Source of the DNA: Pyropia yezoensis
Lineage: Eukaryota > Rhodophyta > Bangiophyceae > Bangiales > Bangiaceae
Assembly: GCA_009829735.1 (NCBI GenBank)
Contig: CM020619.1
Coordinates: forward strand, 19,721,816 to 19,785,815
Reading direction: 5' to 3'
Length of the DNA stretch: 64,000 nucleotides
Under the pieces are notes generated by a model, which made no database searches, was not told the origin of the DNA, and worked only from the letters and a program-made list of their open reading frames with translations. Both the position numbers and the translations under genes were made by a program. Positions 1 through 64,000 of this stretch are shown here, piece after piece (position 1 is the first letter of the stretch; every line of letters begins with the position of its first letter).

Positions 1-1256
1 ATCGCCGCCACCGCCACCTCCATCTGGTTGTCGTCACCACCGGAGGCGGCAACGTGCACCACCGCGGCGGAAAACCGCCACAGCGACGACATCGCCGCAG
101 CCGTCCCTCTCCACAACCGCCGAAAAGCCCACGGCCGCCACCGCTACAGTTCCCTTCACCTGAAAAGCAGTCACAACAACCGGCCAAAAAACTCGCCCAT
201 CACCTCAACGATAGGGGAGAAGAAAGTAAGGAAAAACTAGTGATAAAAGAACAGAGGCGGCGGGGTCGCCCCCAACGACCCCTCCGGCCCCCGAGCGCCT
301 CCTCCCCCCAAGCACCCCACCAGCTCTAGCACCCACCTCCCCCCCCCACCCCCCCACCATGAACCCCCCTCCTACCATCCATCGCCTCTTCACGCATCCA
401 CCACCCGCACAACCACAAGCGCACTACCAAAAGTTCCCCCCCACCCTCCATATAGCTTTCCACACCACCGTCCCCCCCCACCCGCCACTCTCTGCGCCGT
501 CCCCTCCTTCCCACCCCCACCATCACAACCGCAGCAGCCACCCCCTTCGGCCCCTCATTACACCACTGCCGCCGTCGTGCACCTCCCCCCACCTCAATCG
601 CCAGACGTGGACACCTCTTGCCGCCGTGGATGAACGCAACCGCCCTTGCCGCCGCCGCAGACGAGCCCGCCGCCTCAGCAAACGAGCCCGCCGCCGCCGC
701 GCCGACCCTCCTCCCCCGCCGACAGCCCATCCAACACCACCGCAACCATCCCCCCCCCCTCCGTCGCTCACCACTACCGCCACAGCAACTATCCCCACCT
801 CCACCGTCGCTCACCACCCACATCCACCGCAGCCCCCCCCCCCCCCCCCCCTCCACCGCTCCCCCCCCCCCGGCTCCACCGCCCCCGTCCCCCCACTCCA
901 CCGCCCCCTCTCCCCCTCCGCCGCCGCCCCCTCCCCCCCTGCCCTTCACCACCACAGACGAGTACACTTGCCGTCGCCGTCGAGGTCGCCATCAACCGCC
1001 ACCGCCGACGCTGAAGCCCACCGACGTGACGACCGTTATCCACCGTCATCACCACGGATGGGGCCGCCGCCACCGTCGCAACGGACACCCACCGCCGCAA
1101 AAAATATGGACGGCGAGCAGTACGACAGCACAGCATCATCGTTACCACCATCCGTGACGTCGCCGCCACCATCGCGTCCGCCGCCGCCGTCGCCGCCGCC
1201 GCCGATCGCCGGCGGGCCAGATCGCGGCGACGACGACGGTGGCGGCGACGACGGTG
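1..1256. repeat. C-rich low-complexity DNA
   Basis: CCG, CCA and CCT triplets and poly-C runs dominate, with runs near 336-356 and 836-850. Every frame reads as Pro/Ser/Thr/Arg or Gly/Ala/Val homopolymer on one strand or the other, so the open frames follow from base composition and do not support a gene. I see no conserved motif. Confidence 0.7.
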
Positions 1257-1392
1257 ATGGACAATCCGCTACCAGAAGCATTCCACATATTTCAAGAAGT
1301 GGCCTGCCAACTCGAGTCCTGTCAATGTGTGGCTGTCGAGCCGTCGTCGGTCGATCTCAAGAATTATCGCGATGTGCCAGGAAATGTACAGG
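1257..1392 (+). CDS. possible short exon, unknown protein
   Basis: From ATG 1257 the frame reads ordinary mixed-composition protein (begins MDNPLPEAFH and contains ESCQCVAVEP), unlike the surrounding homopolymer translation. It runs into GTAAGC at 1393-1398, a good 5' splice-donor match. No acceptor or second exon could be assigned downstream and the family is not recognised. This may be a relic of a mobile-element gene. The start is the first ATG in the frame; an upstream exon cannot be excluded. Confidence 0.25.
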
Positions 1393-3041
1393 GTAAGCTT
1401 AAACATTTTGCACATCCCATTCACGCTGGGACTGTTGGGAACTGGCCTCGATCGATCGCAGAGACGGGGCCACCAGGCAAGCAGCCAACTCGCCTCACAG
1501 ATAGACTTCTCCCGTGAGGTCTGGCCTTGGTCAGCGGCACTCACCAGAGTACAGGAAGCAGGCCCAGGCACTTGAACGGGCTTGGGCTGCCCCAGCTGCC
1601 ATTGGCTGCCTACGCCCTCGCGACTTGGTGGTCCACCTCCGACATGAGAAACGCCGCAGCACGGTGTCCGGGCATTTTATAGAAAAGCACGATAGACACC
1701 GTGCCCAAGCAAGGATGTGACAGCAATGGAGAGAGACTGTAACGCCATCGACTTCTCAGCGTTTACTTGTGAACTCGAGACAAGCACGTCCGGGAGATTC
1801 GCAATTGAAACGGAGAAGAGATCCACAATGAAATGGGGAAGCGACTCACCCACCAGCACACGCACACCGAACAGGGTCGCAGGGGGGGTGATTCGGGTTC
1901 GGGTTCGGATTTTGAATTCAAGTCGAATTGCAGTAATCCCGTGGGCGTTCGACTCGAACGCGCTTGCGGATTGAACACGTGGCAACGAGTTTAACACGTG
2001 TGTGCAATTGGGACGGCGGACTGCCGTGGGCTGATGTAAGCCTCTTTGGGCCCGCACCAGCACCTGTCGTTTTGGGAGCAGGAGAGTTCCGCCCATCGTC
2101 ACGAACGAACTTTTCCCCATCAAGAGCTCAAATTCGTCGGACCTCGACGTGCGTGGGATGCGCCATCATGGCGCTTTCTCGCTCGAGTCCCGATGGACTT
2201 CAGGATGCGGAACAGTCGACGGGGCCTCGATGAGCCAGGATCTCGAGACTCTTCCTTACGGAAGAGCTGGGCCAATAAAAAAAGGCAGAAAGAGGTGCCT
2301 TCAGATCACCGTCCGTCCACAACGAAGGCCCATCTTGAGACGCTGTCATCCTGGGATGAGTGCATCCTGAGACTCTGGCAGCGCAAGATGGGCGCATCTT
2401 GAGAAGCGCATCTGTTCACAGGCATTCTAGGACGCCCCTGGATGACGCTCTTGGACGACGAGCACTGGCTGTACAGGTTCTACGCTGGGAGGGCAGTGGC
2501 GCGGCGAACGTCTGCGTTCAAAGGGCAGCGGCGTGGCGAAACACCACTATAATGGCGGCGCCTTAATGCATGCCAAAGAACGAGCAAGTCACACTGTACG
2601 GTGTGAAGAAGGATCAATGCCAGCATGGGGAGCAAAGCAAGAAAAGAGCAAAGAGAGCACTCGCTCAAGCACGCCAAGCACTTGGACATGAGCAGCGCAG
2701 TGACGCCAAAGCAACGCCCAGAACGTAACAGGCGCAAACGCACCGGCGCTCCAGCACAACGGAATGCAAGCACGCAGACAGCGGCCAGCACAAGACGCAC
2801 ATACAACAGTACGCAGAAAAAAACACACCACTACGCAAAAAAAGGAAGCGCAAACGATGCACACAAAGAGCACGGCCGCGGAGCGCGTTGCAGTCGCACA
2901 CACAGACAAAGCCGCAGTCCAAGCACTCAATCACCGAATTCGGAACACCCAGCGCGCCTGCACTCGGGCGCGGCGATCGAGGTACAGGCATCACGCAGCA
3001 CGCCAAGCACGCCAGCGACTCACTACCCCCACCCAACCCCG
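1393..3041. other. no gene recognised
   Basis: Mixed-composition DNA. Open frames here are short, occur on both strands and show no motif. 2620-3000 is rich in CA/AAAC dinucleotides and reads open on several frames. I see no RNA gene, terminal repeat or regulatory site I can defend. Confidence 0.5.
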
Positions 3042-4796
3042 TCAGCGGCAGAAGTACCACCATCTCCATGACGACGCCCCCGCCCCGCCGGCGGCAGCAG
3101 GGCCAGCGGCACCGTCGGCCGCAGCCTCAGCGTCTGCCATGCTCTGGTCATTGGCCACCTCGGCCAAGGCGGCATTGACGTTGTGGGGAGGGACGACGCC
3201 ATCTCCATTGCCACTGTCGTCGACGACCCCGCGATTGACGTCACGGCCGTCAATGAGCAGCAGTCCAGAGTGCACATCGTCGTCATTCGGCATCACCGCG
3301 TCGACGCGTGCAAGCTCCGCCACCCACAAGTCGTAGATGCCCTCTCCGACTCCCGAGCGGCGACCGGAGCGCACTCCCGCCTTGCTCTCCAGAGTAGAAC
3401 GAACAAAGCATGCGCCCAGCGCGACGTGGCCAGTTGTCGTGTGCATGACCGGCCGCGCGCCAAAGTGCGGAGACTCGTTCATCATGTCGTTGGCTCCAAC
3501 ATGACGGAGCGTGCCGGGCCTACCAGTAATCAGGGACGGCCGCCTGCGCTCACACAGCAAGTACGTGAGGTTGTTCAGCTAGAGCGTGGAGCTCTCGGGG
3601 GAGTGGTTCTCGCGAGGCTACCCAATACCGGTAAAGAAAGCAGAGCACACAATCTCCTCCAACGTCTGCATCACGTGCGGCTTCGCGCGGAGGATGGGAA
3701 CGCAGGCGCGCATGGCAACGAGGACGCTTGCATCGCGGTGCGTTGGCAAGCGGATGGTTCTGAGAAGCCACTGCGCCGCAGCCGACCACTCCATGTCGAG
3801 GGATTGCATGGTCGCCTCCGTGACGTCATTCCACGTCCGAGCGGTGTCCAGGTAGACGTCGGCACTGCCGGCCGCCTCAGCGATGCGCATCATCTCGCGC
3901 TCCCGGAAGCCCCGCTTGATGGTCTGGATCTTGCCCAGCGTCTCAACCACCTAGGCGTTGGTGGCCGGCGCACCGCCATCCACACCTGTCGCCAGCTGCT
4001 AATTAGTGTTCGAGAAGTCCTTGAGTCCCACCGTCAATACCCCCTGCAAGGTGGTGACAGCCGTGGCCAGAAGCTCTTGCCCACGAGAACGGTGCTCGAC
4101 CCTCACCAGGGTGTCCCGCACCGTCTCCGGCACGTTGTCAACGTTCGTTGACACGGCCAGCAGCTGCAAGTGCAGCAGGCGAGTGCCAAGGTTCAACGCG
4201 TCCGCCAGCGACGACGACCCCTGTGGTGTCGTCGGCGCTGAAGAAGGCGCTGACGTCGACGTTGGGGAGAAGGGAGGCCGCGTAGAGGTAGCAGCCGGTG
4301 AAGGAGGACGAGCCGTGCCAGCCGTCGGCTGCACCTCAAGATTGTTGGGGCGGCGAGCATTGGCGGCTCCCCCAGCAGGAGCGGGACTCGGCGGCGCTGT
4401 TGCAGCCTTAGTAGTCGTCGTGTCGCTTGCAGGGGGGCGCACAGCGTCACGCAACACGGAAAGGGCGACGGCACGTGCCGCAGATGCACCTCCATCATCT
4501 TCGGCTCGGGCAGTCTCCGCCGCAGGCGGTTCCTGGGAAGCACCCTGGTGAATACCGGCGGGACCAACACCAGGAGTCACCTGTACAGAAGTGACGACAC
4601 CACGGTTGGACGGGGAAGGCTCAGCCGCAGGGGTGGACGGCAGGAAATTCTCGGCAGGTGACGACGCGCCCACGACCTCACTGGCCGTGACCGCTGCCGC
4701 AGTATTCCGGGAGCCATCACGTTGGGCAACGCAGCGGCGCTGGGAGCCCCCGGAAGAAAGCGCCGGGCGGGTAGGCCGCTTCTGTGCACGCGCCAT
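3042..4796 (-). pseudogene. unknown protein; one 585-codon frame broken by four TAG codons
   Basis: One minus-strand frame runs from ATG 4796 to a TGA at 3042-3044 without any frameshift. It is interrupted at 3999-4001, 3951-3953, 3618-3620 and 3579-3581, and all four interruptions are TAG. The N-terminal third (begins MARAQKRPTRPALSSGG) is Ser/Pro/Ala/Thr-rich and probably disordered. The middle looks helical and folded (contains GLKDFSNTN, GFREREMMRIAEAAGS and CVPILRAKPHVMQTLEE). The C-terminal part is mixed, then Ala/Gly-rich. The family is not recognised; similar Ala/Pro-rich, partly helical proteins accompany transposons elsewhere in this window. It could be a decayed gene that lost glutamine codons to CAG>TAG, a gene with TAG readthrough, or a multi-exon gene that I cannot resolve. 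Confidence 0.45.
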
Positions 4797-6782
4797 CTTC
4801 AATATACAATGGAAATCTCAAAAAAGCACGCATGGTCAGAGGCAGAGGTGCAAGAGGGCGAGATAAGAGAGGAAAGGGTTAGGATTGATGAGCGCTGGCA
4901 GGGATCTTTGACACAGCCGTGCCCACGACATTAAGAACAGTCGAATGGCAGAGCATGCACACACCACAAAGACACGGGCGAAAAAAACGACGTGCCAAGG
5001 CAGTCGGCATTGTCAAGAGTGCCACATGACTCATACACTGAGGCCGACAAGCACGCCGCAGTGCGCGCACGCTAACAGGGTCGGAGGCCTACGCAGGGGT
5101 CCGCTTGCTGGTGACGAAAGGAAAGATCGGGAGCGACGGTGATGCGGTAACGGGAGCGATGGCACGTCCGTTCCCTCCCCCTAAGGTCTCACCAGTGTCC
5201 CTCTTTTATCTTTCAGTCCGCGCCCCCCCCCCCTGTAGCTCCGTGCGTTCCAACGGGCGCAAGAGCACGCGGCTGGGCCGCATGACCTCGCAGGCCACAG
5301 AAAACCGCCGCTAGCGCCCGGAGAGCTGCAGCACCACCCGGAGAGGAACAGCGGCGTGGTGAACAGCGCCTGCTTACACACCGAATGCAAGCATCAGCTC
5401 TTGACGAAGCAGAGCCTCTTATTAGCGTCAAACGTGATGCCGATCCAGCTCCCAGCCTGTCCACAACCGGCGCCCCAGTTTCGGGAGATGACATTCCAAC
5501 AGCAGTCGAACCACACTACAGCACCATTTCCAAGAGAAAGCGAAGGCAGCACGCACCGTGAAAGCACCCGACTCGGGCCATGATGGTGCTGTTCGAGTGC
5601 GGAGGAAGGGAGGGACAGTCCCAGCTGGGCGCGGGACCGCGCGTGACCTGCGTCCGGAGAGCCAAGCGAGGCTTGCCAGGGCGTCGCGGTCGAGGGCGGC
5701 TCCTGCCTCAACGCGTGGTGCGACTCCAGTGCGCGAAAGCTCGCGTGAGTCAGCGCCAAGTGCAATGTAACGGACAGGGCGGCAAGAGAAGCGGTCCGAC
5801 GATGAGCCGTGAATTGCTCGCCGCAAAAGTGAACAGCACTTGACCAAGTGAAATGAATTTAACTTGTGCATCTTGCGCATCTGATTGGCGGATGGGGCTA
5901 CTCGGCACATGTAACTACATTCAATGTCGTTCCGTGCAGTTGACGATAGCTGTTGGTTGGTGGAATTCGGCGATCGTTCGCAATATGCGCCGCGGATGCA
6001 CTTGACCGACGTGCGCAGCACCAACACCGACACGAGCCTGGGCGGGCCGGGAGAGCGCCTGGTCAATTCGGGTGCCCCGCTCGGAGGTAGGTGCCATCCA
6101 GCGATGGGGGGGCGACGCCGGTTCTTGACGTCTTCCCCTTGTCGATGGGGCGTTGTGCTGTGGCCCGCCGCCGGACAGTTCTAGAGTTCACGAGCGCCCC
6201 CCCAGCCCCCACGGGGCACGACTTTTTTTTTTGAGAGGGTTCTCGCACAGCCCGACAGGCGATTGAACGCCGAGGAAAGCTTGGCATTCTTGCTCTCTTT
6301 GAGGCTCCGTCGCACGCAAGCCACGCCGTTCAGCCAGAAGCAGCGATGTGTGGCTCTCGAGCAGCCAACATGTTTTCGGAGAAGATGCTCACTAAGCCTC
6401 ACGTCGCGGGGAACGCTTGGCGTTAACTATCGGTTGTCATCATTGGCTCGCCTTGAGACACTGCCGCGGCCACCACTGAGCGACAGTATCGTCACGCGGC
6501 GGTAGGCGAGCGGTCTTGGCTTCATAGCCACTCACTCATCACGTGTGTCCACTCTGGAATTGCTTGCCCGTCGCTGATGGTGCGCTGTGTCTGCTTGGCG
6601 TCTAGCAGCCAGTAAAGACTTTGCCGCGTCGCAGAATTTTGGAGTGAGTCGTGCTTCGGTCATTTCAAGTTCCGCGCAAGGCGAGGACCTCGCTTTCTTC
6701 CTGGTCGGGGCGCCACGGCATGTAGCTGCGAAGAGCTGACTTAGCCAGGACTCCATCTTACCGCTGTCTTGCCTACTTTTTT
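4797..6782. other. no gene recognised
   Basis: Open frames overlap on both strands (for example 5428-6066 minus) but their translations look like frame shadows, with no recognisable domain. A T-run at 6222-6231 and a C-run near 5223-5232 are present. I see nothing else to annotate. Confidence 0.5.
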
Positions 6783-7890
6783 ATGCCGCGTGCTCTTTGC
6801 GGCCGCTCGTTCCTCACAGCAGGCCCAATGTCTGATTTGCCCGTTTCTCGTGCTGCTCTTCAGTGCCTCATATGCAAGCGTGCCCCCTTCTCTCGTGGCA
6901 CGCTCCGGAGGCACCAGCTGACGGGCCATGGAGGTGAGAGGCACCCTCCTTCTTATGCAGCTGGCCGTCTTGGCGGTGCTGCCCGTGCTATTCGGGCTGG
7001 GGGCGTGCAGTGTGCTCGACAGCATTTACAGAGTGGACCTGTGTCAGAACGCATCGACGCTGCTCCCCAGCGGGACAAGCATGACGGCCGGCTCCCGGAG
7101 AGCTTCTACGCGGTGCTACAGCGGGGCGCTGACGCCCCTCAAAGTGCGCGCCGAAGCGGCGAACACGATGGAGCTGGCAACCGCGGGCAGCAAGACATCG
7201 ATTGTGGTGCTGCCGACGGCGTTGTCCCCCTCCTCAGGTCCACTCGGCAAGAGATTGCGGGGCCAGGTCGAGGCCACAAGCGGCCGAGGCGTGCGGATGA
7301 AAATACAGGTCAAGTGGAGGGGGCGTATTTTTCAATCACTACGCATATCCGTGGCATCTACGAAGCCTTTGAGGATACGGGGCGTAGTACGCCCCTTGTC
7401 AAGCAGCGAGCGCACCACCAAGGCGGGCAGATTCAACACTCGGCGGCTGTGGGCAATGCAGACCTTAGAGTTCAAGACTGGGGGGTGCGGCTTGTCGGGC
7501 AGCGGCACTCGAGACCTATGGGACCTCTATTTCGAGTGGGAGGCGGAAGGTCCCCCCGAGACTGCGGGACCGATAAGGTTACGGGACTTCTTCTCATCAT
7601 CCCACGCCTTTCATCAGGCGCTCAATGACGACATTGACGAGGCGGTGGAGCGAGAGAACTGGTACTTGTGCCGCATGGAGGCACTGGGTGAGACCTTCGA
7701 GGGATACTACCGCAACGCTCAGCATGTCATCCTTGAAGTGCTCAAGGGAGAGGAGGGTGGACTTGCCCGCGCGGGAAGCGCTTCCTCGCGGACAGCCGCG
7801 ACGCCCGAGCTACATGCGGCGTGCCATCGTTGTGACGTCCGAGGACCTGCCCGGCCACGCTGGAGACTATTTATCGACCATCGTGGGTGA
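6783..7890 (+). pseudogene. 5' part of a Plavaka/CACTA-like transposase gene
   Basis: From ATG 6783 the frame has a C2H2 zinc finger (CLICKRAPFSRGTLRRHQ, completed by TGH) near residues 30-50. This is the N-terminal finger position typical of Plavaka-type transposases. The frame later reads SITTHIRGIYEAFEDTG. From about 7430 the plausible frame shifts by one (ORF to 7890) and contains TGGCGLS, LWDLYFEWEAEGPP, FFSSSHAFHQALNDDIDE and FEGYYRNAQHVILEVL, the pattern that in this family follows the finger. The DDE-like core is absent downstream, so this is a truncated relic, or a gene with an intron near 7390-7450 whose 3' exons are lost. A fuller relative lies at 48.8-52.0 kb. The family assignment rests on remembered motif patterns, not on a search. 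Confidence 0.5.
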
Positions 7891-8100
7891 TTGTGGGCGC
7901 ACGCCAAGTTCTTTCTTTCCCTGTGCAGCCGGAGGTGGGCTCTACAGATTGATGCCAACGTCATGGATGCGGCGACGGGGAGCGAGCGGCGGGGTTGATG
8001 GTGATGGGCGAGGGAGCAAGGCAGGAGGCTGTGACGGCAGGGAAGGGGAGGGAACGTGGATGAACGAGAGAGAATGGTTTTGGCTGTGACCGTAGGGTTA

Positions 8101-9230
8101 TCAGCAGCTGCGGCAGTGGCGTCTGCGCGGGCGCCCGTACGCCGACGCCACCACCCCCCCCGTGGCGAAGAGCAGGCCTGCCGCGCCCTCAAGCACCGCC
8201 CCCGGCCCCACCCCTGCCACGCCGCCCCCGCCGTCGCTTCGGCGGCCGCCCGCGCGGCCGCCGCGGCGGCAGCCGCCCGCGCCGCCCGAAGGGCGGCCTT
8301 GCGCTGTGCCCGCCGCGCAGCCCGCTCCTCCGCCTCCTCTGCCGAGTCGCGGTCCCCGCCGCCGCCACTGCCGCCGCTGCCGTCCCCGCCGCCGCCGCCG
8401 CCACTCCCCTAGCCCTCCCCGGCCGCAAACGCCGCCCGCAGCGCCGCGTCCTTGTCCCCGCCAGACGTGGACCGCGACGGGCGCGCCGGCGCTCCCCCCC
8501 AGGCGCCGCCATTGGTGGCCAGTGGGACCGGTCGGTCCTTGGTCGAGACGGGCGAGCCCGGGGGCCCCTAGTGGGCACCCCCCCCCCCCGGCCGCCCCCC
8601 CCCCAGCGCCCGCAGCGGCGCGGCGGCCGCCTCGAGCGCGGCGACGCCCGCCCCCCCCGTCCCCGCCACGCGCACCGCGGCGGCGACGGCGGCACGCGCC
8701 CCGCGGGCGAGCACCCCCACCCCCGCCGCCTTGGCGCCCGCACACGCGTCTGCCGACGCCGACAGGCGGGCACCCAGCGCGGCTGCCGCCCCCATCTGCG
8801 CCCGCACCGCGTCGACCGCCGCGGCAGCGTCGGCGCCCCCCCCCCCCCCCCCCCCCTGCCCGTCGGCCGCTCAGCGCCGGGTGGGCGGCGAGCGTGGACG
8901 CCACCCCCCGCAGGAGCGCCGCAAACGCCGCCACCTCCCCGATCGCAAAGCAGTAGGCGTGCGGGTGCGGCGCGTCGCCGTCGCCCCCGTCGCCGCCGCC
9001 GCTGCGGGCCCAGGTGGTCTCGACACAGCAGAGGAAGGGCGCCTGGGCGGCCACGTCGGGCGCCACCCGGGCGGGGGCGGCGGCAAGGAGGGCGCCGAGG
9101 AGGGCGGCCGCGCGGGCGGCGACGAGCACGTGCTTGAAGAGGGGCCGCAGGTAGAGGGCCTTGAAGATCCCCTCCGCCGCGACGCGGGGGCGGCCGCGAC
9201 AGCGGCGGTTGTGGCAGTACAGGCAGAATG
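8101..9230 (-). CDS. Ala-rich unknown protein, frame broken at a poly-C run
   Basis: On the minus strand, 9230 to about 8870 reads as credible protein (contains EGIFKALYLRPLFKHVLVAA, APFLCCVETTWARS and CFAIGEVAAFAALLRGVAS). A 21-base C run at 8836-8856 changes the frame. The next coding-like stretch (8568-8807, contains MGAAAALGARLSASADAC) is in another frame, followed by Arg/Ala-rich helical sequence (contains SAEEAEERAARRAQRKAA) and a TGA at 8101-8103. It looks like one Ala-rich gene whose frame is disturbed by homopolymers, through real slippage or assembly error. The 5' end is not resolved because an inverted-repeat element starts immediately upstream at 9237. No family recognised. Confidence 0.4.
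8836..8856. repeat. 21-base C homopolymer
   Basis: An unbroken run of 21 C inside the Ala-rich minus-strand gene, where the coding-like frame changes. Such runs slip in replication and in sequencing, so the frame break may not be biological. Confidence 0.9.
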
Positions 9231-9236
9231 GTGTAT

Positions 9237-9865
9237 GGCCGATTTCCAAAGAATGATCAGTTCCGTAAGGGGGTTCACAGCAGGATCTCCCAGAACAGTC
9301 GCCAAGTGCGCACGCATTCTGGGCCACAGGAATTCTCCGGTGGTGCCCGCGGCCTTGGCCGAACCACATCCAACTCCGCAAATCCGTGTCGCATCCGTGT
9401 GATGCCTTGATGTGAGACCGGCCGAAAAATCTCCCGTCTGCACAGACCGGCCCAGTCTTGCAGAGGACTGCTGTCAGGGGCTCACAGCATCGGTCCGAGG
9501 CCAGGTGCCGCGAAACGAGGCCGGTTCTAGGGCGCTGATTGGCCAGTACAAAGTAGCCTGCAGTTGCACGGACGGGCTCGCAGCAGGTACGGGCTGTTGT
9601 CACGTGCTCCCAGGAGGCCACCACAGAGTACTGTGCCAGTTAATTTCCCGTTGTGGGGGGATCCGTCACTCGAGCGCAGCCCTGGAAAGTCGATCGGAGA
9701 GGGGTCCGACGAGGAGCGCCGAATCGGATGAGACATATGCGATACCTGCTGCCGCGATTTAGCGGCAGCCAATGGGAAGGGGGGAAACATCGGTCCTTCG
9801 GTGAAATGCTGCTGTGACCTGCTGTGAACCCCCTTATGAATCTCATCATTCTTCAGAAATCGGCC
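9237..9865. mobile_element. 629-bp element with 48-bp terminal inverted repeats (MITE-like)
   Basis: 9237-9284 and the complement of 9818-9865 match at 42 of 48 positions, both beginning GGCCGATTTC and ending GGGGGTTCACAGCAGG. The interior has no transposase-like frame, so this is a non-autonomous inverted-repeat element. The flanks are ...GGTGTAT and GTAAG..., with no clean target duplication; GTA is possible if one T was added. It sits against the 5' side of the Ala-rich minus-strand gene and could contribute to its promoter or interrupt it. The superfamily cannot be told from the ends alone. Confidence 0.65.
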
Positions 9866-10554
9866 GTAAGACCCCCGGCCTGCTTCCGACCGTGGAGCCG
9901 TGCGATGGGGGTGGCCGTCGTCCGTGGTCGCCCCCGACACAGCAAATCCACAGGGTCCGTCTTCTTCGTCTTTTTTATCTCTCCTCCGCGCAACCGTCCC
10001 CTCAGCGCGCTGTGAGCGCCATCTAATAGGGCCCACACAACGCAGCGCGCCGTGCAGCACACACGCACACCTGGGAGGCATGCACACACGCCACACGGGC
10101 GAAACACGCACACATGCACGCACGGCCCAGGCAGTCATCGTCAGAAAAGTGTGCAGCCTGCATAACTTCGGATGTTATGCCAAAATCGCAGCCAGGGTCA
10201 TTTTGGTGTGTTATTCAGAGTCCAGTGAGGAGGTTATGCAAGGCTCACGAGTCTCGGTACCTCGCAGCACCAAGACCACGCGAGCCCACTATTATAGAGT
10301 TTGTGCCGGTCGGTTCTTCAGTAAGGTTTCTGTCGGTCCTTCGGTCGGAGTACTGTAAGCTAGTCGACCGACGTGGCTCGGAGTCGTGTCTTGTGCCGTT
10401 TCGTTCTTCTGTCGGCCGTGGGTCGGCGAGACCTGCAGTGCGCTACAATTTGGCAAGCGTCGGGCAGAGCGAACGTGATCGTAAGAGCGCCAGAACGAGA
10501 GAGGCTGGTGAACTCTTCTCCCACGACCACGGCGGACACTCACTCGCAGCGTGT
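9866..10554. other. no gene recognised
   Basis: The interval contains a CA-rich tract (10055-10125) and otherwise mixed sequence. Open frames are short and overlap on both strands. A stretch around 10079-10145 loosely resembles 4952-5025 (GCATGCACACAC, CACGGGCGAAA, AGGCAGTC in the same order), possibly an old dispersed repeat. Confidence 0.4.
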
Positions 10555-11040
10555 CCGTATGCCGCTTGTTTCATGCCCGCTCTCACTCCGTGCGTATCAT
10601 GCGTGGTGGGTTTGTTCGCGCACCGTTGTGTCTGATATGCTGTGCGCTTGTTGCTTTCTCGCACCGCGTCTCTTCTGCTTTCCCTCTATTTTCCTTCTTC
10701 GCCTGTAGCAGCGTTTCTGCGTGCCGCTTGTCTCATGCCCGCTCTCACTGTGTAGGCACCATGTGTTGTGGGTGTGTGTCTGCCCTCTCTGTCCGATGAG
10801 CTGTGCGTGTGTTGCTTTCTCGCTCCGTGTCTTCTCTGCTTTCCCTCTGCTGCCCCTCCTGGCCTATATCAGCGTGCTCTTGTGCTGCTTGTCGCATGCC
10901 CGCTCTCACTGCGTGCGCACCATATGTGGTGGGTCTGTATCTGCACACTGTCTGATACGCTGTGGGTCTGATTCTTTCTCGCTCCGCGTCCTCACTGCTC
11001 TTCCACTGCTGCCCCTCTTGATCCGTGCCCCCCAGCAACC
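10555..11040 (+). repeat. three tandem units of about 161 bp
   Basis: The anchor GCCGCTTG..CATGCCCGCTCTCACT recurs at 10561, 10723 and 10884 (as GCTGCTTG in the third), giving periods of 162 and 161 bp. Each unit also repeats GTTGCTTTCTCGC.CCG.GTCT and a pyrimidine-rich tail. Units are clearly diverged. The plus strand is C/T-rich and open in two frames (10551-10799, 10721-11512), probably because of composition. It could be a decaying satellite or the 5' untranslated part of the Harbinger-like fragment just downstream. Confidence 0.75.
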
Positions 11041-11369
11041 CTCCATTGTGACCTCGAGTGGTGTGCTGTTCCATTGTACACCCGCGCTGTCCGCTTCGCT
11101 CACGTTGGTCCGTGTGCGCTCTCATGCCCCTGCCATGGTTTCCATTCGAGGCAAGAATTTGGACTCTTGGATTGTCAAGCGCCTTAGCGTTGCTCGAGCT
11201 CTCCGCGTGGGGCACGTGTTTGGATTTTACCTCTCTAATATGGCCTCGCTTGTTGTCAGATATAGCCGCGCTCAACGAGAGATATCAGCGCCTCTGCAAC
11301 GTAAAAGGCGCATACAGATAACGTCGTTTAACCTCAACTTTCTCATCGACACAGTCACTGTCTCTGTTC

Positions 11370-11654
11370 CGTTTCTTACCCCAACACGTCGGAGAACTGA
11401 CCACGCTACTGGACATAGATGTGCCTTTCCCCCGGACGCGATACAATGTGGACCCTATCGAATGTTGGTGCATCGTCCTTCGCAGGCTGGCGTCGCCCGC
11501 CCGCTGGACTGACCTGGAAGATCTTTTTGGCAGAGATGCGACAGCTCTTTGTCATATTTACTACGCGACCGTAGAGATGATTCTGGGACGGTGGGGGAGC
11601 CTGTTGTCTGAGTTCGACGGGGAGGCGTCCAAGGGGGCGCCGCCGCCGCTGTGA
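11370..11654 (+). pseudogene. N-terminal fragment of a Harbinger (PIF)-type transposase
   Basis: From 11370 to a TGA at 11652-11654 the frame contains LPQHVGELTTLLDID, ECWCIVLRRLASPARWTDLE and DLFGRDATALCHIYYATVE. The pattern 'E-x-L-xxx-LRRLA-P-R-xx-DLE-xLFGR' followed by a helix ending in W/F is the region N-terminal to the DDE_4 core in Harbinger transposases. The frame then runs into Gly/Pro-coding GC-rich DNA and stops, and I found no catalytic DDE segment within the next kilobase. This is a truncated copy or a first exon. Harbinger elements also use a MYB/SANT-like partner, and a MYB/SANT-like gene lies about 1 kb downstream on the other strand. Confidence 0.6.
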
Positions 11655-12570
11655 GGGCGGGTGAGCCGTCGCCGCCGCGACAAGGCGGTGCCCCACGGCC
11701 CGTTGGGGCGGGGGTGGCGGAAATGGAAAACCGGGGGAGGGACGGGGCGTGTTGGGGGCGTCGTGGGTGCCGCTGCGCCCGCTGCGCCCTGTCTTGCGAC
11801 GGCGGCGGGCCGCCGCCCGGTTGCTGCGGTGCGCGCCTTGGAACTGCCGCGGCCAGCTGCGGCCGGGGCCAGTGTCAGCGCAGGCGTCGGCAGCACCCCA
11901 CCCTTCAGCGGCGGGGGGAGTGGCGGGATAGGGGGCGGGGGGGGCGCCCGTGCGGGTAGCGATCGTGGCGACAGGGAAGGGATTGAAGGTGCAGGCAGGC
12001 AATCCAGCTGAGCTGGGGTGGGGGTCCGCCCGGGTTATGAGCTGCTCGGAATGCACGGGGAGGGCGTAGCGGGGACGGACCTGGTGACCGTCGCCTCGCG
12101 GCTGGCGAGGCCTTCGCCTTCGCGGCTGGACGTGGCGCTTGGGCGACGATGGGGGGGGGGGGGCAGTGAGGCGTCGACTCGTGCGCCACTGCCGCTGGCG
12201 CCGACGTCTGCGCGCAGGCACGCGCTGAAGCCGGCGTTGACACCGGCGCTGCCGACAGGGTCAGCGCTCACAATAACGACGACGCCGCTTGCCCCCCTGC
12301 CGCCGCCTTCCCCGCCCTCGGCGCTGCCGCTACCGCCTGCACCGGCTGCGACGGAGTCGACGGCGTCTGCGGCGACGGCGATGGTGTGGGGGGGGAGGAG
12401 GGGATATGAGGGGAGAAGTGAGGGCGTCTTGGGCGGCGCGAACTTGCTTCGAAGCCAGAACATGCATATGCAAAATGCACCCACCAGAAAAAAGCAGAAC
12501 CAATCACAGACAACATCGTCCAAACAAAAGGCAAAAGAACGATCCAGAGCCACTAGTGAAGGAAGGGCTA
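11655..12570. other. GC-rich low-complexity interval, no gene recognised
   Basis: GCG, GGC and CCG triplets dominate, giving long overlapping frames on both strands (12018-13028 plus, 11406-12221 minus) of Ala/Gly/Pro/Arg composition. I see no motif and treat these as composition artefacts. Confidence 0.55.
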
Positions 12571-13485
12571 TCAACCCAGTTTCCGAACCAGGGCGGCAAT
12601 CAGCTGCATATTGGCGACACGCTCCTGACGCGCCTCCGCGTCGATGCACTCCTGACGCTCGCACCGTTCAGCGTCCGCACGATCACGGCGCGTCATCTCC
12701 TCCTTGTGTTTGTCTCGCTCGGCCAAAATTCGCTTTTCCGCCAGATCAGCCTGTCGTGCAGCCATATCCGCCTGCCGAGCAGCCAGCTCCATCCGACGCT
12801 CCTTCTGCCGCGCGAGAGTCAGCAAAATCCCATCTTCATCAGCATCCGGCCGTGCGCGACGGTTGCCGGCGAGAGGGGAAGAGCTCAGCGGAGCACGCGT
12901 ATCAGCTGCGGAACGAGTTGGCGACGGGCTCGGCGCATCGGTCGTGGCACAGCGAGTGGCGCGGCGCTCCATCGCTGCTTGACGAATGGCTGCGCCGTCA
13001 GCTATCAGCTTCTGCTCCTTTCTGGTAGCTTCGCCGCGCTCTGCATCCGCCTGAGCTTTCGCGTCGTTCATGGCGTCGATCGCGTCCGCCAGTAATTTGT
13101 CCAGCTCTGACTCGCCCCGCTCCTGCCCAGTCTCGGCAGCCTCGTCCTTGTCCTTCTTCTCGTACTGCTCCCTCAACAAGTGAAAGCGGTCGCGCAGGTG
13201 CTTACCGTCGGTCACAAAGGGAGCTTGAGGGTGCGCGTTGAAAGCCGCCGCGGCGGCTTCAAAACGCTCAATGGTTTTACCACGAGGGGGAACGTGGGCA
13301 GCAACGCCTATCACATCCTTGACGCCTAGCACGTCGTGACGTTCGTGCAGCCAGCGTCGCCGGGGCTTCTTGGTCTTGTCCGGCTGCCGGCTCGTGTCGT
13401 TCGCCAGCGGCTCAAGCGCGTCGCTACCTCCAGATAAGGCCCGCCTTCCACTTGTAACTGAGACGGTGTCCTCTCCACGCTCCAT
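12571..13485 (-). CDS. MYB/SANT-like protein with coiled coils
   Basis: A 304-residue protein from ATG 13485 to TGA 12571-12573. Residues 35-60 are basic (KTKKPRRRWLHERH). Residues 65-135 match the MYB/SANT-like pattern common in transposon-associated algal, oomycete and fungal proteins: a short helix, a GK anchor (TDGKHLRDRFHLLREQYEKK), then an acidic helix (ESELDKLLADAIDAMNDAKA). The rest is a Glu/Arg/Ala heptad-like coiled coil broken by a Ser/Pro linker, and it repeats AARQADMAARQADLAEKR. It ends LIAALVRKLG. The frame is intact. I chose this ATG because the longer upstream frame only reads the tandem repeat beyond it. The likely role is DNA binding or partnering with a transposase (Harbinger fragment 1 kb away), though a host transcription factor is possible. 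Confidence 0.7.
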   Translation of the reverse strand: MERGEDTVSVTSGRRALSGGSDALEPLANDTSRQPDKTKKPRRRWLHERHDVLGVKDVIGVAAHVPPRGKTIERFEAAAAAFNAHPQAPFVTDGKHLRDRFHLLREQYEKKDKDEAAETGQERGESELDKLLADAIDAMNDAKAQADAERGEATRKEQKLIADGAAIRQAAMERRATRCATTDAPSPSPTRSAADTRAPLSSSPLAGNRRARPDADEDGILLTLARQKERRMELAARQADMAARQADLAEKRILAERDKHKEEMTRRDRADAERCERQECIDAEARQERVANMQLIAALVRKLG

Positions 13486-13518
13486 CGGGAAATGGAGGTT
13501 CGGACTATGGGAAGCTCC

Positions 13519-13838
13519 AGGCCACCAGGCCACCGCTCCTGGCCACCGGGTACGGCGGCGGCTGCGGCGGCGCCACCGCCGCCAGCGGCGCCTGGCCGGC
13601 GCTCCTGGCCGGCGCTCCTGGCCGACGCACCTGGCTGCCGCTGCGGCCGCTCCTGGCCGCCGCACCTGGTTGCTCTCTTCAGGCCACCAGGCCACCGCTC
13701 CTGGCCACCGCACGCGGCGGTGGCGGCGGCGCCGCCACCACCGCCAGGGGCGCCTGGCCGGCGCTCCCGGCCGGCGCTTCTGGCCGACGCGCCTGGCTGC
13801 CGCTGCGGCCGCTCATGGACATCGCACCTGGTGGTTGC
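13519..13838. repeat. two tandem units of about 162 bp
   Basis: AGGCCACCAGGCCACCGCTC begins at 13519 and again at 13681. Both copies continue through matching CGGCGGC, CCTGGCCGGCGCTC and CTGGCTGCCGCTGCGGCCGC blocks with scattered differences. It lies directly 5' of the MYB/SANT-like gene. Unrelated GC-rich sequence follows to about 14160, with no credible gene. Confidence 0.7.
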
Positions 13839-14218
13839 CGCCACCAGCGGCGGCGACTGCGGCGCTTCTCCTTGCCACCTCACCTGGCCGCCGCAGCCGC
13901 CGCCACCACCGCTATCGGCGGCTGCTGCGGGGCAGCTCCTGGCCGCCTCACCCCGCCGCCGTCTCCGCCACAGGCGGCGTGACCAGGCAGCTGACACTAC
14001 CGTCACCAGCGGCGGCTGCGGCGGCGCCTCTCCTGGCCATCTCCGCCGCCGCCATCAGAGACCTGGCCATCTCCGCCACCTCCGTCAAAGACCTGACCGC
14101 CAGCAGGGCCACGTCCCCCACCGCGACCGCCGCCACGGGATGCGACGCCGCCACCGCTGATGCCGCATCTGGGACTGGCTGCGGCAGTGCCCCCCCCCCC
14201 CCCCCCTCCCCTTTCTCT

Positions 14219-14340
14219 CAACCCCACGCGCCGCTGTCCTTCCCGTCTCAACCCCAGGCGCCGCTGCCCTCCCTCTCTGAGCCACACGCTCCGCTACCCT
14301 CCCCCTTCTCAGCCCCACGCGCCGCTGCCCTCCCCCTCCC
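14219..14340. repeat. four tandem units of about 30 bp
   Basis: The motif CCCCACGCGCCGCTGCCCTC recurs with variation at about 14222, 14252, 14281 and 14312, after a poly-C run at 14190-14206. It is a short C-rich minisatellite, non-coding as far as I can see. Confidence 0.65.
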
Positions 14341-14443
14341 CACCACACTGATCAAGACTCCTGCTCGCCACTCCCCGCCTCACAGAAAGAATCGTCCTCG
14401 TCCTCGTCCGCGTCCAACACTTCCATCCAGGGACCGAAAGAGG

Positions 14444-15413
14444 TCAGGTCCCGGTCCCCGTGCATTCTTCAGGAGCCACGGCGCGGTCAGCGGAGGCCCC
14501 GTCGGAAACACGCAAGCCGTTAAGAGTCTCAACGCGCTGCTGCCACAGGCGCTTGTCGACAGCTGCGAGCATAAGCCTCCACGGCCCGCGGTGGCCAGGG
14601 TTCAACCCCGGCTTTGTGACCTCCACGATCCCCCCCATCCGCTTGGGGTACTCGTCAATCTTTGTACATGCGCCAGGAGGCAGACGAGGATGGGCCTTTC
14701 ACCCAAGGGGTTGGCCATGAGGAAGCGGCCCTCGCCGCCAAAGCGTTTGAAGATGGTGGCCACCGCGTCGCGTGTCGACTTAAAATGCGCGTCTTCGTAC
14801 AGGAAAAGTTGGCCGACGGACAGGCGTCGAGCCTCGGCGGGGGGCACGACCAGACGCTTGCGCTTAGACCTGGGAATGGCCATGCAGACGCACTTGCCCG
14901 TCATCTCGTGCAGCCTGTTGACAAAGACGCGAACCGAGGTTGTGGCGATGGCGCTGTAGAGGTAGTCAATGGCCCTGTTCAGCATCTTGTACACAACGAG
15001 GCGCACCATGACAGGAGCCGCCGTCGTCACCGCTGCTGAGCCGGTCGAGACGGCCGAACCATGCGAGCTGGCCGAGCCGGCAGAAGCCGTGCTGGCCCGA
15101 CTGGCCGTGCCGGTCGAGCCGGCTGTGCCGGCCCCGCCGGCCGCACCGGCAGCGCCGGCCTCGCCGGCCGCGCCGGCCGCGCCGGCTGCGCCGCCCGCTC
15201 CAGGTGAGCCCGCGCCGCCTGCGCCGCCTGCGCCGCCCGCACCGGGTGACCAGGCCGCGCCAACGGTCGAGCCTGCCGAGCCGGCCGAGCCGGCCGCGCT
15301 GGCCACGCTGCCTTAGTCAGCCCCCTTGTCCAATCCGTCCTCCTCCCAGTCCTCCTGGTCGTCCGCATCGCCCGCGCGCCTCGAGCGCTTCTTCTTGATA
15401 GGAAACAGCACTT
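14444..15413 (-). pseudogene. 3' part of a host gene split by element A
   Basis: This is the downstream half of the minus-strand gene whose upstream half is at 24792-26623. 15413-15313 finishes an exon (contains EVLFPIKKKRSRR, then acidic DDQEDWEEDGL) at a TAA at 15313-15315. The same frame then continues open: Ala/Gly collagen-like repeats (15010-15306), then from ATG 15009 ordinary protein (contains RAIDYLYSAIATTSVRVFV, AIPRSKRKRLVVPP and FKRFGGEGRFLMANP). Near 14685 the coding-like frame shifts by one and continues (contains KIDEYPKRMGGIVEVTKPGL, DKRLWQQRVETLNGL) to 14444. Either several exons and introns are merged here or the gene is decayed. The family is not recognised. Confidence 0.5.
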
Positions 15414-15418
15414 CGTCG

Positions 15419-15887
15419 TGTGGCAAAAACCACTTACACACACGGCACCCAAGTTGGGGCGGTGTACAAGGGCTGCCTCCCGTGTCGGGGGAACCGGAAG
15501 AAGTGCAAGTCGCACACACTCTGTCCCTGTTGTGGGGCAAACCCCCCACTGACAAACAAGAGGATGGTGTGTGGTCCAACCGTTTCTTGGTCGGGACGGG
15601 GACGCAGGGCCAAGCCCCGCTGTCCCTCCCCTTATCCCCCCAGGGTCCCCTCCGAATCTCGCCACTCAGAATCTCCCACCCCAGCACCTGCCGACCGGGC
15701 CACACGAAAATTCAAGACGATAAATGCAGAAAACCCTCAAATCCACGTTGGATTTACTACTAAGCTAACTATCCCAAACTTAGGGAATACGGACCCAAAT
15801 GCAGGGGGAGGAACGGATCAGGCTAGTGGCCTGCCGCCCCTTGCATGGCACGTGTTGCCCCCGTACCTGGGGGTCAATACTGCCACA
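15419..15887 (-). repeat. 3' LTR of element A
   Basis: 469 bp, TGTGGC...GCCACA as written on the plus strand. Next to it inside the element is the complement of the polypurine tract (15888-15900, CTCCCCTCTCCTC), as expected for the 3' end of a minus-oriented element. It contains the near-palindrome AAATCCACGTTGGATTT. Confidence 0.95.
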
Positions 15888-16224
15888 CTCCCCTCTCCTC
15901 AGTTCCGACCGACCCGGTCGGCCCTGTGAGGGGGTGCGTGAACGCACGTCTCGGCGTTGGGGGCGCGACTTGCTGTCCCCCCTTGAGTACGTAACGCGGA
16001 TGTGGAGACGATCACGTTGACCGCCCCTCTCCTCAAGCTTGCCCACTCGGCAGCTTGCTCTCCCCGGTTCTCACTTCACCATCCCACCACCTCCCCTTCA
16101 CCTTCCACTGGGCCGCCCCACGCTGGGGAGGCCACCCGTCTACCCACGATCCGAGTCCCCCTCAACTCGAGGCGGGTCTCGTGCCGCTGTAGCCAGGGCG
16201 TCTCTCCCCAACTTGGGGAGAGCC

Positions 16225-18168
16225 ATGGCGACCCCGGGGGTGGAGACGGACTCTCTCGACGAACGTATGGAGGACACCCCCTACGGTGCAGCGCCCGCCG
16301 GGACTTCCGGCGGGGGCTCCGCGATCACTCCGGGGGATGGGACTACCGCGTCACCCGGCTTTGGGATGACGGCGGGGTCTCCCCCGGAGGCGGGACAAGT
16401 TGTCCCGCGTGAGGCCTTGGGGCGGTGGTTTTACCCCGCTTGGCCTCTATATGAGGAGGGGTTGACTGTTCTTCGCTGTGGCCGACTTGGCACGGCGATG
16501 AGTCGGGTATGGGACCGCCTACGGGAGAAGTATCCCCGTAGGGTCGGGTTCCCTGCCGGCTTCAGGACGGACCAGTTTGCCTTCCTGGGCGAAGAGGAGG
16601 TTGAGGACGTTCAGCGTGCCAAGGCCACGGTGGACCGCGGGGGAACTATCCCGGGTCCCGGCGACTTGCCGACCTTTACTTGGGACGCGGTGGCAACTCG
16701 CCCCCCGTACCTTCACGAGGCCGATCCGCACACTCATCACTTTGATGTGCGGATGGAGAAGGACTTCCGGCGAGGTCCCTACTTGGTGACCTCGGCTCAA
16801 CTTGAGTTTCCTCAGCAGTCTGCTGCCAGTAAAGAACAGTACTATCCGAAGAAGCCCGAGTGGTGGCCTCAAGTTGAGGTCCCCTACGGGTTCCCGGCGT
16901 TGCTGCCACGGTTGCTTGACCACTTTGGCTCCGTCATGTTGATGGCTGGCCCTGATCACCTGGTGTGGGCCATGTTGGCCACCCAGTGGCTCCTCGAGGT
17001 CATGTCGACCTGGGTGTGTTGAGTTCAGCGGCGGGGGATGCTCTGGCATCTCCCCCTCCGCCTCATCCAAGGTTTGGAACAGCTCACCCCTCAGCTAGTT
17101 GCTGAGGAGTGCTCATCAGGACAACTCACTCTACTTGAGGAGATGCTCCGCCTCCACAGGTTTGTCGAGTGGGAGAGCATTGAGCACAAGTTGCGCCGCC
17201 CCACTCGTGGGCCCAAGGACGATGGCGCACTTCGCCAGTGCGTGTGGGTCGCTCGTGAACTTCACGACGGCCGTGTGGTCCTACGAGAGGGGTTGGGCAT
17301 CGGGGACTACCCGTATGCCCCGGGGGTGGATCGCCACACTGCGCCACCCCCGGACAAGCCCATAGTTATGGCTGTGCCCTCATATGATGACCATATGACT
17401 CAACCTACTGCGGGGGCCCCAAGTCGGGGTCGCAGTTACACCCGGGTCCCGCCACCTCGGCGTGCCCCTCCGCTTCCTCCTGTCCCCTACCAGGCGCACG
17501 GGGAAATCCCGATTAGCGTGGCCGTTGAGTCGTCCACCCCGGTGTGCCCCAACTTGGGGGCCACCCTCCTGACGGTATACCCCAAGTTGGTGTTACCGCC
17601 CACGCCTCTTACCTCAGAGATGATGATCACCACGTTGGTGCGCACCATTTCCTGGTTGGCCGCGTCGACCGCAACCCTTCAAACTTCCGAGACTCCTCAA
17701 CTTGAGGAGCGCGTTCGTACTGTAGTGGCGACCGCGAGTTGCGAGTCGGTGGCGGAGTTTATGACGGCCGAGTTGGCTCGCATTGGGACTATTATGTTCC
17801 ATCCAGCCTCAATTGGGCGTGGCAAACGTCGTGCGAGCCGGGCATACTCGCCTCCTCGCCGTCGTCGCCGACACTCGCGGCGCTCTCCCTCCGTGTCGGA
17901 AGAAGAGTTGTCTTACTCCGTCTCGGAGTCCTCGACTCCGTCAGAGTCGGAGTCGATCCGGCGTCTGCGTCGCCAACTTGCGCGCAAGACTAAGCAGAAG
18001 AGCAGCCGCGGTCGTCGCCACTTGCGCGACCGTGAGGGGCGTGACGGGTCCGACTTGGAGCCGCCGGCCCCCTCGACTGGTGGGGAGCGTTATCGCCGGG
18101 GGTCTCGCCGCTCGCCTCCACGTGCGGGCGAGGGCCGTGGGGTTGGAGAGTCTAGCATGCATGCCTAG
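16225..18168 (+). pseudogene. antisense ORF of element A, one internal stop
   Basis: This is the copy of the extra ORF described for element B, on the strand opposite gag-pol. It starts at ATG 16225 in a strong context (CCATGG), has a premature TGA at 17020-17022 (element B has sense codons there), and continues in the same frame from 17023 to TAG 18166-18168. Apart from that stop the frame is open for about 1.9 kb and its protein is collinear with the B copy, including the Arg/Ser-rich tail (contains YSPPRRRRRHSRRSPS). It ends a few residues earlier than the B copy. Confidence 0.8.
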
Positions 18169-18279
18169 TTGGCAGCTGCCTTTGTTGTGAGAGTGTGAGG
18201 GTTAGGGATGTAGTTAGAAGCCACTCTGCGTACCACTTCGACTTGAAGCACTCTCTTGGCACTGTTGCTCGGCCTTCCC

Positions 18280-21200
18280 TCACGTTGAGGGAGCGCTTTT
18301 AGGGTCTATCTCATTCCGGGCACAGTAGGCCCGAACCTTCTCAGCGGGAAGGTCCTCCACATACTCCCACGTATCATCCTTGGCTTTGTAGCCAAACCAA
18401 CGCACCCTCAACATGAGGCGGTCAGTGTCCTCATCCCAGCCGTGGTCGATGAACTTATCGAACACGTACTCCTGCGGGCCCTGTTTGGCCGCAGGCAGTG
18501 AGGGGAGGCGCCACGCATTCAACGCACGCGCCCAAGCTGGGTCGCCTGCAGGCGGTGGTGCAACTTTGACCACGTCCTGTCCGTTCACTGTGCGGACCCC
18601 ATCGTCACTTTCGATGGTGAAGCGCCGCCCATCAGTACGGAGGACCTCGTACGGCCCCTTCGTCTGGAATACCAACTTACCCCCCGTTGGGGTGTGTGAG
18701 TGGACCAATACCCAGTCACCCTGTTTGGGGACATGCTTGGCATTACGCACCTTCTTGTCACAGGTACGCTTGTAGCGCTTTTGCGCTTTGTCCATCGCAG
18801 CCCTGACTTAAGGGATGAGTTTTTCAAGCCTAGCAGCGAACTCCACCTTACTCTCATTAGGAGTAGGCGTACTGCCACCATCCTCCCTAGTTGGGAGCGA
18901 CCGCCGCACGGCAATAGACCGCACGCGACGGGGGGTCTCCAAAGCGAGGGGTACTTCCCCGGTAGATGAGTGAACCTGCGAATTGTAGGCAGTGGTAAGA
19001 GTATAGATGTATTGGTCCCACGTCTTCACGTGCTCACTCACATGGTGGCGCAGCTGCCTAACAATAGTTTTGTTGAAGCGCTCCACCTGCCCATTAGTTT
19101 GAAGGTGGTAGGGGGTGGCATAGTTTGCCCGCACCCCCAACATATCCAGCACTCCCTGAAACAGTACAGACGCAAATTGCGGTCCATTGTCCAATAGTGT
19201 ACTATCCGGAATGCCATACGCGGCAACCCAGTGATCTAGGAAGGCTGACACGACCGACATGGCCGTGATCTCTGCCAGTGGGATCGCTCGCGTAAGTTTC
19301 GTGAGGCGGTCGCAGATAACCAGGAGGTACTGGTTGCCCTCCTCGGTCACTGGCAGCGGCCCAAGGATGTCCATCGCCAACGCGGCAAAGAGCTCCTTGG
19401 CCGGGAACAATAGCATAGCCGTAGTAGGCCGCCGTTCCATCAGACGGTTCTGTGCACAACTTGTGCAGGCAGCCACCCAACTGTAGATGTCCACCACCAT
19501 GGACGGCCAGTAGTACCTGGTCCTCAGGGTCTGGTACAGTTTACTAGACCCCAGGTGTCCAGCCGTGGGAGCGTTGTGCTCCCTCTCAAGGATACTGCCC
19601 TTGAGGGATGCGGGGACGACAGGTTGTTCGGTCCCCTGGAGTACCCCCCTCCTCATGAGGAAGCCATCGTCTCCCAGAAAGAACCGCGTCTCCGCCACTG
19701 TATCCAGTGCATCCCTCTGCGACGTGCAGAAGGGATCCTGGGCCTGGGCCTTCACCACCTCGTCCAGGGACAGGGGCAAGTCCTTCTTGTTCCCTGGCGC
19801 CTCGGGGTTCAACGCCTGACCCGAGCGCGTGACTACCCCCACAATGGGGATGTCCTCATCGACTGGGTTAAAGTCCAGCCCCTCGGTAGGTACCCGAGAG
19901 AGGCCGTCGGCAAGGGCATGTTGCCTGCCAGGATGGTACTCAATATCAAAGTTGAAGGGTGCCAGTCGCACCCTCCACCGGTTGAGACGAGTGTTCGTAC
20001 AGTCCGTCTTGAAGATGAACTGCAACGCGCGGTGGTCACAGCGGATGAGGAACTTCTCACCCTCTAGGTAGTGATGAATTGACGTCTCCGCCCACACCAC
20101 TGCGAGTCCTTCCAACTCGGTGACTCCGTAGTTCTTCTCGGCCGAGTTCAGTCCCTTGCTGAAGTATCCCACCGGCAGTACTCCTTTTCCGGCTGCTGCT
20201 GAAGCAACACACAACCAAGTTGGTCGTAGCTAGCATCCACATCCAGGATGTAGTGGCCTCCCAACCTGGGAATAGCCAGGATAGGGGGCTTCAGCAGAAG
20301 GTCCCGAAGAGTCTCAAAGGATTCCTGCTCCACCCGACTTGGGGGAGGCAGGTTCTTCGGTAGCGTTGAGCTCACTAACTCATTCAACGGTTTCGCCACC
20401 TTGGCGAAGCCCTTGGTGAAACGGCGGTACACGTTACACATCCCGAGGAAGCTCCTCATCTGGGTCTGGGTCCGGGGGTACTGAGCCTTACGGATGGCCC
20501 TCAAGTTTTTCTCGTTGACACTGAGACGCCCCGGACGGACAACATGTCCCAAGTATTCCACCTCTTGAGTGAAGAGGTGGCACTTACTCGCCTTCAGTGA
20601 CACACCGGCGTCAGCAAGTAGCTTGAACACCTGGCCAAGATGGCCAATGTGTTCCTCCGGACTTTGGGAGAACACAATGATATCGTCTTGGTACACGAAA
20701 CAGATCTGCCACCGTACTCCGGCCAGAATCGTGTCCATAGCGCGCAGGAAAGTTGCCGGCGCGTTACACAGGCCAAACGGTAGACGCTTGCACTGGTAGG
20801 TACCACAGTGACAGGTAAAGGTAGTTTTATGCCTGTCCTCCGGGGCAATGGGAATTTGCCAGTACCCCGCGTTACAGTCCAGGGTAGAGAACACGTTCGA
20901 CTCCCCCAGAGAGTCCAGACAGTCGTCCATCCTAGGTAGGGGATAACTGTCCTTCACCGTGCTCTCGTTGAGCTTACGGTAGTCGATACAAAACCGGGGG
21001 GTCCCATCAACTTTGGGGACGATAACCACCGGACTCGCCCACTCGGCGTTACTGGCCTTGATCACATCGAGGGCCTCCATGCGAGCAACTTGCTCCTTAT
21101 CGAGGGCCCTTGAACGGGGTCCTCCCCTATAAGGTTGTTGGCGTATAGGGGGTGCACCGGGCTTCAACTCGATCCGGTGTTGGGTGGCTCTCATGAGTCC

Positions 21201-22262
21201 CAATTGGCCATCCCACAACTTGTGATATTGGTCCAAGAGGCGTTCAACTTGAACCCTCAACCTGGGTGGGACACCCTCCATGTTCACATGGGGCCGAGGA
21301 GAGGCGGACGACTTGGCTTGATGCTTCTCCTTTCCGGACTTCGGGTCGCTACTCGCGCCCGCGTTGAGGGTGACCGCTACTACCGGTCCCTCGTGTTGGT
21401 CGATATAGCCGAACTTGGCTCCCGACTTGAAGCACTTGGGCGACGAGCTCAGGTTCATCACCTGGATCCTCCACGGGACTCCGGCTTTGGAGTCCATCGT
21501 GCCAAGGGCAACATGCACTTGGTTCTTGCGAGCAAGACGGGGGTGAGAGTGCACTACCACGTTCCCCGTATAATCAGTTACAACGTCAACGTGCGCCACC
21601 GAGTTGGGGGGCAACGTGACCTTACGGGCTGAACGCAGGGTAGCAGTAAATCCTTCTCTCACAGAGCAAGCAGGCTTCGACTGTGAGACTGTCACAGGAG
21701 CCACAGACTTTCCCTTACCAAGGATGGGGATGTTTTCCCCATTCATCAACTTGACCCAATACTCAGGGCCACAAATCAAAGGCACTTGTGTAACAACATA
21801 AGGGGTACCCAGAAGCAGGGGTACCGATATATTCTGACCTACTCCATAGGTCACGTCGACCTCATGGGTCCCCAACCTAGTTGGTAGGGTCACGGCACCA
21901 ACGATGGGAAGTACCCCACCATTGATATCGATTAGATGGTCAGCTTTAGACTTCCAGTGTTGGAGCTACATCTCCTTTGGTAATAGCGACTTGCGTATCA
22001 AGGAGGCTCCTGACCCGGTATCAAGTACGATACAGGAACAACAGGAGCGGCCGGGGGCAAGTTGCACCCGTCCAGCCACCTGGAAGTTCTCACCCGTCAG
22101 CACCGCGATGACCCGACGTGGGTTTACGTTCTTGGGGAGTCCTACCCGAGGTGGGCGGACTCCCTTAGGTCGCCGCAGTATCCGGCACGGTTGGTTCGTC
22201 CTCTTGACCCACTTGGCCGAGGCTGCCGTTGTGAGCTTTGGACGGCCAGCTCCAACGGTCAT
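18280..22262 (-). pseudogene. pol of element A, multiply broken
   Basis: The order is protease (LDTGSGAS), reverse transcriptase (YQDD at the catalytic site), RNase H, integrase with HHCC finger and DDE motifs, and chromodomain, as in element B. Lesions visible against B are a nonsense TAG at 21966-21968 just after the protease motif, a 1-nt deletion near 20165-20175 at the start of the RNase H to integrase connection, and a nonsense TAA just before the integrase-chromodomain linker (near 18808). The frame begins with ATG 22262, overlapping the last codon of the zinc-knuckle frame (ATGA). Confidence 0.9.
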
Positions 22263-24203
22263 TCGTTTCCCGCCGACTTGGCGTCCGAATCTGAGGACGA
22301 AGGGGAAGACGACGAGTCCGAGGACGACGTGTCCGCCCCCTCCGCCGAGGGTGTGGCGACCGCGACGACCGGTCGAGACCCACCCTCGCGGCGTGAACGT
22401 ACTTCGTTCGTAGCCGACTTCTTACTCGCATTCCTAACAAGTTGTTGGATGCGTTTACTCAACTTGGGGCAATCATATGCCCAGTGTCCATCGGAGTTGC
22501 AGTTCCAACACCGATGGTCTGTTCCGGGAGGGATCTTCCCAACTGGGGAAGACGAAGAGATACCCTGGGAAGTTCCCACGGCAGCTACCACCCTCTCCTT
22601 GCGGATTCGGCGTGCCTCTCTTCATTCTCTGGCCTGGCGCGCCTCCTCCCGTTCCTTGGCCAACTCGGCTTAACGCTCCTGGCGTTGTTCCTCCCGCAAC
22701 TTGCGGTAGGCGTCGCCTCTGCGGTAGGCGAACCTAGCCAATTCGGCCAGGGTCGCCCGGGTAGTGTTATGCTCCCGGGTCTCCATCCGGACTGACATGG
22801 AGTCCCTCCACAAACCGACTCTTCACCACAGTTTGTGGATGAAGAAACCCACAAAGATTGTTGAGCTTACGGACTCGCTCCGCAAAGGACAACTCGTCCT
22901 CCGCCTCTTCCTGGTGGGTCTGCGTAAACTCCTCGACTTGAAAAGCCAACGCCACTTCATCAACCATGGCCCTCAACAACCAGTTGACGAGCTCCAAATA
23001 GGACGTCACCTCCCCAGCGCCTCCACTTGAGGAGCTGGGCATGACGGACATAAGTTCTGTCCGCAGGTCGCCCTTCGTAAACTCCTGCAGCATGTAAAAA
23101 TCCATGCCTTCACTTATGGCATTGTCGTCACAGGCTTTTGTGAAACGACGTAGGAACTCAAAGACACGGAGGGGGGGAGTTCCATCCCACTCCGCTTTGT
23201 GCCCAAAAGAGTGAAGTGCATTCTTCTTGGCACGGCCCATGGCTCGGGCCTGGTCAGGACCATACGCCACCGACTTGTTGTGGAGGGCGTAGGTCTCACA
23301 ATCAAAGATCCTCTGGTAGACCGGGATGGCTACCTGGATCTTGGGCGGCACCTCACGTTGAGGGAACAGCCGCTGTGGCACTGGGGTAAGTTGACCCTCA
23401 GTGCCCATAGCCTGGCGCGGCGCGCTTGGTGTGGCCGTCGGCGTTTCCGGGGGAAACTCCCCCATGAAGGGCGTACGCCCCACCGAATATGGTGTGGCTC
23501 CCTCGTTGGGAGTCACAGGTGTCGCCCCCTGTTCGGGGTGACCCGAGATAGGCGTGAGGAGGGATTCCCCCTGCGCCTGTGGGCTCGAAAGCCCCGATCC
23601 GGTCTGGACATTAAGGCCATCTGGCAAACTCGCCACAATCTGATTCAGAATAGTATTCGTCATCGTGACCACCAGGTCCGGCAAAGTCTGCCGCAACACA
23701 TTGGTCGCCTCCCGACGGACAGTTTCCGCGAGGAGTGGATTGACGACTCCAGTTGAGTCTCGGTCCGCCTCCGGGAGTCCACCTGAGGGGTAACCACGTT
23801 CCTCAGGGGTCTCAACCGGGGGCATGGGCGCGAGCGCATCGCCGACCAACGGAGGTCCGCCGTCCTCCGAAAGCCTAGTTGGCGACGGCTCCAAGCCAAA
23901 GTTGGATCCAACCCGGGTGGAACCCGCGGGGACAGTCCTCACCCCTTGGGACGTTCCCGTTGAGTATACCACGCGGTGGCCAGACTTCGGCCCACCCACA
24001 TCAGAAGTGTCACCCGAGTGAACTCTCGACTGAGTCGGGGTGGCCTTCTGCCCGCCCGCACTTCCAGTCCTGCTGGCTTGAGGGACCTCTAGTCCCTCTG
24101 CGACCCCAGGTAAACCCACCTGTGTCTCACCAGTATTCAAAGGCACTGAAGTACGTGCGTCACCCGTGTACTCCCCGGACGACGAGGGGTCCGAGCTAGC
24201 CAT
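22259..24203 (-). pseudogene. gag of element A, frameshifted
   Basis: Gag starts at ATG 24203 (begins MASSDPSSSGEYTGD), with a long Pro/Ser/Thr/Gly-rich N-terminal half and then a capsid-like helical half (contains MGRAKKNALHSFGHKAEWD). A 2-nt loss near 22795 ends the frame early at 22767. The zinc-knuckle segment (CWNCNSDGHWAYDC, CX2CX4HX4C) follows at 22591-22259, separated by the same TAA and TGA seen in element B. Unlike B, this copy lacks the TAG in the N-terminal half. Confidence 0.85.
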
Positions 24204-24322
24204 GTTGGCTGACGATCCGTATGACACGGTCCAAGTCCACCGTTCCTCTGAGACAGAGGGCCCCCTACACCCGGGTGCACCCGGAGGTAAAGTTTACCTC
24301 TGTCCCCTGCTGCTCCACGAAA

Positions 24323-24791
24323 TGTGGCAAAAACCACATGCACACACGGCACCCAAGTTGGGGCGGTGTACAAGGGCTGCCTCCTGTGTCGGGGGAACCG
24401 GAAGAAGTGCAAGTCGCACACACTCTGTCCCTGTTGTGGGGCAAACCCCCCACGGACAAACAAGAGGATGGTGTGTGGTTCAACAGTTTCTTGGTCGGGA
24501 CGGGGACGCAGGGCCAAGCCCCGCTGTCCCTCCCCTTATCCCCCCAGGGTCCCCTCCGAGTCTCGCCACTCAGAATCTCCCACCCCAGCACCTGCCGACC
24601 GGGCCACACGAAAATTCAAGATGATAAATGCAGAAAACCCTCAAATCCAAGTTGGAATTTCTACTAAGCTAACTATCCCAGACTTAGGGAATACGGACCA
24701 AAATGCAGGGGGAGGAACGGATCAGGCTAGTGGCCTGCCGCCCCTTGCATGGCACGTGTTGCCCCCGTACCTGGGGGTTAATACTGCCACA
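24323..24791 (-). repeat. 5' LTR of element A
   Basis: 469 bp with the same ends as the partner LTR, followed by the target duplication CGTCG at 24792-24796. It differs from the 15419-15887 LTR at about 14 positions by my count. Confidence 0.95.
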
Positions 24792-26623
24792 CGTCGTGCA
24801 GCAGCTTGAACGCATCGGTGCGCGTCTTCCCTTGCACCTCGATGGTGTACTGCACCATGAGCTCGCGGTGCCACCCGGTCGTCTCATGCACATCCCCGGC
24901 TTTCTTGGCGTCCATGAAAGCGGCTACCAGCCTGGGAAGCAGCATCTCCTGCGCCATGCAAGCAAATCATTCACGAACAGCCAGGTAGCTATAATGAAAA
25001 GATACCACGCGTGTCAGGGAGCTTGGCAGTGGAGCGCCGATACGGCGCCGGGTACGCACCGCTTCCCCCCAACCATGCAATTGACGGGTAGCATTAGCTG
25101 TAGTTAGTTGCGCATGCTGAACCTACCCTGACCGCCAGACTCTGGGCGCGCCTCAGATCATCTTCGCTTGCAGTGCCAGAGCATGCGCCACTGATGGACT
25201 GTCCCAAGCTGCTGCCTCCAGGTATGCCGTCCTGTGTGTCACTGAAGGGGGGACGGATCACGAGGGCGTGGGAAGGCTGTGCCAAAGCGGGCGACAACCC
25301 CTCGAGTGTGCGCTTCATGAAAGCTTGCGCGGTACCAAGCGATTCCACCATCAACGCCATGTTGTCCCTCTTAGCCATGGAGGTGGCGACAAGCCCTTGC
25401 AGGTTCTCGGTGGTCGTTTGCAGCTTGACAAACATGGCGGTGAGGGTCTAGCAGCCCGCGAGCGCCTCCGACAACACGGCCGTCAGCGCCGGGCTTCCAC
25501 CCGCCAGCTCCACACCAGAGCTCTCCAATGCCGCGGCAGCGTGTCGCTTTGGCGACGGCGATCGCGACCCAGACGAGCGAGACCCTGATCGGGAAGGCGA
25601 AGCACTCCTCGATCGGCGACCGGATGGCGGGATGGCCGCTCCGGCTGCTGGCCCCGGCAACCCAGGACCCGCAAGAAGCAACCCCGCTGCCGTCGGCGAA
25701 GGAGAAGCTCCGGGGCGGCCATGCCCGCCCCTACCAACAGCTGATGCTCAACCGCGCCCTCGACCACGACCGCGGCCACGACCGCGGCTCAATGCGGCAC
25801 CGCGCGAAGGCTGCCACACAAGCTGGTCATTGGCGGTCAGTCCTGCGCCGGCGGCTAGCCCCACGCTGGCGACTTCCTCCGCTCCGTCCCCGCCGATTAC
25901 AGCGGTCCCGCGTCCTTGCGCGGCACTCATGCCACCTGAGGCTTCGGCCACGCCGGCCGCGGCGGCAAGAAAAGTGGCGATGTGCGGATTATCCGTGTCA
26001 CCCTCTTCGCTGCCACCTCCGCCGACGCTGCTCATGGCACCGTTGTTGCTCATCCCGCCCATGCCCCCCGTGCCGCCTGCGCCTCGCATCACACTAGCGC
26101 TCTCCGGGCCGCCGCCGCCCCCTGTGCCGCTCCCGACGCCGGACACGTCCGCCATGCCGACCAAGCCGCCGGGGCCCTCCATGCCCCCCATTGAGCCGCC
26201 CACAATGCCGCCCGGGCCCCCCATGCCCCCCATTGAGTCGCCAAACTCCGTGCTGGGCGTCCCCCCACGAGCATAGTGGCCGCTAAAGCGGAGCAGCGCG
26301 TCGTTAGTTGGCTGCAACGGCTTATTGACGCCGCCCACCCTGTATACCGGGTGGCCGCCGTCCATGCCCAGCACCACAGAGGGCCCCACACCCGGGGAAG
26401 GTGGGGGACAGCTCCACGCCGGTGCCAGGGCAACGTGCCCGGCAAACCCAGGCGGCGCCTGGGGCCCGCGACCCGAATGGACCGACGGGCCCGGCGGCCA
26501 ACGGGGGCGCCCAGGGGCGCCGGGTGCACCTGGAGCGGAGGTAGCTTTCGCGGCAAACGCAGGTGGGGTCCGCGGCTGCTCGCCATTCCTCAAAAGACGG
26601 GGGAAGACGACACCAAATGACAA
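24792..26623 (-). pseudogene. 5' part of the host gene split by element A
   Basis: One minus-strand frame covers 26623-25127, with a TGA at 25748-25750 and a TAG at 25448-25450. It contains Gly/Met-rich repeats (GGMGGPGGIVGGSMGGMEG), an RG-rich stretch, an RS-rich stretch (SRSASPSRSGSRSSGSRSPS), and a helical, leucine-rich segment (contains FVKLQTTTENLQGLV, MVESLGTAQAFMKRTLEGL). A phase-0 intron fits 25126-24949 (GTAGGT donor, GCGCAG acceptor). The next exon (contains EMLLPRLVAAFMDAKKAGDV, GWHRELMVQYTIEVQGKT) reaches the target site and continues at 15413 after element A is discounted; the codon count across the gap is a multiple of three. The role is unknown; low-complexity plus coiled-coil composition suggests a nucleic-acid-associated or transposon-accessory protein. 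Confidence 0.55.
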
Positions 26624-28212
26624 CGACTGCTGGGGGGGGGGGCCGATGTGAGGCCCACATACAAGCGTGCGGTCCTCGACGTACTCGTGAATGTGACGGC
26701 CGGTGCGGCCGACCGACTCGGGAAGGTGTCGGGGAGGGGGACGTTGATGGGTATGGGAAAGGTGACGGTGAGGGGACGTTGATGGGTGTGGAAGACGATG
26801 GCGTGTTGTAGGCTGTGGTCGTGGGGTTCAATGGTAAAATGGTCTGTGTGGCTGTGTCTGTCTTCTCCCCTCCGTCTCCCCGAAGACGCCCACTCTCACC
26901 GACCATATACCAATGGTGGGGCACCCGGAGTGCCCCAGAGCACGCATTTGCCCGGTGCGCCCCGCGGCGGCACCAGAAGGCTGGAATCAAAGCATAGCGG
27001 GCGTGCGCACAAAACGTGCGGCACCAGATGGCTGGAATCAAAGGTTGGCCCTCGGCCCGACCTCTTGGGAGCGCACTTGGGCCCGCGGGCCGAGGTCGAG
27101 GGTGCTCTCTTGCGTTCGGGCCGAGATCTTGACACGTGTCCCGTGGAGTCGGGCAGCCGACAGCGGGATTCGTGCGGCCAGCCGACGGTTGCCAGGTGGA
27201 AACTTGTACAGATGTCAAAGTAATGGAGTGAAATAATCTCCCCGTTGATGGGAGAGTTAACGTCACGCAATCACATGACATCAACAAGACCGATATCTCA
27301 ACTCGACGAGAGAGACCCACAGGCGAAGCCACGTGGCACGTGTAGCCACGTGTAAGGAGGTGGGAAAATCCTTACACCTTGGCATCCTACGATGTGACCG
27401 AGTTTTTTTTGCAGCGGCCAGCTGGCTTTTGTGGCGCGCACGCCTTCTTGCCGCCGGTGACCTCTCTCTGGTCTCTCCCCCCCTTTAATGTGGCGGACAC
27501 CCCTCGCTATTGGCGTCAATCCCCCCCCCTCCGCAGCCCCCGCGGCGGTCACCCCTTCCTTGCGGCGGTCACTCCCCCCCAGCGGCACTTACGTCCCCCT
27601 GGCCGCGCCTCCCGCGTATGGTGGTCATCCCACCGTGGCGGCGGCGGGTCGTGTAGTCACTGGCGGCAGCTGAGGCTGTGGTGGCAGCGTGGAGGCCAGC
27701 CTGGGGGGGGGGGGCAATCCGGCTGGATGACGGCGAGCGCCCGATGTGTGGCTTGTGACTGACGGGTCCTCGCGCTTGCCCTTTTGTTTTGGCGGACGAA
27801 CCTGTGGGTCCTGGGATTTTTGGTGTACACCCTTGACGTCCATCAGGCGATAGCTACCCTACTCTACCCCCTATAGGAGCCGCCACCACGTGGCTTTTTG
27901 CTCGCTTGTGCGCCGGCCGTGGCCAAGGGGGAGGGGGTGGCGACGATGGGGACAGTGGTGGAGGTGCTGACGGTGGCAGCGACGGATCACCGCCGCCCCC
28001 CCCCTCCCAGCCCCGCCCGCCCCGGCCACGCTATCACTTTAACCACCGTATGCACCCATTCCTTCGTGGGCGGGCACCGGGCCCGCCGCTCTTTTTGCAA
28101 CTATGGGTTGATCAGGGGTCAGAGAGCGTGGGGGGTCGTCCAGGTGGAAGGGTTGATGAGTGCAGTCATGAAGAAGAGATGATAGGATTAAAAGCGCTAT
28201 TCAAAAGCCAGC
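26624..28212. other. no gene recognised
   Basis: Mixed and GC-rich DNA with a G-run at 26630-26641 and C-runs near 27475-27485 and 27520-27530. Open frames are scattered over both strands without motif. CCACGTGGC/CCACGTGTA-like E-box sequences occur around 27330-27350, but I would not call a promoter from them. Confidence 0.45.
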
Positions 28213-30437
28213 CTACGGTGCTTCAACGCCACCATTTCTACCTGCCGTAATGACATCATTGCCGTGCGGGGGGGTCGACTCGGGCAGTTCGCTCGCCGCT
28301 GTCATGACGTTGACAAACCAGGCCGGCGGTGCTGCGCTGCCCGGATGGTGCGGAAGACCAACCGTGAATGTCATGAAGACAGCCGAGCCACTGCCCCCCT
28401 CCATCGCACCCGTCCGCAGAGCCGCGTTCTCTGCTTCCAGCGTCCTATTGCGTTGCTCCAGAAGCTGCTTCTCAAGCTCGGCAGTGCGGAGCTCGGTGGC
28501 CACATGGCTGGTCACAGTCGCCCGGACGGCACGCCGCCGCCTCTTTGGCTGCTGGCCTGCTGCAGCCGGAGCAGCAGGCCAAGTGGCACGGCCCTCATCG
28601 CCCCTCTGCTCCCCCTCACCGTTGCCCCCGTCGCCTCTCTGCTCCCCCCCACCATTGATCCTTTCGCCCCCCAGCGCCCCCCTACCATGGCCCCCATCCC
28701 CTTCCCCCCCACCGCCATTGCCCTCTTCACCCTCCTGGCCTCCCCCATCAATGTCCTTTCCCCCATCTCATCTCCGACCTGTTCCTCCAGTCCAGCACCC
28801 ATACCCTCTGCGTCGCCCTCATCATCCCGCTCTGCTGCCCCCAATTCGTCCGCCGATCTGCCATTGTCTCGCGGTTGGGTAGCCTGCTTCCGCTTCTCCC
28901 GGCGGCGCTGGAAGTGGTGCGCTCGCTCCAACGCCGTACACCCCAGGGGCGCGGCCGTGGTCCAGCTCATCAGAGTCCCGCTGGTCGACAAACTTGCTGC
29001 CGGTCATGGCTACCATCAGCGGCTGCCGGCGCCCACAAAGCTTATAAAATGGCTCGTGCTGGGACTCCTCTGCGTATGTAGTTGTCGAGGCCGTTGCCCG
29101 CTGCGCGTGATCCGCCTTCGAGAACGCGGGTCAACACGCCGGGAGCAGGCGAGCGTTGTCCAGGACGCCAGCGCAGTCGCGAGACGGCTCCGTCTCGATG
29201 ACGGACGTGCGCAGACGCTCCGCCTCGGCGACGTTGTGGCACTCAATGAGCTTCCTTAAAGTGGCACGCATGGACAGGGGTGCCCGGTCACACAAGCAGC
29301 GGGCGTGCGCTTCGCAGCCAAAGAGGATGCTCTGCGCGTGCTCTTCGATGCTGAACCTTTACCTCTGCCGCCGTGGGGAGCAGCCCGCGGGTGGAGGTAG
29401 TAATGAGGGGGGGGGGGTGCGTGTGGCGGCCCAAAGAGAAGATGAGGAAGCTCCTCTTCGGATCCCTCGCTTTGGCGTCCGTCAACGGCACGCCGACGAA
29501 GAGCACGCTACTGCACGTTACGTAAGAGGACAGAGGCCTGGAGGTGCTACCGTGAGACCGGCACCTTGACCACGAGCCGGCGGCGCGAATTGTGATGCAT
29601 GGTTGGTTCGTTTTGACACCCGTCGGGATATTCGTGACGTCTCTGCGAGGACAAACACAAAACAAAACACCAGTCGGGAAAAAAAAGAGTCTCGTAGAGA
29701 ATCATTGTCACCTTATGTCAGCAATCCGCACTCTCTACCAGTCGTGTCTGCGGGGGACGGGCGGCGGGGGGGCGCTCCCGCCATTCATTGACGGAGGAGG
29801 GACCCTGCTCGCCCTGCCCAATTCCCCTCCGCCTTGATATCACTGGCCGCCGCTGCCCCTCCCTCACGCCGTTCACCGGGCGCTTACCAGCACAAAGCGT
29901 CGACCGCAGAGCGTCCTCACCGCTGTCAGAGGACACTCCTCGTGCGCGCCAAAACGTACCTCTCTTCGCTCAGTCATCGTTCAATGCTGCTCAGGTCCTG
30001 TATGCTCGAGATCGACGCGTTCTTGTGCCCCATGCGATTTGCCCGTGAGTAGCCGGAGCACCCCAAAAACTTTCTGCCCGACGCCTGGATGGTAACAACC
30101 TTGCCCCGCGGTGGTGTCTCCAGGCGCGCACAGAGAACGTTTGGGCATGGCTTCAGTATAAACGGCACAACCACCGAGGTGTACTTCTCCCACTCCCGGG
30201 CCAAAGCCTGCTGCTCCGTGTTGGTAGAGGGCGTTTACGCGCTGGCTTTTTCAAAGAGCTTCTCGTACACCGCGTACTGGTCGGCGTCTTCCGGCTGAAG
30301 CGCTGTGTGCGGCACGTCCAGTACAGCGCGCGGGACGTTGGGGCAAGCGTCGATTCCCGAGCATGGGGACTCAGTCCACTCATACGAGCTTAAACCGAAA
30401 TTGAGAGAAAGCTGGTTCGTCAGCTTCCGGCTCTTTC
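28213..30437 (-). pseudogene. downstream part of a second host or transposon gene, split by element B
   Basis: Read on the minus strand from the element B target site. The first exon-like stretch (contains LTNQLSLNFGLSSYEWTES, IDACPNVPRAVLDVPHTAL) meets an in-frame TAA at about 30235, then continues in frame (contains REWEKYTSVVVPFILKPCPN, GRKFLGCSGYSRANRMGHKN). 29665-29288 adds a Cys/His-rich segment (contains FSLGRHTHPPP). After a frame change 29270-28820 reads LRKLIECHNVAEAERLRTSV, a TGA, then EPFYKLCGRRQPLMVAM. Gly/Met-rich repeats follow and a final coiled coil (LEKQLLEQRNRTLEAENAAL) ends at 28213. The CPN..C and GRHTHP-like motifs recall zinc fingers of MULE/FAR1/FLYWCH type, but I cannot place the family. 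Decayed. Confidence 0.45.
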
Positions 30438-30906
30438 TGTGGCAGTATTGACCCCCAGGTACGGGGGCAACACGTGCCATGCAAGGGGCGGCAGGCCACT
30501 AGCCTGATCCGTTCCTCCCCCTGCATTTGGGTCCGTATTCCCTAAGTTTGGGATAGTTAGCTTAGTAGAAAATCCAACTTGGATTTGAGGGTTTTCTGCA
30601 TTTATCGTCTTGAATTTTCGTGTGGCCCGGTGGGCAGGTGCTGGGGTGGGAGATTCTGAGTGGCGAGATTCTGAGGGGACCCTGGGGGGATAAGGGGAGG
30701 GACAGCGGGGCTTGGCCCTGCGTCCCCGTCCCGACCATGAAACTGTTGGACCACACACCATCCTCTTGTTTGTCCGTGGGGGGTTTGCCCCACAACAGGG
30801 ACAGAGTGTGTGCGACTTGCACTTCTTCCGGTTCCCCCGACACGGGAGGCAGCCCTTGCACACCGCCCCAACTGGGGTGCCGTGTGTGCATGTGGTTTTT
30901 GCCACA
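30438..30906 (+). repeat. 5' LTR of element B
   Basis: 469 bp, TGTGGC...GCCACA. It contains the perfect hairpin AAATCC-AACTT-GGATTT at 30570-30586. The complementary strand is open through almost the whole LTR, as in all five LTR copies in the window. Confidence 0.95.
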
Positions 30907-31025
30907 TTTCGTGGAGCAGCAGGGGACAGAGGTAAACTTTACCTCCGGGTGCACCCGGGTGTAGGGGGCCCTCTGTCTCAGAGGAACGGTGGACTTGGAC
31001 CGTGTCATACGGATCGTCAGCCAAC
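30907..31025 (+). promoter_or_regulatory. leader of element B with candidate primer-binding site and hairpin
   Basis: Between the LTR and the gag ATG. A TGG-starting stretch 5 bases inside the LTR (30912-30927, TGGAGCAGCAGGGGAC) is the candidate tRNA primer-binding site, but I could not match it to a tRNA 3' end with confidence. A perfect hairpin GAGGTA-AACTT-TACCTC lies at 30929-30945, followed by the palindrome CACCCGGGTG. The same leader occurs in elements A and C, and this is where packaging and priming signals would be expected. Confidence 0.5.
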
Positions 31026-32972
31026 ATGGCTAGCTCGGACCCTTCGTCGTCCGGGGAGTACACGGGTGACGCACGTACTTCAGTGCCTTTGAATACTGGT
31101 GAGACACAGGTGGGTTTACCTGGGGTCGCAGAGGGACTAGAGGTCCCTCAAGCCAGCAGGACTGGAAGTGCGGGCGGGCAACAGGCCACCCCGACTCAGT
31201 CGAGAGTTCACTCGGGTGACACTTCTGATGTGGGTGGGCCGAAGTCTGGCCACCGTGTGGTATACTCAACGGGAACGTCCCAAGGGGTGAGGACTGTCCC
31301 CGCGGGTTCCACTCGGGTTGGAGCCAACTTTGGCTTGGAGCCGTCGCCAACTAGGCTTTCGGAGGACGGCGGACCTCCGTTGGTCGGCGATGCGCTCGCG
31401 CCCATGCCCCCGGTTGAGGCCCCTGAGGGACGTGGTTACCCCTCAGGTGGACTCCCGGAGGCGGACCGAGACTCAACTGGAGTCGTCAATCCACTCCTCG
31501 CGGAAACTGTCCGTCGGGAGGCGACCAATGTGTTGCGGCAGACTTTGCCGGACCTGGTGGTCACGATGACGAATACTATTCTGAATCAGATTGTGGCGAG
31601 TTTGCCAGATGGCCTTAGTGTCCAGACCGGATTGGGGCTTTCGAGCCCGCAGGCGCAGGGGGAATCTCCCCTGACGCCTATTCCGGGTCGCCCCGATCAG
31701 GGGGGGACCCCTGTGACTCCCAACGTGGGAGCAGCACCATTCTCGGTGGGGCGTACGCCCTTCATGGGGTAGTTTCCCCCGGAAACGCCGACGGCCACAC
31801 CAAGCGCGCCGCGCCAGGCTACAGGCGCTGAGGGTCAACGTACCCCAGTGCCACAGCGGCTGTTCCCTCAACGTGAGGTGCCGCCCAAGATCCAGGTAGC
31901 CATCCCGGTCTACCAGAGGATCTTTGACTGTGAGACCTACGCCCTCCACAACAAGTCGGTGGCGTATGGTCCTGACCAGGCCCGAGCCATGGGCCGTGCC
32001 AAGAAGAATGCACTTTATTCTTTTGGGCACAAAGCGGAGTGGGATGGAACTCCCCCCCTCCGTGTCTTTGAGTTCCTACGTCGTTTCACAAAAGCCTGTG
32101 ACGACAATGCCATAAGTGAAGGCATGGATTTTTACATGCTACAGGAGTTTACGAAGGGCGACCTGCGGACAGAACTTATGTCCGTCATGCCCAGCTCCTC
32201 AAGTGGAGGCGCTGGGGAGGTGACGTCCTATTTGGAGCTCGTCAACTGGTTGTTGAGAGCCATGGTTGATGAAGCGGCGTTGGCTTTTCAAGTCGAGGAG
32301 TTTACGCAGACCCACCAGGAAGAGGCGGAGGACGAGTTGTCCTTTGCGGAGCGAGTCCGTAAGCTCAACAATCTTTGTGGGTTTCTTCATCCACAAGCTG
32401 TGGTGAAGAGTCGGTTTGTGGAGGGACTCCATTGGTTAGTCCGGATGGAGACCCGGGAGCATAACACTGCCCGGGCGACCCTGGCCGAGTTGGCCAGGTT
32501 GGCCTATCGCAGAGGCGAGGCCTACCGCAAGTTGCGGGAGGAACAACGCCAGGAGCGTTAAGCCGAGTTGGCCAAGGAACGGGAGGAGGCGCGCCAGGCC
32601 AGAGAATGAAGAGAGGCACGCCGAATCCGCAAGGAGAGGGTGGTAGCTGCCGTGGGAACTTCCCAGGGTATCTCTTCGTCTTCCCCAGTTGGGAAGATCC
32701 CTCCCGGAACAGACCATCGGTGTTGGAACTGCAACTCCGATGGACACTGGGCATATGATTGCCCCAAGTTGAGTAAACGCATCCAACAACTTGTTAGGAA
32801 TGCGAGTAAGAAGTCGGCTACGAACGAAGTACGTTCACGCCGCGAGGGTGGGTCTCGACCGGTCGTCGCGGTCGCCACACCCTCGGCGGAGGGGGCGGAC
32901 ACGTCGTCCTCGGACTCGTCGTCTTCCCCTTCGTCCTCAGATTCGGACGCCAAGTCGGCGGGAAACGAATGA
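31026..32972 (+). pseudogene. gag of element B (capsid and zinc knuckle) with three in-frame stops
   Basis: One frame from ATG 31026 to TGA 32970-32972. The N-terminal half is Ser/Thr/Pro/Gly-rich. 31848-32560 is helical and capsid-like (contains MGRAKKNALYSFGHKAEWD, EFLRRFTKACDDNAISEGMD). A CX2CX4HX4C zinc knuckle (CWNCNSDGHWAYDC) starts at 32721, followed by a Ser/Asp-rich tail. The frame is interrupted by TAG 31770-31772 (GAG in A and C), TAA 32559-32561 and TGA 32607-32609. The last two are also present in A, so they predate both insertions. The terminal TGA overlaps the pol ATG as ATGA. Without recoding this copy cannot make full Gag. Confidence 0.85.
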
Positions 32973-35900
32973 CCGTTGGGTCTGGTCGTCAGAAGCTCTC
33001 AACGGCAGCCTCGGCCAAGTGGGCCAGGAGGACGAACCAACCGTGCCGGATACTGCGGCGACCTAAGGGAGTCCGCCCACCTCGGGTAGGACTCCCCAAG
33101 AACGTAAACCCACGTCGGGTCATCGCGGTGCTGACGGGTGAGAACTTCCAGGTGGCTGGACGGGTGCAACTTGCCCCCGGAGGCGCCTGTTGTGCCCGTA
33201 TCGTACTTGATACCGGGTCAGGAGCCTCCTTGATACGCAAGTCGCTATTACCAAAGGAGGTGAAGCTCCAACGCTGGAGGTCCAAAGCTGACCATATGAT
33301 TGACATCAATGGTGGGGTACTTCCCATTGTTGGTGCCGTGACCCTACCAACTAGGTTGGGGACCCATGAAATCGACGTGACCTATGGAGTAGGTCAGAAT
33401 ATATCGGTACCCCTGCTTCTGGGTACCCCTTATGTTGTTACACAAGTGCCTTTGATTTGTGGCCCTGAGTATTGGGTCAAGTTGATGAATGGGGAGACTA
33501 TCCCCATCCTTGGTAAGGGAAAGTCTGTGGCTCCTGTGACAGTCTCACAGTCGAAGCCTGTTTGCTCTGTGAGGGAAGGGTTTAATGCTACCCTGCGTCT
33601 AGCCCGTAAGGTCACGTTGCCCCCCAACTCGGTGGCGCACGTTGACGTTGTAACTGATTATACGGGGAACGTGGTAGTGCACTCTCACCCCCGTCTTGCT
33701 CGCAAGAACCAAGTGCATGTTGCCCTTGGCACGATGGACTCCAAAGCCGGAGTCCCGTGGAGGATCCAGGTGATGAACCTGAGCTCGTCGCCCAAGTGCT
33801 TCAAGTCGGGAGCCAAGTTTGGCTATATCGACCAACACGAGGGACCGGTAGTAGCGGTCACCCTCAACGCGGGCGCAAGTAGCGACCCGAAGTCCGGAAA
33901 GGAGAAGCATCAAGCCAAGTCGTCCGCCTCTCCACGGCCCCATGTGAACATGGAGGGAGTCCCCCCCAAGTTGAGGGTTCAAGTTGAACGCCTCTTGGAC
34001 CAATATCACAAGTTGTGGGATGGCCAATTGGGACTCATGAGAGCCACCCAACACCGGATCGAGTTGAAGCCCGGTGCACCCCCTATACGCCAACAACCTT
34101 ATAGGGGAGGACCCCGTTCAAGGGCCCTCGATAAGGAGCAAGTTGCTCGCATGGAGGCCCTCGATGTGATCGAGGCCAGCAACGCCGAGTGGGCGAGTCC
34201 GGTGGTTATCGTCCCCAAAGTTGATGGGACCCCCCGGTTTTGTATCGACTACCGTAAGCTCAACGAGAGCACGGTGAAGGACAGTTATCCCCTACCTAGG
34301 ATGGACGACTGTCTGGACTCTCTGGGGGAGTCGAACGTGTTCTCTACCCTGGACTGTAACGCGGGGTACTGGCAAATTCCCATTGCCCCGGAGGACAGGC
34401 ATAAAACTACCTTTACCTGTCACTGTGGTACCTACCAGTGCAAGCGTCTACCGTTTGGCCTGTGTAACGCGCCGGCAACTTTCCTGCGCGCTATGGACAC
34501 GATTCTGGCCGGAGTACGGTGGCAGATCTGTTTCGTGTACCAAGACGATATCATTGTGTTCTCCCAAAGTCCGGAGGAACACATTGGCCATCTTGGCCAG
34601 GTGTTCAAGCTACTTGCTGACGCCGGTGTGTCACTGAAGGCGAGTAAGTGCCACCTCTTCACTCAAGAGGTGGAATACTTGGGACATGTTGTCCGTCCGG
34701 GGCGTCTCAGTGTCAACGAGAAAAACTTGAGGGCCATTCGTAAGGCTCAGTACCCCCGGACCCAGACCCAGATGAGGAGCTTCCTCGGGATATGTAACGT
34801 GTACCGACGTTTCACCAAGGGCTTCGCCAAGGTGGCGAAGCCGTTGAATGAGCTAGTGAGCTCAACGCTACCGAAGAACCTACCTCCCCCAAGTCGGGTG
34901 GAGCAGGAATCCCTTGAGACTCTTCGGGACCTTCTGCTGAAGCCCCCCATCTTGGCTATTCTCAGGTTGGGAGGCCACTACATCCTGGATGTGGACGCTA
35001 GCTACGACCAACTTGGTTGTGTGTTGCTTCAGCAGCAGCCGGACAAGGAGTACTTGCCGGTGGGATACTTCAGAAAGGGGCTGAACTCGGCCGAGAAGAA
35101 CTACGGAGTCACCGAGTTGGAAGGACTCGCAGTGGTGTGGGCGGAGACGTCACTTCATCACTACCTAGAGGGTGAGAAGTTCCTCATCCGCTGTGACCAC
35201 CGCGCGTTGCAGTTCATCTTCAAGACGGACTGTACGAACACTCGTCTCAACCGGTGGAGGGTGCGACTGGCACCCTTCAACTTTGACATTGAGTACCGAC
35301 CTGGCAGGCAACATGCCCTTGCCGACGGCCTCTCTCGGGTACCTACCGAGGGGCTGGACATTAACCCAGTCGATGAGGACATCCCCATTGTGGGGGTAGT
35401 CACGCGCTCGGGTCAGGCGTTGAACCCCGAGGCGCCAGGGAACAAGAAGTACTTGCCCCTGTCCCTGGACGAGGTGGTGAAGGCCCAGGCCGAGGATCCC
35501 TTCTGCAAGTCGCGGAGGGATACACTGGATACCGTGGTGGAGACGCGTATCTTTCTGGGAGACGATGGCCTCCTCATGAGGAGGGGGGTACTCCAGGGGA
35601 CCGAACAACCTGTCGTCCCCGCATCCCTCAAGGGCAGTATCCTTGAGAGGGAGCACAACGCTCCCACGGCTGGACACCTGGGGTCTAGTAAACTGTACCA
35701 GACCCTGAGGACCAGGTACTACTGGCCGTCCATGGTGGTGGACATCTATAGTTGGGTGGCTACCTGCACAAGTTGTGCACAGAACCGTCTGATGGAACGG
35801 CGGCCTAGTACGGCTATGCGATTGTTCCCGGCCAAGGAGCCCTTCGCCGCGTTGGCGATGGACATCCTCGGGCCACTGCCAGTGACCGAGGAGCGCAACC

Positions 35901-36952
35901 AGTACCTCCTGGTCATCTGTGACCGCTTCACGAAACTTACGCGAGCGATCCCACTGGCAGAGATCACGGCCATGTCGGTCGTGTCAGCCTTCCTAGATCA
36001 CTGGGTTGCCGCGTATGGAATCCCGGATAGTACACTATCGGACAATGGACCGCAATTTGCGTCTGTACTGTTTCAGGGAGTGCTGGATATGTTGGGGGTT
36101 AAGGCAAACTATGCCACCCCCTACCACCCACAAACCAATGGGCAGGTGGAGCGCTTCAACAAAACTATTGTTAGGCAGCTGCGCCACTATGTGAGTGAGC
36201 ACGTGAAGACGTGGGACCAATACATTTCTATCCTTACTACTGCCTACAATTCGCAGGTTCACTCATCTACAGGGGAAGTACCCCTCGCTTTTGTGACCCC
36301 CCGTCGTGTGCGGTCTATTGCCGTGCGGCGGTCGCTCCCAACTAGGGAGGATAGTGGCAGTACGCCTACTCCTACTGAGAGTAAGGCGGAGTTCGCTGCT
36401 AGGCTGGAACACCTCATCCCTAAAGTCAGGGCTGAGATGGACAAAGCACAAAAGCGCTACAAGCGTACCTTTGACAAGAAGGTGCGCAATGCTAAGCATG
36501 TCCCCGAACAGGGTGACTGGGTGCTGGTACACTCGCACACCCCAACTGGGGGTAAGTTGGTATTCCAGACGAAGGGGCCGTACCAGGTCCTCCGTACTGA
36601 TGGGCGGCGCCTCACCATCGAAAGTGACGATGGGGTCCGCACAGTGAACGGACAGGACGTGGTCAAAGTTGCACCACCGCCTGCAGGTGAGCCAGCTCGG
36701 GCGCGTGCTTTGGAAGCGTGGCGCCTCCCCTCACTGCCTGCGGCCAAACAGGGCCCGCAGGAGTACGTGTTCGATAAGTTCATCGACCACGGATGGGATG
36801 AAGACACTGACCGCCTCATGTTGAGGGTGCGTTGGTTTGGCTACAAAGCCAAGGATGATACGTGGGAGTATGTGGAGGACCTTCCCGCTGAGAAGGTTCG
36901 GGCCTACTGTGCCCGGAATGAGATAGACGCTAACAGCCCTCCCTCAACGTGA
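32969..36952 (+). CDS. pol: Pol polyprotein (protease, RT, RNase H, integrase, chromodomain)
   Basis: 1,327 codons, uninterrupted. The aspartic protease has LDTGSGAS near residue 81. The reverse transcriptase has FCIDYRKLNE upstream and YQDD near residue 524. RNase H has DVDAS near 674. The integrase HHCC finger is near 902-935, its catalytic Asp in DILGPLP near 965, the second Asp in SDNGPQF near 1025 and the Glu in GQVERFNK near 1061. A chromodomain spans about 1266-1320 (contains VRWFGYKAKDDTWEYVEDLP). The chromodomain would direct integration to modified chromatin. The ATG overlaps the gag-frame TGA (ATGA), suggesting restart after termination or a -1 shift. The stop TGA 36950-36952 lies inside a perfect hairpin (36940-36956). 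It converges with the antisense ORF, leaving 81 bp between. Confidence 0.96.
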   Translation: MTVGSGRQKLSTAASAKWARRTNQPCRILRRPKGVRPPRVGLPKNVNPRRVIAVLTGENFQVAGRVQLAPGGACCARIVLDTGSGASLIRKSLLPKEVKLQRWRSKADHMIDINGGVLPIVGAVTLPTRLGTHEIDVTYGVGQNISVPLLLGTPYVVTQVPLICGPEYWVKLMNGETIPILGKGKSVAPVTVSQSKPVCSVREGFNATLRLARKVTLPPNSVAHVDVVTDYTGNVVVHSHPRLARKNQVHVALGTMDSKAGVPWRIQVMNLSSSPKCFKSGAKFGYIDQHEGPVVAVTLNAGASSDPKSGKEKHQAKSSASPRPHVNMEGVPPKLRVQVERLLDQYHKLWDGQLGLMRATQHRIELKPGAPPIRQQPYRGGPRSRALDKEQVARMEALDVIEASNAEWASPVVIVPKVDGTPRFCIDYRKLNESTVKDSYPLPRMDDCLDSLGESNVFSTLDCNAGYWQIPIAPEDRHKTTFTCHCGTYQCKRLPFGLCNAPATFLRAMDTILAGVRWQICFVYQDDIIVFSQSPEEHIGHLGQVFKLLADAGVSLKASKCHLFTQEVEYLGHVVRPGRLSVNEKNLRAIRKAQYPRTQTQMRSFLGICNVYRRFTKGFAKVAKPLNELVSSTLPKNLPPPSRVEQESLETLRDLLLKPPILAILRLGGHYILDVDASYDQLGCVLLQQQPDKEYLPVGYFRKGLNSAEKNYGVTELEGLAVVWAETSLHHYLEGEKFLIRCDHRALQFIFKTDCTNTRLNRWRVRLAPFNFDIEYRPGRQHALADGLSRVPTEGLDINPVDEDIPIVGVVTRSGQALNPEAPGNKKYLPLSLDEVVKAQAEDPFCKSRRDTLDTVVETRIFLGDDGLLMRRGVLQGTEQPVVPASLKGSILEREHNAPTAGHLGSSKLYQTLRTRYYWPSMVVDIYSWVATCTSCAQNRLMERRPSTAMRLFPAKEPFAALAMDILGPLPVTEERNQYLLVICDRFTKLTRAIPLAEITAMSVVSAFLDHWVAAYGIPDSTLSDNGPQFASVLFQGVLDMLGVKANYATPYHPQTNGQVERFNKTIVRQLRHYVSEHVKTWDQYISILTTAYNSQVHSSTGEVPLAFVTPRRVRSIAVRRSLPTREDSGSTPTPTESKAEFAARLEHLIPKVRAEMDKAQKRYKRTFDKKVRNAKHVPEQGDWVLVHSHTPTGGKLVFQTKGPYQVLRTDGRRLTIESDDGVRTVNGQDVVKVAPPPAGEPARARALEAWRLPSLPAAKQGPQEYVFDKFIDHGWDEDTDRLMLRVRWFGYKAKDDTWEYVEDLPAEKVRAYCARNEIDANSPPST

Positions 36953-36956
36953 GGGA
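36940..36956 (+). terminator. hairpin enclosing the pol stop codon
   Basis: TCCCTC-AACGT-GAGGGA is a perfect 6-bp stem with a 5-base core; the pol stop TGA occupies 36950-36952 at the core-stem junction. Element A keeps the same hairpin. It could affect pol termination or transcript end formation in either direction; its function is not shown. Confidence 0.4.
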
Positions 36957-37033
36957 AGGCCGAGCAACAGTGCCAAGAGAGTGCTTCAAGTCGAAGTGGT
37001 ACGCAGAGTGGCTTTTAACTACAGCCCTAACCC

Positions 37034-39007
37034 TCACACTCTCACAGCAAAGGCAGCTGCCAACCAGGCACGCATGCTAGACTCTCTCATTCCACGGCCC
37101 TCGCCTTCACGTGGAGGCGAGCGGCGAGACCCACGCCGAAAACGGTCTCCACTCGTTGGAAGGGGCGGCGGCTCCAAGTCGGAACCGTCGCGCCCTTCAC
37201 GGTCGCGCAAGTGGCGCCAACCGTGGCTGCTCTTCTGCTTAGTCTTGCGCGCAAGTTTGCGACGCAGACGCTGGACAGACTCCGTCTCCGACGGGGTAGA
37301 GGACTCCGAAACGGAGTAAGACAAATCGTCTTCCGACACGGAGGGAGAGCGCCGCGAGTGTCGGCGACGACGGCGAGGAGGCGAGTATGCCCGGCTCGCG
37401 CGACGTTTGCCACGCCCAAGTGGGGCTGGCTGGGGCATAATAGCCCCAATGCGAGCCAACTCGGCTGTCATAAATTCCGCCACCGACTCGCAACTCGCGG
37501 TCGCCACTGCAGTACGAACGCGCTCCTCAAGTTGAGGAGTCTCGGAACTTTGGAGGGTTGCGGTCGACGCGGCCAACCAGGAAATGGTGCGCACCAACGT
37601 GGTGATCATCATCTCTGAGGTTAGAGGCGTGGGCGGTAACACCAACTTGGGGTATACCGTCAGGAGGGTGGCCCCCAAGTTGGGGGACACCGGGGTGGAC
37701 GACTCAGCGGCCACGCTGATCGGGATGTTCCCGTGAGGCTGGAAAGGAACAGGAGGAAGCGGAGGGGCACGCCGAGGTGGCGGTACCCGGGTATAACTGC
37801 GACCCCGACTTGGGGCCCCCGCAGTAGGTTGAGTCATATGGTCATCATATGAGGGCACAGCCATAACTATGGGCTTGTCCGGGGGTGGCGCAGTGTGGCG
37901 ATCCACCCCCGGGGCATACGGGTAGTCCCCGATGCCCAACCCCTCTCGTAGGACCACACGGCCGTCGTGAAGTTCACGAGCGACCCACACGAACTGGCGA
38001 AGTGCGCCATCGTCCTTGGGCCCACGAGTGGGGCGGCGCAACTTGTGCTCAATGCTCTCCCACTCGATAAACTTGTGGGGGCGGAGCATCTCCTCAAGGA
38101 GAGTGAGTTGTCCTGATGAGCACCCCTCAGCAACTAGCTGAGGGGTGAGCTGTTCCAAACCTTGGATGAGCCGGAGGGGGAGATGCCAGAGCATCCCCCG
38201 CCGCTGAACACAAGACACCCAGGTCGACATGACCTCGAGGAGCCACTGGGTGGCCAACATGGCCCACACCAGGTGATCAGGGCCAGCCGTCAACATGACG
38301 GAGCCGAACTGGTCAAGCAACCGTGGCAGCAACGCCGGGAACCCGTAGGGGACCTCAACTTGAGGCCACCACTCGGGCTTCTTCGGATAGTACTGATCCT
38401 TGCTGGCAGCAGACTGCTGAGGAAACTCAAGTTGAGCCGAGGTCACCAAGTAGGGACCTCGCCGGAAGTCCTTCTCCATCCGCACATCAAAGTGATGAGT
38501 GTGCGGATCGGCCTCGTGAAGGTACGGGGGGCGAGTTGCCACCGCGTCCCAAGTAAAGGTCGGCAAGTCGCCGGGACCCGGGATAGTTCCCCCGCGGTCC
38601 ACTATGGCCTTGGCACGCTGAACGTCCTCAACCTCCTCTTCGTCCAGGAAGGCAAACTGGTCCGTCCTGAAGCCGGCAGGGAACCCGACCCTACGGGGAT
38701 ACTTCTCCCGTAGGCGGTCCCATACCCGACTCATCGCCGTGCCAAGTCGGCCACAGCGAAGAACAGTCAACCCCTCCTCATATAGAGGCCAAGCGGGGTA
38801 AAACCACCGCCCCAAGGCCTCACGCGGGACAACTTGTCCCGCCTCCGGGGGAGACCCCGCCGTCAACCCAAAGCCGGGTGACGCGGGAGTCCCATCCCCC
38901 GGAGTGATCGCGGAGCCCCCGCCGGAAGTCCCGGCGGGTGCTGCACCGTAGGGGGTGTCCTCCATACGCTCATCTAGAGAGTCCGTCTCCACTCCCGGGG
39001 TCGCCAT
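37034..39007 (-). CDS. antisense ORF: 657-residue protein with Arg/Ser-rich tail
   Basis: From ATG 39007 (context CCATGG) to TGA 37034-37036, on the strand opposite gag-pol and lying between pol and the 3' LTR. The N-terminal ~60 residues are Gly/Pro/Thr-rich. The next ~300 look folded (contain ALGRWFYPAWPLYEEGLTV, REKYPRRVGFPAGFRTDQF, VWAMLATQWLLEVMSTW). A Pro-rich linker follows, then a Leu/Thr-rich segment (SEMMITTLVRTISWLAAST), and a ~130-residue basic Arg/Ser-rich tail (YSPPRRRRRHSRRSPS) resembling SR-type RNA-binding regions. No membrane helix or catalytic motif is recognised. Element A carries a collinear copy with one stop. Expression would need an antisense promoter near or in the 3' LTR. 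Antisense ORFs are known in some plant Ty3/gypsy lineages (Grande, Retand/Ogre types); I do not know this protein. Confidence 0.8.
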   Translation of the reverse strand: MATPGVETDSLDERMEDTPYGAAPAGTSGGGSAITPGDGTPASPGFGLTAGSPPEAGQVVPREALGRWFYPAWPLYEEGLTVLRCGRLGTAMSRVWDRLREKYPRRVGFPAGFRTDQFAFLDEEEVEDVQRAKAIVDRGGTIPGPGDLPTFTWDAVATRPPYLHEADPHTHHFDVRMEKDFRRGPYLVTSAQLEFPQQSAASKDQYYPKKPEWWPQVEVPYGFPALLPRLLDQFGSVMLTAGPDHLVWAMLATQWLLEVMSTWVSCVQRRGMLWHLPLRLIQGLEQLTPQLVAEGCSSGQLTLLEEMLRPHKFIEWESIEHKLRRPTRGPKDDGALRQFVWVARELHDGRVVLREGLGIGDYPYAPGVDRHTAPPPDKPIVMAVPSYDDHMTQPTAGAPSRGRSYTRVPPPRRAPPLPPVPFQPHGNIPISVAAESSTPVSPNLGATLLTVYPKLVLPPTPLTSEMMITTLVRTISWLAASTATLQSSETPQLEERVRTAVATASCESVAEFMTAELARIGAIMPQPAPLGRGKRRASRAYSPPRRRRRHSRRSPSVSEDDLSYSVSESSTPSETESVQRLRRKLARKTKQKSSHGWRHLRDREGRDGSDLEPPPLPTSGDRFRRGSRRSPPREGEGRGMRESSMRAWLAAAFAVRV

Positions 39008-39009
39008 GG

Positions 39010-39030
39010 CTCTCCCCAAGTTGGGGAGAG
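39010..39030 (-). promoter_or_regulatory. 8-bp hairpin abutting the antisense ORF start codon
   Basis: CTCTCCCC-AAGTT-GGGGAGAG is a perfect palindrome ending two bases before the antisense ATG (39005-39007). On the minus strand the mRNA would read stem, CC, ATGG. A GC-rich stem so close to the start could hinder scanning or be bound by a regulator. Element A has the identical arrangement at 16202-16225. Confidence 0.5.
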
Positions 39031-39331
39031 ACGCCCTGGCTACAGCGGCACGAGACCCGCCTCGAGTTGAGGGGGACTCGGATCGTGGGTAGACGGGTGG
39101 CCTCCCCAGCGTGGGGCGGCCCAGTGGAAGGTGAAGGGGAGGTGGTGGGATGGTGAAGTGAGAACCGGGGAGAGCAAGCTGCCGAGTGGGCAAGCTTGAG
39201 GAGAGGGGCGGTCAACGTGATCGCCTCCACATCCGCGTTACGTACTCAAGGGGGGACAGCAAGTCGCGCCCCCAACGCCGAGACGTGTGTTCACGCACCC
39301 CCTCACAGGGCCGACCGGGTCGGTCGGAACT

Positions 39332-39344
39332 GAGGAGAGGGGAG
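39332..39344 (+). other. polypurine tract of element B
   Basis: GAGGAGAGGGGAG sits directly against the 3' LTR, the expected plus-strand primer site for reverse transcription. Element A has the same tract at 15888-15900 on the other strand. Confidence 0.85.
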
Positions 39345-39813
39345 AGTGGCAGTATTGACCCCCCGGTACGGGGGCAACACGTGCCATGCAAGGGGCGGCA
39401 GGCCACTAGCCTGATCCGTTCCTCCCCCTGCATTTGGGTCCGTATTCCCTAAGTTTGGGATAGTTAGCTTAGTAGTAAATCCAACGTGGATTTGAGGGTT
39501 TTCTGCATTTATCGTCTTGAATTTTCGTGTGGCCCGGTGGGCAGGTGCTGGGGTGGGAGATTCTGAGTGGCGAGATTCTGAGGGGACCCTGGGGGGATAA
39601 TGGGAGGGACAGCGGGGCTTGGCCCTGCGTCCCCGTCCCGACCAAGAAACTGTTGGACCACACACCATCCTCTTGTTTGTCCGTGGGGGGTTTGCCCCAC
39701 AACAGGGACAGAGTGTGTGCGACTTGCACTTCTTCCGGTTCCCCCGACACGGGAGGCAGCCCTTGCACACCGCCCCAACTTGGGTGCCGTGTGTGCATGT
39801 GGTTTTTGCCACA
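39345..39813 (+). repeat. 3' LTR of element B
   Basis: 469 bp with first base A instead of T (AGTGGC...GCCACA), and 7 differences from the 5' LTR in total. It is followed by the target duplication CTTTC. Confidence 0.95.
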
Positions 39814-40176
39814 CTTTCCACTTGGCGACTTGAACGCCACAGAACTCTTGGGCGTCAAGGCCCTCTCCACGGACGCGACAGGCACCATTGTTAACACGCC
39901 ACGCGTAGACGAGCTCGACGTCTGGGGGTAGACGGGAACGACTAGGCTCTCTATGACCTTCTCCGCCGTCAGGGTGCGCCTTGCCTGCTTCGGCCCCACC
40001 TCCAAAACACGAAGGTGTAGCGTGGGGTCCTCAGCTCGACCGGGAGAGTGGGGGGTCGGCTGTGGCACCCCCGGACGCCGGCGATTGGCCCGCCATTGCA
40101 GTCCTTGCATCGCCGGACTCCTCGTACGCCATAAGCAGTATATCCGGGTGGCGGCTGCCGGGGGCAGTGGCGACAA
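39814..40176 (-). pseudogene. upstream part of the gene split by element B
   Basis: Minus-strand frame entering the target site, containing TLTAEKVIESLVVPVYPQ and MVPVASVERALTPKSSVAF. It connects in frame, across the insertion, with the segment starting at 30437 once element B and one target copy are discounted. Further upstream (40.05-40.2 kb) another frame looks coding-like (PDILLMAYEESGDARTAM), so the 5' end is uncertain and a frameshift or intron lies nearby. Function unknown. Confidence 0.45.
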
Positions 40177-42700
40177 GAAGGGGGGGGGGGGTGCACGGTC
40201 GCACCAGGCCCCGGCAATGTGGCGGCCGCTGGGTAAGATGCTGTTGCAACAGAGCGGCGTGGCAACGAAGGCGGGGTCGAGAGATGGAGGGGGGGGGTTG
40301 GAAGCCGAGCCGCAGGACTGCGATGACGGCGGGCGAGGTGGCGACGGCGGGGGGCCCTGTGGTGACGACGGGGGGCGCGGTGACGACGACGGGCGGTAGG
40401 GCGGCGGTCATGGGGGGGGGGTGCGCGCCTTTTCTTGGCGTCCACAGCGGGTGGCGCCTTGTTTTGGCGCCCACTGCGGGTGTCGCCGTGTTTCGGCGCA
40501 CACAGGGGGTTTGGCGAAAGAAAGAATAAGGTACGGCTGGGATGTCGATGTCGAGTAATCCTGCCACCCTGGTACCATTGTGAAAATTTTCCAACCTTGC
40601 TTCCATTTTCGGTTATTTGCTTTACAAGTAGTTGCACGCACACACCCTAGGTAGGGATAAGGTAGACTTGCCGATGCCCCCTTCCCCTTGTGTACTTGAT
40701 CTTGATACACAGAATCTCGACGACGAGATTCTTTTGTGGTGACGGCACACGTGAGCGCCAACAGGATCGCGCATCCTCGCGGCGGGAGGGGCTTGCGCGC
40801 CGCGCCCCCGCCGGTCGCGGCGTTTGCGACGCGCGGCCGCCGCGCGTCGCGGGCGTCACGAGTCCTTGCTGCCGCGGGGGTGCGTGCCATCTCCCCCCCC
40901 CCCCCCCCCGCACGCACCCCCCCCCCCCGCGCCCCGCGCGCGACCGCGACGCCGCTGCCGTCCTTGTTGCCGCCGTGCCCCCCCACGACCCCATGGGCGG
41001 CGGGGTCAATGGCGGTGCCCCCCCCACCCCCCCCCCACCCCCTCAGCGCTCAGGCCAGCGCCCGTGCCGCCGCCGACCCCCCGCGGCGGTGGCGTCGGCC
41101 GCCGCGCGCGCGCGCCGCGGCGTCGGGCGGCGCCTCCTTGCCGTCCGCCCCCCGGCCGCCCGCAGCGGGCCGGCCGGCAGGGCGTGGGCGGTGCCGGCCG
41201 GGGTGTGGCCGCCCCGGGCAGCATGGCTGGTGGCCCCCCGCTGATGGCGGCGGTGGGCGGCGGCGCCCGGCGGCCCCGCGCGCTGCCACGCCGCGGGGTG
41301 GCCGACGCGCGGCGCGTTCACAGGGGGGGGGGGGCGGGGGGGGGGGGGGGGGGAGGGGGAGGGGGGTGGGGGGGGGTGTGGGGGAAGGGGAGGAAGGCGG
41401 GGGGTCGGGGGGGGGGTGGGGGGGGCGGCGCCCCTACGGCCAGCCTCTTTGCTTATGACGTCACCGCCGCGGCGGCCGCCTGCCGTGCCTCCCCGTTGGC
41501 CATGACGGCGGCCGGCTGGCGCCGTCGCGAGGGGATGGCCGGGGGGACGGGGGGGGGGGGCGTAGGGGGGGGGGGGGTAGGGGGAGACTGTTGCCAGTGA
41601 CCGTGACAGAGGCGTGTCCGGGGGGGGGGGGTGGGGGGGGGGGGGGGGGGGAAGGAGGGGGAGGGGGGGAGGAAAGGAGGGGGGTTGGCGCAGACAACCA
41701 GGCCGCCTGGGGAGGAGGTGGGTAGCGCGCGCGCGCACTTCCGGCTGGGTGACCCCCCCCCCCCGCTGGGGGAGGGAGGCGGGCGTCCCGCCGACGGGCG
41801 CGCCCGGCGGTGGTGGCCGCGGCTGTCGTCGCAGGGGGGGGGAGGAGGGGGGGGGGGGGGACCCCGACCGCCCGCCGCGCGCCGCCGGCGCGGGGCCTCG
41901 CTGCCGCGGCCGCCCCCCTCCCCCTCCCCAGCCGCCGCCCGGTGCTCCCGCGGCGCCCCGCTGCCGGCGTGGCGATGGCCTGAGTGGGAGTGGTCTGGGA
42001 GGGCGCGGCGGTGCGGGACGGGACGGGTCGGGGCGGGGGGGGGGGGGGCGGGGGGGGGGGGGAGGGATGGGGTGGCGGCGCCTGCGGAAGAGACGGCAAC
42101 CACGGTCGGGCCGCTGCCATGGCGTGCCCCGCCCGCTGGGCCGGCTCCACGCGCCGCCGCCGGACGAGCCGCCGACGCCGCCACACCGCCGCGACCGCCG
42201 CCACCGCCGCCACCGCCGCCGCCGCCGCCGCCGCCACCGCCGCCGCTGTCGCCGCCGATGCCGCTGCCGCCACTGTCGCCGCCGCCGCCGCCGCCACCGC
42301 CGCCGCGGCCGCCGCCGAACGCCACGAGGGTGGCGGCGACAGTACCGCCCGCCTGGCGGGGGGCGGGGCGGCCCCCCCGGCTGGTGGTGGGGGTGTCAGC
42401 GGCGGCGGCAGCCGGGCGGGTGCGGCGATGGGTCAGGGCGGAGTGGCCGCTGGAGGGGGAGCGGGGGGGGGCGGGGGTTGGGAGGGTGGGGAGAGGGGGG
42501 GGTGGCGGTATCCCCCCACGTCCAACGCGGCGCGCGCCGGCGGTGCGGCGGCGCAGCGTCAGCGGAGGTGGGGAGGAGGGGGGGGGGGGCAGCTGGTGGG
42601 GGGGGGGGGGTGGGGGTGCCGCCCGGGGGGCGTGGCGTCCGTCGCGCTGCCGGCGGCAGCGGGGGTGGGCGGGCGGGTCGCCACCCCCGCTCCGCGGACG
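40177..42700. repeat. homopolymer-rich G/C tract region
   Basis: Long C runs (40889-40910, 40917-40928) and G runs (41323-41360, then interrupted G tracts to 41434, again 41618-41652 and 42033-42062) alternate with GCC/GGC triplet DNA. Long frames on both strands are translations of these tracts (poly-Gly, poly-Pro, poly-Ala), and I do not accept them as genes. The G-tracts could form quadruplex structures on the plus strand. Confidence 0.7.
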
Positions 42701-42718
42701 GGCGGCTATATAGCCGCC
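42701..42718. promoter_or_regulatory. 18-bp palindrome with TATATA core
   Basis: GGCGGCTATATAGCCGCC is a perfect palindrome in otherwise A/T-free DNA, about 285 bp before the ATG of the Cys-rich secreted protein gene. It is a candidate TATA element for that gene, reading equally well in both directions. Confidence 0.4.
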
Positions 42719-43003
42719 GCCGCCGGCCGGGTGGCCGCGGTGGCCGGCGCGCCACTTCACCCACGCGCCCACCTGCCATCGCCGCACGCACATCACAGGC
42801 GGCAGCCACAGCCCCCCGTCCTCCTGCCAGGCTCCCCACTTTGGACGCCGCCCATCCCGCCAGCCGCTGCTGCACCCACGCCGCGCCACCCCCCCCCCCG
42901 CGGCCTCTCCCCGCCACCGTCAGCTCCGTCCACCGCCACCGCCACCCCCAACCCCACCCCCACCCCCCCCCCTTCCCCTCCCTCTCCTCTTCTCCCGCCC
43001 GCG

Positions 43004-43041
43004 ATGGTGCTGCCCAAGGTGGCCGCCCTGGCCGCCATTGT

Positions 43042-43084
<43 letters not shown>

Positions 43085-44070
43085 CCCACCGTCGCTGCCG
43101 CCGCCACGGCCGACGACGCCGCCGCCACCGCCGCCGCCACCGCCTACCCCGGTGGCGGCGTGGCCGCCGGCGTCGCGTCTGCCAAGCAGTACACCTTTGG
43201 GGGGTCGGGCCTTCCGCCGGCGGCCGCGCCGGCGGGGGCGGCCCCGCGTCGCGCCACCCGCTGCGTGACGCGGTCGGGGCGGTGTGGGACGACGGGCAAC
43301 ACCGCCACTCGGTGCGTGCGCCGGGGGTGCAAGAAGGAGGCGGCCGTCCGGTGCACCGTCCCCCGCATTGACCGGTTCGATTGCGTCAAGGGGGTGGCGG
43401 GGAGCTGCCCCCAGCGAGTCTACCAGGCGTACCCGTGCACGCGGTGGGTGCGCAAGTGGGTCAAGGGCGGGTGCACCAAGGCGGAGAAGCGGACCGTCGG
43501 GTGCAAGGTGCAGGTCAAGGCGACGTGCAAGCAGCAGCGGGTGGTGGCCAAGGCGTGTACGTCGACCAAGCAGGTGGCATGCGTCAAGCAGGTGGCGGCC
43601 AAGAAAGCCACCCGCGTCGCCAAGCAGTGCGTCCGGGTGACGCAGGGGACCGGGCCGTGCACCAAGACGCACAGCAAGCGGGTGACGTGCGCCAATGGGG
43701 CCGCGTCGGCGCCGACGGCAAGCCCTGCCGGGAGATCATTGCGTACTCGTCCACGTGCACCCGCGCCGTTCAGATGCCGTACGACTGCTCCGTCACGACC
43801 ACCCGGGACTGCGCCAAAGCGACGCCGTCCACCTGCTCCGTCGCTGTCAAGGGCCTCTGCAAGCGCACAGAGGAGACCGCGGTGCCGTGCACCAAGTCCC
43901 ACTGGGCACCTGCCGGCTGCACCCACACCGTACAGGTGCGGTACGGGTGCACCAAGGCGGTCAAGACGGCCGCCACGTGCGGCAAGCCCGACGCCCCCAC
44001 CACCAACCCATCCCCCATCGCCGCCGTCGAGGCCGCTAGACGACCTTGGCGGCGTGCGCCCCTACTATGA
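43004..44070 (+). CDS. secreted Cys-rich repeat protein (one frame break)
   Basis: ATG 43004 opens a signal-peptide-like start (MVLPKVAALAAIVAAAA followed by more Ala) of about 27 residues. A ~60-residue Ala/Gly-rich linker follows, then a long Cys- and basic-rich domain in which single cysteines recur about every 6-12 residues (RCVTRSGRCG, RCVRRGCKKEAAVRC, CKVQVKATCKQQRVV, CVKQVAAKK). Near 43700 the Cys-rich frame shifts by one and continues (contains CREIIAYSSTCTRAVQMPY, VKGLCKRTEETAVPC, GCTHTVQVRYGCTKAVKT) to TGA 44068-44070. The shift is too tight for an obvious intron, so it is a mutation or sequence error. The fold is probably disulfide-linked and extracellular, perhaps cell-wall associated. 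Family not recognised; a fragment of a relative lies at 47.5 kb. Confidence 0.65.
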
Positions 44071-45660
44071 CCTCAGCCGCCTGGCATGACGGACCACCCC
44101 GCGGCCGCCGGTGCGATGGCGTCAGACCGTGGCCTTCGCTCTACGGATGGGGGTGCGGCGAGGCGGGCAACGACCATGGGCCAACCCTTGTGTGGCGTGG
44201 AAGCACCCCCGCCTCTCGCTGGCACCCCACATGCAGCTGGGGAGCGGGAGCTGCAGGAGGCAGCGGTGCCTGCCGTGTGTACAGTCTACGGCCGGAGGGA
44301 GCAAACAACATAATTATACGACGATGACGGCGGATGCAACGCTTGGGCCGACCAGAAGGGGGCGTGCAACACCAGCGCTTTTGCATGGACTGCCCCCCGC
44401 CCCGCCCACCCCTTTCCCCCAAAAGACACTGGAGCTTGCCCGACGCCCCCCCCGGCGGCGCCCGCCGCGCCGCCCCCACTCTCACACTGCGTGCCGTCTA
44501 GAGCGCCCGTCACGACCGCCGCCCGCCGCCGCCCTCCGCCTCTGCAGCTGCCACCTCTCAACGCCGCCTCGTCGCCGCGGGCCGAGGAGATGGGCGCGCC
44601 GACCGCCACCGAGCGGGTGACCGCGGCCACGCGGGTGCCTGCCGGCGCTGCACAGGCAGCCGTGGACACGTCCCAAGCCGCCAGCCCACCGTGCTGGTTG
44701 GCGACGACCAGCACGGCGGCGGCGGCGGGGGGGGGGTGGGTTCCGACAGTCAGACTCCCAAGAACTCTGGAACTGGGGGGGAGGCGGCGTGCACAACGGT
44801 CGAGGCAATGGCCGTGGCGGGGGCCTCTGAAGAGCACGTCACCCGCTCCCCCGTGGCCACCAGACGCACGCGTCCACGCCAACGCCCATGGTGGCGACCC
44901 AACGTTGGCATCGCTGCCATCGAATCCACCCGACGAGGGGTGGGTGGTGGCGACGATGACGGCGGAGGCGGTGGTGGCGACGATAACGGCAGAGGCGGTG
45001 GTAGCGGCCGCTGATGGGTGATGCTAACCCCGCCAAGAATGACAGGCCGCAGATAAAAAAAGTCTGGCAGGACAGAGAGGACCGGGGGGCGCTTTTCAAT
45101 GTCTGATGGACGCTTCTCACCCCCCGCCCCACCCCGCAAAACCACCGCCGCCGCCACTGTCTCGCCTCGACTCGACGCGTGCAAAAAAAAAAAACGCCGC
45201 CGCCGCAGCCCCGCCACCCTCCCTCCCGATAAAACACAGCCGCAACCACAGTCCCACCCCCAGCCTCCCTCAAGAAGACATCGCCCCCGCACCATCAGTC
45301 CCCGAGTCAGCCAAGAGAGGCACCGTCGCCGCCACCCACCCGCCACCCCTCCACAAAGATAATACCGCGACCGCTAGCATCCTCCCCCTCCCACGCCCCA
45401 CAAAGAAACCGCCACTGCCAACCTCACACCCACCACCACCTCTTGGCGGCGGCGGTTGCGTCGGCCACCGCGGCGGCCTCTCTACACGCTGCTGTCCCCA
45501 CGCACACGAGAAAGGCCGAGTCAGAATCTCGCTGGAAGCGCGATTCCCTGTAGAGGAGACGAGAACGGCACGGGCAACCCAACATGGTCGCTGCAGGTGA
45601 AACCCCGAGCAGCATCACACAGTGGAGAGCGACATCCCCTTCCCCCCCAGACAGACGTAC
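44071..45660. other. no confident gene
   Basis: GC-rich DNA with overlapping frames. The minus frame 44286-44882 contains VVANQHGGLAAWDVSTAAC, which looks like a single WD40-type blade, but no further blades are evident, so I leave it unassigned. 45180-45192 is an A-run. Confidence 0.35.
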
Positions 45661-45902
45661 CCGGGTGACGAATAGAAAAAGAGGACCGATGCAGGCGTCA
45701 GGTCACAGTGCAGCACGTGCTCCTTGGCGTGGTTGAGGAAAACCCCCGCCCCTTGGATGAGGCCCTTTGGAGCGCCCGTCGTGCCCGACGAAAACAGCAT
45801 CAGAACTGGGGCGGAAAATGGCAATGGCGTAAACGCAAACGCCGCCACGGCCGCGGGGGACGCCAGCACTGTGACAGCTCCGCCATGGTCAGCACCGCCC
45901 GC
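45661..45902 (-). pseudogene. isolated exon of an acetoacetyl-CoA-synthetase-like AMP-binding enzyme
   Basis: The minus frame contains LPFSAPVLMLFSSGTTGAPK and AKEHVLHCDLTPASVLFFY. SSGTTGxPK is the P-loop-like signature of acyl-activating (ANL) enzymes. The following xxEHxLHCDLxPxxxxFF pattern is what I remember from acetoacetyl-CoA synthetase, which makes acetoacetyl-CoA from acetoacetate and ATP. The exon ends SSPG at a GTACGT donor (45655-45660). A short upstream frame (to about 46060, TVLVLPDAVGGD) may belong to the same gene. I could not find the remaining exons on either side, so this is an exon of a long-intron gene or an isolated fragment. Confidence 0.5.
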
Positions 45903-46171
45903 CTAAGGGCGCCGCCCCCCTTCCCACCACCCCTCACGCCCCCACCACTGTCGGCCGGCTGCCGTCGCCGTCGTAGTTGCGGTCGCCGGGCAGGGCCAGG
46001 AACACCCCCTCATTCTCCGTGCAGTCCCCTCCCACCGCGTCCGGGAGGACAAGGACGGTGCGGAGGCGGTCACCGGGGCGGCCCAGCAGTGGCGCCACCC
46101 CCCCTAGGCAGCCCCGCCCTCGCCCACGGTACACGGTGGTGGCAGACACGACAAGCACGGACGGACCGCGA

Positions 46172-46457
46172 GTGAATGCCGATTGGCCCGCGGGTGAAAG
46201 CCGACTGGCCCGCGGGTGAGTGCCGATTGGCCCGCGGGTGAGTGCCGACTGGCCCGCGGGTGAGTGCCGACTGGCCCGCGGGTGAAAGCCGACTGGCCCG
46301 CGGGTGAGTGCCGACTGGCCCGCGGGTGAGTGCCGACTGGCCCGCGGGTGAGTGCCGACTGGCCCGCGGGTGAGTGCCGACTGGCCCGCGGGTGAGTGCC
46401 GACTGGCCCGCGGGTGAGTGCCGACTGGCCCGCGGGTGAGTGCCGACTGGCTCGCGG
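46172..46457. repeat. 13 tandem units of 22 bp
   Basis: The unit GTGAGTGCCGACTGGCCCGC plus GG is repeated 13 times without length change. Units 1 and 3 have GATTGG, units 2 and 6 GTGAAAG, unit 13 GGCTCG. Because 22 is not a multiple of three, the minus strand reads open in all three frames as a 22-residue repeat; that is not evidence of a gene. Every standard unit carries GTGAGT, a consensus splice-donor sequence, on the plus strand. It lies upstream of the acetoacetyl-CoA-synthetase-like exon and may be intronic to it. Confidence 0.95.
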
Positions 46458-47482
46458 GTGAGTACCATTGGGACACCGTTGGGGGCGGAGAGGCCGCCGC
46501 CATCCCCATCGGCAAGAGGGGGTGTTTGGTGGTGGCGGGTGGGGGGAGGGGTACGGGAGCGGGAATGGGCGGCCTTGCGCTCCTCCCCTCCCCTTCCCGC
46601 TCCAACCCATTCCCTTTCTTTTTTTTTCTTTTTTTTTTTTTCCGGATCGACCCCCCCTCCCCCGCCTGTGCACTCATCTGGATGCGGTACAGTACCCCCA
46701 CACGCCGATTGAGCGGGAGCACCGCGGATTGCCCCCACGCCCGCGAGGCTGCGCGCGTCACCCGACCCCCCTATCCACCCCCCGTGCCGCCGCGTCGCGC
46801 GTCGCCGGCGCGGCGGCGGGCGGCTGCGGGCGGCGGGTGGTCGGGCAGCAGCCACCGTGTCCCCGCACCCCCCCCCCCTTTTCCCATCCCCGCCCCCCTG
46901 CCATCCCCCTTACCCTGCCCCATCCCCCGCCACTCCCCCCCCGCCCCCACTTCCTCTTTCTCGTCCACACCCCCGACCCCCCCCTCCCACCCCCTGCCGC
47001 TGCTGCTGGACCTGCTTCCACGAGAAGAAGACGTGGATCCGTGGGGGGGGGGGGGGTGGAGGGGGGGGGAGATGGCCGGCGGCGGCGGCGACGATCCGCC
47101 CCGTGCGCCCGCCGCCGCCGTGGACACCGCCGTGAGGGCTGTGGCCGTGGCGGCGCGGCCGCTTTTGTCCCCTCCCTTGTCCCTCTCGTTCCACCACGTT
47201 CCACCACGTTCCACCCTACCCCCCCCCCCCCCCCCCCTCGCAACCCCCAGACCCGCTCCTTCCGCTCTCCCCCCCCCCCCCGCCCACCCCCCGCGCTGCC
47301 GCGGGTCACCCCCCATTGACCGCCACCGGTGCACCATGGCCCGCCCCCCCGACCGGGGGTAGACGGCGTGGCCGGGGGGGGAAGGGGGGGGAGACAGAGA
47401 CATGACGGGCGATGAAAAGGATGAGCGGGAGCGTATGGGCAGCGGCATAGGGTGCCGTGTCCAAGCTCTTGCTCTTCCGCAG
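46458..47482. other. low-complexity interval, no gene recognised
   Basis: Contains T-rich (46616-46641), C-rich (46868-46880, 47220-47236) and G-rich (47044-47056) tracts. Long frames on both strands follow from composition. I see no motif. Confidence 0.55.
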
Positions 47483-47620
47483 ACGCGAAGAAAGCGAACA
47501 GCGCCAAGGGGGTCACCGTCAAGGCGCCGTGCACGGTGAACAAGGTCCTCAATGGCGGGTGCACGGTGCAGGTGGCGGGCCTGTGCAAGCGCACCGTCTG
47601 GGACCCCACCTGCTGCGCCG
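47483..47620 (+). pseudogene. fragment of a second Cys-rich secreted protein gene
   Basis: The plus frame contains AKGVTVKAPCTVNKV, GGCTVQVAGLCKRTV and DPTC, with the same Cys spacing and VxGLCKRT wording as the 43.0-44.1 kb gene. There is no signal peptide or further Cys-rich sequence around it; the frame continues into unrelated sequence. It is a duplicated piece, or one exon of a paralogue. Confidence 0.55.
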
Positions 47621-47700
47621 CCAGATCATTTCGCTGCTTACCCAGGCCTTGGGCCACGGCTCCCAATACTCGGTTGTCCTTTTTCTTGAGAGCACATGTC

Positions 47701-48333
47701 TCACAGTCCTGCAGGCTCGAATAACGGTCGTCTGCCGGAATGAGTTTTTGGGGGAATCTCCCGAAAAGGGACTCGCCCCCGTCCTGCCTGAGCGGAGACC
47801 GCTCGGACTACAGGTGGTGGGCGCCGACGGCGCTTCGGAGGCGAAGCCTCCCCTCCGGAATCATCCGAAGTCGACTTAGATGACGAACTGGGCTGCCGGC
47901 CACGCTGGCCCTCCCGTTTCTGCGTACTTCGCTCCACAAATCTCAACCGTTGGTTAAGCGGAGTCAGCAGGCCGCTGACAGCCTCCACCATCGCTTTCTT
48001 CCATTTCTTCGCAGGAGTATCCGATCCAGGGGCCACAGACGATCGAGGTTTCTCCTTACAAAACGATGCACCCGTGAGTGGAACCGGAGGGGTGGGCGTT
48101 CCCTCAGAATCCACCCCCGCAAAGGGGAGAATCCCACGAAAATTGACGAAGCCGGTTGAATGCCGTCCCTCGCGCTTCCCGCGCGTCTGGAAATACGGTT
48201 CGCCCGATGCGCAGTTCGAACTGACTTCCAGCGGGGGTTGCCGGGTGGTCACCATACGGGTGGCCAGGTCATCAAGTCCAGCCCCTTGGGTGCGCGAAGG
48301 AGCAGCGCCTCCAATTGCGCTCTTCTCCATCAT
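47701..48333 (-). CDS. unknown 210-residue protein divergent from the transposase
   Basis: ATG 48333 to TGA 47701-47703, uninterrupted. It is Pro/Ser/Arg-rich with one helical, basic segment in the middle (contains KKWKKAMVEAVSGLLTPLNQ), a Ser/Asp-rich acidic stretch and an Arg/Pro cluster (PPKRRRRPPP) that could be a nuclear localisation signal. It is transcribed away from the Plavaka-like transposase whose ATG lies 456 bp to the right, so the two may share a promoter region. CACTA-type elements often carry a second small DNA-binding ORF, which would fit, but the family is not recognised. Confidence 0.5.
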   Translation of the reverse strand: MMEKSAIGGAAPSRTQGAGLDDLATRMVTTRQPPLEVSSNCASGEPYFQTRGKREGRHSTGFVNFRGILPFAGVDSEGTPTPPVPLTGASFCKEKPRSSVAPGSDTPAKKWKKAMVEAVSGLLTPLNQRLRFVERSTQKREGQRGRQPSSSSKSTSDDSGGEASPPKRRRRPPPVVRAVSAQAGRGRVPFREIPPKTHSGRRPLFEPAGL

Positions 48334-48789
48334 GGATAAACCGTCCTCCAGGACTCCCGTCTCCCTCTAAGGGGGATTTTGCTCGTATTCAGACATCACT
48401 ACAAACACGTTCCAGTAAAAAAGGCAGAGCACAAGCACAGAAAGAGCACGAAGAAGGAGCAGACCCCTTTGGCCAGAAGAAACCTAGTCGCCTCTCCTGC
48501 TGATCCACTGAATGTAGTAGTTTTCGTACCGTATGCGCGTAGCACCCAGAACACACAGAGAAACAACCCACCAAGAACGCGGGGAGACAGGAACGATACC
48601 GGACCGCCGACCGCCTGCCTGGCTCACGCGGGAATCCGCGACCAGGACGACAGTGTTCAAGCACACGCAAGTCTGCTTTCTTCGAAGGTGGAAGCAACGC
48701 GCACCCCCGCGCACACTCTTACCCTCTCTCACCCGCACTCAGCAACCCTCCACACCGTGCCACGTCCCAGCCCATCAAAACCCTTCAAC

Positions 48790-51700
48790 ATGTCCGGAGG
48801 GCCCCCCCCCCCCACGGATCATCCCTGCCAGCGGGGCAGGAACCTCCAAGATACGGGGAAGAGGAGCCCCGCCGGACATCAGTGCCAACACTCAAGATCT
48901 CACCAATCTCACAATCACGCAAAAACGCACACAAACAAAATCCAAACCCCGAATGCATCTCATCCCAGAATATTGACCAATGGCCAATTCTTGTCAGTGG
49001 AAACTTTCATACACTGGGAATCCCAATATGGGCCCCAGAACCAATGGCGACCCGGTCCCATGTCCGTAGGAGGGGACCAATCGGAAGCCAGTAAAATCCC
49101 AAGGGGCCAAATCGGCCCCGTCCTCCTCACCAGGAAGGTGGGCACAGGGGTACGACGCGATATCTTCGAGGTCCCCCCCCGTGGAGGGCCCATACGGTCT
49201 CTACAGTCCGCAGACCCCAAGCCATACCCTGTACGCAATAGAGTAGTGAATGTCGAGACCGACCAGGAGGAGTGGATCACGATTGCATACGTTCCGGCAG
49301 TGTCGACAGGGAAGAGGCCCAGCGGGGCAGAGCGGTCTCGGAAGAGTCGTATGGGCATCCTGCAGCGCGTCATTTTCCTCGCGCTGCGTCAGTTGATCAG
49401 CGTCAGCCACAATGGGGCGCGCTTTGAGGACGCCACTGGCCAAGAGCTGCTTGCCTTCCCACGTGTCCTGCTCTATCTCTGTGACCAGACGGAGGAGAGG
49501 GCGGTCCAGTGCCTGAGGCCTGGGCAGTGTGCCAAGCCTTGCAACAGCTGCAACGTGGCGCTACTCTCCCTGTCGTCCCCTGAGAAACTGAAGGCAAGAG
49601 CCCGGACCATTCTCAACACCGTGCACCCACAGGTGGAGGCCGCCACGTACCTGTTGCACAGGCGCGAAAGGCGGCAGCGATTAAGGTTCAAGAAGGCCAA
49701 TAGCATCAACAGCTGTATGCCAGCCCTCGCCGCCATAGGGGGTTTGGCGACGGCATCATTTTGGCTGTACAAGATGGTCGGCTTCGATGTGTTGCATGTG
49801 CGTTCCTTGTCCGCTCTCCTCTGTTGCTTGTTTGTTGGCTTCTTCGTCGGGATGGCCTTCACACGGATGCCTTGTGGTGGCTGACATTCCATACGTGAGC
49901 TCTGCCGAAGCCACTTTACTGCATGGTATGCTTTGGTCGCACCATACAGGTTCTGGACCTGGGCGTGACCCGGTTGCTTGTCCACCGCCTGGTGGCCATA
50001 TTTCCTTCCCTTTGCCAGGGGTTTGGCCCGGCTTGCGGCTCTTTCGTGGCGACATACGCCGAGTCAAACAGGCGGCTGCAAGTTCTAGGCCGGCGCTGCA
50101 GGGGAACGCTGGCTGGCTCCGAGTACGAACCGGGAGATGTGACCAGCAGCGAAAATGTCGTCTGCCGCTCGTGAGTCATTACAATTTGCCCACGTGTGGT
50201 CGCGCGCAGTCGAGAAAAGGCGTCGGCACGCGACCATCGTCTGACACTCCCTGGGCGGCTATGCTTGGGTGTGCTTCTTGTCCGTTCTTGGTGATCTATA
50301 TTGGATATCGTGTTTTGTACCAAAAGGAACGTCATGTCGGTCAGGGACAAGCAGTCCACTTGTACTGTTAGAGAGCAGCGGCTGGGGAAAAAGGCTTCGT
50401 CCCTACCTGGTGGCTGGCATTTTCGATCGCGGACGCGGCAAACCTGACAGCGTAGCGGGCGGCGAGGACATCGCCGCAGGGCAAGCGGAGGCAGAACCTC
50501 CAGCACCCCGTTCTGACGGACTGCCCGGCGACAACAAGGCCGCTGCGCCCAGCGACGAGAGGGCCGTCGACGACGGCGCACCCTTCCAAGATGCCAGCCC
50601 GGCGGGCGAGCTGCTTCGCAGCCTATGGGGCGATAAAGATGGTGCGGAGGAGGAGGCGGTGCCTGCCGCCGACGAGGTGGAGGAAGACCCGGGTGCAGCG
50701 GGTCGCTGCTCTTGTGGAAAACAGCACGCGAACGACGTGTTTGATTGGTCGACTTATTGCGAGGCGTTCCCCGACACTTCTCCACATGCGGCCATCACCG
50801 CCGTGTTTGCCGAGTATGCCCTACTCGTTGGGCGGATTACGCGGCACTTGGAGGAGGCCGTTGCGTCCCCTATGACCTTAGCGGAGGGGAAGGCGATTGC
50901 GAGCAGGCTCAGGAGTTTGTCTTGTGTTATGCTGTCCCAATCTTGGGCCCTCTGCACACAACCGAGGTCCACAAGCTGCTTGCGCATCTACTCGAGGCCG
51001 TGCGCTTCCATGGCAACTTTATGAACGGGGACACGAGCAACAACGAGCAGCAGCACAAGGAGGACATGCGCCACTACGCAAGCACTAACAAGAGTGCGGC
51101 GGGGTTTTTGCGGCAGTTGGTGCGCCACGCCCAAGGATCCAGGGCGGTGCTGCAGCGGGGCAGGACGGCTGCCGCGGCGGCATCGGCGGCCGCTGCCGCC
51201 GCAGAGGTCGGCGATGAGGTCCTGGATTGCGACAGTGATGGCAACCAGGCGGGTAATGACGAGCCGGGCGTGCCGGTCTTGAAAGACAACGCCACGCTCG
51301 CGGACACTGTGACTGCAGGTGCAGCTGCCTCTGCTGCAATTAGTGGTCCCTCTGTTTGTTCTGTCGCCCCAGTCGGCCCAACGCCGGCCGCGGGCGTGCG
51401 CCGTCCGGCTACTACGCACCTTCGTGAAGAGACGGTGGCCCAAGTGGCTGCGATATCGGGATTGGCACGCGTCAGCAGTGTTCTCGGGCTGGCTTCTGCC
51501 GACCGTTGAGGGTCATGACGTACGTACACTTTGTGACGCTCGTCCCCGGCGGAATCCGCAAGCGGCAGCTGGTGCGAGCGTCGCGTCGGTATCTCGGAGC
51601 GCCATGGTACGATTGGTTGGCGTTCCGACGCGAGGGCGCAGACGCTGCCACGCCCGAAAGCTTCGGTCAAGTTCGGGCGCTTGCGCGGTCGGAAGTCGAG

Positions 51701-52039
51701 AACGTCGCCATTGTCACGGCGCTTGTACGCACGGTCGAAAAGAACGGACCGCTCAGCAGTCGTGGGTGCACCCACCTGCGCTGGGAATGGCAGACAAGCG
51801 GTTTATCAAGCGGCGGTGACGGCAACGTCCCCCTGTTGCGGGTGCCGGTCGAGGCCTGGCGTCGATTCGTTCAAGAGGTGCCGGACGTTGTGGAACTCTT
51901 CCTGCGCCGTGGCGTGGGGGCGAACCCCGCCGAGCTCGGGGGACCTAGTCGCGACGTGCGCGAGCAGCGCTATTTGCACAAAGCCTGTTGTCCATCTGAA
52001 GGCGTGCGGATACCGGAGGAGGTCGAGGGTAAGACGTAA
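48790..52039 (+). pseudogene. Plavaka/CACTA-like transposase gene with introns and frame breaks
   Basis: The first long frame (from ATG 48790) contains QLISVSHNGARFEDATGQEL, FPRVLLYLCDQTEERAVQC and CAKPCNSCNVALLSL, the D..E and PC..C pattern of Plavaka transposases. A phase-0 intron 49798-49949 (GTGCGT, ATACAG) joins FDVLH to VLDLGVTRLLVHRLV. Later exon-like stretches (50395-50900, 50887-51500) contain PILGPLHTTEVHKLLAHLLE, HGNFMNGDTSNNEQQHKEDM and RQLVRHAQGSRAVL. 51506-52039 ends with RASRRYLGAPWYDWLAFRRE and RGCTHLRWEWQT. Frame changes near 50900 and 51500 have no clear splice sites. It encodes a cut-and-paste transposase; whether it is active is doubtful. Terminal repeats were not found. 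Confidence 0.6.
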
Positions 52040-55000
52040 AGCCGACGCCACACTTTGGGTAGGGGAGTGCCCTCAAAAGGAGCGGCGCGTGACATGTCTT
52101 TCGTAGAGGTGTCCTACGATGTCCCATTATGGGTCGTGCTCTGCCCTTTGCAGCACGTATCCACCCTCTCCCGCGTTCGCACCAGCACCCGCTGTTCTTA
52201 CCGGCCGCCCTTCCCCTCCAGCGAGCTTCCCCGCCTCACCCTGCCTGCGCAGCGAGCTTTTACAAAGCTGACAGTCACAGTCGTGCAGACTCGCAGCCCC
52301 TGATCACGCCTCAGCTTGTTAGCGGCGGCGGTGTTCACCCGGGACACAGCTGAAAAGCCCCCAACCACGATTGACAGGCGCACGACATCGGGTGGTCGCG
52401 CTGCTCTCCGCGGGCAGAAACGGGAAAACGCGCCGTCGTGCTGGCTGCACCCGCCGAGGCGGCGGCCCTTTCGACGTGGGTGGTGAGTGTGGCGGCAGTC
52501 GTTGCGAGGCGGGCGGCGAGTGTGGCGGCGGTTACCGAGTTCGACCTCTACTCCGCGCGGCGCATTGGTGGTGGCGGCCCTGTTGGCCGCTGTGTGCCCG
52601 CGCGGCATGGGGAACGGCGACCGGGGCGAGGCGGGGGCAGTGCGTGAAGGGAGTGCGCGCAGCGGTCTGATCGGGCGCGACACGGTCTGGCGCAGAAGCA
52701 CAGGAAAGATCACGACTTGACCAATGATAGAGCGCGGTGCAATGCGGTCTTGTGACTACGGCGTCTCGCTCGGCCGAGCGATTTCGAGCGAGAAGAGATG
52801 CACCTTAGAGCACATCTTCCGACGCCCGATCCGTTCTTCAAAATTCCAGACTAAAACCAATTCAGACGTCAACGGGTACGGCGGTGAATGGCTCGAGAAC
52901 AATAACGCAGGGAGCAGGGGGATCTCACAGCGGAAGGCCACATGGGTCGAAGGACTTGACGCAAACTGAGGCTACCGTGCCTTTTGAGTGACGCAATTAC
53001 CAAACCAAAATACTGGGTGTCGTCCAACAACGCCAGAACGAACTTCGCCAACGTCATCACACCGGCGCAGATCGCCCTCATTTGAAGCCAGCGGCTGAGA
53101 CAAACACACCCGGAGAGCCTTAAAATACGTCGATCGTCCATCGATCGTTCACCAAGTTAGATGCGGTCGTCGTCGAATGTGATAGAAATCGACTGGGTTT
53201 GGGCCGACTCGACAACAATCGTGCTAGTAATAGGCTAATACAGCGATCGAGTGTGCCACGTGGACCATACTAAGGACCATATCTGGAGCTATAATCGTTC
53301 CGGAATATTTGCCAGGGCGCATGATCTGGCCTCTGCGGCGCAATGGAGTAATTGGAGACCTGCAGTCTGTGGGCCGGCGCGTCGCTTCCTGCAGTGGAAG
53401 CCGCTAGGGCCGTTCACGTTGCAGGGAGATTGCTCCGTGATCCCCTCAACGCCGCCCCTCTTTGATAGCGGGCTTGCCCCGCAGGGCTTCGCGCCGCCTG
53501 CGTGACTCCGGATGCAGGGCGGCATCTTGCAACGCATGCCCACTGTTGTCGCTCCCGCCTGGCATGGCAGTCGACGTTGCTTGACCTCGTCGATCGAAGG
53601 CGCCTCGATCGTACAAGCATACGCACTGTAATTCTCGACGTGCCAGATCATGTGGCACACGCTTTGTGGAAGAGGTCTACTGTCACTGTCCGACTGTATC
53701 CCAGGCGGGTGATGTTTCGGAATCGTGACAGTCATGGCGGGGCACATCATGGACCGTCCATGAGCGACGCGTGTCACACATCCTGTGTCGTCCAGGTTCT
53801 TGGTCGTGGAGCGGAGTTTTCTGAGGGCGTTCTGCTGCTGACCCGCAACCGCATTTTCCGGATGTCGTTTCCATGCAAGGGCAAAACCGTCCTGAGAGGG
53901 CCCGCGCCTTGCTCGCACTTGCATGCGGCTCGAGATGAATCAGCAGGCAACGCGAGGAAAGGAATATGTGTGTGCCTCTACCTCACGCCGCGCATCGCGC
54001 ATTCCGCGCGCTGGGCCAGCGGCAGTGCATGTTATTGGCTCTACTTGAAGATACTATCTCACCATGCGTCACGTAGAACGGCACGTTTGACCAGGAGCCG
54101 TGCATTCAAGCGCAGTGGCATCGAGACGAACAGGGCGTGTGTGGTGCCCAGAGGCGCAGGAGAAGGTCAGCCTCACCCGTCTCGGCAGGTGTTAACCGGG
54201 GTATTGTCATTCATCGTCTGCGTCACGTGTGCGCGTGGCCCGTGTGGGACAGGTCAGTGGCGATCAATTCTGCGCTTCTGGACAGTGGGAAAGGGTTGCA
54301 AGTGATACGTAAGTATTATCTCGCCACAGCCTGTGAGCGTATCGGCGTGGGGGATGGGGAAACGTACGAGCAGGGTGGACTGCCGCTGGGCTGCGGGCGA
54401 GAGCGGGGGCCGCAAGAGGGCGCACCACATTTGGTGTCAAGCGGGCGCCACGCGCCGCGCGTTGTGGTGGCGAGCGAGGCTCTCGCGCCGGCTTCCAGCC
54501 GCGCTTTTCCACCAACCGTCGTCGCAGTCGTCGCCGTCGTCGAAAAAACGTCTGATAAGCCCCTCGCCGGGCGGCACGGCGCGGCCGCTTCGCGGTGCGG
54601 CCCCCTCGCGGCGCGGCCGCCCCACGGCGTGGCCGCCCCGCGGCGCGGCAGCTCTGCTGGGGCCGCTAGCGGCGCGGCCGCCCAACGGAACGCGCCCTAC
54701 GGGTGCCGGCGAACCCGGGTGGCCCCTGGTCAGAGCACCCGGCGTCGTGCCCTGTGCCCCCTGCGGTGGTCCACCTTCGCACTCTCCGCTCGGTATGTGC
54801 CCCAACCCCGTCCATTAATGTTGAGCAACCTGTGGAGGACGCTTTTTCTGCGGCCTCCCGTGGTGGTGTCCGCCCCAAGCCGGCCCAACCCTCAGGGCAC
54901 ATACGCTTCGGGGCCGTTGAAGGCGGCTTCTGGTACGGCCCCTCGTGGCGGCTCCAGCCAAGCCCTCTGCAAGCGCCTCGGGGGCTGGGCTGTGACGCCC

Positions 55001-55687
55001 TCACGGGTGTCCCTCTTCGCGTTGTCTCCCATGCTGCTGTCCAACAATGTTGAACACCGTGCAGAGGCCGCTCTCCTTTCATCGTCTCGTGGTCCCGGCC
55101 TGCTTTTCTGCGCGACGCCCGCTGCTCGTGGGCGTCTGCTGGCCGTGTCGTGAAGCCCTGCATTTTTAACGCTCATTCGCGCGCTGGAGTGCGGTGGCGT
55201 CACTTTACAGCTGAGTCTCCGTCTCAGTGTGCTCCGGGCTGGCGGGCTGCTGTGTGCGGCCCGCCGGCACTTCTGAGGGGAGGAAGGGGAAAGCGGCGGC
55301 ACTCCCGGTGGGCGCGTGGAATGGACGTGTCCTGCGTGGATGCGGGCGGCCAGGAGCCCCCGCCATGGGGGGGTGATGGGTGTTCAGGAGGAGGTCGTGG
55401 CGGAAGTGGAATTGGAGGAGGGGGGGGGCCGCCGCGCGAGCCCCCTGGAGGGCCGCCTGCAGGGCGTGGGCGGTATTTGACCAAGAGTGAGAAACGGCGG
55501 GGCCTTGGTCGACTCTGCCGACGGAGTCGTCGCGACCTGCTGGTGGAGTCGACCGATCCGCTGTACCCGCCCAGTTGCGGTTATCTTTGCGCTTCGCGCT
55601 CTGGGGAGCAGCGGGATGGAGTGCGCGAAAGTCGTGGCGCTTCCCCGCCGCCTTCGGCGTGCGGGGACCCAGGGTTGCGGCCACTGT
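52040..55687. other. no gene recognised
   Basis: Mixed DNA with frames on both strands and no domain. 54575-54692 is an imperfect array of GCGGCGCGGCCGCCCC-like units containing several NotI-type GCGGCCGC sites. 54820-55090 holds two diverged copies of a ~240-bp unit (TTGAGCAACCTGTGGAGG.. and TTGAACACCGTGCAGAGG..) that read NVE..E.A in different frames. I see nothing else to annotate. Confidence 0.45.
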
Positions 55688-55765
55688 GGCAGCAGCAGCA
55701 GCAGCAGCCGCAGCAGCTGCTGCAGCAGCAGCAGCAGCGACAGAAGCAGCAGCAACCGCAGAGCA
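55688..55765 (+). repeat. CAG/CTG triplet tract
   Basis: Interrupted CAG repeats with a CTG pair, read in one plus frame as glutamine runs (QQQQQQPQQLLQQQQQ). It is a potentially unstable triplet array, in line with the Gln-rich gene that follows. Confidence 0.85.
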
Positions 55766-56045
55766 GCAAGCGTGGCGGGAGAGGCCGCCGAGCTCACGCC
55801 GTACATCCCCCTCTCGTAGAGGCCCGGAAAGCGGGGGGGGTGGACCATCGCAAGGGACCCCGTGCTTTGGTTCCAGCTCGTGAGGAGGCTGGGGAGGTGT
55901 GGGTGTTCCATGAAGGGGAAGCCCGCTCTTTGGGTCCCATCAGCAAGGAGGCTGGGGAGGCGGAGGTGGTCCGACTCGGCGGGGTCTGCCGAGCCCGCTC
56001 CCGCCGCCTGGCTTTCTGGGCGGCCTGCAGCCGCGGCCACCGATC

Positions 56046-59000
56046 GACCACTTTGGCTGACCGCCGCAGCGGCGGCCGATCTATCAAGTCAGGGGCCCGC
56101 CGCAGCTGCTGCCCGACGACTACCGCAGAGGGCGGCCGCAACGGCCGCCCGAAAACTACTGGGGCAGGGCGCCGCAGCGGCCGGCCGACGACGACCCGGG
56201 TGGGCCGCCCCAGCCGCTCCCTGACGGCTATCGGGGCGGGCCGCCGCAGCGGCCAACCGACGACAACTCGGGCGGGGCGCCGCGGCGGCCGCCGCCTGGC
56301 TTCTTCGGCGCCTCGCTGCAGCGGCCATCCAACGGCGTCCGGCGTTGGACGTCGCATCGGCCGCCAGAAGATGACCGGGGTGGGCCGCGCCAACTGCAGA
56401 CCAACGACCAGGGCGGGCCGCCTCAGCGGCCAGCCGACGACTTCCGGGGCGGGTCGCCCTAGCTGCCACCCGACAACTATATGGGCGGGCCGCCGCAGCG
56501 GCCAGCCGACGACTACCGGGGTGGGCAGCTGGACCCCCACCGACCGCCAGATAGCAACTGGGGCGGGCCGCCGCAGCGGTCAGCCAACACCTGCAGGGAC
56601 GGTACGCCCCGTCACACGCCCAACATCTACTGCTGCGGGTCGCCCTAGCGGCCGCCCGACAACTATCGGAGCGGGCCGCCGCAGCGGCCGGCCAACGAGT
56701 ACAGAGGCGGTCCCACCCACCACCTGCCTGACAACTACCGCGGCGGGCCGCCCCATCGGCCGCCCGACAAGTACCAGGGCAGACCGCCGCGGCGGCTGCC
56801 AGAAAACGATCGGGGGGGCCGCCGCAGCGGCCACCCGACAACTACTCGATCGGGCCGCCGCAGCGGCCAGCTGACGACTACAGGAACGGTCCTACCAACC
56901 ACCCGCTTAACATCTACCGCGAAGGACTGCCCCGGCGGCCGCGCGACAGCTACCGGGGTGGGCCGGCGCAGCGGCCGGCCGACATTTACTGGAACGGGCC
57001 GCACAGGCAGCGGCCGGCCGACGACTACCAGGGCGGGCCGCCTCAGCGGCCGACCGACGATTACCGGGGCAGGCCGCTGCAGCGGCCGCCCGACAATGTC
57101 TGCGGGTCGCTGCAGAGGCCGGCAGACGACTACCGGGGCGGGCCACCCAAGCGGCCGCCTGACAACAACTATCGGGGCGGGCCGCCGCAGCGGCCAGCCG
57201 ACAACTCCCGCGGTAAGTTGCCCAAGCAAGCGCCCGAGACATACCGCGGCCGTCCCGTGCACTGGCCTCCGCGTGGCAAGCAAGAGGGGCCGCCGCAGCG
57301 GGCACTGCTAGACCGAAAAGAGAAGCCGCCACAGCAGCCGCATCACGGGAAGCAGGGGGAGCCGCCGCAGCGGCCGTCTCACTACGCTCAGGGCGGCCCG
57401 CAGAAGCATCCTCAAGGGTGGCTCCAGCAGCGGCCGCCGTAAGACCACGAGGGGAGGCCGCTGGAGCGGCCGGGTCACGACCAGCAGCGGGGGCTGGCTC
57501 AGACCCCAGTCTGGCCAGTGAGGCCCACCTTCCTTCTGGAGGGCGGCCCCAGTGTCGGGGCGGCATAGCAAGAGTACACACGGTGCGCACCCCTCGATCC
57601 GGGGCAGCCGCCAGCGGCGAAGGCGGCGCCAGCGGAGCTGCAGCAGCAAGCGACGCTAGAGCCTCCGCCGCAGCAAGTAGCCCGGGCGGCGCCGGTGCGT
57701 CCGCAGCACACCATCCAAGTGGCACCGCCGCTACAGCAACGGGCGGCGGACCCGCGCCCGGCTCAGGAGATCTGGAGCGGCGACGGGCAGCAACAGGAGG
57801 CGATGCCTTGGGAGCGGCAGGAGGTACCCCCGCGGTCGCCGCACCGCGCGGCGGGCAGCAGTCGGGACCAGGACGCGGAGCAGCAGCACCCGGAACCTCC
57901 CCCTACTCTGCACGGCGGGGAGAGAGCAGTGGAGCCTGTAGCCGACGAGACAGCGGAGGCGAGCGGTGAGCAGGGGACGCCGCGTGGCGCGGACCCAACT
58001 GGACTGACTACGAACCCGTAGTGGTCTGCAAGGCTGTGCTGATGGTGGGGCAGGACCCAATCATGAGGACCGACCAGAACAAGGACATCTTCTGGCACAA
58101 CGTGGGGAAGATCGTGCGTCGGTCGGTGCGGGAGACGCGGCACGCCGGGGCGCAAGCGCTGGATGGTCGGAGCAGCCGGACACCGCAATGAAGAGGGGGC
58201 TCAAGGAGGACATCAGTAAGAGGTACCAGACGTTTGGAGAGTGCTGGCTGAGAGTGAAGCGGACAAACGTGACGGGCAATTCCTCTGAGGAGGACCTGAT
58301 TATAGCCTCTCAGGCGGAGTTTGAGAAGACGAGCGGCTACGAAGCGATACAAGGTCAGCGGGAGCATGTGGAAGGGCTGCACAACAGGGACGAGGCGCGC
58401 ACCGGGGTGAATAGATGGAAGGTGCTGAGGATCCTTGACAAGTACAGCTGGGCGGCCGCGATGGTTGCCTCAGGCGGCGCACGTGGCGGCGCACCCGGCA
58501 ACCCCCCCATCCCGGACAACTGTGACGAGGACGAGCATTTTTTCGTCCCAAATGGTGATGAAGAAGGCACCGTGAACCCCGCCAAGAAGGTGCGTGAGTT
58601 CCAGAGCCACTTTACCGGCACAAGGGCCGCGACGGCCGCACGCACAACCGGGTGGCCTTGGTGCGGCAGGCGGCTACCACAACCAATGTGTTGGAGAGCG
58701 ACATGGTCATAAGTCGTGACAAGATGGACCGGGCTTTTTGGACCGGACCAGACGTGCGGAACACAGCAAAAGCGGCGACGTGGCACAGAAAGGACGCGCA
58801 GGACCGCCTGGCGGCGTTTTTAGCCCGACGCGTGGCACGCATGGGCGATGCGGCGGACGCAGCTGTGGCGGCCCAACCACGGCGTGCGTCTCCCACTCTG
58901 GAACTGCCTGACTTGCCGGCGTCGCCCAAGCCAGCGCGCGATGCACGCGTAGCGGGCGAAGCGGCCGCAATAGCGGCGGCTCCAACTCTGCCAGCGTCTC

Positions 59001-59926
59001 CCGACATCGACATGCCTGATACGCCGGCTCACCTGACGCCCGGGCGCTCCCCTGCCGCCCGCGCTGATTCTGACGGTGCCAGTGGCGGTCTGGGGCATCC
59101 TGCACCGGGCAGTGGTGCTTTTCTGGACGATGCACTCTCCCCGTCTGCGTCTCTCTCGGCGTCTCCCCCTTCACTGCCGCCTTCCGAGCCGGCGACGTCC
59201 CCTGCGGAGGACTGCGCCGGACCAGCAGCGCTTTGCTTGAAGACCAACGACGAGTAGGGGATGGATGCCACACAGCGCGCCGGCCGCGCGGGAGTGCCCG
59301 ATCGAACGGGGAGGCGCACAAGTAACGGCAATGGGGCTGCTGATGTGGCGGCCGCGAGGACGACGGCCGCCTTTGTGCCGGCCGCCTGCATGAAGTTGGA
59401 AGCGGTTGCTGATGTAGCAGCCTTTGACGATCAAGGCGCAGCCACCGATGTGCCAGCCGCTCTCTCTGAGCAGGAAGCGGCAGACAACGCTGAGTCCGCC
59501 TACCATGTGGCGGCCGCGAGGGCTTTGGAGAGGTTGACCCGCGCGGACGCGGCAGGTGCGGATCTGCGCGGGCCGAGCGACGATGGAGCGCGCTCTGTCG
59601 TGCCTGTCACAGCGCGCGTTGCGGGCGCGGCGTTGACGCTTCTCCCTGCAGACGGCAATGGCACGGACAGCGACGGGGATGCCGGCAACGTGCGCCAGCG
59701 CAAGCGGCGGCCACATGCACAGCCGCGACCGCGGCGTGCACGGGCGCCGCGGACTGCGACACGGGGCAGGAGGTCCCAGGCCACGAAGCAAAGTGCGTTT
59801 GAGCGAAGTCTGAAGCATGCCGCCGCGGCGGCCGGCATGGACCTTAGCAAGCTGGATGCTCCTACTGAAGAGGAGTCGACGGACGGCGGTCTTTTGGCCG
59901 GCTCTGTGACTGTGTTTGGGCGTTAG
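56046..59926 (+). pseudogene. repeat-plus-NAM/GST-like DNA-binding protein gene, decayed
   Basis: A long plus-strand gene. First comes the 12-residue PPQRP repeat, then Gln/Pro-rich sequence to about 58000 (stops TAA 57439-57441, TAG 57566-57568), then the folded part: DYEPVVVCKAVLMVGQDPI, DIFWHNVGKIVRRSVRET, a frame change near 58188, EDISKRYQTFGECWLRVKRT, EDLIIASQAEFEKTSG and NRWKVLRILDKYS. W-entry, 'ISKRY..F', 'A...F' and 'W+-L+-..K' form the NAM-associated/GST-T3-like pattern found with plant and algal Harbinger transposons. A frame change near 58615 leads to RDGRTHNRVALVRQAA, then Pro/Ala-rich sequence to TAG 59255-59257. The same frame reopens with ATG 59261 and ends at TAG 59924-59926 with a basic cluster (RQRKRRPHAQPRPRRARAPR). 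Some breaks may be introns; stops in the repeat argue for decay. Confidence 0.55.
56085..57215 (+). repeat. 36-bp coding minisatellite (12-residue repeat)
   Basis: About 30 diverged units of 36 bp whose best frame reads GGPPQRPADDYR and variants (PPDNYR, PTDDNS, PANEYR). The repeat length is a multiple of three and substitutions respect the protein motif in one frame, unlike the 22-bp array at 46.2 kb. Two units have TAG exactly where the others have CAG (Gln): 56460-56462 and 56646-56648. One base is missing near 56812, after which the motif continues in the next frame to 57215. Confidence 0.8.
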
Positions 59927-60447
59927 TTGGTGTTTGTACCTCTAGTGCGTCTTTTTCCGTGCGTGTTTGTCTGTGCTGTGTGCGTGACGAGGCGGAGGTT
60001 TTTTCCAGGCTCTTCTAGAAGAAGTCTTTCTCCCTTGCCGCCGACGTCCACGCCGCCGTCCACGTCGCCGCCGCTGTCGTCGACGCTTCCCACCGTCATG
60101 GTCGTCCTCCGCCCCCCGACTCTTCCCGGTCCGCGACCGGGCCGCCGCTGCCGCCGCCGCCACCGTCACCGTGGCCACCCCCGCCGCCGCGGCGGCCACC
60201 CCCCACATCGCCCACCAATGGCTCCCCGCCGCCGTCGCCGCCGCCGCCACAACCACCCCGCCTCGGACGGCGGGAGGCCCGGCCGGCACCAATGTAGCAC
60301 AATACGAATCCGTTATTCGTCCACTCTCAGGGAACACTCACCAAGGGTATCGGCGCCGAAGTCACTGGAAGGCCAAGGTTGCTGTCCTTGGAGCGCAAGC
60401 CACGGGACCAAGATGGGAGCCCATATGGAAGAGTTCGTTGTTCTACC
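59927..60447. other. no gene recognised
   Basis: A pyrimidine-rich stretch, then CCG/CCA triplet DNA (60040-60260) up to the LTR of element C. Open frames reflect composition. Confidence 0.5.
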
Positions 60448-60916
60448 TGTGGCAGTGTTGACCCCCAGGTACGGGGGCAACACGTGCCATGCTAGGAGCG
60501 GCAGGCCACTAGCCTGATCCGTTCCTCCCACTGCATTTGGGTCCGTATTCCCTAAGTTTGGGATAGTTAGCTTGGTTGTAAATCCAACTTGGATTTGAGG
60601 GTTTTCTGCATTTATCGTCTCGAATTTTCGTGTGGCCCGGTGGGCAGGTGCTGGGGTGGGAGATTCTGTGTGGCGAGATTCTGAGGGGACCCTGGGGGGA
60701 TAAGGGGAGGGACAGCGGGGCTTGGCCCTGCGTCCCCGTCCCGACCAGGAAATTGTTGGACCACACACCATCCTCTTGTTTGTCCGTGGGGGGTTTGCCC
60801 TACAACAGGGACAGAGTGTGTGCGACTTGCACTTCTTCCGGTTCCCCCGACACAGGAGGCAGCCCTTGTACACCGCCCCAACTTGGGTGCCGTGTGTGTA
60901 AGTGGTTTTTGCCACA
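60448..60916 (+). repeat. 5' LTR of element C
   Basis: 469 bp, TGTGGC...GCCACA, aligned end to end with the LTRs of A and B with scattered substitutions. The 5 bases before it are CTACC; the partner duplication is outside the window. Confidence 0.95.
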
Positions 60917-61035
60917 TTTCGTGGAGCAGCAGGGGACAGAGGTAAACTTTACCTCCGGGTGCACCCGGGTGTAGGGGGCCCTCTGTCTCAGAGGAACGGT
61001 GGACTTGGACCGTGTCATACGGATCGTCAGCCAAC

Positions 61036-61555
61036 ATGGCTAGCTCGGACCCCCCGTCGTCCGGGGAGTACAGGGGTGACGCACGTACTTCAGTGCCTTT
61101 GAATACTGGTGAGACACAGGTGGGTTTACCTGGGGTCGCAGAGGGACCAGAGGTCCCTCAAGCCAGCAGGACTGGAAGTGCGGGCGGGCAACAGGCCACC
61201 CCGACTCAGTCGGGAGTTCACTTGGGTGACACTTCTGATGTGGGTGGGCCGAAGTCTGGCCACCGCGTGGTATACTCAACGGGAATGTCCCAAGGGGTGA
61301 GGACTGTCCCCACGGGTTCCACTCGGGTTGGATCCAACTTCGGCTTGGAGCCGTCGCCAACTAGGATTTCGGAGGACGGCGGACCTCCGTTGGTCGGCGA
61401 TGGGCTCGCGCCCATGCCCCCGGTTAAGACCCCTGAGGAACGTGGTTACCCCTCAGGTGGACTCCCGGAGGCGGACCGAAACTCAACTGGAGTCGTTAAT
61501 CCACTCCTCACGGAAACTGTCCGTCGGGAGGCGACCAATGTGTTGCGGCAGACTT
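61036..61555 (+). pseudogene. gag of element C, 5' part
   Basis: From ATG 61036 (begins MASSDPPSSGEYRGD) the Ser/Thr/Pro-rich N-terminal half is open until the DNA transposon inserted after CTT at 61553-61555. The remainder is at 63419-64000. Confidence 0.9.
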
Positions 61556-61599
61556 GAGTCACCGTGATAAATTCTGAAAATCTGTGATAAAATCTGACC
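61556..61599 (+). repeat. left terminal inverted repeat of the DNA transposon
   Basis: 44 bp beginning GAGTCACCG and ending AATCTGACC, matching the complement of 63372-63415 at 43 positions. Confidence 0.93.
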
Positions 61600-61653
61600 T
61601 GTCTCCAGCCCGAACAGTCGTATCTCCGAGGTACACGAGTGACTATCTTCGCT

Positions 61654-63309
61654 ATGGAGGCGCCAAAGACGACCGCCAAAGCAGTCCCGCTCATCATGGA
61701 GCGCGTCCGTGCCGGGGAGCTGCTCAAGGATGCTTTGTTGGCCGTTCACGGGTCCACGGGCTTCACTGTGGGGGCGCTGAGGACGGCCTACTACGCTGCC
61801 CGGGGGGGGGAGGGGGTGCACCATGGCAACAACATCCTGTCGGCGGCGGAGGACCTGGCGCTGCTGTACGCGGCGCAGGCCTTCAGCCACACCAACTTCC
61901 CCCTCACCCGGCCGCAACTGGCCTCCCTCGTGCAGGACCTGTGGGGCAAGAAGGTCGGCGAGACGTGGGCACGGTCTTGGGTCAAGCGTCACCGGGAGCA
62001 CCTCTCCTCCCGCACGGCCAAGGCCCTCGCCGACAAGCGCAACTCGACCTCAGTGTTTGAGGAGGTCGTCGACTGGGCTGACCAGGTGGAGAAGTTCTTG
62101 AAAGACCACCGCCTCCCCCCCTCTGCCATCCTCAACTACGATGAGTGCCGCCTCGTCGGAGGGCGCGACCGGCTGGCCGTGCAACGCATCCAAGCTACCG
62201 ACAGAGAGCGCCCAAACGCTGCCAGCACGCGGGGGGCCACTGTGGCCTCCATATTGACCTTTGTGGCCGCAAATGGGGCTCCCTTCCTGTCCGTGTATAT
62301 CTTCCGCGCGCGCTTTGGGGACAATGATGCGGCAGCCACGCGTTTCACCCTGTCACGCGTGCAGCAGCGGACGAGGGGCACCTGGCTGCGGCTGTATGGG
62401 TGGACAGAGTCGGGCTTTGTCGACGCGGCCACGTTTGCGGTCGTGATGGAGGCCTTTTGCGACGAATGGCGCCTGCGCAACCCTAACCAGGAGTGTATGC
62501 TCATTGGGGACCAGCTCGGAGCGCACCGGCAGGTCGAGGTGGTACGCGCGGCTCTCAAGAGCAACGTGTTGTGTTGGTGGTTGGTCGCCAATACCTCCCA
62601 CTGGCTGCAGGTGCTGGATGACAAGTGTTTTGCCCGGATCAAGAAGGTCGTCCCTGTCCTGTCCGACGACAAGATCATCCAGGCGCTCATGACGAACCAG
62701 CCGACCCGTGACTGTCTCCTGGAGGCGGCATACGAGGCGGAGCGCTTGGCCCTCACCCGGGAGACCATCCAGGCGGCGTTCAAGTCGGTCGGCCTCTACC
62801 CGTGGGACCGCAAGCGAGTCATCGAGCTGGCGCGCGTCAACCTTGGGATTGGGCTTCCCTCTGACGGCGTGGCTGACCAATCACGCACGGCTGCGGCTGT
62901 GGTCATCCGTCAGGCGTATGATCAACGCGCGGCCGACCAGAAAAAGGTGGTATCGGGCGTGGCAGTGGTCAAAAAGGCCAAGGTGTATAGCGGCAAGGAC
63001 CTCATCGCCCAGCACGAGGCGCGGGTGGCTGCGGACGCCAAGGCGCTGGCCGACAAGGCGGCCGCCGCGGCTGAGAAGGAGGCGGACAAGGCTGCCAAGC
63101 GTTCCCTGCGCGCGGAGGAGGCCGAGCAGAAGCTGCTGCTGGTCTGCCGCGCCTGCAACCAACGGGTACATCGGGGTGGCAAGGATTGGCACGTGTGCGC
63201 CTGCGCGGCATTCCGTGTTTGCTCCCAGTGCTTGAAAATCGGTGAGGGCAAGGCGCTGGTGAGTGCGCATAATGTGGTCTGTTCAGATGTACCTAAGCAC
63301 ACGGAGTAG
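61654..63309 (+). CDS. DDE_1-type (pogo/Tigger-like) transposase with C-terminal zinc motif
   Basis: 551 residues from ATG 61654 to TAG 63307-63309. Residues 1-150 carry helix-turn-helix-like DNA-binding regions (WARSWVKRHREHLSSRTAKA is the CENP-B-type 'W..F..RH...L..R' helix). The catalytic triad is Asp162 in NYDE, Asp286 in IGDQLGAH and Asp322 in LQVLDD, with 35 residues between the last two (DD35D). A Lys/Ala/Glu coiled coil occupies about 450-490, and a Cys/His cluster (CRACNQR, HVCACAAFRVCSQC) ends the protein and may bind zinc. It cuts and pastes the surrounding element. An in-frame GTG at 61639 lies upstream, but ATG 61654 is the plausible start. Confidence 0.9.
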   Translation: MEAPKTTAKAVPLIMERVRAGELLKDALLAVHGSTGFTVGALRTAYYAARGGEGVHHGNNILSAAEDLALLYAAQAFSHTNFPLTRPQLASLVQDLWGKKVGETWARSWVKRHREHLSSRTAKALADKRNSTSVFEEVVDWADQVEKFLKDHRLPPSAILNYDECRLVGGRDRLAVQRIQATDRERPNAASTRGATVASILTFVAANGAPFLSVYIFRARFGDNDAAATRFTLSRVQQRTRGTWLRLYGWTESGFVDAATFAVVMEAFCDEWRLRNPNQECMLIGDQLGAHRQVEVVRAALKSNVLCWWLVANTSHWLQVLDDKCFARIKKVVPVLSDDKIIQALMTNQPTRDCLLEAAYEAERLALTRETIQAAFKSVGLYPWDRKRVIELARVNLGIGLPSDGVADQSRTAAAVVIRQAYDQRAADQKKVVSGVAVVKKAKVYSGKDLIAQHEARVAADAKALADKAAAAAEKEADKAAKRSLRAEEAEQKLLLVCRACNQRVHRGGKDWHVCACAAFRVCSQCLKIGEGKALVSAHNVVCSDVPKHTE

Positions 63310-63371
63310 ACGAGATATGATTTTTTTGTTCTTGTATCTGCTCCTTATTCTCTCTCTGTCGCCGACGGTCC

Positions 63372-63415
63372 GGTCAGATTTTTTCACAGATTTTCAGAAT
63401 TTATCACGGTGACTC
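63372..63415 (-). repeat. right terminal inverted repeat of the DNA transposon
   Basis: 44 bp ending GGTGACTC, complementary to the left repeat with one difference (AAAAAA for the left TAAAA). It is followed by the second CTT. Confidence 0.93.
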
Positions 63416-63418
63416 CTT

Positions 63419-64000
63419 TGCCGGACCTGGTCGTCACGATGACGAATACTATTCTGAATCAGATTGTGGCGAGTTTGCCAGATGGCCTTAATGTCCAGAC
63501 CGGATCGGGGCTTTCGAGCCCGCAGGCGCAGGGGGAATCCCTCCTCACGCCTATATCGGGTCGCCCCGAACAGGGGGCGACACCTGTGACTCCCAACGAG
63601 GGAGCCACACCATACTCGGTGGGGCGTACGCCCTTCATGGGGGAGTTTCCCCCGGAAACGCCGACGGCCACACCAAGCGCGCCGCGCCAGACTATGGGCA
63701 CTGAGGGTGAACTTACCCCAGTGCTACAGCGGCTGTTCCCTCAACGTGAGGTGCCGCCCAAGATCCAGGTAGCCAACCCGGTCTACCAGCGGATCTTTGA
63801 CTGCGAGACCTACGCCCTCCACAACAAGTCGGTGGCGAATGATCCTGACCAGGCCCGAGCCATGGGCCGTGCCAAGAAGAATGCACTTCACTCTTTTGGG
63901 CACAAAGCGGAGTGGGATGGAACTCCCCCCCTCCGTGTCTTTGAGTTCCTACGTCGTTTCACAAAAGCCTGTGACGACAATGCCATAAGTGAAGGCATGG
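63419..64000 (+). pseudogene. gag of element C, part after the DNA transposon
   Basis: Continues the gag frame of element C after one copy of the CTT duplication, through the rest of the Ser/Pro-rich half (SVGRTPFMGEFPPETPT, with GAG where B has TAG) into the capsid-like region (contains MGRAKKNALHSFGHKAEWD). Open to the window end. Confidence 0.9.

What the first reader, a model, noticed from the sequence alone, without database searches (positions are those of the whole stretch)
30438..39813. A retrotransposon studded from LTR to LTR with hairpins that share a five-base core
In element B I find over 30 short perfect inverted repeats of the form arm-AAcTT/AAgTT-arm', where the arm sequence differs from site to site but the core stays within a narrow family (AACTT, AAGTT, GAGTT, AACTG, AACTA, AACGT, AAGTG, AAGTC and complements). 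Examples: 30570 AAATCC/AACTT, 30929 GAGGTA/AACTT, 31470 GACTC/AACTG, 32480 CCTGGCC/GAGTT, 32679 TCTTCCC/CAGTT, 35765 TGCAC/AAGTT, 36539 ACCCC/AACTG, 36940 TCCCTC/AACGT, 37523 CTCCTC/AAGTT, 37672 CCCCC/AAGTT, 38121 (11-bp arms, AACTA), 38824 GCGGGAC/AACTT, 39010 CTCTCCCC/AAGTT. Two more have 9-bp arms with other cores (34651 CACTC, 34820 AAGGT). Chance gives many 4-bp stems in 9.4 kb, but very few with this core, and the long arms are unexpected. They lie in LTR, leader, gag, pol and the antisense ORF, so coding sequence has accommodated them. Possible roles: RNA hairpins bound by Gag or by the Arg/Ser-rich antisense protein, packaging or condensation signals, or products of template switching during reverse transcription.
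Basis: seen in the sequence. Interest (0 to 1): 0.87.

Follow-up and report, generated by a model that had tools for sequence, protein, structure and literature searches.

The report
Retrotransposons studded with selected RNA hairpins
A family of jumping genes in what appears to be the nori seaweed genome carries dozens of tiny hairpins from end to end; evolution keeps the stems paired, and related families use different loops, which hints at a private label that each family's RNA wears.

Summary
Element B (Ty3/gypsy type, probably nori) has 58 perfect inverted repeats with a 5-nt spacer, arms >=4 and a core within one base of AASTT; dinucleotide shuffles give 0.97, and 41.65 kb of neighbouring host DNA has 4. 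Codon-preserving shuffles do not explain them (pol 15 v 1.1, antisense ORF 20 v 0.8).

Three related families in the same genome are also studded, with other loops: the L039 group 5-9 nt centred on AST, L051/L052 mainly 3 nt, L053/L054 4 nt. The neighbouring L049/L050 family and nine ORFs of more distant families are not.

Between copies, four-fold synonymous sites in stems change about half as often as codon-matched sites outside (30 of 614, 57.9 expected); L049|L050 shows no such effect. So selection keeps the stems paired; they are not mere template-switch debris.

Sense RNA is favoured by G-U over A-C tolerance (152:105), but loops and folding energies are strand-symmetric and compensatory double changes are not enriched. 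Best reading: dispersed, family-specific protein-binding sites, perhaps Gag packaging signals. The Gag step is inference.

The parts
30438..30906 (+). 5' LTR of element B (TGTGGC...GCCACA)
   Evidence: sequence; repeat of 39345-39813; 5-bp target repeat CTTTC at 30433-30437 and 39814-39818
39345..39813 (+). 3' LTR of element B
   Evidence: sequence
31002..32968 (+). gag region; two open stretches 31002-31772 and 31848-32561 in the same frame, and a CCHC knuckle near 32721; the frame is interrupted by stop codons in this copy
   Evidence: no Pfam match; gag-like matches in relatives
32969..36952 (+). pol, 1327 aa: RT, RNase H, H2C2, integrase core, weak chromodomain
37034..39193 (-). antisense ORF, 719 aa, no Pfam match
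30438..39345 (.). field of 82 hairpins (loop within one base of AASTT, at least 4 of 6 stem pairs), about one per 107 nt
30570..30586 (.). hairpin AAATCC-AACTT-GGATTT (LTR)
30929..30945 (.). hairpin GAGGTA-AACTT-TACCTC (leader)
31470..31484 (.). hairpin GACTC-AACTG-GAGTC (gag)
32480..32498 (.). hairpin CCTGGCC-GAGTT-GGCCAGG (gag)
32679..32697 (.). hairpin TCTTCCC-CAGTT-GGGAAGA (gag)
34820..34842 (.). hairpin with 9-bp arms, AAGGT loop (pol)
35765..35779 (.). hairpin TGCAC-AAGTT-GTGCA (pol); kept in L039/L040/L041/L044 with one A-T pair turned to G-C
36539..36553 (.). hairpin ACCCC-AACTG-GGGGT (pol)
36940..36956 (.). hairpin TCCCTC-AACGT-GAGGGA (pol end)
37523..37539 (.). hairpin CTCCTC-AAGTT-GAGGAG (antisense ORF)
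37672..37686 (.). hairpin CCCCC-AAGTT-GGGGG (antisense ORF)
38121..38147 (.). hairpin with 11-bp arms, AACTA loop (antisense ORF)
38824..38842 (.). hairpin GCGGGAC-AACTT-GTCCCGC (antisense ORF)
39010..39030 (.). hairpin CTCTCCCC-AAGTT-GGGGAGAG (antisense ORF)
15419..24791 (-). element A, same family, 96.8% alike; 47 hairpins with at least 4 contiguous pairs against 58 in B, 45 shared
60448..64000 (+). element C, partial, cut by the window end; spacer counts also favour 3 and 5 (13 and 13 against about 4.5)

Best explanation
The element's full-length sense RNA carries about 80 short stem-loops whose stems are kept paired by selection while the arm sequence is free to differ from site to site. 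In this family the favoured loop is C[AASUU]G. I think they are dispersed recognition sites for an RNA-binding partner encoded by the element, most likely Gag with its single CCHC knuckle, used to collect, condense and package the genomic RNA. Related families have changed the loop, so that each labels its own RNA. Shown: the hairpins, loop size and core differing between families, restriction to one group of the families read, conservation of stems at synonymous sites. Supported but not settled: that the sense RNA is the selected molecule (about 0.7). Inferred: a protein that reads the loop (about 0.55), and Gag and packaging as the role (about 0.4).
For: 58 v 0.97 hairpins; codon-preserving shuffles; spread over LTR, leader, gag, pol and 3' region; family-specific loop size and core, with B and L039, which group together in the pol tree, both centred on AST; stem four-fold sites 30 of 614 changed v 57.9 expected and, read from the other copy, 35 of 616 v 57.2; 30 v 79.2 against neighbours within 45 nt; antisense ORF 6 of 98 v 57 of 315; no such effect in L049|L050; G-U v A-C 152:105 over seven copy pairs, p 0.004, controls 3850:3965; 47:23 beyond stems; loops one base off AASTT lean to AASNN on the sense strand, 41 v 17 hairpins.
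Against: AACTT and AAGTT are about equally common (19 and 21), odd for a single-stranded signal. Folding energies do not differ between strands in any of 12 sequences tested (p 0.2-0.98). Mispairs inside AASTT-type hairpins are G-U 6, A-C 8; the 5' half of A|B is 13:16 and L045|L048 4:9. The 41:17 lean is not clear of the background of such words (Fisher p 0.076). Double Watson-Crick changes are not enriched in the pool. Loop four-fold sites are not conserved (for example 9 of 21 v 109 of 379 in L043|L051), and the L051 loop preference is weak and differs between data sets. No binding data.
Confidence: 0.42

Rival explanations
1. Selected genome-wide RNA structure without a protein that reads the loop: the stems shield, compact or pause the RNA (against silencing, nucleases or double-strand sensing), and loop preference is a matter of local folding.
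For: Stems conserved, loops not conserved at four-fold sites; windows of 100 nt fold better than shuffles, mean z -1.58 in B against -0.08 to -0.29 in host pieces.
Against: Loop size and core are sharply non-random in B, the L039 group and L053 and differ between families in one host.
Confidence: 0.25
2. The selected object is DNA, or both RNA strands: short dyads in the cDNA or provirus, or hairpins needed in sense and antisense transcripts alike.
For: Strand symmetry of loops and of folding energies; an antisense ORF exists.
Against: G-U over A-C tolerance on the sense strand; young integrated copies A|B show little protection.
Confidence: 0.15
3. A host RNA-binding protein reads the hairpins, for example for export, stability or translation.
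For: Hairpins lie over the whole transcript; nothing here excludes a host reader.
Against: Families in the same host use different loops, so several host readers would be needed.
Confidence: 0.09
4. A generator without selection: reverse transcriptase switches template or primes on itself and leaves perfect short palindromes, each enzyme with its own loop size.
For: Arms are arbitrary and mostly perfect; loop size goes with the family; residues under hairpins in pol are, if anything, slightly less conserved (0.481 v 0.529, not significant).
Against: Stem synonymous sites change half as often as matched sites; this mechanism may still have made the first hairpins.
Confidence: 0.08
5. Chance, base composition or codon use.
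For: Host DNA has a mild general excess of inverted repeats at many spacers.
Against: and the parity of the excess.
Confidence: 0.01

Closest known systems
Multiple dispersed packaging signals of RNA viruses (MS2, picornaviruses, hepatitis B virus; review PMC6281560, passages read)
   Same: Many stem-loops over the genomic RNA that share a short loop motif while stems differ in sequence.
   Different: There the motif is tied to a coat protein; here no binding partner is known, and the carrier is an LTR retrotransposon.
Ty1 and Ty3 genomic RNA packaging (review PMC4974528, passages read)
   Same: LTR retrotransposon RNA chosen by Gag; the review says that sequences important for packaging are not precisely defined and that scattered sites may contribute.
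   Different: No repeated hairpin with a shared loop is described in the passages read.
Genome-scale ordered RNA structure of some RNA viruses (recalled; no paper read)
   Same: Structure along the whole genome, with suppressed synonymous change in coding stems.
   Different: Here loop size and core are particular to the family, and folding energy is the same on both strands.
Quasi-palindromes made by template switching (recalled; no paper read)
   Same: Arbitrary arms, perfect pairing, short loops.
   Different: Those are mutation products; these stems are conserved at synonymous sites.

Membership tests
Ty3/gypsy LTR retrotransposon | LTRs with target-site repeat; RT, RNase H, integrase in that order | tested here: met
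Chromovirus lineage | Chromodomain at the end of pol | tested here: inconclusive
   Chromo 19.5 bits, under Pfam's cut-off of 25.1; no placement against named lineages was made
Dispersed packaging signals | Many stem-loops sharing a loop motif along the packaged RNA | tested here: met
Dispersed packaging signals | Stem-loops under selection | tested here: met
Dispersed packaging signals | Affinity of the capsid protein for the loop, and effect on assembly | not testable with these tools
   needs binding and assembly experiments
Genome-scale ordered RNA structure | Folding energy below that of shuffled sequence along the genome | tested here: met
   B mean z -1.58 sense, -1.40 antisense
Covarying RNA structure | Compensatory double changes above control | tested here: not met
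   13 of 5213 pair-views, 0.0025 v 0.0027 in controls; above control only in L051|L052 (4 of 739) and L039|L044 (2 of 746)
Template-switch quasi-palindromes without function | Stem sites evolve like other sites | tested here: not met
Known RNA family (Rfam 15) | Match over the gathering score in 30438-39813 | tested here: not met
   0 matches among 4227 families

The most novel reading that the evidence does not exclude
A group of LTR retrotransposon families in one host uses a private hairpin code: dozens of hairpins per genomic RNA, with loop size and sequence particular to the family and read by that family's own Gag, so that co-resident families sort their RNAs. The code has changed within the group while the hairpin field stayed.
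Probability: 0.35. Interest if true: 0.88.

Novelty: new variant of a known kind. Interest (0 to 1): 0.78.

Why it matters
How LTR retrotransposons pick their own RNA is open: the review read says that the signals are not precisely defined and may be scattered (PMC4974528, passages). Here the candidate sites can be listed by eye, come in dozens per RNA, are held by selection, and come in several natural versions in one genome, so loop-swap binding tests are direct. It would also give dispersed packaging signals, so far argued for in RNA viruses, a comparative case in retroelements.

Tried and rejected
Chance and codon use: rejected. Host-wide property: rejected for the window's host DNA. Pieces of other gypsy elements L009-L038 mostly lack it (L010 has 10 and 8 at spacers 5 and 7 in 3.2 kb, but its 378-aa ORF has 4 against 6.9 expected). 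L018 is mildly raised (ratio 1.67, z 2.5). Whole-locus counts of L045/L048 are raised but their pol ORFs are not (1.35 and 1.20). Tandem repeats as the cause: TRF lists one 15-nt repeat of 2.4 copies in each LTR. Relatives in viral contigs: none confirmed. Rfam: none. Copies A and B for covariation: too young (stem 13 of 576, loop 9 of 297, rest 270 of 8500). An idea that L051 and L053 loops are sense-specific did not hold: C[TNN]G against C[NNA]G 7:3, 7:2, 5:2, 4:2 in four pol stretches but 2:4 and 2:3 in two gag stretches; L053 NNNA against TNNN 13:13, L054 12:12. Left out before counts: L043|L042 (overlaps L043|L051) from the 152:105 sum; L045|L048 from the pool; A|B and L049|L050 from the pool (reported apart).

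Literature: six searches on this point listed nothing of this kind; I saw the listings, and passages of PMC6281560 and PMC4974528 and of PMC7423979.
Full report
What and where. The window lies at G000:C2:19721816-19785815 of a 107 Mb genome. Its contigs C1-C3 are 43.59, 34.33 and 29.39 Mb, the sizes of the three scaffolds reported for Pyropia yezoensis (43.6, 34.3, 29.4 Mb; PMC7423979, passages read), so the host is taken to be nori, a farmed red alga. Element B is a Ty3/gypsy-type LTR retrotransposon: 469-bp LTRs, CTTTC target repeats, an interrupted gag frame, a 1327-aa pol with RT, RNase H and integrase, a chromodomain match below Pfam's cut-off, and a 719-aa antisense ORF. Of 1711 first-look candidates for the LTR 40 were scored, giving 41 matches; of 6726 for pol 35 were scored, all 95-100% identical over their length. 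So the family is large and young; the counts are lower bounds.

The observation. All 15 named hairpins are exact. Repeats with a 5-nt spacer, arms of at least 4 and an AASTT-like core number 58, against 0.97 in 100 shuffles and 4 in 41.65 kb of host DNA. The excess sits at odd spacers: 47, 49 and 42 at spacers 3, 5 and 7, against about 12 expected; at 4, 6 and 8 there are 20, 22 and 17. Around 40 AASTT sites the pairing rate is 0.62, 0.65, 0.68, 0.55, 0.52 and 0.52 at the six positions next to the core, 0.38 at the seventh and 0.25 beyond; background is 0.26-0.27, and 20 host AASTT sites show nothing near the core. Codon-preserving shuffles (500 each) give 1.1 against 15 in pol, 0.8 against 20 in the antisense ORF, 0.3 against 5 and 0.2 against 7 in the two gag stretches.

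Relatives. Ten 9.9-kb stretches from an integrase search were read, then two 9-kb stretches and four pol stretches. L039, L040, L041 and L044 (one family, about 92-99% alike in aligned pieces), L051/L052 (with the 5' parts of L042 and L043) and L053/L054 are also studded. Favoured spacers differ: 5, 7 and 9 in the L039 group; 3 and 5 in L051/L052 (25 and 21 in L051, 4.0 expected, but 11 also at 4 and 6); 4, 6, 8 and 10 in L053/L054 (29, 24, 17 and 18 in L053, 4.2 expected). Enriched cores differ too: AGT and ACT in B, L039 and L044; CTAAG, CTTTG, CTACG and CTTGG in L051 with the L043 gag, though L042's version of the same regions ranks other cores first; TTAA, ATAA and TTCA in L053. In 18 ORFs tested with 200 codon-preserving shuffles, the 7 from studded families have 2.5-3.4 times the expected number of hairpins (z 6.4-10.6); L049 and L050 have 0.62 and 0.44; the other 9 have 0.58-1.67. 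In a tree of 17 pol rows, B groups with the L039 group (100/99) and L051 with L053 (96/100); L049/L050 sit on a long branch beside them, and the tool warns that long branches meet there. In the B group every family whose DNA I read is studded. Its other rows are database proteins without DNA in reach, of which P0005 and P0007 are near-identical to L044 and L053.

Selection. If the hairpins were by-products, stem bases would change like others. Watson-Crick stem pairs change on one side in 11.5% against 21.2% of control pairs for L043|L051, 13.2% against 23.8% for the gag part of L042|L043, 8.8% against 13.2% for B|L042, 5.6% against 8.4% for L051|L052, 5.1% against 6.5% for L053|L054 and 4.2% against 7.2% for L039|L044. 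Two young pairs differ little: A|B (5' half) 3.7% against 4.4%, L045|L048 2.6% against 2.5%. At four-fold synonymous sites, stratified by codon, 30 of 614 stem sites changed where 57.9 were expected (z -4.75); read from the other copy, 35 of 616 against 57.2 (z -3.8); the unstudded L049|L050 shows 21 of 40 against 19.4, and A|B 5 of 151 against 5.6. Against neighbours within 45 nt it is 30 against 79.2. The antisense ORF in its own frame gives 6 of 98 in stems and 57 of 315 outside (B|L042). The strongest single contributor is L043|L051; L053|L054 and L039|L044 alone are not significant. The two directions are not independent, and L051 takes part in two pairs.

Which molecule. For sense RNA: changes between Watson-Crick and G-U outnumber those between Watson-Crick and A-C 152:105 over seven copy pairs, each leaning the same way (p 0.004), with control pairs even (3850:3965). 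The first mispair beyond a stem that is followed by another pair is G-U 47, A-C 23 in B, L039, L043 and L044, or 37:17 without L039, which overlaps L044 (p 0.009); in L045 and L048 it is 8:9. Against: AACTT and AAGTT are equally common; folding energies are alike on both strands; mispairs inside AASTT hairpins are 6:8; by the one-copy definition the 5' half of A|B is 13:16; compensatory doubles are no commoner than in controls. I hold sense RNA at about 0.7.

Function. Selection on pairing with free arm sequence means that a structure is used. A loop particular to the family, shared by the sister families B and L039 and different in others in the same genome, points to a family-encoded reader more than to a host factor. 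Gag is the natural candidate: it binds the genomic RNA in known elements (Ty3: PMC4974528, passages), and its knuckle differs between groups (CWxC in B and L039, CHxC in L042/L043, CYLC in L049/L050), though that is a loose correlation. Spread over the whole packaged RNA and turnover of positions (13 of the 15 B pol hairpins are not kept, or not alignable, in the L039 group) fit dispersed packaging or condensation signals. That step is inference. L042, L051-type in its 5' half and B-type in its 3' half, suggests that RNAs of two families can recombine, which limits how strict such sorting could be.

Verdict. Real, selected and family-specific; no description turned up in the six searches made on this point, which cover open papers only. 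The mechanism is likely RNA-level, with a Gag-reading role as the leading but unproven idea.

Noticed in passing
37034-39193 (-): The antisense ORF has relatives in the same antisense place downstream of pol in L040/L041 (34-36% over about 285 aa) and L049/L050 (27-30% over 166-199 aa): a conserved antisense gene, present with or without hairpins. One database hit, P0123, 95%.
   Followed up: partly
L042 (G000:C1:24571600-24581500): Natural chimera: L051-type 5' half (96%), B-type 3' half (93%), break near oriented L042 5605 / B 4616; L043 breaks from the L051 type near the same place into something unidentified.
   Followed up: partly
L043, oriented 5600-9901: 3' half with loops closed as G[NNNN]C; not tested with its own controls.
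   Followed up: no
L049, L050: The neighbouring family has fewer hairpins in pol than codon-shuffled sequence (17 and 12 against 27.3), as if avoided.
   Followed up: no
L045, L048: A distant gypsy family (32% to B) has a raised count of hairpins with 4-nt spacers over the whole locus but not in its pol ORF.
   Followed up: no
46097-46532: Tandem array of 22-nt units in host DNA, 14 register-shifted copies of the 150-nt reference.
   Followed up: no
56003-57234: 36-nt repeats in a G+C-rich stretch overlapping long ORFs.
   Followed up: no
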